Shown here one piece after another: positions 1-26,751 of a stretch of 26,751 nucleotides of DNA. Positions within the stretch are counted from its first letter, which is position 1. Each line of letters opens with the position of its first letter. The notes below the pieces were generated by a model, which was given only the letters and a program-made list of their open reading frames with translations, ran no database searches and was not told the DNA's origin. The DNA lies in IMG/VR virus record IMGVR_UViG_3300007640_000186, positions 1 to 26,751 of that record. One strand, 5' to 3'. The stretch comes from a virus. Both the position numbers and the translations under genes were made by a program.

Positions 1-415
1 CATTTCCTTTTACGGAAGGACCTCCTAATACGAATTCTGTAGCTACTGCACCTCTTGAATCTCTACCCCAATTATCAATTGTTTTGTATGGGTTGTGCCA
101 ACCTGCTGTGTGGTGTAAAAATACCCACTCGGGCTTAATAGGACCTTGCTTATATTCACCTACAGGTAAAAAGTGTCGATTAATTACTAAACCATTATCT
201 GTGGTATAAACTTTTTCAGAGGCGTCTGTTGTAGCTAATCCCATTTCATCCCAAGTTTTGGGACCTACAATACCATCTGCTACTAAACCATTTTCTAATT
301 GCCATTTTTTAACAGCCATTTCAGTTTTAGGACCAAAATCACCATCAGCATGGATTTCTAGAAACTCTTGAAGTTCTTTTACTTCTTTACCTCGTGAACC
401 TATTTTTAGTAGCAT
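1..415 (-). CDS. Endolysin: N-terminal peptidoglycan-binding domain plus N-acetylmuramoyl-L-alanine amidase (3' end missing)
   Basis: The gene starts at ATG 415 and stays open to base 1, so about 138 residues are visible and the C-terminus lies outside the window. Residues about 1-60 form a peptidoglycan-binding (PG_binding_1) domain, seen as two similar halves: GSRGKEVKELQEFL with DGDFGPKTEMAVKKWQ, then a second DGIVGPKTWDEM. A linker follows, then the start of an amidase_2 (T7 lysozyme/PGRP-like) domain with WVFLHHTAGWHNP, where a His of the HHTAG motif is the expected first zinc ligand, and then the AVATEFVLGG strand. Enzymes of this type cut the bond between N-acetylmuramic acid and L-alanine to lyse the host. 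The gene sits downstream of several small membrane proteins, as expected for a lysis module. The remaining zinc ligands cannot be checked because the gene is truncated by the window edge. Confidence 0.9.
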   Translation of the reverse strand, partial: MLLKIGSRGKEVKELQEFLEIHADGDFGPKTEMAVKKWQLENGLVADGIVGPKTWDEMGLATTDASEKVYTTDNGLVINRHFLPVGEYKQGPIKPEWVFLHHTAGWHNPYKTIDNWGRDSRGAVATEFVLGGPSVKGN

Positions 416-426
416 GTTTATAAATA

Positions 427-831
427 TTAAAATTGATTAGATAATCGAGTTTCTTCAATTGTTTCTTGTAATTCTTTTAAGGTAACAGGACATTCTAAAT
501 CTAATCCTGCCTCAAAAGACTCTTCTAATATACCATCTTTAAAAATTAATATAGTAGGAGCCATTCTTACTTTATATTTTTTCTTTAGTACTGGGTTAGA
601 AGCTAAATCACATCTATAATAATGAGTAACATTTTTTAATTTATTAAATTCTTTAAAGGAATTATCATTATTAAATTTAACCCAGAATTCAATTATTACA
701 ATAGAACTTTTATCATCTCCAAATGGAGATTTTTCGTGGATTTTACTTTTATAATCTTCATCACCAACCCAGTCTTGAGCTTGGAGATTAAAACTAAAAA
801 CTAAAAAGAAGAATAAGAATAAGTTTTTCAT
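427..831 (-). CDS. Secreted thioredoxin-fold protein lacking the CXXC active site
   Basis: I place the start at ATG 831 (134 aa) rather than at the longer upstream start at 870, because the shorter form begins with a clean signal peptide: MKNLF, a Phe/Leu-rich core, then cleavage after QAQ at residue 19. The 13 extra residues would also overlap the preceding gene. The mature part looks like a thioredoxin fold: strand IVIIEFW (about 44-50), a helix, the strand HYYRCDL, then MAPTILIF (90-97) with the conserved cis-proline, then a GLDL/helix end. The segment that would hold WCGPC reads WVKFNNDNSF, so both redox cysteines are missing and disulfide exchange is unlikely. It may be a binding or chaperone-like protein in the periplasm. 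Its stop codon abuts the endolysin start. Fold assignment is moderate; function is unknown. Confidence 0.7.
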   Translation of the reverse strand: MKNLFLFFFLVFSFNLQAQDWVGDEDYKSKIHEKSPFGDDKSSIVIIEFWVKFNNDNSFKEFNKLKNVTHYYRCDLASNPVLKKKYKVRMAPTILIFKDGILEESFEAGLDLECPVTLKELQETIEETRLSNQF

Positions 832-832
832 A

Positions 833-1117
833 TTATTTTCTTTTTTGAAGCTCATATAATCTCTCATCAATTTTTTCTAACTGGGATTTTATGTCTTCAA
901 CATCATCCTGAGTATCCATAATAGTTGATCTAATAAGTTCATCTTTCATATCAAACTCCATTCTTTCAATCTCAGGTTCAGGAAGTGCTTTTGCTTTTTC
1001 TATATCTGCTTGTAATGTAAACCACATACCAATAACGGTTGCTATAAAAAATACAACAATCCCTATGGTTTTTAAGTCTAGTGTAACTTTAGTATTTTCT
1101 CCTATTTGTTTAGTCAT
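833..1117 (-). CDS. Small single-pass membrane protein with periplasmic coiled coil (i-spanin-like candidate)
   Basis: This 94-residue protein has a short polar N-terminus, one strongly hydrophobic membrane segment (about 16-36, IGIVVFFIATVIGMWF) and then a long charged tail rich in Glu, Asp, Lys and Leu/Ile that ends in a likely coiled coil (about 65-94, DVEDIKSQLEKIDERLYELQ). By topology it resembles inner-membrane spanin subunits (Rz-like): short cytoplasmic N-terminus, one helix, periplasmic coiled coil. No partner lipoprotein with a lipobox is visible nearby, so the spanin call is only a hypothesis. It lies between the beta-barrel-like gene and the thioredoxin-like gene with almost no spacing on either side, which argues that it belongs to the same late envelope/lysis operon. 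An unrelated membrane tether is the main alternative. Confidence 0.6.
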   Translation of the reverse strand: MTKQIGENTKVTLDLKTIGIVVFFIATVIGMWFTLQADIEKAKALPEPEIERMEFDMKDELIRSTIMDTQDDVEDIKSQLEKIDERLYELQKRK

Positions 1118-1126
1118 CTTATCCTA

Positions 1127-2308
1127 TTATCTAAATGTATAATTTAAACCAAATGTAGTTTGGTATAACTGACTATCCCACATTTTGCTATACTCTCCTT
1201 CAACAAAAATACCTAAATTTTTACCTACTTTCCAACCTAAATTAGCACCAAAGTTATAATCAGACCATTGTTTACCTTCTAATAAATTATTGTGCCCTCC
1301 TTTACCCCAATTATCTCTATGTAAGTATGAAAAATCTTCATCACCCATTATATAATGGTGATAAGGTAAAATCCAGTTAGCATAAGCATGTAACCAAAAT
1401 TTAGATTCATAGTGGTAAAGGTCAAAACCTATGATTGGAGCAATTTCACCAAATCTCTCTAATTGAGACCATATTTCATTATTATAACGGTTCATTAAAC
1501 TAGGAAATACATTTTCTCTAAATGCTAAATCTGAATGTGCTACTTCATTACCATCAGGATCTACCCAACACCAGTCTTGAGTAGTATCTCCGTTTGCTGT
1601 AGTTTGAGTATAAAATACGTCTTGGTACCCATATTGATAACCTAAAGTATACCAAGGATTTAATGCATTACCTGTATCATCTGTTTCATTTAACCAAATT
1701 TCAATAGGATTATAACCATAAGGTCTATCATGAGTTCTAAATATGGCACCCGCAGATATGGAAAATTTTTTACCAATAGGTAATCTTGCTCTAGTTTCAG
1801 CTGATTGGTATTTTAAATTGATTCTACCAACTTCTCTACTTTCTGCTTTTACAATATGGTATTTACCTGTGTGTTTTAAAAAATATCTACTATTATCAAA
1901 CTCTCTTCCCATCCATCTTTCCCATTCTTTATGGAATTGATATTCAAGACCTTGTATTGCAGAAGATGGTGCTGTAAATACTAATTGATCTTCAGTCCCA
2001 TCATAATAATTTCTAGGTTTTCTTTCATAATCAAATCTAGCTAATTTTCTAATACCAAATCCATATCTGTAATCGAATGGGTATTTTATTGTATTATCTT
2101 CTACTCTAGGTATACTATATAAAGAACCATTTTCATTAGTTCTTACAACATAAGTAGGATAAGGTGCTTCAATTGAGTTTCTAATTTCACCGGCTCCATA
2201 TATGGTTCCATATTTTAAGAAATCTTCATAAAGGGAGTTAATAAAGTTTTGAGCTTTAATTTGAGAACTTACTAATAATAGTAAGCATAATAATATTTTT
2301 TTCATCAT
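1127..2308 (-). CDS. Putative outer-membrane beta-barrel protein with signal peptide
   Basis: The 393-residue product starts MMKKILLCLLLLVSSQIKAQ, a textbook signal peptide ending in KAQ as in many Bacteroidetes exported proteins. The mature part has few long hydrophobic runs but many alternating aromatic/polar stretches separated by Asn/Gly/Asp turns (for example FSISAGAIFRTH, FWLHAYANWILPYHHY, NFGANLGWKVGKNLGIFVEGEY). It ends in TTFGLNYTFR, close to the C-terminal beta signal of outer-membrane proteins. I infer a beta barrel in the host outer membrane. Start and stop overlap the upstream gene as ATGA (2305-2308), which suggests translational coupling; ATG 2305 is an equally possible start. 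Phage genes for outer-membrane proteins sometimes change receptors or block superinfection, but nothing here proves that role. I do not recognise a named family. Confidence 0.65.
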   Translation of the reverse strand: MMKKILLCLLLLVSSQIKAQNFINSLYEDFLKYGTIYGAGEIRNSIEAPYPTYVVRTNENGSLYSIPRVEDNTIKYPFDYRYGFGIRKLARFDYERKPRNYYDGTEDQLVFTAPSSAIQGLEYQFHKEWERWMGREFDNSRYFLKHTGKYHIVKAESREVGRINLKYQSAETRARLPIGKKFSISAGAIFRTHDRPYGYNPIEIWLNETDDTGNALNPWYTLGYQYGYQDVFYTQTTANGDTTQDWCWVDPDGNEVAHSDLAFRENVFPSLMNRYNNEIWSQLERFGEIAPIIGFDLYHYESKFWLHAYANWILPYHHYIMGDEDFSYLHRDNWGKGGHNNLLEGKQWSDYNFGANLGWKVGKNLGIFVEGEYSKMWDSQLYQTTFGLNYTFR

Positions 2309-2565
2309 TTTTCTTTTTTATTACTAAAGATTTTTTCTAATCCTGCGATTCCAAAACAACCTAAAGTAATAATCAAAAATGATTCATAAATAAATTCGTT
2401 AATTACTAAATCTTTACTAAAATAACCTGTTACTAAATCAGCAACTGCAAAAATAACCATTACAGCAAATGACATAAAGCCTATTACACTTTTTTCATTT
2501 ACATCATTTTCATCTTTAAATATGTCTCTAAAAGCCATCCAATTTTGTTTTAATTTTTTTAACAT
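2305..2565 (-). CDS. Two-helix membrane protein, holin candidate
   Basis: This 86-residue protein has a charged N-terminus (about 1-26), a first membrane helix (about 27-47, IGFMSFAVMVIFAVADLVTGY), a short polar loop, a second helix (about 59-78, FLIITLGCFGIAGLEKIF) and a short Lys-rich C-terminus (SNKKEK). Size, two helices and a basic tail fit class II holins. The gene starts shortly after a hairpin terminator and an AT-rich promoter-like element, so it probably heads its own transcript with the barrel, coiled-coil, thioredoxin-like and endolysin genes. The position just ahead of the endolysin operon supports a holin role, but holins share little sequence and the assignment rests on topology and context. 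Confidence 0.5.
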   Translation of the reverse strand: MLKKLKQNWMAFRDIFKDENDVNEKSVIGFMSFAVMVIFAVADLVTGYFSKDLVINEFIYESFLIITLGCFGIAGLEKIFSNKKEK

Positions 2566-2607
2566 ATAGTAACGATTAAATGTAACAAATTATATATTCA
2601 TAAATAT

Positions 2608-2632
2608 AAAAAAAGGGATGCTATTGCATCCC
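2608..2632 (-). terminator. Rho-independent terminator after the 70-aa membrane protein gene
   Basis: A perfect 7-bp stem (2615-2621 with 2626-2632, GGGATGC/GCATCCC on the plus strand) encloses a 4-base loop. Read on the minus strand it is followed at once by seven T (2614-2608), the layout of an intrinsic terminator for leftward transcription. It lies 28 bases past the stop of the 2660-2872 gene and before the 2305-2565 gene. Confidence 0.85.
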
Positions 2633-2659
2633 TCTTCCAAAATATTTAAAAAAAATTTT

Positions 2660-2872
2660 TTATTTTTTTAGTAATTTAAGTAACCATCCTTTTACTAAAT
2701 CCCAATTACGTGTAGCAAATACACCAAATGCAAATCCAGCATAAATTTTATAACCAAAAGACCAAAGTAATAAACCTAAACCTAGACCTAATACACCTTC
2801 AATCCCATTAGCTACTACCCAATCTTTAATGATTGTAATAATTTTTTTAAGAAATTCTAATACTTTTTTCAT
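2660..2872 (-). CDS. Small cationic membrane protein of unknown function
   Basis: This 70-residue protein has an amphipathic Lys/Ile-rich N-terminus (MKKVLEFLKKIITIIKDW), a Gly/Leu-rich hydrophobic stretch from about residue 25 to 54 (GVLGLGLGLLLWSFGYKIYAGFAFGVF) long enough for one or two helices, and a basic amphipathic end (VKGWLLKLLKK). It could be a second holin, an antiholin or another membrane-active peptide. It is followed by a strong terminator and preceded by an AT-rich element (2893-2902), so it may be a monocistronic unit between the RNR genes and the lysis operon. I recognise no named family. I call it a real gene because of its clean start, membrane pattern and flanking signals. 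Confidence 0.6.
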   Translation of the reverse strand: MKKVLEFLKKIITIIKDWVVANGIEGVLGLGLGLLLWSFGYKIYAGFAFGVFATRNWDLVKGWLLKLLKK

Positions 2873-2892
2873 AATAATTTAATTTTTGTGTT

Positions 2893-2902
2893 AATACATA
2901 TT
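2893..2902 (-). promoter_or_regulatory. Variant of the recurring AT-rich promoter-like element
   Basis: The plus strand reads AATACATATT, a variant (C for A) of the TATAAATATT element found before the sheath, tube and tape measure genes. It lies 20 bases upstream of the 2872 start, the usual distance in this window. Role inferred from position only. Confidence 0.3.
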
Positions 2903-2912
2903 TAAAAATTTG

Positions 2913-4625
2913 TTATCCGTCACATGCAAGGCAATCATCGGTTGTTCTTGACCCTAAATCTCCTTTAATTACTGAATCTGTTCTTAGGTAATAAAGTGTT
3001 TTAATACCCAACTTCCAGGCTTCCATATGGACTTGATTTATCCATCTAGGAGAATCAGTAGGGTCAAAAGCAACATTTAAAGATTGAGTTTGATCAATAT
3101 ATTTCTGACGTATTGCTGCCTGTTGAACTAATGCTAATTGATTTATTTCTGGGAATGTTAAGAATATTTCTTTTTCCTCATCTGTTAAAATATCATGAGG
3201 TAGATTAGCAACAGAACCATTATCAGCTAAAATCTGATCCCATATTTTACTTTGGTTTTTACCTTTATCATTTAATAATTTTTCTAATTCAGGATTTTTT
3301 ACAATAAATGTTCCTTTAGCACCATTAAATACATAAACGTTTGCTGGTTGGGGTTCAATACCTGCGGAACATGAGTTGATTCTAGAATTAGATACTGTAG
3401 GGGCGATTGCCATTACGTGGGTATTTCTCATTCCTGTACCCTTACACCATAAAGGTTCTCCATATTCTAAAGCCATTTGACGAGATGCTGCTTCAGCTTT
3501 TTGTCTAATATCACTAAAGATAGTATGAGTCCAAGCTGTAGAAGCTAATGAATTAAATGGTAATCCTTTTTGTTGAAGGAAGGTATGCCATCCCATTACA
3601 CCTAAACCTAATGCTCTACCTTTTTTAGCATGTCTATGAGAACGAATCATTGAATCCTTACCATTAGTTTTTTGGATAAATTCTTCCATTACACCATCTA
3701 AGAAGTAAGTAGCAACTTCAACTACATCTGTATTTTTCCACTCATCATACTTAGCTAAGTTAAGTGAAGACAAACAACAGATAAATGAATGTTCCTCATC
3801 TGTATGTAGTGTAATTTCAGAACAAATATTAGTCATAGAGACATCTAAGTTGTTCATTCTGTATGCTAAAGGATTATCTTTATTAACATTATCCTTAAAC
3901 ATAATGTATGGTTCACCCGTCTCTACACGTGATTTAAGTATTTCTAACCACAATGACATAGCCTCGCTGTCTCGATCTTGTAAGCGCTTCATAAACGCAT
4001 CATCAACAACTACAGCTTGGTGTAGGTTCAAACATTGTCTGTTTGGGTCACCTTTAGGACGACGGATTTGTAAAAATTCTTTAATATCTTTGTGGTTGAT
4101 GTCTAAGTTTACGGATGCTGCTCCTCTACGAACTGAACCTTGGTTGGTAGCAATAATGGTTGAATCATAAATTTTAGCCCAAGGAACTACACCTTCTGAT
4201 TTTCCATTTCCTGTAATGTGTTCTCCTCTTCCTCTAATTCGACTAAGGGATATTCCCACGCCTCCCCCATAACTAGTAAGGCGCATAAGCTCTGCGTTAG
4301 TGAGGCCAATACCACGTACCGAATCCGGAGTATCAATCCCAAAACAACTAATAGGCAAACCCCTGTCAGTACCAGTGTTACTGAGTACAGGAGAAGCAAG
4401 TCCAATCCATCCATTCCAAATATATTTAAAGAATTTATTTTCTAAATCAGGGCGATTTAAACGCATCGCCACAGCGTGAGCTACTCTTCGGTATGCTTTT
4501 TTAGGTGTTTCCCCAGGAAGTAAATACCCTTTTGAAATTGTAGACAATGCTACTTCATCAAAAAAATCAGGGTAATCTTTACCTCTTTCCCACTGGGTAT
4601 AGTCTGCTATTAAATTGTTATCCAT
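2913..4625 (-). CDS. nrdA: Ribonucleoside-diphosphate reductase, class I alpha (catalytic) subunit
   Basis: This 570-residue enzyme reduces ribonucleotides to deoxyribonucleotides in the cytoplasm, together with the NrdB partner encoded 2 bases upstream. Key residues are visible: active-site pair C94 (PISCFG) and C283/C284 (SFICCLSSLNL), the catalytic NICSE motif (N266, C268, E270), the radical-transfer tyrosines Y545/Y546 (TLYYLRT) and the C-terminal redox pair CLACDG (C565, C568). It is shorter than the roughly 760 residues of E. coli NrdA because the N-terminal ATP cone is missing: the sequence starts directly in the helical domain (YTQWERGKDY). It therefore should not be switched off by dATP through that site. 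Phages carry such enzymes to raise dNTP supply. Other minus and plus open frames inside it are shadows. Confidence 0.96.
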   Translation of the reverse strand: MDNNLIADYTQWERGKDYPDFFDEVALSTISKGYLLPGETPKKAYRRVAHAVAMRLNRPDLENKFFKYIWNGWIGLASPVLSNTGTDRGLPISCFGIDTPDSVRGIGLTNAELMRLTSYGGGVGISLSRIRGRGEHITGNGKSEGVVPWAKIYDSTIIATNQGSVRRGAASVNLDINHKDIKEFLQIRRPKGDPNRQCLNLHQAVVVDDAFMKRLQDRDSEAMSLWLEILKSRVETGEPYIMFKDNVNKDNPLAYRMNNLDVSMTNICSEITLHTDEEHSFICCLSSLNLAKYDEWKNTDVVEVATYFLDGVMEEFIQKTNGKDSMIRSHRHAKKGRALGLGVMGWHTFLQQKGLPFNSLASTAWTHTIFSDIRQKAEAASRQMALEYGEPLWCKGTGMRNTHVMAIAPTVSNSRINSCSAGIEPQPANVYVFNGAKGTFIVKNPELEKLLNDKGKNQSKIWDQILADNGSVANLPHDILTDEEKEIFLTFPEINQLALVQQAAIRQKYIDQTQSLNVAFDPTDSPRWINQVHMEAWKLGIKTLYYLRTDSVIKGDLGSRTTDDCLACDG

Positions 4626-4627
4626 AA

Positions 4628-5614
4628 TTAAAAAATGCTTTCATCCCACTGTAAGTGGCCTTTTGAATAGTTAGTTACTCGGTTTGCAAAGAAATCAGTA
4701 TGTTGTTTACCAGCTGATAAAGCATCAAACCATTTCATTCTTTCTACTGCTGTTGGGTCAATATCGGTAATAATTGAATTGTATCCAAGGTCACCTAATT
4801 TAGTATTAACTCTATTTTTAATAAAGTTTTCCAAGTCATATTGAGAACAACCCTCTAAATCTCCTAATGAATAGCACTTTTGAATAAAATCAAGTTCAAG
4901 TTTTAATGATAACAAAGCTGCTTCATTTATTGCTGCCTCAAGTTCTGGGGTTTTAAGTTCAGGGTTTTCTTTAATAAGTGTTCTGAATAACCAACATCCA
5001 GCTTCGGAATGGAGTGATTCATCTCTAATAGACCATTCAACAATTTGCCCAACACCTTTTAGTTTGTTTCTCATCTTAAATGATAACAATACCGCAAATG
5101 AAGAAAATAGGTTTACCCCTTCAGTAAATGCTGAGAATACAGCGAGTGATTTAGCAATCTCATGAAGACTATCTTCACCAGAAAAACTATCTCTAACAGT
5201 AGTAAGAGCTTCAATTTTAGCCATTGTAGCTTCATCTTCCATAAACTCTGCAAAGTTTTCAAGACCAAGTGTTTCATTTAATAATGAATAAGCTTCAGCG
5301 TGAATAGTTTCAAATGCCCCAAAAGTTGTAGCCATCATAATAACTTCTGGTTTACGGAACCATTTTGTTACTAATCCTGACCAGTAATCGTTTACAACTG
5401 TTTCGGTTTGAGCAAATCCCTTAAGGATAGACCCAATAATATTTTTTTCTGTTTCATTTAAATTTGAATTCCAATCATTCAAATCTGACATCATTGGAAC
5501 TTCTGTGTGTAACCAATGTGCCTGTTGTTGTTTAAGCCAATAATCAGCTGCTTCTTGATACTCGAACGGTTTATAGACAATACGTTCCTGCAATAGATTT
5601 TTTTTCTTTGCCAT
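4628..5614 (-). CDS. nrdB: Ribonucleoside-diphosphate reductase, class I beta (radical-generating) subunit
   Basis: The 328-residue protein is the ferritin-like subunit that makes the radical for NrdA. Probable metal ligands are E71 (QTETVV), E102 and H105 (FETIHAEAY), E165 (FTEGVNLF), E199 and H202 (IRDESLH). Tyr109 sits at the place of the radical tyrosine of E. coli (Y122). The first ligand is Glu where E. coli has Asp84, a change seen in some other subclasses (class Ic, and to my memory the dimanganese class Id of flavobacteria). There is no N-terminal ATP cone, unlike some flavobacterial NrdB proteins. The C-terminal tail (QWDESIF) is the usual site for docking to the alpha subunit. The gene order is nrdB then nrdA in transcription, with 2 bases between them. 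Confidence 0.95.
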   Translation of the reverse strand: MAKKKNLLQERIVYKPFEYQEAADYWLKQQQAHWLHTEVPMMSDLNDWNSNLNETEKNIIGSILKGFAQTETVVNDYWSGLVTKWFRKPEVIMMATTFGAFETIHAEAYSLLNETLGLENFAEFMEDEATMAKIEALTTVRDSFSGEDSLHEIAKSLAVFSAFTEGVNLFSSFAVLLSFKMRNKLKGVGQIVEWSIRDESLHSEAGCWLFRTLIKENPELKTPELEAAINEAALLSLKLELDFIQKCYSLGDLEGCSQYDLENFIKNRVNTKLGDLGYNSIITDIDPTAVERMKWFDALSAGKQHTDFFANRVTNYSKGHLQWDESIF

Positions 5615-5634
5615 TTTAATATTTTATAAATTTA

Positions 5635-6999
5635 TTAAGAATTTAACTCGAAAAACTTATTTGCCAACATTTTTTTATCAAATGTGTCAAAGCTTTCAAA
5701 ACTTTTAGTTTGGGTTGGTGATTCATCGGATTCGTAATCATCAGCATTGTAATCATGAACTTCAAAATGACCGGTGGATGTATCTGCTTTTACCCCAAAT
5801 GTTAAACCATCCATTCCGTATCTGTTTTTCATAATGTGAAATCTTCCTGTTCCGTTTACTTTGTCTTTTGCTTTTCTTGAAAGAGACATACAGAAGTCGG
5901 TAATCATAATTTTATCATATGAACCGGCAGCCTTATCCCCTTCAATAACATCATCCTTTGCACCTGCACGATTTACTTGAGAAACTGACCAAACAGGCAC
6001 ATTTAATTCTCTAGCAAGTCCTTTAGTGCTTGTATAAATATCATCAATTTCACCTTTACGGTCTGCAGTTCGTTTTCTTGTTGAAAGAAGATCAACATAG
6101 TCAATTATAATTAAATCAGGCTTAACACCTAAGTCAGTTACTTTTCTTATATGAGATTCAATCGTTGAAATAGTGGCTCTTCCTGTAGGAAATTCCTTAA
6201 TAATTAATTCACCTGGAAGTTCAGGAAGGATTTCTTCAATTTTTGCTCTGTTTTTTAAAACTCTATCAACTGGAATATTGGAGAAAAAAGCATCATAACG
6301 ACGACCAACATATTCCTCACCTAATTCTAAAGTATAATGAAGAACATTAAACCCCATTCTCACAGCATACCCTCCTAAGGCAACTAACGACCAAGATTTA
6401 CCACCTCCTGGATTACCAAATATAAGACCAAAATCTCCATTTCCGATACCTCCTTGAAGTATTTCGTTAACCTTTTCCCATGGAGTTGGAATAATAGTTC
6501 TTGAGTCTTCTCTAAAACGAGACTCAATGTCTTTGTTATATTCATGACCTACGTTTTTATCTTGTCCAGCTTTAAGGGCTGATTCTACTAGAAATTTAAT
6601 ACCATCAAAATCACCAGCTTTTAACAAATCTACACTATTAAGAAGTGCTTTTTTTAATTGTTGGTTTTTACAAAACGTTGAGAATTCCTCTTGAACATAT
6701 GCTAAATCTTCATCAGATGCTTGATATGCTTCTCGAAGTTGTTCTTTAATTGAAAGAGCTAATACTTCATTATCAATACGTTTCATTTCAATTTTAAGGA
6801 TATCCATTGAAGGTGTAGTATGATATTTATCATAATACTTTAGGATTTCCTTAATAATCCATTTATGGGCTTGATTATCCCAATACTCCTCACTAATAAT
6901 ATCATGGATATTTGTTAGAAACTCTTTATGAGTTAATAAGGAAGATAGTACTTTAACTTGAAAGTGAGTACCATATTGATTTAATGTTGTTAATGTCAT
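5635..6999 (-). CDS. Replicative DNA helicase, DnaB/T4 gp41-like
   Basis: This 454-residue protein has an N-terminal helical domain (about 1-150) and a RecA-like motor domain: Walker A GNPGGGKS at 195-202, the TLELGEEYVGRRYDA segment (about 223-237), Walker B LIIIDYVDLL at 296-305, then a VWSVSQVNRAGAKD motif (sensor region) and a C-terminal KNRYGMDG segment that supplies the arginine/base-loop region. This is the gp41-type branch of the DnaB family, a ring helicase that unwinds DNA ahead of the fork. No primase gene is in the window, and no primase zinc finger is fused to it. It follows the 5' nuclease gene by a few bases, within a compact replication operon that runs on into nrdB and nrdA. 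Confidence 0.93.
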   Translation of the reverse strand: MTLTTLNQYGTHFQVKVLSSLLTHKEFLTNIHDIISEEYWDNQAHKWIIKEILKYYDKYHTTPSMDILKIEMKRIDNEVLALSIKEQLREAYQASDEDLAYVQEEFSTFCKNQQLKKALLNSVDLLKAGDFDGIKFLVESALKAGQDKNVGHEYNKDIESRFREDSRTIIPTPWEKVNEILQGGIGNGDFGLIFGNPGGGKSWSLVALGGYAVRMGFNVLHYTLELGEEYVGRRYDAFFSNIPVDRVLKNRAKIEEILPELPGELIIKEFPTGRATISTIESHIRKVTDLGVKPDLIIIDYVDLLSTRKRTADRKGEIDDIYTSTKGLARELNVPVWSVSQVNRAGAKDDVIEGDKAAGSYDKIMITDFCMSLSRKAKDKVNGTGRFHIMKNRYGMDGLTFGVKADTSTGHFEVHDYNADDYESDESPTQTKSFESFDTFDKKMLANKFFELNS

Positions 7000-7005
7000 T
7001 ATAAC

Positions 7006-8040
7006 TTATTTATTAAAACTGTTTAGCGGGTCAAATATATCTTTGATCCAAAAATCTACATTGCGAATCATTCCTCCGAGTTTATCTTCGTTATAAAACG
7101 CTATGAACTGGTCGGGAATATAATTGATATCTTTAGATTCTACAACCTTATTTAAATAATTTTCATCATTTTTATCAATCATAGGTTTTGATAAATCCAT
7201 GATTTTATAATTTTTCTCTAACGCTTCTATATTCTGAATAATACGAGCGTAAATAACGTTTTCTTTAAATTTAGCTTCACAAATATTATAGATATCATCT
7301 AATGTCATATCTTTTTCACTTAATTCAGGAAATAATTTATAGAGTTTTTTCTCACCTAAACCTTTAACACCCTTTACTTTATCAGAATTATCACCCATTA
7401 AGGTTTTATATAAAATAAAGTTTTTAGGAGACATTTTAAATTTTTCTTTAACAGTATCTGCTGTATAAAATTCTTTCTCCATTGGACGATATACAATTAC
7501 ATTATCATTTATCAATTGTAGAAAATCCTTATCGGAAGAAACAATAAATGCTTTATCTTTAGGGTTTTGTGGTAAGATCGAACTTAAATAAGCAATAATA
7601 TCATCAGCTTCAACTTTATCAAGTGATACAGTTTTAACTGGGAGTGTTTTTAAGTATTGGATTACACGAACCATTTGATCGATTTTAGCATCGTCTTCAT
7701 CATCATGGCTTTCAAATACTTCCCAATTTGTAATTCGTTGTAAATTACGACCTGATTTGTATTCGGGGAGCAGGTTCTTTCTATTATTAGAAGAACCCGC
7801 CCCATCGAATACTACATAAACCTGAGTGGGTTGGATTTGACGTATTAGAGCTCCCAATGATCTAAAAAAACCACCTAGCCCCCCGACGTGAATACCATCA
7901 GGATTGACAGCATTAAGCATGGCAAAGTTTCTAAAAAATAGGTTTAAACCATCAATCATTAAGTATCTCTCTGATTGAGCAGACTCTTGGCCTTGCTCGT
8001 CGAGGTTGTCGAGGAGCTTAAGTAATTCTTTTTTGTTCAT
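7006..8040 (-). CDS. 5'-3' exonuclease / flap endonuclease (PIN-FEN family, T4 RNase H type)
   Basis: I choose ATG 8040 (344 aa): it lies 1 base after the uvsX stop, while the longer form from 8118 would add 26 unusual residues inside uvsX. The metal-binding acidic residues of the family are visible: D30 (LMIDGLNLFFRNF), D79 (VVFDGAGSSNNRK), E144/D146/D147 (DKVEADDIIA), D170/D172 (VSSDKDF) and D217/D220 (MGDNSDKVKGVKG). The last leads into the helix-three-turn-helix DNA-binding motif GVKGLGEKK. Such enzymes remove RNA primers and 5' flaps on the lagging strand. The polymerase of this phage carries no 5' nuclease domain, so this separate protein probably supplies that activity. Confidence 0.92.
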   Translation of the reverse strand: MNKKELLKLLDNLDEQGQESAQSERYLMIDGLNLFFRNFAMLNAVNPDGIHVGGLGGFFRSLGALIRQIQPTQVYVVFDGAGSSNNRKNLLPEYKSGRNLQRITNWEVFESHDDEDDAKIDQMVRVIQYLKTLPVKTVSLDKVEADDIIAYLSSILPQNPKDKAFIVSSDKDFLQLINDNVIVYRPMEKEFYTADTVKEKFKMSPKNFILYKTLMGDNSDKVKGVKGLGEKKLYKLFPELSEKDMTLDDIYNICEAKFKENVIYARIIQNIEALEKNYKIMDLSKPMIDKNDENYLNKVVESKDINYIPDQFIAFYNEDKLGGMIRNVDFWIKDIFDPLNSFNK

Positions 8041-8041
8041 C

Positions 8042-9124
8042 TTATTCCGGTTCGTTTTCGAATGAAGTAATATCAGTGTAAGCTTGATCCTCTTCAGCAA
8101 TGATAAAATCACCACCACCTAAAATCTTTTTCCACGCATCTCCGTGTTCATCTTTATAGGCTTTAAGTGCTTTATCATCATCAAGGATAAAACCGTGGGG
8201 TGTCATTACAATTTTACCCCTTGTAGTAACTCCGTTAATATGATTTTTATCAATTTGTAAGTTAGTACGTTTAGCAAATTCTACCTGCTTACCATCTTTG
8301 ATTGCTTTAATCTTAGATGTTCCAGCTGACATCACGTTACCAAATGTAACAACAAATGTTGAATCAAACCACATAGCGTAACCCCCTTTATTCATTAACT
8401 TAGGTTGACCCATTGGTGATTCCGCTTTTAACGTCCACACTTTATTAATACACACAAGGGTATTAGTGTATGGGCTACTCTCCTTACGAGACATTACAAT
8501 ACGCTGATTAACGTTATTACCAAATTGGGTAGACATAGCACCAGCATTCCATTCATTATTGTTTTTGTTTGATTTAATAGACATCTCACAAGGTACAGAG
8601 CCGATTGAATCCCAACAAAACAATAAATCGTAAGGTAAATTACCTTTTTTCTGTTCATCAAGTAAATCTAAGATAAAACCAGCTACATCTTCAATTGAAT
8701 TTATAGTTTCTCTATCTATATAAATAAAACTACCATTATAATCTAGAATTTCACCTGTTTCTTCGTCTACTACCTCATTAACTTCAAGTCCCATTTGCAC
8801 GGCATGTTCCCAGTTCCATTTCATCTCAGTGATAATGAATACTGGTAGAATGCCTCGCTTCTGGGCTGATACAGCTGCTTCAATCATAGCAGTAGTTTTA
8901 CCTGTATCAGAATGCCCACGAAGCAGCACAATATGACCTTGAGGAATACCTGGTACCGAAGTAATTTCTTGGTATGCTTCCGAAAGTGGAATCCAGGTTT
9001 GCTCTTTAAATTTAGCTTTTGATGTAAGTCCCTTCTTATTCTTAAAGCTATCTAAATTGAAATTAGCTTTAATTTCAGAGGAGACTGCCTCCGATAGAGA
9101 CTTTTTTGTTTTTCCTCTTGGCAT
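8042..9124 (-). CDS. uvsX: RecA-like recombinase, T4 UvsX type
   Basis: This 360-residue protein has the RecA/RAD51 core: Walker A GHSDTGKT at 70-77, a catalytic Glu region (FIITEMKWNWEHA, about 97-109) and Walker B DLLFCWDSIGSVP at 166-178, followed by the QRIVMSRKE and TLVCINKVW strands. The short charged N-terminus (MPRGKTKKSL) and the lack of a RecA C-terminal domain fit phage UvsX proteins. It assembles on single-stranded DNA for strand exchange, recombination-dependent replication and repair. It lies between the SSB gene and the 5' nuclease gene, close to the T4-like gene logic. The mediator UvsY is not evident in the window; the 156-aa gene at 10033-10503 is not a convincing match. Confidence 0.9.
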   Translation of the reverse strand: MPRGKTKKSLSEAVSSEIKANFNLDSFKNKKGLTSKAKFKEQTWIPLSEAYQEITSVPGIPQGHIVLLRGHSDTGKTTAMIEAAVSAQKRGILPVFIITEMKWNWEHAVQMGLEVNEVVDEETGEILDYNGSFIYIDRETINSIEDVAGFILDLLDEQKKGNLPYDLLFCWDSIGSVPCEMSIKSNKNNNEWNAGAMSTQFGNNVNQRIVMSRKESSPYTNTLVCINKVWTLKAESPMGQPKLMNKGGYAMWFDSTFVVTFGNVMSAGTSKIKAIKDGKQVEFAKRTNLQIDKNHINGVTTRGKIVMTPHGFILDDDKALKAYKDEHGDAWKKILGGGDFIIAEEDQAYTDITSFENEPE

Positions 9125-9135
9125 ATTATTTTAAA

Positions 9136-9978
9136 TTAAAATGGTAAATCGTCGTCTTCTTCTTCAAAAAGTTTATCAAACTTATCTGCTTTGGTTTCTT
9201 TAACAGCAGGCTTAGTAGACAGACTATAATTTGATTTTGGTGTTTCTTTTACATCTGAATCAAATCCCTCAGCTGGTTCTGAGACGATAGAATCTTCTTC
9301 ATCATCACCCTCAGGAGACAACCATTCCTGCAATGCTGTTTTCATATCATCATATGATAATGGTTTGAAAACTTTTTTAGGATCTGGTTGATCTTCTAAC
9401 CATTTTTCACTTTGACCAGCATCATCAGATAGTGATGAGGTTTTCATAGAAGGACCAATTGTAGTTCGGTTGTAAGGTGTACCTGTAGATTCAGGACCTA
9501 CTGTGTTTAATTTAATATCACGACCATTTAAAATGTCTGTAAAATCACCTACTTCCTCATCAGCAGCTAATTGCAAAAATGCCTCGTAAATTTCTTTACC
9601 AAACTGCCACAATTTAACTCCTTCGGCCTCTTCACCACGAACAATTACAGGAGCAAAGATACGAGTTTTAGCATCAAGCTTTTTAGCTAACCGCCAATTA
9701 TCTTTGTCATTACTTTGACGAAGTTGTTTTGCAAACTCGATAATAGGATCCTTCTCTCCCCAGTTTGCAGGTGAGGCCATTACTTTTTTACTACCAATTC
9801 CGTAATAAAATTTCATTTCTGTAAAAGGATTGTCTTTATTGTACTTAAAAGGTACAACACGAATAGTCTGTTTACCAACAGACGGTTTCCAGAACAATTG
9901 TTTTCCGCCACCTGAGCTCTGGTTGTTTGCAGCGTTTTGCATCTTATTAAGACGCTCTTTGATTACGTTCAAATCCAT
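9136..9978 (-). CDS. Single-stranded DNA-binding protein, T4 gp32-like
   Basis: The 280-residue protein has a Lys/Asn-rich N-terminus, then FWKPSVGKQTIRVVPFKYN and FYYGIG segments typical of gp32-like OB folds, and an acidic C-terminal tail ending EEEDDDLPF, the usual docking tail of SSB proteins. There is no cysteine anywhere in it, so the zinc finger of T4 gp32 is absent. It should coat single-stranded DNA and recruit the helicase, polymerase and UvsX. It stands before uvsX with 11 bases between. The 54-base leader upstream is AT-rich and contains a possible host-type promoter, so it may be expressed on its own as well as by read-through. Confidence 0.88.
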   Translation of the reverse strand: MDLNVIKERLNKMQNAANNQSSGGGKQLFWKPSVGKQTIRVVPFKYNKDNPFTEMKFYYGIGSKKVMASPANWGEKDPIIEFAKQLRQSNDKDNWRLAKKLDAKTRIFAPVIVRGEEAEGVKLWQFGKEIYEAFLQLAADEEVGDFTDILNGRDIKLNTVGPESTGTPYNRTTIGPSMKTSSLSDDAGQSEKWLEDQPDPKKVFKPLSYDDMKTALQEWLSPEGDDEEDSIVSEPAEGFDSDVKETPKSNYSLSTKPAVKETKADKFDKLFEEEDDDLPF

Positions 9979-10000
9979 AATAACTAATTTTTAATGTAAC

Positions 10001-10032
10001 TAAATATAATAACCTTTGGTACGAATGCCAAA
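10001..10032 (-). promoter_or_regulatory. Possible Bacteroidetes-type promoter / leader before the SSB gene
   Basis: On the minus strand TTTG (10032-10029) is followed after 20 bases by TATATTTA (10008-10001), close to the Bacteroidetes TTTG / TAnnTTTG pattern but lacking the final G. A weak 5-bp hairpin (10015-10019 with 10028-10032) overlaps it. The 156-aa gene ends at 10033. Suggestive only. Confidence 0.3.
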
Positions 10033-10503
10033 TTAAAGTTCAATAATTTTATAAATCTTTGTATTCAATTGTTTTAACTCATTATGCTGAGTGAGAAGGA
10101 TACAGTTTCTATAATGTTGCCAATCTATTCTATACCGAGGATCTACCACCCCACCATTTAATCGTTTAATTAACTCATTTAGGGCATTAATAGTGTATAA
10201 GGTATTAGAATCTTTTTTACGATGTACTAAAATAGTATTTTCAGGAATGTCACTTACATTACCCTGATCTACGTTATAAGTAATAACGTACTCGTTGTTG
10301 CTCTTAACATGCAAAACAAACATTTTGTTGTACATGATTGTATATTTTGATGATAAATCATCAATCAACCCATCTAACTCCTCTAAAGGTGTGAAGGTGC
10401 AAAATAACTTGTTGTTCAAATCTCCAATGTTTAAAGGATTGTCAAAATCGTATTGTCCTTTATACATATGGTCATATTTAGGTAAAGTCGTAAGTGTCTC
10501 CAT
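10033..10503 (-). CDS. Hypothetical protein, coupled to the polymerase gene
   Basis: This 156-residue protein overlaps the 3' end of the polymerase gene by 26 bases if it starts at ATG 10503; ATG 10467, just past the polymerase stop, is a second possible start. It has no signal peptide, membrane helix or Cys-based metal site. The pattern is mixed alpha/beta, with strand-rich segments (FVLHVKSNNEYVITYNV, NCILLTQHNELKQL) and one helix (YTINALNELIKRLNG). The overlap with the polymerase and the position before the SSB suggest a replication or regulatory role, but I recognise no family and propose none. Confidence 0.7.
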   Translation of the reverse strand: METLTTLPKYDHMYKGQYDFDNPLNIGDLNNKLFCTFTPLEELDGLIDDLSSKYTIMYNKMFVLHVKSNNEYVITYNVDQGNVSDIPENTILVHRKKDSNTLYTINALNELIKRLNGGVVDPRYRIDWQHYRNCILLTQHNELKQLNTKIYKIIEL

Positions 10504-11761
10504 AACTGATTTTTGTGGTTAATTTAAAACCTTTAATAATTTCTTGTATTTCTTTTAATGTTTGTTTCTCTTCCTTAGCAAAATCAAATAAAAACGCATC
10601 ATACGTGTATAATACGAGTTTAGTCTTTTTCCCTCTTAAGGTTTTTAATATTTCCCACAATATATGAATATTAGTTGATGTTTCCAAATTTTGGAGTACG
10701 TAATTCAACAACTTTTGAGGCTTCATATCTTGCGTGTCTCCTTTCCTAAGTATATACTTTGATTGAGGCATTTCAAGATATCCCCCATATTGAAAAGTAT
10801 CCCACAAATCATCAGTATATGCCTCTACTTTTTTAAAAAATTCCAGATTTTTATATTGGTCAAATACTCCCCCATATAATTGTTTAAACGTCAGTTCCTT
10901 AGCTTTTTTATAATCCACCCCATACATTTCAGCAAAGGCAGCATGGATGTCTTTATCACCGAAATCATAACCTATAAGCTTAGCCAACAGAGTAGGATGA
11001 TAAGCACTAATGTCTAATTCAACAAGTAAATCATTACGTGGGATAAAACATTGTCTCGAACCATTTTCCTTATTAAGTGCGGCGTAATTTACCCCATTAA
11101 ACGTGTTTGAAGGACGGGTGGTAAGTGTTTTTAAATTATATTGGGTGTACACGTACTCTCCTTCAATAGGATGGAAGTGCTGTTCAAACAATTCCTTATT
11201 TACTTTTAACCCGTTTTGCTCAATAGCGGAAAATACAATTGAACTACGTTTATTGAACCATTGGCAATAAAAATCATTACACTTAAGGTTGAATGGGTTT
11301 ATATCCTCAAAAACCTTCTCACAATATTCATAGTGTTTTACTATCGGAATAATCCTGTTTATATCGTGTTTTGATGAATGTGTTTGGTAAAAATGTTTAT
11401 GTGCTTGTGTTAATTCTGGTATATACGTATGGTGGGTGGGTTGTATGTCGAAAAGAGCTTTAAGTGGGAAATATTGTAATATTGATTTTTTATTTCTTAC
11501 ATATATTTTCTCTATTCCATTTAGTGTCTGTCTTATCTCGTCTATATCCAATGGTATAGCTTCACTATGGTCAATACATAGCATATAACCCTTACGTGCG
11601 TTTACGGGGCGTACATACAATAATGATACGTTATCGATTGTCGGGTGGGTGTTGAAATTATAAGGAATTACCTCTAAAAACACTTCTTTAAAACCACGAT
11701 AATCAAACGCTTTTAATTGTTCGCTATCTTCTATTAACCAAAACATAGTTTGAATATACAA
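10478..11761 (-). CDS. Compact family A DNA polymerase with degenerate exonuclease region
   Basis: The C-terminal half carries the family A polymerase motifs. A TTRPSNTF segment with GVNYAALN and QCFIPRND (about 214-244) matches the region before motif A. Motif A is ELDISAYHPTLLA (D250). DIHAAFAEMYG (271-281) leads into motif B, YKKAKELTFKQLYGG (K288, F292, Y296, equal to E. coli K758, F762, Y766). NYVLQNLE (353-360) precedes motif C, YTYDAFLF (D388, equal to D882). Motif A has His255 where Pol I has the steric-gate Glu710, and motif C has Tyr/Ala around the Asp in place of His/Glu. Residues about 6-110 resemble the Pol I 3'-5' exonuclease order of strands but lack its DxE. At 427 aa it is far smaller than Pol I. 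Start could also be ATG 11746. Another polymerase elsewhere in the genome is possible. Confidence 0.8.
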   Translation of the reverse strand: MYIQTMFWLIEDSEQLKAFDYRGFKEVFLEVIPYNFNTHPTIDNVSLLYVRPVNARKGYMLCIDHSEAIPLDIDEIRQTLNGIEKIYVRNKKSILQYFPLKALFDIQPTHHTYIPELTQAHKHFYQTHSSKHDINRIIPIVKHYEYCEKVFEDINPFNLKCNDFYCQWFNKRSSIVFSAIEQNGLKVNKELFEQHFHPIEGEYVYTQYNLKTLTTRPSNTFNGVNYAALNKENGSRQCFIPRNDLLVELDISAYHPTLLAKLIGYDFGDKDIHAAFAEMYGVDYKKAKELTFKQLYGGVFDQYKNLEFFKKVEAYTDDLWDTFQYGGYLEMPQSKYILRKGDTQDMKPQKLLNYVLQNLETSTNIHILWEILKTLRGKKTKLVLYTYDAFLFDFAKEEKQTLKEIQEIIKGFKLTTKISYGDTYDFT

Positions 11762-11778
11762 ACCATATCTTAAAATAC

Positions 11779-12423
11779 CTAATTAGGTTTGTAGAATTGA
11801 TTGTAATATTTAAAGTACTTAACTAAACCTTTAAATTTTAGTTGTTGTTCTTTTAGTAAGGTAACTTGGAAATTAATTTTTTCAACTTCCTCCATTGATG
11901 GACCTGTTAAAGTCCAAGTTATAGTAAATGGGGCATATAAAGAAAACAAAAATGCGGGATTTGAATCTTTTAAACCGTTATATGTATCTTTATTTATCTC
12001 AATATAAATGTCTTGATTTGTTCTTTTACACAAATATCTTGTAAATGATCCCAAGTTATAATCATCTTGAGTTGGTTGGGGGAAATAATATTGAGGGGTT
12101 TTTTTAATTTTAGGGTTATAGATATCTATCCCTCTGGCTAAATCATAAGCTTTAACCGTGTCATAATTAAATCTAGAATCATCTATTGACCCCGTATTTT
12201 TTATCCCCAGTATTGAAACTGAAGAATAGTTTGGAGGGATTATTGTTGTTGTTGATTTAATAAGTTCCTCGTATGGAGTATCTTGTGGGGTTTTTTTAGT
12301 AAAAAATTGACCAGAAGAAGTAGTCCAGTAAGGACCAACATAATTTTTATTTGTTGCCTTAATCACAAACTCACCACCATTAGTGTATAAATTAGTTTTT
12401 ATTTGAGACTGTGGATAATACAT
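11779..12423 (-). CDS. Conserved phage structural-region protein, probably baseplate-associated
   Basis: This 214-residue protein begins MYYPQSQIKTNLYTNGGEF and has an N-terminal segment rich in Tyr, Gly and Thr (NYVGPYWTTSSGQFFTKK), a low-complexity middle and a C-terminal helix-rich part (MEEVEKINFQVTLLKEQQLKFKGLVKYFKYY). The opening resembles proteins I have seen annotated as hypothetical in marine and flavobacterial phage genomes, but this is recognition from memory. It starts 1 base after the stop of the large baseplate protein gene, so it is coupled to the tail module and is most likely a virion component. It is the last tail gene before the replication block. Function unknown. Confidence 0.6.
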   Translation of the reverse strand: MYYPQSQIKTNLYTNGGEFVIKATNKNYVGPYWTTSSGQFFTKKTPQDTPYEELIKSTTTIIPPNYSSVSILGIKNTGSIDDSRFNYDTVKAYDLARGIDIYNPKIKKTPQYYFPQPTQDDYNLGSFTRYLCKRTNQDIYIEINKDTYNGLKDSNPAFLFSLYAPFTITWTLTGPSMEEVEKINFQVTLLKEQQLKFKGLVKYFKYYNQFYKPN

Positions 12424-12424
12424 C

Positions 12425-15085
12425 TTACTGGTTAAAATTTATAGTATTATTAGGTGTTGTAAGTACTGGAGATTTAGGGTCATCTACTGATGTTATAGTT
12501 AATGAATCTATTTTAGTTTTCCAACCACTAGTATTAATGCTATGATTTATTCCCTTACATAAAAATGATAAAGTATCAGGATAGGATTTAGGAAGTATTT
12601 CTGTAGTAATATAAAATTTTTCATATATTCTTAACCCAGAAAAACCATCCATATCTAAATTCATACTAAATGGAATAAAACCTTGAGTACTAGGTTTAGG
12701 AGATTCAGGACTATTTATTTGAGCCGTAAACTGTTGTACGGCTGCATTTTGAGATCTAGCTGTAGATATTACTTCTCCTGAGGGGGATTTTTTATTGGTA
12801 TAAAAATCCTTAATTATATTTCCGTTCTTAAGGAGAGATTCTCTAGTTTTAATAAATGTACCTATTGGATCTTTTGATTCTGATTTTGATTGTTGGATTG
12901 CTTTTTTACTTAATTTACTAGGAGTAACACTATCAATTAAACCTACATTCCATCTAGAAAATGATGTTGAGTTTGCTAAATCAGATTCACTTCTAGATTG
13001 AGCTCCAATTGAAATCATAGTAGCAAATTGGTTAGATAAAGTAGTACTAATACCAACATTTGTTACAAATGAACCATTTTGTTGAGTTGGTTTCCAACCG
13101 TTAACATTAAATAATGTTCTATCTTCTACAGGAACTACAGTTTTAGTAGCTACTTTAGGGTCTAAAGGAACATCATCTCTAATAATTATTTGATTATTAT
13201 CGTGATCATAGGTTACTGAAAATTTATTAATGCTACCTAATGATTCTTGAATTCCATAAAGTAACTGTTCTAAAAATCTTAAAAGAGGTACAGCATTATT
13301 TTGAGTACACTGTTTTAATGTAGAACCAATATAGTGAAGATTTACAGGAATATCTAATAAGTTCCCAACAAAAGGACTGCCTGTATCTCTAAATTCAGGA
13401 CCAATTACTTCTTCAAAATACGTTACACCTTCAAAGGTAAAAGGAATAATACACACATTAGGATCTGCTGAAAATTGTTCGGGTTGAGTATAGCAATAAA
13501 TTTCAGTATCATCAAATGTAATAATAGATTGAGGATCATTTGGTTTTTCAGTTTCACCCGTTTGTTCTCCACCATTATAAACTAAAAGATTTCCTTCAAT
13601 ATAGTCTAATAATCTTCTTAAAGTTATATATTGGAATGGAGCGTTTTGGCTTAATCGAGTTACTTGACCCTTAACCTCCCCACTACTACCATCAATAAGA
13701 TCTCTAGTAACTAAAGGTTGAATCATTATTAAATCAGCATTAGAGCCTTCACTAGGATCTGATTCTTGATCGAGGGTACTTAAAACTTTAATAGTTGGTG
13801 ATGAACTATTATTAGTAGTTTTTAATTCTGTTCCTAATTTACTAATATTTGTTTTTAACCAGTTGTATTGTTTATATAAAAACCCATTAAAATCAGTTCT
13901 ATCTTTATTTGCCAATAAAACATCCGGACCTTCATCTTCTGGAGATAAACTATCTGCTGGACGTTTTAAGGTAAATTTATTCATTGTTGAAGGATATTCA
14001 TCCCTATACTTTGCAAACTCTCTTACAGTAGCTGTAGCACTGGTGAAACCGCCATCACTTAGATCATCAATTTCATTCCAATATTCTCTATATTGTTTTT
14101 TATTAGAATCAGGAACTCTTCTAGTGTATGACCCTTTATCATCTTTAAGATTAAAATAATAATAAGTTGGGTTGTTTGAGGTATTGTTTTGTTTCTTTTG
14201 AGGAACATTTTCTGGGGGTTCAACTCTATTAATAGTTAGAGATTCAATAATATCCCCAGTAGATATTGCTTTTACTTCAATATCATAGGAACCATCACTA
14301 TTATAATTCCAAACAAAGTTAGTGATTTTACCATAAAACCCATCATAATTTCCTTCGCTTCCTGATTCGGTTGAATTGCCTTCTTCTACTATTCTACCAT
14401 CTCCACGTTCTTTAACAATGGCTTTAAGAATAGAATCTTGAGTTAAATCTCCAGAATTTCCATCTAAAAATTTATTTAATAAGTTAAATGCTTCTGTATT
14501 AAAATTAGCAGTAGTGTATTGGGGGTTTTCTGGGGTGCCTTTAAAATATGTTGTGTGTCCCCATTCTAATAATAAAGTATATCCAGGACGCATAAATAAA
14601 GCATCTATAATAGCAAATTGTTCTCTACTATATGCTTTAAGTTTAAATGATGCCTTTCTTAAAGAACCTCGGTTATATGTAGTAATATCTAAACTTTCAA
14701 CACCCGGCATAGGGACTAAACCTCTTTCAGATGTTGAACCAAATCCATAAGCATTATTATTAATACTGCTATATGCTTGGTTTAAAACTCCACTTTTTTG
14801 AGTAAATGTTTGATTTCCGTCTTCTGTAGTTTCTGTAGAAGTGGTACCATTAAATAGTACATATTCTTTGGCTAACTTACCACCAACATAACTTTCACTA
14901 CCTGTTAATTCTTTACTTTTTTCTTCGTCTATTTTTACAGCCGATATTGCTCTAATCCAGGCAGTATTATTAGTTTGCCATGCCAGAACATTAGCTGGTC
15001 TATTTTGTAAACCTAATAATTGCTGTCGGAGATTAACCTGATTAGCTGCCCACTTTCTAGGGTTATTTCCTATAATATTTCCCAT
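12425..15085 (-). CDS. Large baseplate/hub-like structural protein
   Basis: The product is 886 residues. After a polar N-terminus it has a segment of baseplate type (about 125-175: SLRKASFKLKAYSREQFAIIDALFMRPGY, then LLLEWGHT) and later FYGKITNFVWNYNSDGSYDIEVKAIS (about 250-275), a beta-rich pattern common in hub or spike-base proteins of contractile tails. A long Ser/Asn/Thr-rich central part and a C-terminal GFIPFSMNLDMDGFSGLRIYEKF domain follow. No lysozyme or protease motif is visible. It sits between the gp53-like gene and the 214-aa gene in the baseplate block. I infer a hub or wedge component; the exact T4 counterpart (for example gp27) cannot be fixed by eye. Confidence 0.65.
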   Translation of the reverse strand: MGNIIGNNPRKWAANQVNLRQQLLGLQNRPANVLAWQTNNTAWIRAISAVKIDEEKSKELTGSESYVGGKLAKEYVLFNGTTSTETTEDGNQTFTQKSGVLNQAYSSINNNAYGFGSTSERGLVPMPGVESLDITTYNRGSLRKASFKLKAYSREQFAIIDALFMRPGYTLLLEWGHTTYFKGTPENPQYTTANFNTEAFNLLNKFLDGNSGDLTQDSILKAIVKERGDGRIVEEGNSTESGSEGNYDGFYGKITNFVWNYNSDGSYDIEVKAISTGDIIESLTINRVEPPENVPQKKQNNTSNNPTYYYFNLKDDKGSYTRRVPDSNKKQYREYWNEIDDLSDGGFTSATATVREFAKYRDEYPSTMNKFTLKRPADSLSPEDEGPDVLLANKDRTDFNGFLYKQYNWLKTNISKLGTELKTTNNSSSPTIKVLSTLDQESDPSEGSNADLIMIQPLVTRDLIDGSSGEVKGQVTRLSQNAPFQYITLRRLLDYIEGNLLVYNGGEQTGETEKPNDPQSIITFDDTEIYCYTQPEQFSADPNVCIIPFTFEGVTYFEEVIGPEFRDTGSPFVGNLLDIPVNLHYIGSTLKQCTQNNAVPLLRFLEQLLYGIQESLGSINKFSVTYDHDNNQIIIRDDVPLDPKVATKTVVPVEDRTLFNVNGWKPTQQNGSFVTNVGISTTLSNQFATMISIGAQSRSESDLANSTSFSRWNVGLIDSVTPSKLSKKAIQQSKSESKDPIGTFIKTRESLLKNGNIIKDFYTNKKSPSGEVISTARSQNAAVQQFTAQINSPESPKPSTQGFIPFSMNLDMDGFSGLRIYEKFYITTEILPKSYPDTLSFLCKGINHSINTSGWKTKIDSLTITSVDDPKSPVLTTPNNTINFNQ

Positions 15086-15088
15086 AGT

Positions 15089-15394
15089 TTAAAACCTGTT
15101 TATATTTGAATAGCTTTGTAAAATAGATGTTATGTTAAGAGGAATTCGAATTTGAGTTCCTACTGGTGGGAAAATTGAGGTTGGGGGGATTAATGGGTTA
15201 GCCGCAGCTATAACCCACCATAAAGTACTATCATTATAATATTGATTAGCTAATAAATCATACCTATCTCTTTCATCTGTAATTACGTAAATGTCAGTTT
15301 CAGACAAAGGGATTGTTGGGTAAAAGTTCGTTTTATAGTAACGATTACCTTTTGGAGTTCTTAATATTTGTATGTTTGAATATCTATTAGCCAT
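15089..15394 (-). CDS. Baseplate wedge protein, T4 gp53-like (LysM-like fold)
   Basis: This 101-residue protein has the typical order of the gp53/LysM-like group: SETDIYVITDERDRYDLLANQYYNDSTLWWVIAAAN (about 32-67), then PPVGTQIRIP (about 78-87). The double Trp helix followed by the Pro-Gly strand is the recognisable core. In T4, gp53 helps join wedges around the hub; LysM-like domains of this sort also occur at the base of other contractile tails. It is shorter than T4 gp53, keeping little beyond the LysM-like part. The gene lies 3 bases before the large baseplate protein and 5 bases after the 443-aa gene. Confidence 0.75.
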   Translation of the reverse strand: MANRYSNIQILRTPKGNRYYKTNFYPTIPLSETDIYVITDERDRYDLLANQYYNDSTLWWVIAAANPLIPPTSIFPPVGTQIRIPLNITSILQSYSNINRF

Positions 15395-15399
15395 TATTT

Positions 15400-16731
15400 C
15401 TAAATTCCTGTAAGTGTAGCATCATCTGTAGGGATTATAAGACTACCTGAAGATGGAGAAATATCATATCCTATAAATTTAGATCCTTTTTGAGGTATAA
15501 AATTATGAATAGGAGCAAAACTAAATCCACTTACTTGTAATCCTTGAGGTAATTGAGCTATACCATCTTCTGTTGGTAAAGGATTACCGTCATTTCCTTT
15601 AGCAATTTCCCAAGGAGATTCTTCAAACCCCGCAAGAGACATTCCTTTAAGAACTCCAGGCACATCATTTAAATAATCACCTACAGTTAGATAAATTAAA
15701 TTACCTCTCATAAATCCTTCTTCACTATAATCCGGGGCACAAAGCGAGGCAAGATATGTTAACTTTTCATATAGAGGCTTTTGCTCTTGTCTTGATTGAG
15801 CCATTACTCTAAATCCTAAACTAATATCTCTATTAAATCCTCCATATTTGTAGAAGCTTTCACCTCTACCTACATACTTTGTATCACTCCATTGTGCTGA
15901 ATACCCATCACTAAATGAATCTATAAAAGCTCTAAATGTAATCCAAGTTCTTATAGATGGATCATCATTATTTACTACTGAGATTCTAAATTTAATAAAA
16001 TCACTATTAGCTACATCGTCTGCTACTGTAGATGAGTTGTATAGAGGTTTCATTGCTAACATATCAGCTGTAGAAGTTAATTGCTTTCCAGGTTTACTTT
16101 TATCATAAACAACGTTGAAATATTCTTTACGATTTCTCCTAATAGATGAACCAATTGGAAAAGATACACCTGTTCTAAAATCTGGGAGGGTTCCTTTAAG
16201 AAGATTATTAGTACCTGTGGCAACTTGACCCATACCATAAACATCAGTTTCTCCGCCATTTAAATTTTGACCTCCTCTTATATCAGTAGGTCCTGGGAAT
16301 TGTTGAGAAAAAAATGAAAGAATGTCAGGGTTAATAAAAGCTGGAATGTGGCCAAATCCTACACCGTTAGCTACTGCTTGTAGTGGTATAGTTAAAGGGT
16401 TCCATACTTGAAAAGGATCTGCTAATAAACCATTTGCTATTTGCTTAGCATTAAAAGATAAACCTACATTGGTTTTTGTGTAAAGTTTAAATAATCTCTC
16501 TACATCATCAATAGCTGCACCTACTCTTAAAAACCCCCCTCTAACAAACCAATCATTACTAGATGAAAAACCAGTGATTGATGTTGGGTCTTCGTCTTCG
16601 TTTGGTATGGAGGGTCCTAAATCTTTAAAAACAGCAAAAGCCCCTCTAGAGTTAGCTGATGAGCCACCTCCAGGGCGATCATTACCGTATCTTAAAGATT
16701 TAAGATCAGTTTTTAAGTCTATTAGAGGCAT
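15400..16731 (-). CDS. Baseplate/tail-tube-junction protein (putative, gp48/gp54 region)
   Basis: The product is 443 residues. The N-terminal half is Gly/Ser/Pro-rich. The C-terminal half has a strong beta-rich domain (about 240-380): KFRISVVNNDDPSIRTWITFRAFIDSF, the WSDTKYVGRGESFYKYGGFNR segment, MAQSRQEQKPLYEKLTYLAS, then YLTVGDYLNDVPGVLKGM. This resembles tube-like/baseplate-tube proteins that cap the tail tube. It follows the tape measure and a 60-aa gene, where T4-type genomes place gp48 and gp54, so I infer a tube-initiating baseplate role. The family assignment is inference from pattern and order. Open frames inside it (for example 16077-16259) are shadows. Confidence 0.6.
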   Translation of the reverse strand: MPLIDLKTDLKSLRYGNDRPGGGSSANSRGAFAVFKDLGPSIPNEDEDPTSITGFSSSNDWFVRGGFLRVGAAIDDVERLFKLYTKTNVGLSFNAKQIANGLLADPFQVWNPLTIPLQAVANGVGFGHIPAFINPDILSFFSQQFPGPTDIRGGQNLNGGETDVYGMGQVATGTNNLLKGTLPDFRTGVSFPIGSSIRRNRKEYFNVVYDKSKPGKQLTSTADMLAMKPLYNSSTVADDVANSDFIKFRISVVNNDDPSIRTWITFRAFIDSFSDGYSAQWSDTKYVGRGESFYKYGGFNRDISLGFRVMAQSRQEQKPLYEKLTYLASLCAPDYSEEGFMRGNLIYLTVGDYLNDVPGVLKGMSLAGFEESPWEIAKGNDGNPLPTEDGIAQLPQGLQVSGFSFAPIHNFIPQKGSKFIGYDISPSSGSLIIPTDDATLTGI

Positions 16732-16737
16732 AAACTA

Positions 16738-16920
16738 TTATTTAGGTGGGTTATCTAAATACTTAGATGGAGTAGCACCATCATCAATATCTAATTGAGA
16801 CTTTTTTAAAGAATCAGGATTTAATGGGATAGTTAAGTTTGGAGCATTAACTCCTTGTTGTGGAGTTTCACCTTTAAGGCTTAACTGGGATTTGTTTAAA
16901 CTGTCTACTAATGAACTCAT
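16738..16920 (-). CDS. 60-residue virion-region protein with an internal repeat
   Basis: The protein is small, polar and probably disordered. It contains two similar stretches, SLNKSQLSLKGETPQ (about 8-22) and SLKKSQLDIDDGATPSK (about 37-53), so it looks like a duplicated short linear motif. No Cys, membrane helix or signal peptide is present. It is supported as a gene by an AT-rich promoter-like element 27 bases upstream and by tight spacing (6 bases) to the next gene. It probably acts as a small structural or assembly peptide in tail or baseplate assembly, but the function is not known. Confidence 0.6.
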   Translation of the reverse strand: MSSLVDSLNKSQLSLKGETPQQGVNAPNLTIPLNPDSLKKSQLDIDDGATPSKYLDNPPK

Positions 16921-16947
16921 GATTATTAATTTTAAATTGTGGTTTTG

Positions 16948-16958
16948 TTATAAATATT
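16948..16958 (-). promoter_or_regulatory. Recurring AT-rich promoter-like element before the 60-aa gene
   Basis: The plus strand reads TTATAAATATT; in the transcribed direction AATATTTATAA followed by an A-rich run. The same 11-mer occurs upstream of the tube and sheath genes. Here it sits between the tape measure stop and the 16920 start, 27 bases from the start. Probably a late promoter core; inferred. Confidence 0.45.
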
Positions 16959-16961
16959 GTA

Positions 16962-19886
16962 TTATTGCATTCTGTAATTTCCTGCTACCATAGCAGTTCC
17001 TACTTTTTGTCCATCTAATATTATGGTACCTCCTTTTTCGACAGCAGCTACTAATCTTTCAAGTAATTGAATAGTTTTACCATTATCTCCACCACCTGTT
17101 AGGTTAGTACCACCCATTACAATATCATCTTTACGGAATTTTTGAACTGTCCCGTTTTGCATTATAAAATCTTCGGCAACATCATTTCCTCCTAAAGCTT
17201 TTGCTAGTGGGGGTGCTAATGCTTTTTGGATTGCTGGGATAGAACCTATATAATCTCCAATTAACCCCCCGGCAATACCACCTAAAACAGTTCCAGGACC
17301 AGGTAATACAGATCCTAAAACAGATCCTAAAGCCCCACCTATTATACTAGCACCTAGTGGGATAATTTGTTGTGCCTTTTCAAGATTTGTACCTTTACCC
17401 GCTAAAATTGATGCTAATGATCCAACATTAATTATAGCACCAATTAAACCACCTTTAACAGCTTTGCCTACAAATTTACCGGCTTTACCAATTAAACCTG
17501 ATTTTAATGCTTTCATTGGGTTTACTTTACTTGCTACAGATTTTACACCTTGGACCCCTTTCGATACAGTTTTACCTATACTAGAATTAGCTATTGATTT
17601 ACCTATATTAGATATACCTTTTTTCATACGGCTAAAAATACTACCTGAAGATTTAGGGGCTTTAGTAAATTTACCAGTTGATGGGTCTCTATATCTTTTT
17701 GATTTTGGGTCGAATTTAGGTTTTGTTCCTTGATTCTTTTTAAAAAGATTTTTTATGGGGTCAGTAATAGAATCCGCGGCACCTGCTAATCGTACATAAA
17801 GAGCATTTGATGCTGATGATCCATCATTTTTCAAACCAAACATACTCATTAAACCTTTAGCACCTTTAATTACTAAGGCACCTCCAGCAACCCAACCCAT
17901 AGCTTTCATTAACCATGGATGTTCTTTAACAAAGTTTGAAATTGATGTAGCTGCAGATTTAATTCCGTCAGCGAATTTTTGTGCTCTATCGGGAAGGGAA
18001 TCTAAAAATGCTGTTCCTGCTGGGCCTGTAGCCCATTCTACCATAGGTTGAAGGACATTATCATTAATTAGATTCGATACTATAGATTGAATTTTAGTCC
18101 AAATTTCTTGAAGTTTAGTTACTAGAGGTTCTAATGACTTATAATACTTCATATTTGCCTCTTGGCTAGCTCTTTCAATATTTGCGTGTTTTTCAGCTAA
18201 TGAAACTTGAGATGACATAGCAGCTATACCATCTTGCTGACCTTCTACTAAATCACCATTAATAGACTTACTACCTTCTTGGGCATCTAACATACCCGCT
18301 AATTCACCTCTAGATAATCCAACAGATTTAGCAAATGCTTCTTGTTGAATTACGTTCATATTTTGGAATTCCTCAATAGAACCTAACTGGTTGATAATTT
18401 CATCCTGTAAAGCTGCTGTATCTCCACGTAAAGCTGCTTCTCTTGCTTTTTCAAGATTTAATTGTTTACCTGTAAGTAATTCAGCCTCCATTTCGGCTGC
18501 AATAGAATCTTCAAAGTTAAGTAGACTTCGACCTATGTCTTCCATCTTACTCATTTCAATACCTAAAGATTTTGCTTTCGCTACAGATTCTACTAGGAGT
18601 TTTGGTTGGTCTCTAAATTGAAGTCTAATAGTACTAGAAACATTTGCAACATCATTTAATAAATTCTTTTGACTAAATGCATATTTGTTAGTCTTAATTG
18701 TATCCAATGATACTTGGGCCATATTTTTAACTAATGTCCCAGCATCTTGTCCTGATAGTTTGGCGAATTTTTGGAATTTAGCTAAACTTTCAGCAGATAC
18801 ACCTGCAAGTGTATTTAATTTAACAAAGGTCTTTACAGTGTTTGCTGTTAACTTTTCTGTTGAACCCATTGCTTGGTAAATAGAACTAATAGATTCCTTA
18901 CCTGCTGCTATTGTGGGTCCAAACTTAGCACCTGCTGCTGCTAGTTGGTTAGCTGCTCCTTGAGCTAAACCTAAGGTTCGAGATATGTTTACATTTTCTT
19001 CACTTATTCGTACTGCAGCTTGTTTACCTTCTTCATATTTCTTTTTTAAGAAACCAAAAGCAGATGTTGCCCCTTTTATGGCCATTGTAGCTAAAATAAG
19101 TGGGTCTGTAAGATTTCTTAGAATTTCTTTACCTATTACTTTAAAGGCAGAGCCCATGGCTTTAACTTTAGTTAATAAACCACCAGCTTTTTTACCACCG
19201 TCTGTAAGACGTGATGCTGTGCTTTTTGCGGCCTCACTAGCATCTTCAAATACGGTAGCCATGTCACCCATTCCTATCTTATTTAAAAACCCTTGAATAC
19301 CTTTTAAAGCAACACCTGTAAGACCTGTAGCTCTTTCAATATTTCTTTGTTGCTTGGCCATTAAGTTAATAGTATCCAGTTGTCTGTGGTAGGCTGAAGT
19401 ATTATCTTTAATTTGACCTTCTATTTCGTTTAGAGTATCTAATTCATCTTGTGTAGCCGAGCCAGCTGCTTTTTTAGCTGCTAGCATTTTATAACTTAAT
19501 TGAAGATTTTCAAATTCAATTTTAGTTTTATTAGCTAAAGACCTTAAATCTTTTGAAGAAAGTTCATTTATCCCTTTTTGAGATAGTCTAACCTTATCAG
19601 AAATATCTCTTAATTTATTAAGAGAACCAATTCCTAATTTTTGGGCTTGGTTTGTTTTTGTAACTTCTTCTAAAACATTTCTCCACTGTGTTGATAAACC
19701 TTCTACAGATTCATCTAAATCATTTACAATTTCACGGATGCTTTCTAATTCATCCTTAACAGCCATTACTTGGGAAGAATCAGCATCAATTTTAAGGGGA
19801 GATTTATTTACCTCCGCACGGAGACGATTAAGTTCCGCAAGATCTTTATTGAATTGTTTTAAATCTGCTCCAGTTAATTTGGCCAT
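16962..19886 (-). CDS. Tail tape measure protein
   Basis: This 974-residue protein is the ruler for tail length and sits inside the tail tube. The N-terminal part (about 1-190) is charged and helical, with heptad-like coiled-coil stretches. The central part is Ala/Lys/Gln-rich helix. About 655-880 holds hydrophobic segments (MKAMGWVAGGALVIKGAKGLM; GLIGAIINVGSLASILAG; IIPLGASIIGGALGSVLGSVLPG) that resemble the membrane-active segments of other tape measures. The end TIILDGQKVGTAMVAGNYRMQ is the typical C-terminal signature of tape measure proteins. It follows the chaperone pair, the usual order. By the common rule of about 0.15 nm per residue, the tail would be near 145 nm. No lysozyme or peptidase motif is visible. 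Confidence 0.9.
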   Translation of the reverse strand: MAKLTGADLKQFNKDLAELNRLRAEVNKSPLKIDADSSQVMAVKDELESIREIVNDLDESVEGLSTQWRNVLEEVTKTNQAQKLGIGSLNKLRDISDKVRLSQKGINELSSKDLRSLANKTKIEFENLQLSYKMLAAKKAAGSATQDELDTLNEIEGQIKDNTSAYHRQLDTINLMAKQQRNIERATGLTGVALKGIQGFLNKIGMGDMATVFEDASEAAKSTASRLTDGGKKAGGLLTKVKAMGSAFKVIGKEILRNLTDPLILATMAIKGATSAFGFLKKKYEEGKQAAVRISEENVNISRTLGLAQGAANQLAAAGAKFGPTIAAGKESISSIYQAMGSTEKLTANTVKTFVKLNTLAGVSAESLAKFQKFAKLSGQDAGTLVKNMAQVSLDTIKTNKYAFSQKNLLNDVANVSSTIRLQFRDQPKLLVESVAKAKSLGIEMSKMEDIGRSLLNFEDSIAAEMEAELLTGKQLNLEKAREAALRGDTAALQDEIINQLGSIEEFQNMNVIQQEAFAKSVGLSRGELAGMLDAQEGSKSINGDLVEGQQDGIAAMSSQVSLAEKHANIERASQEANMKYYKSLEPLVTKLQEIWTKIQSIVSNLINDNVLQPMVEWATGPAGTAFLDSLPDRAQKFADGIKSAATSISNFVKEHPWLMKAMGWVAGGALVIKGAKGLMSMFGLKNDGSSASNALYVRLAGAADSITDPIKNLFKKNQGTKPKFDPKSKRYRDPSTGKFTKAPKSSGSIFSRMKKGISNIGKSIANSSIGKTVSKGVQGVKSVASKVNPMKALKSGLIGKAGKFVGKAVKGGLIGAIINVGSLASILAGKGTNLEKAQQIIPLGASIIGGALGSVLGSVLPGPGTVLGGIAGGLIGDYIGSIPAIQKALAPPLAKALGGNDVAEDFIMQNGTVQKFRKDDIVMGGTNLTGGGDNGKTIQLLERLVAAVEKGGTIILDGQKVGTAMVAGNYRMQ

Positions 19887-19906
19887 AATGACATATAGTT
19901 ATATGC

Positions 19907-19916
19907 TATAAATATT
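19907..19916 (-). promoter_or_regulatory. Recurring AT-rich promoter-like element before the tape measure gene
   Basis: The plus strand reads TATAAATATT, 20 bases upstream of the tape measure start at 19886. It directly follows the hairpin at 19918-19943. A short palindrome (19892-19905, CATATAGTTATATG) lies between it and the start and could be an operator or part of the leader. Confidence 0.42.
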
Positions 19917-19917
19917 A

Positions 19918-19943
19918 AAAGGCATCATTTCTTTGATGCCTTT
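19918..19943 (-). terminator. Hairpin overlapping the end of the gp51-like gene
   Basis: A perfect 10-bp stem (19918-19927 with 19934-19943, AAAGGCATCA/TGATGCCTTT) has a 6-base loop. Read leftward it runs into TTTTAATATTTAT, a broken T tract, so it could be a partial terminator. It overlaps the last codons of the gp51-like gene and stands just before the tape measure promoter-like element. Confidence 0.6.
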
Positions 19944-20260
19944 GTAACATAGCTAGGAACATTAACTTCTTTTTTAGCTACTGCACCTGCTGCCCTCATA
20001 TTTGCTATAGATTCATCTACTGTACTTTCTTGGGAAGATTGATTTTCTTCTTTATAATGGTTTGCTATGGCATTCCATGTAAACTTTCTAAGCCAGATAG
20101 GCATGTTATAGATAGTTTCCCAATCATACCCTCCCTTACCATGAAATACAATTTCGTGAATTTGAGTAAATATACTATTTCTAAAAATTAATGCTTCTTT
20201 AGGCGTCAGGGAAAAAAAAGTTGACTCCAATGGGCACCTCCACTTCCCTGTCTTCTCCAT
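19925..20260 (-). CDS. Tail assembly chaperone, downstream part (T4 gp51-like position)
   Basis: The frame encodes a helical segment LTPKEALIFRNSIFTQIHEIVFHGKGGYDWETIYNMPIWLRKFTWNAIANHYKEE followed by a variable tail. The MPIWLRKFTW core is typical of small proteins next to gp26 in T4-like phages. The frame overlaps the 3' end of the gp26-like gene by about 60 bases in the +1 frame. ATG 20260 would start it in the middle of that gene with residues of poor quality (MEKTGKWRCPLEST). The conserved part begins only after the run of eight T at 20212-20219. It may therefore be made as the end of a gp26-gp51 fusion after a +1 frameshift, like lambda gpG-gpT. Independent translation from ATG 20260 is the alternative. 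Confidence 0.7.
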   Translation of the reverse strand: MEKTGKWRCPLESTFFSLTPKEALIFRNSIFTQIHEIVFHGKGGYDWETIYNMPIWLRKFTWNAIANHYKEENQSSQESTVDESIANMRAAGAVAKKEVNVPSYVTKASKK

Positions 20261-20978
20261 CAATCAATAAAGTAACATTTAAATTAATATCGGGTTGAAT
20301 TTTTTGGAGGTATTCTCTTAATGCTCTAGAATCACGGGCAAGTAAATAATTATCTACAAAATCTCTAATAGTTTTAGATGACGAATCCCCTTCAACTGAA
20401 GTAATAAGGTATTTCATTCTAGTAGATAAATCTGCAGAGTTTAGTTTATTAATCTTTTTAAGACCTTTAATTTCACTATCAATTTTTTTCTCAAGATGAC
20501 CATCTAACAATCTAAAAGTAATGTTAGTGCCTGAATGGGGTAGTGTAAATGGAAATTCGTTTTGACCTCGGGTAAATAAACTTTCATCAATTTCTTTGTT
20601 TTCAAGTTCTGTTAAATCAACTACATGATTTTCACCCATATATTCAAACTCATAATCTTTACCATATCCTAAAATACGAGAAGCAATCATAATAGCATTT
20701 TTATCACCAACCAATAAATCATCATAATTTACTTTAGTAATAATAAGTGACTGGAGCAGTTTATCTAGTACAGTTCCATTAGCAATAAAGTTTTGGTTAG
20801 TAAGAATGTCTTCTTCTCTAGCCGTCATATACTTCATTTCGATTTTACCACTTGAAAGAGCATGCCCTTCAGGATAAAGTAAACCCTTTGAAGGTAAATC
20901 AATAGTCTCTGTTGGGAACTTGTGTTTAACAGGTTCTGCTACTTGGGGAGCAGGAACTTGAGGTGTTTCGTTTTCCAT
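20199..20978 (-). CDS. T4 gp26-like baseplate/tail assembly protein (chaperone upstream part)
   Basis: This 259-residue protein carries the signature of the T4_baseplate (gp26) family: ETIDLPSKGLLYPEGHALSSG (about 24-44) and IEMKYMTAREEDILTNQ (about 46-62), followed by LLQSLIITKVNYDDLLVGDKNAIMIASRILGYG (about 73-105). It has a Pro-rich start and a polar C-terminus that ends GVNFFFPDA just past a run of eight T. It lies between the tail tube gene and the tape measure, exactly where phages place the tail assembly chaperone (lambda G/GT position). I therefore suggest that it helps fold or deliver the tape measure, rather than serving only as a baseplate hub part. The PF12322-type name comes from T4 work; the chaperone role is inference. 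Confidence 0.78.
   Translation of the reverse strand: MENETPQVPAPQVAEPVKHKFPTETIDLPSKGLLYPEGHALSSGKIEMKYMTAREEDILTNQNFIANGTVLDKLLQSLIITKVNYDDLLVGDKNAIMIASRILGYGKDYEFEYMGENHVVDLTELENKEIDESLFTRGQNEFPFTLPHSGTNITFRLLDGHLEKKIDSEIKGLKKINKLNSADLSTRMKYLITSVEGDSSSKTIRDFVDNYLLARDSRALREYLQKIQPDINLNVTLLIDGEDREVEVPIGVNFFFPDA
20212..20219 (-). promoter_or_regulatory. Possible +1 ribosomal frameshift (slippery) site
   Basis: On the minus strand the codons are AAC TTT TTT TTC CCT, with eight T in a row. A +1 slip of tRNA-Phe within the run moves the ribosome from the gp26-like frame into the gp51-like frame, which continues TCC CTG ACG CCT. A -1 slip would meet TGA at once (CCC TGA). The zero-frame stop TAA follows at 20199-20201. 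Confidence 0.45.
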
Positions 20979-21010
20979 AATTTTTATTTAAAATAACTTT
21001 ATTTATCGTG

Positions 21011-21020
21011 TATACATATT
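21011..21020 (-). promoter_or_regulatory. Variant promoter-like element before the gp26-like gene
   Basis: The plus strand reads TATACATATT, one base away from TATAAATATT. It lies 32 bases upstream of the start at 20978 and just beyond the terminator hairpin at 21031-21054, so it could restart transcription of the chaperone genes. Confidence 0.35.
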
Positions 21021-21030
21021 AAAATAAGAA

Positions 21031-21054
21031 AGAGCTTGACCGAAGCCAAGCTCT
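21031..21054 (-). terminator. Terminator with TTCG tetraloop after the tail tube gene
   Basis: On the minus strand AGAGCTTGGC and GTCAAGCTCT form a 10-bp stem with one G-T pair, closed by a C(TTCG)G tetraloop. It is followed by TTCTTATTTT. It lies 25 bases past the tube stop codon. A strong hairpin with a moderate T tract. Confidence 0.78.
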
Positions 21055-21079
21055 CCTTAAAGAAATCGCAAAATTTTTC

Positions 21080-21568
21080 TTAGTAATTTAACACACAGTA
21101 ATCCATACCGATAGTAACTGTCAAGTTTTGAGCAGCTGCTTCGTTGTCCCAGTTGTATTCACCAAATTCAGCAGCTTTAACAAAAGCACCTTTGATAATC
21201 CATTCTGAAACGATATCACCAACAGGACCTAAAATATCGATAGTTAAATCTTTTTTATAGAAATCTGAATAACCATCTCTACCTGTTACAGACTCGTGGT
21301 GTAGACGAACCCATTCCATTACTGCTTGAGCTCCAGAAGGTGTAATTGGATCGAACATTGTCATTGTTAAGTCGTTCCATTTTAATTTACCCTTAACTTT
21401 TCTATAAGTGTTGATATGGTTAAGGACAATTTCTTCCTGCGAGAAGCCGACCGATGAAATAGCTTTAATTGTATACGCTGGGATACCGTCTACATACATG
21501 ATAAATCTATTCTGTACTTTCGGTTCAAAAGCTGTGAAGAAAATTTCGTTGGGATCTAATACTGCCAT
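21080..21568 (-). CDS. Tail tube protein, T4 gp19 family
   Basis: The 162-residue product matches T4 gp19 in length (about 163) and pattern: DPNEIFFTAFEPKVQNRFIMYVDGIPAYTIKAISSVGFSQEEIVLNHINTYRKVKGKLKWNDLTMTMFDPITPSGAQAVMEW. The NRFIMYVDGIPAY strand and the TYRKVKGKLKW strand with the 'D' of MFDPI are characteristic. It polymerises into the inner tube through which DNA passes. Its gene follows the sheath and has its own promoter-like element and a terminator, so it may be expressed as a strong single unit, as suits a high-copy protein. Confidence 0.93.
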   Translation of the reverse strand: MAVLDPNEIFFTAFEPKVQNRFIMYVDGIPAYTIKAISSVGFSQEEIVLNHINTYRKVKGKLKWNDLTMTMFDPITPSGAQAVMEWVRLHHESVTGRDGYSDFYKKDLTIDILGPVGDIVSEWIIKGAFVKAAEFGEYNWDNEAAAQNLTVTIGMDYCVLNY

Positions 21569-21592
21569 TTTGCTATATATTATTTTATTTTA

Positions 21593-21603
21593 TTATAAAT
21601 ATT
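21593..21603 (-). promoter_or_regulatory. Recurring AT-rich promoter-like element before the tail tube gene
   Basis: Exact copy of the 11-mer TTATAAATATT (plus strand), 24 bases upstream of the tube start at 21568. In the transcribed direction it reads AATATTTATAATAAAAT, as at the sheath gene. Confidence 0.45.
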
Positions 21604-21617
21604 CAATTCTTTAGTTT

Positions 21618-23336
21618 TTATGCTGGGAAAGTAGCTCCAGTTGGCAATACATTGAAATCTAAGTAAATGAATTCAGCTGTTTTTGTTGGTTGTAGATAAA
21701 TCTGACCAATCAACTGATTTCTATCAATTACATCTGCTGTATTGTTTGAGGCATCCATAATCACCTTAAACGCATAAAGACCTTGTCTTTGTTGTACTGA
21801 TTCTAAGTAAGGATTTACTTGGCTTAAGAAAGCATTTCTAGTAGCAATTGTGTTTTGTTCAAACACTAAATTATCAGCAACTTGTGAAATGTAAGACTTA
21901 AGTTGAATCAATAATCTTCTAACATTTACTCTGTCTAAAGCAGAAGCTTTAGTTTGTAATGTTTTCTGTCCAAATACTACAACTCCTGATCCAGGGAATG
22001 AAGCGATTGGGTTAACTTTACCTTGGTATAAAGTATCTCTTTCTGATTGAGATAATTTTCTTTCAGGGCGAACTACTGTAGCTAAACCACCTCTATTCAA
22101 ACCTGCAGGAGCGAACCATGCTTCACCTACTCTATCGTTATAAGCATAAACTCCAGGAATCATTGTTGAAGCTGGAACCCATACTAATTCTCCAGTTTCT
22201 GGACTAGTAGTTTGTAACCACGGAGCGTAACAAGCAGCGTAGCTTGAATTGTATGATGATGCTTCAGCAGTCATACCATTAAGTGTAGCTCCGTAAGCTG
22301 ATGGGTCTACAATTGCGATTGCATCACCTCTTTCCTGTACCATATTAATTAATGAAGTAACAGTTGTTGGTGTGTTTTCAATTGTTAAACCTGGGGCTGT
22401 GATTGCATTAAAGATGTATTCATCTTGGTTTGCAAGAAGAGCAATTGAAGTTGTATAATTAGTATTATTTAAACCTTGAATATTAGTTGCTGAATTAATA
22501 TTTTCATTAAATGCAGCACCTGCAGTTTCGAAATATACTTGACCAGTTGCGCCATCAAATGAACCACTTGCTACTGCTGGGAGTGATGCTGTGTACTCAG
22601 ATTTAAAATTACCATTATTATCAAAATAGTTTGGTGTTTTAGCGTTTACAGATGAAACATAAACGTATCTTGATCTATTAGGATAAGTACCATTTGTTTG
22701 AACATATGGTGTAGTATCTGAAGTGTTAATGGTTTGGTAAATATCACCAATTACCTTTGAAATGTAATTTGGAGCTGTTGGATCTAATGAAAGGTTAGTA
22801 TATGATTCTAAGACAGTTTTTTGTTCACTATTGTCATTACCTTGTCTAAGTAATAATGTAAATGTACCTGAAGAAGTACTAAATCCTGATACTTCCCATC
22901 TTAAGTTATCAGCTGAACCTGAAACTAAGGCTCCATCAACTTCTGAACCTGAACTATTCATAATAGTACCTTGTCCAAATGTTTTCAATGCAAATGAGGT
23001 TGCTACTGCTACCCCACTACCTGAAATGTTGGTTGAAGTTGCACTCGTAAATGATCCTGATACAATTCTTGTTACTAATAACGTAGTACCACCATTTTGA
23101 AAATAGTTGTAAGCTGAGGTTGAAGTCAAGAAGCTTTGGGGCACACTTGCACTCATAAAGGTAGTACCAAATAAATTTGCGTACTGACTATATGAAGTTA
23201 CTAATGTAGGAATGCCAACAGGTCCTTTAACTGTTGGTCCGATTATTGCGGCGCCAGCTTGAATAGGTTGTGCTGTAATTGCCGAAAGATCATTCTCTCT
23301 AGCTAATACACCTGGTGATAATAATGTTTCTGCCAT
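21618..23336 (-). CDS. Contractile tail sheath protein, T4 gp18 family
   Basis: This 572-residue protein is the main component of the contractile sheath. The N-terminus LLSPGVLARENDLSAI is the usual sheath opening; the C-terminal third carries the conserved sheath core: LNRGGLATVVRPERKLSQSERDTLYQGKVNPIASFPGSGVVVFGQKTLQ, then ALDRVNVRRLLIQLKSYISQ, and near the end FKVIMDASNNTADVIDRNQLIGQIYLQPTKTAEFIYLDF. The middle (about 100-300) is a variable Ser/Thr-rich surface domain. It is somewhat shorter than the 659 residues of T4 gp18, which reflects the variable domain. This gene shows that the phage is a myovirus. Confidence 0.96.
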   Translation of the reverse strand: MAETLLSPGVLARENDLSAITAQPIQAGAAIIGPTVKGPVGIPTLVTSYSQYANLFGTTFMSASVPQSFLTSTSAYNYFQNGGTTLLVTRIVSGSFTSATSTNISGSGVAVATSFALKTFGQGTIMNSSGSEVDGALVSGSADNLRWEVSGFSTSSGTFTLLLRQGNDNSEQKTVLESYTNLSLDPTAPNYISKVIGDIYQTINTSDTTPYVQTNGTYPNRSRYVYVSSVNAKTPNYFDNNGNFKSEYTASLPAVASGSFDGATGQVYFETAGAAFNENINSATNIQGLNNTNYTTSIALLANQDEYIFNAITAPGLTIENTPTTVTSLINMVQERGDAIAIVDPSAYGATLNGMTAEASSYNSSYAACYAPWLQTTSPETGELVWVPASTMIPGVYAYNDRVGEAWFAPAGLNRGGLATVVRPERKLSQSERDTLYQGKVNPIASFPGSGVVVFGQKTLQTKASALDRVNVRRLLIQLKSYISQVADNLVFEQNTIATRNAFLSQVNPYLESVQQRQGLYAFKVIMDASNNTADVIDRNQLIGQIYLQPTKTAEFIYLDFNVLPTGATFPA

Positions 23337-23363
23337 TGTGTTTTGGATTAAAAATATGTTTTA

Positions 23364-23374
23364 TTATAAATATT
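23364..23374 (-). promoter_or_regulatory. Recurring AT-rich promoter-like element before the sheath gene
   Basis: Exact copy of the 11-mer TTATAAATATT (plus strand), 27 bases upstream of the sheath start at 23336. In the transcribed direction ACAATATTTATAATAAAAC, nearly the same as at the 60-aa and tube genes. Confidence 0.45.
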
Positions 23375-23391
23375 GTATCTTTCCTCAAAAA

Positions 23392-23640
23392 TTAATCTGG
23401 AGTTACAACTTTGCCTAGATCTAAAAAAATTTGACCATCTCCATATTTTTTACTAAGATGTTCTCCTATTTCTTTTTCTATAGATTTTAATTTTTGAAAC
23501 TGATTATCAAGATTTGTTTTAACTAATTTAAGAGTTTGGATTTGCATTTCAACTTCACCAAATTTTTTAGTTAATTCTTTTGTTTTTTCTTGAAGATCTT
23601 TTAAAGCTTGTATCTCTTCAGATGTTAAATTTTGTTCCAT
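23392..23640 (-). CDS. Small coiled-coil protein of the tail region
   Basis: This 82-residue protein is a charged helix over most of its length (about 5-65, with heptad-like Leu/Ile/Val positions: LQEKTKELTKKFGEVEMQIQTLKLVKTNLDNQF) and ends with a short strand-like tail YGDGQIFLDLGKVVTPD. There is no membrane segment. A long helical pair with a Gly-rich end is common in small phage proteins of unknown function. It sits between the glycosyltransferases and the sheath gene. The start at 23640 follows a TACATATT element directly. I assign no function; a structural or assembly role is plausible from context. Confidence 0.65.
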   Translation of the reverse strand: MEQNLTSEEIQALKDLQEKTKELTKKFGEVEMQIQTLKLVKTNLDNQFQKLKSIEKEIGEHLSKKYGDGQIFLDLGKVVTPD

Positions 23641-23660
23641 GATACATATTCATTTTTTTA

Positions 23661-24857
23661 TTAAAAATGTAAAACATTTTTTAAGGGTATTAACACCATA
23701 TCTGGGGTGATAGATTTAGTACATTCATATTGGCGTGGTGTATCTTTATGGTCAGGGCACCATTCCCAATCACCAGGATTTAACCATTCTCTATTAAAAC
23801 ACCCAGTACATAATCCTTTAGGAGTAGTAACACGTTGACAATCCTCAAATTCAGTGTAATCATCACTAAATCCTGAGATTAAAATAACAGGTGTTCCTAT
23901 TGTCCATGCTAACCAACTTAATCCACTACCAACACCAATAAAAGCTTCGGCATGTTTAATTTGATTCATTCGAACTTCAATAGGTTTATTACCGGTTTCA
24001 TTAATTACATTTTGAAGTGTTCCTCCTAATTTTGAATCGTGCCATTCATCATTTAAAGGTTCATGTGTAATCATCATTACTTTATAACCATTGTCATTTA
24101 AAGTATCAATTACTTTTTGCCAACCACCCGGATAATTCCAATATTTGGCGTGAGCCGAAGCATGTGGGGCTATTACAACATATTTTTCATCTATAGGACG
24201 ACCTGTATCTTTAAAATTAATTTTAGGTTTTAATTCTTTATGTTCTAATCCTAAAATATCGGTTGAAGTTGCTTGAAGAGGAAGTGACTTAAAATCACGA
24301 GGTACTCTTTGAGGGTTAAATGTTTTGTCATCATTATAAAACCAACCTAAACCATACATGGCGTATAAATCAGGGACAGAGTTTCCTGGGGTAACAAATT
24401 CTAATTCTGGGTATTGTTCTCTGAACCATTCATTTTTAAAGGTTGATACTACAACATGGCAATCCCATTTTTTTCTAAATTCCTCTACATAAGGGAACCA
24501 GGCTAAAGTATCACCAATGGCGTTTGAATCTAAATGGATATAAACACGTTTACCTTTAGGATTAAAATCATGTTCAAACACTAATTCATTAGTTTCTTTT
24601 TCATAAACCTTAACATTCCAATCAATAAAATATTTAATATTAGTACGAGTCCACATATTATTACCAATAGCAGTATCGTGGATAATTTTCCCAGTATTTC
24701 TATCAGTCATTAAAACTTTATACTCTTTTTTCTGATTGCCTAGAATTTCTAAAAATGCCCCCTCAATAAAATTAATATTATAGTTATTGTTAGGAGCTTT
24801 AACTGGGGTTCTAAGATTTACTAATGTGTTGTATTCGTGTATTAATTCTTGTTTCAT
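23661..24857 (-). CDS. GT9-type glycosyltransferase of the TibC/BAHT autotransporter heptosyltransferase family
   Basis: This 398-residue protein has an N-terminal beta-rich domain (about 25-95, FIEGAFLEI, then NNMWTRTNIKYFIDWNVKVY), a first Rossmann domain (IHLDSNAIGDTLAWFPY, about 107-123), a second one (VVIAPHASAHAKYWNYPGGW, 227-246) and the sugar-nucleotide loop GVGSGLSWLAWTIGTPVILISG (308-329). The C-terminal part has four cysteines C350, C353, C367, C379 (LCTGCFNREW, WCPDH, YECTKSIT), matching the iron finger of bacterial autotransporter heptosyltransferases such as TibC, which attach heptose to Ser on surface proteins. The sugar used here is not known. The gene overlaps the upstream GT4-like gene as ATGA. 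A possible target is a virion protein or a host surface protein. Confidence 0.85.
   Translation of the reverse strand: MKQELIHEYNTLVNLRTPVKAPNNNYNINFIEGAFLEILGNQKKEYKVLMTDRNTGKIIHDTAIGNNMWTRTNIKYFIDWNVKVYEKETNELVFEHDFNPKGKRVYIHLDSNAIGDTLAWFPYVEEFRKKWDCHVVVSTFKNEWFREQYPELEFVTPGNSVPDLYAMYGLGWFYNDDKTFNPQRVPRDFKSLPLQATSTDILGLEHKELKPKINFKDTGRPIDEKYVVIAPHASAHAKYWNYPGGWQKVIDTLNDNGYKVMMITHEPLNDEWHDSKLGGTLQNVINETGNKPIEVRMNQIKHAEAFIGVGSGLSWLAWTIGTPVILISGFSDDYTEFEDCQRVTTPKGLCTGCFNREWLNPGDWEWCPDHKDTPRQYECTKSITPDMVLIPLKNVLHF
23663..23681 (-). terminator. AT-rich hairpin at the end of the glycosyltransferase operon
   Basis: An 8-bp stem (23663-23670 with 23674-23681, AAAAATGT/ACATTTTT) encloses 3 bases and overlaps the stop codon at 23661-23663. 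No clear T tract follows on the minus strand. A weak or leaky terminator at best. Confidence 0.35.
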
Positions 24858-25804
24858 AACACTTGATTATAAATTTCCATTAATTTAATAGTTCTATTTT
24901 CCCAACTAAGATCTTTACCTGTTTGAATTGCATCTTTTACATATCTATCCCAATTATTCATAATATCTTTTAAACCATCATTCATACGGAAAATATTACG
25001 TGGAGCTCTCCACATCCCATAAAAATCAGTTTCCATTTCAATCCAACCAATAACAGGCAAACCACAAGCAGCTGCTTCTAGTAATGTAAGATTTGGGTGT
25101 CCTGCTTCTAGTTCTGAAGGGTGGATAAAAATATCGTGGGAATGATAAATTTGACGTAGTTGGGTATTTGAAGGTTCCCAAATAAAATCAAGTTTAGGAT
25201 AATTTAATATCCATAAATTTTCATTAACCCAATTTTCATTATTTTTAGGACCTACAATTGTAATAGGTAAATTATTCATCATAGCTAAACCTACACCATA
25301 TGAAAATCCTTTTCTGTCATACCCATTTTTACCCCCCATACCATTATTGGCTAACATAAGCAATTTTGGCTCTTTTGGTTTAGATTTAAAGGGTAAAGGG
25401 AAAAAATTATTAGTATTAACCCCATGAGAAAAATAAATACATTTAGGATGATCAAAATAATCAACTAACCATCTAGCAGGCATTAGTGAAATTAAAGAAC
25501 CATCAATTGCTTCTAAATTTTCTTTATAAACAGAAGATTCTTTTCCATAATACATTACATGATGATCATGTAATTGGTATATGTAAGGAATTCCTCTATT
25601 TTTTAAATCAATAGCTAAATTTGCTACATGGCAGTGAACAATATCAAATTCCCCAGGTTGGATACGTCCCCCTAATTTATGGGATGAATCATGACCTAGT
25701 TTTCTTTGATTAACTTCAAATTCCCAAATAATTTTTTCAATTGCTCCCCAATTTTTGGGTGGAATATCTAAACCACAAGCTGGATCTACGTGTACTATTT
25801 TCAT
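24854..25804 (-). CDS. GT4-like glycosyltransferase
   Basis: The 316-residue protein is a GT-B fold enzyme of the GT4/GT1 type. The N-terminal domain begins MKIVHVDPACGLDIPPKNWGAIEKI, with the Gly-rich donor/acceptor region and FDIVHCHVAN (53-62). The C-terminal domain has LMLANNGMGGKNGYDRKGF, then ITIVGP, and the donor-binding motif HPSELEAGHPNLTLLEAAACGLPVIG. The two glutamates around PNLTLLEA are nine residues apart (E-x9-E), not the usual seven. It is shorter than most GT4 enzymes (about 350-400). It sits between two other glycosyltransferases with ATGA overlaps on both sides. The sugar and acceptor are unknown. Confidence 0.85.
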   Translation of the reverse strand: MKIVHVDPACGLDIPPKNWGAIEKIIWEFEVNQRKLGHDSSHKLGGRIQPGEFDIVHCHVANLAIDLKNRGIPYIYQLHDHHVMYYGKESSVYKENLEAIDGSLISLMPARWLVDYFDHPKCIYFSHGVNTNNFFPLPFKSKPKEPKLLMLANNGMGGKNGYDRKGFSYGVGLAMMNNLPITIVGPKNNENWVNENLWILNYPKLDFIWEPSNTQLRQIYHSHDIFIHPSELEAGHPNLTLLEAAACGLPVIGWIEMETDFYGMWRAPRNIFRMNDGLKDIMNNWDRYVKDAIQTGKDLSWENRTIKLMEIYNQVL

Positions 25805-26751
25805 TTTGTTGTGTATATTTCTGGACTGTTTTCATCCATTCCTTTAAATTCTTGTTCAATAATACTAAATCCTGGAAGGTGTTTAGTGTAAATTTTTTCT
25901 GCTGTTCCTACACTTAAATTAGCAACATTACACACCCACATATCAAAAGCATCCCAAGGAGTATTTCTAATTTTATCTTGGATATAATCTATTTTATCAT
26001 TATTAATTAGATAAGATTGAGCAGGAATAAATGGGGTTACGTTTGTGTAAATATCTTCAATTTTAGGTCCGTTTAAGTTACGATTTTTAAATGGATTTCC
26101 AAATCCAATTATATCTTGATCATTTTCTCTTGCCAATCTGCTAAAACGATCTAATGATTGTCTTAATTCACTGAATGGAGAATCTACGACCACATCACCT
26201 TCAAAAATTAAAATATAATCATAATCCTTATTATCTTCAGCTAAAAGCGCATTTGTGTGAGCTAGATAACAACCATAATGGCCCGGGGCTAACTTATAAT
26301 AGCCAGGGACTTCTTGAACATCTTCAGGTCGATTACAAGTATCTACTGGGGGGAGTTCAGTCCAAATTTTATTTATACGTTGTTCATACTCGATACCTGT
26401 TAACTCACAAAATTCCTTAACACTCTCTATAGAACGAATTTCTTTTTCATTTGTATCAGGTTCTGTAACTAGATGCATTAATTTGATTTTAGGTTTACTT
26501 TCAAATTTAGACCTATCACCATACCATTCAAAAAGACCATTTTTAGATATTTGGTTTTCTCTGTAATTATCATCAACTATTACAGTTTTAGAATCTAGTT
26601 GAATATTGGTAGCTAAATCATAAGTATCCCAAGTAACATTAAACACATCACCTTTAGAGAATTTTACAATATCATAAACATGGAATTTACTAGTAATTTC
26701 AAACTCAGCCTCATTAACGATATTTCCATTTTTTTCTAGAGTATACTTTAA
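25801..26751 (-). CDS. GT25-like glycosyltransferase (5' end missing)
   Basis: The frame is open to the right edge: the codons from 26751 down to 26644 are all sense, so the GTG at 26646 is not a true start and the gene is truncated by the window. Visible are 316 residues. The C-terminal part resembles GT25 (LPS glycosyltransferase) proteins: IKLMHLVTEP opening strand, GHYGCYLAHTNALL (a helix with the conserved GC-x-LSH-like motif), the acidic strand DYILIFEGDVVVD in place of the usual EDD, then DAFDMW near the end. The N-terminal part beyond this fold (26751 to about 26500) is beta-rich and not assigned. Enzymes of this family add galactose or glucose to LPS or proteins. It is coupled by a 4-base overlap to the GT4-like gene. 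Confidence 0.75.
   Translation of the reverse strand, partial: LKYTLEKNGNIVNEAEFEITSKFHVYDIVKFSKGDVFNVTWDTYDLATNIQLDSKTVIVDDNYRENQISKNGLFEWYGDRSKFESKPKIKLMHLVTEPDTNEKEIRSIESVKEFCELTGIEYEQRINKIWTELPPVDTCNRPEDVQEVPGYYKLAPGHYGCYLAHTNALLAEDNKDYDYILIFEGDVVVDSPFSELRQSLDRFSRLARENDQDIIGFGNPFKNRNLNGPKIEDIYTNVTPFIPAQSYLINNDKIDYIQDKIRNTPWDAFDMWVCNVANLSVGTAEKIYTKHLPGFSIIEQEFKGMDENSPEIYTTK

Follow-up and report, generated by a model that had tools for sequence, protein, structure and literature searches.

A compact divPolA1 family A DNA polymerase, probably an accessory enzyme, encoded with recombination and replication genes in an aquatic T4-like phage

Introduction

The divPolA1 family of DNA polymerases was described by Yutin et al. 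(2024, Virol J 21:200, PMC11348598) from 14 genomes, 155-190 kb in size, with gp001 of Flavobacterium phage immuto as its founder. In the passages of that paper on the family, divPolA1 has a truncated thumb and an inactivated exonuclease, retains the palm residues, and lies in a conserved replication neighborhood, while a regular family A, B or C polymerase is encoded elsewhere in the genome. Because the replication neighborhood surrounds divPolA1 and not the regular polymerase, the authors argued that divPolA1 is involved in replication, and the function of the regular polymerases was called less obvious. The paper also describes divPolA2 of barbaviruses, likewise a thumbless, exonuclease-less extra family A enzyme beside a family B polymerase, which by that description differs from divPolA1 in having an unrelated N-terminal globular domain and a variable gene neighborhood.

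In Rhodothermus phage RM378, a far-T4 phage, the 5′ exonuclease has a gene of its own and the helicase is DnaB-like, as in the DNA analysed here, but the polymerase is a split family B enzyme, and both divPolA1 and the small protein that accompanies it below, ORF156, are absent. Because of its split family B polymerase, RM378 was considered and rejected as an earlier example of a far-T4 phage with a family A enzyme.

Here we analysed a stretch of 26,751 bases (the window), which is the entire IMG/VR record IMGVR_UViG_3300007640_000186 and is probably a piece of a larger phage genome. An earlier note on its sequence had pointed to a compact, exonuclease-degenerate family A polymerase among T4-like replication genes, and had offered two interpretations: a T4-like fork that uses the small enzyme, or an enzyme set aside for a special task, for example the filling of gaps.

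Results

The window encodes a predicted divPolA1 polymerase

The open reading frame reported earlier is present at 10478-11761 on the minus strand, with 427 codons and a TTG start. Homologues begin with MFW or MYW, and the matching start in the divPolA1 gene, the ATG at 11746, is favored for this reason; the gene is thus probably 10478-11746 (422 amino acids), with the TTG at 11761 likely unused. Residues are numbered here from this ATG, which subtracts five from the numbers in the earlier note. The gene and its parts are as follows:

10478-11746, minus strand, divPolA1 gene, compact family A DNA polymerase, 422 amino acids, ATG start
11432-11746, minus strand, shortened exonuclease-like domain without DxE, residues 1-105
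11114-11221, minus strand, site of the missing thumb, residues 176-211 (35 versus 128 residues in Pol I)
10997-11014, minus strand, motif A, residues 245-250 (DISAYH), with catalytic D245 and H250 in place of Glu710
10871-10900, minus strand, motif B/O-helix, residues 283-292 (KELTFKQLYG)
10583-10609, minus strand, motif C, residues 380-388 (YTYDAFLFD), with catalytic D383

A Pfam search with the window polymerase alone gave no meaningful match, and among PHROGs it matched only PHROG 17 (DNA polymerase; E=3.4e-5). The protein is 36.5% identical to immuto gp001 over 98% of its length (E=3e-73). Immuto gp001 itself scores 555 bits against the divPolA1 profile and lies above the cut-off of Pfam DNA_pol_A (42.7 versus 34.3 bits), a family matched by 27 of the 88 homologues collected. 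A profile of these 88 homologues was aligned by hhalign to E. coli Pol I (E=1.2e-5, residues 207-412 with 663-912), pairing D245, H250, K283, F287, Y291, Q352 and D383 with Pol I D705, E710, K758, F762, Y766, Q849 and D882, respectively; R211 is the equivalent of R668. The AlphaFold2 model (pLDDT 92.7, pTM 0.90) had as its top Foldseek structures Klenow, Bst, apicoplast and mycobacterial Pol I, with E values down to 9e-17 and TM scores of about 0.6-0.7 by query length. By profile alignment and predicted fold, the protein is a family A polymerase beyond chance. Family B identity was considered, as DISAYHPT in motif A resembles DxxSLYPS, and was ruled out by the spacing of motif B, the fold and hhalign, which returned no alignment between the 88-homologue profile and one family B polymerase. 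The family A motifs recognized in the earlier note therefore align with those of Pol I both in homologues and by hhalign, and its proposal withstood the structure prediction that it had asked for, in which Pol I is the best fold.

D245, K283, Y291 and D383 are invariant in the 88 homologues, as are all metal- and nucleotide-binding residues, and the enzyme is probably catalytically active, judging from this conservation. Two departures from Pol I had also been seen in the earlier note and prove to be family traits: histidine occupies the steric-gate Glu710 position in 88/88 homologues (H250), and motif C follows the pattern Y-D-[AS], with tyrosine for His881 in 87/88 and alanine or serine for Glu883. 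Ratios of dN/dS between the window polymerase and three relatives were 0.07-0.14, a rough estimate given dS values above 1, and indicate that the protein is under purifying selection.

Homology, palm residues, thumb, exonuclease and the replication genes downstream together identify the predicted protein as a divPolA1. It resembles immuto divPolA1 in each of these features, and a regular polymerase is encoded elsewhere in immuto's genome. The family has at least 591 related stretches in IMG/VR and is present in Flavobacteriaceae-associated contigs. One divPolA1, 43% identical to the window's (JAIOYD010000025.1, 7902-9182), comes from a Rickettsiaceae bin, whereas the bins of others are Flavobacteriales; its contig may have been misbinned, or the host range may be broader.

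The thumb is essentially absent and the exonuclease is degenerate

Compared with E. coli Pol I, palm and O-helix residues of divPolA1 correspond one to one, but the enzyme is reduced around them: motifs A, B and C of a canonical Pol I were found, and its thumb and DxE exonuclease were not. The fingers are shorter, as the earlier note had measured: D245 and D383 are 138 residues apart (135-144 in the family) versus 177 in E. coli Pol I, and the lost residues come from both sides of the O-helix. A bigger change, overlooked at that time, concerns the thumb, which in Pol I sits between an IERNG-like element and R668 in the Klenow structure. From E176 in the corresponding element to R211 there are 35 residues (23-43 in the family) versus 128 in Pol I, so that the region is about 93 residues shorter, and the AlphaFold model shows one short helix there. 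Immuto gp199 and T7 gp5, both with a full thumb, have long spacing at this position. By spacing and model, the thumb is thus essentially absent from divPolA1.

The N-terminal domain is shortened, and in the model its strands and helices follow one another much as in an exonuclease. A conserved DxE was sought across the homologues and none was found, which agrees with the earlier reading of a degenerate 3′-5′ exonuclease that has lost its acidic residues. Three residues of this domain (H34, H60 and K87) are invariant in the 88 homologues, and this suggests that the dead exonuclease-like domain may have been given another use.

divPolA1 is followed by ORF156 and a conserved set of replication genes

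Downstream of the polymerase gene, the following genes were assigned on the minus strand:

10033-10503, minus strand, ORF156, 156 amino acids, candidate partner, sharing 26 bases with the 3′ end of the polymerase gene
9136-9978, minus strand, gp32-like single-strand DNA-binding protein
8042-9124, minus strand, UvsX/RecA-like recombinase
7006-8118, minus strand, 5′-3′ exonuclease of the Pol I N-terminal type, with an internal ATG at 8040 as its likely start
5635-6999, minus strand, gp41/DnaB-like replicative helicase
4628-5614, minus strand, ribonucleotide reductase small subunit (NrdB)
2913-4625, minus strand, ribonucleotide reductase large subunit (NrdA)

The order divPolA1-ORF156-gp32-UvsX-5′ exonuclease-gp41 is kept in all loci that were long enough, 56/56 in the window's clade (gp41 itself being seen in 54 of these) and 35/35 in the immuto clade. 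In the mel clade, ORF156 (mel334) also directly follows the polymerase, and two extra genes then precede gp32. The operon is immediately preceded by myovirus tail genes (12425-23336), and the window end (2-415) encodes an endolysin-like protein that is truncated and has a peptidoglycan-binding domain. The tail genes include:

21618-23336, tail sheath
21080-21568, tail tube
20199-20978, baseplate hub-like protein
15089-15394, baseplate wedge-like protein

The linkage of ORF156 to the polymerase had been overlooked in the earlier note. Among 50,697 phage records, ORF156 and the polymerase were found in exactly the same six, and ORF156 was present in 14/14 divPolA1 genomes searched. It is also more conserved than the polymerase, with 57.6% versus 36.5% identity to immuto and 39.5% versus 30.3% to Mel-JY01. 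Searches of ORF156 against Pfam, PHROGs and Foldseek gave nothing usable, and its model has a pLDDT of 68. Co-occurrence, gene overlap and conservation are consistent with ORF156 being a polymerase partner that probably helps to hold divPolA1 on DNA.

In seven marine loci (L335, L344, L346, L369, L373, L399 and L411), an ORF of 550-670 amino acids is located directly upstream of ORF156, apparently after the polymerase. At first sight these short loci have ORF156 without the polymerase. However, L399 shows the end of the polymerase beyond the 550-670 amino acid ORF; in the other six the contig or stored locus ends at that ORF, before any polymerase gene could be seen.

Relatives encode a canonical polymerase elsewhere

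Among related records that carry divPolA1, a further, canonical polymerase was found in 20/22 with a length of 100 kb or more, and in all 13 of 150 kb or more; three of the marine records (G038-G040) appear near-identical and are not independent. Where examined, the 3′-5′ exonuclease domains of these polymerases are intact. The second polymerase in the immuto clade (gp199 in immuto) is a full-length, exonuclease-positive family A enzyme of about 777 amino acids, and immuto, with its two family A polymerases, is also annotated with a 7-deazaguanine DNA-modification set (DpdA, QueC/D/E, FolE and QueF; L030, 34089-34883 and nearby). The second enzyme belongs to family B in Mel-JY01, LR756508, the mel clade and one marine clade.

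Within the window's own clade (>50% identity), contigs of 158, 113, 62 and 36 kb encode a family B polymerase that resembles gp43 and has an exonuclease domain; in three of the four it is split into an exonuclease/palm protein of 556-580 amino acids and a protein of 310-319 amino acids with DTDS. The clade thus differs from immuto in its family B enzyme, often split, in place of a full-length family A enzyme; other differences are within the range of the family. Split pairs of an exonuclease/palm ORF and a DTDS ORF were observed at L133, L135/L138, L136/L140 and L325/L326. The LR756508 family B polymerase is likewise in two separate pieces, and that of RM378 is split at a different place than in these relatives, between exonuclease and polymerase.

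In two related contigs, 120 and 114 kb long, a search for families A, B and C gave the compact enzyme alone; both contigs may be incomplete. The family C search covered 12 contigs, among them these two, the ones of at least 100 kb without A and B, and found none; a scan with the LR756508 protein as query gave no match. No second polymerase was seen within the window, a fragment of 26.7 kb that is too short to show one. By analogy with relatives in its own clade, in which the gp43-like family B enzyme that the earlier note proposed to look for was found, we infer that the window's phage carries a family B polymerase elsewhere in its genome.

Discussion

The same anatomy, and its occurrence "in addition to a regular DNAP", was reached independently here and in the passages of PMC11348598 on divPolA1. 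The invariant histidine, the shortened fingers, the linkage to ORF156, the size of the family and the Flavobacteriaceae-associated contigs go beyond those passages.

The most probable role of divPolA1, in our assessment, is that of an accessory, non-proofreading polymerase of low processivity for gap filling or recombination-linked synthesis, in a phage whose genome is copied by another, proofreading polymerase. The role is drawn from gene context; that the enzyme has low processivity is a prediction, and so is any preference for gap filling over recombination or the reverse. Because its thumb is absent, the enzyme would bind duplex DNA weakly and probably synthesize short, non-proofread patches on gp32-coated DNA. 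The 5′ nuclease would take out RNA primers and divPolA1 would fill the resulting gaps, the two acting like a Pol I divided into two genes. With UvsX and gp32, divPolA1 could also extend or patch recombination intermediates, while the separate proofreading polymerase, putatively of family B in the window's clade, would copy the genome. Of the two interpretations offered in the earlier note, the second, a special task like the filling of gaps, is the better fit and is preferred here; a T4-like fork served by the small family A enzyme is disfavored, as relatives keep a canonical polymerase elsewhere, either family B or exonuclease-positive family A.

Use of divPolA1 as the main replicative polymerase, with the regular polymerase doing another job, would nonetheless account for its place in the replication operon, whereas the regular polymerase lies in a mixed neighborhood (beside groES/groEL in immuto), and it accords with the view in the passages cited from PMC11348598 that the function of the regular polymerases is less obvious. 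The compact enzyme has neither thumb nor proofreading, however, and every record of at least 150 kb retains a canonical polymerase, with an intact exonuclease where examined, which makes this role improbable. A serious rival to gap filling or recombination is translesion synthesis, in which an open active site would copy a damaged template, for example one damaged by UV, and then return it to the main polymerase. Small fingers, a missing thumb, the loss of proofreading and the proximity of UvsX and gp32 would all suit such an enzyme, and family A polymerases that bypass lesions exist, as described for Entamoeba in passages of PMC2919377. Nothing in the sequence is specific to lesion bypass, though, and the fixed link with the 5′ nuclease and helicase suits primer replacement equally, so that we regard translesion synthesis as rather unlikely, while still taking it seriously.

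A further proposal is that divPolA1 has given up DNA synthesis and would now make primers or RNA, or serve the recombination complex as a structural scaffold. Family A polymerases share their superfamily with the T7-type RNA polymerases, all members of the divPolA1 family have histidine for Glu710, and motif C is without its usual histidine and glutamate. A kinship with RNA polymerases has moreover been raised for divPolA2, in the passages of PMC11348598 on that enzyme. A scaffold would not account for the invariance of every residue that binds metal or nucleotide, the DnaG-type primase of immuto argues against primer making, and the best fold matches are DNA polymerases. We therefore consider a role outside DNA synthesis very unlikely.

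Within the preferred accessory role, a more specific and tentative possibility is that divPolA1 works as a polymerase only in complex with ORF156, which would substitute for the lost thumb or act as a clamp. Such a two-protein enzyme would be dedicated to filling gaps or to synthesis linked with recombination, whatever the type of main replicase beside it. The linkage of the two genes offers a concrete hypothesis on how a thumbless enzyme may hold DNA, and the combination of an invariant histidine at the steric gate with a missing thumb makes divPolA1 a good test of the minimal needs of a family A polymerase. Its role is testable in a culturable member of the group, Flavobacterium phage immuto. 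A large group of aquatic T4-like phages would keep an extra, non-proofreading family A polymerase alongside their genes for recombination, irrespective of the family of the polymerase that replicates the genome.
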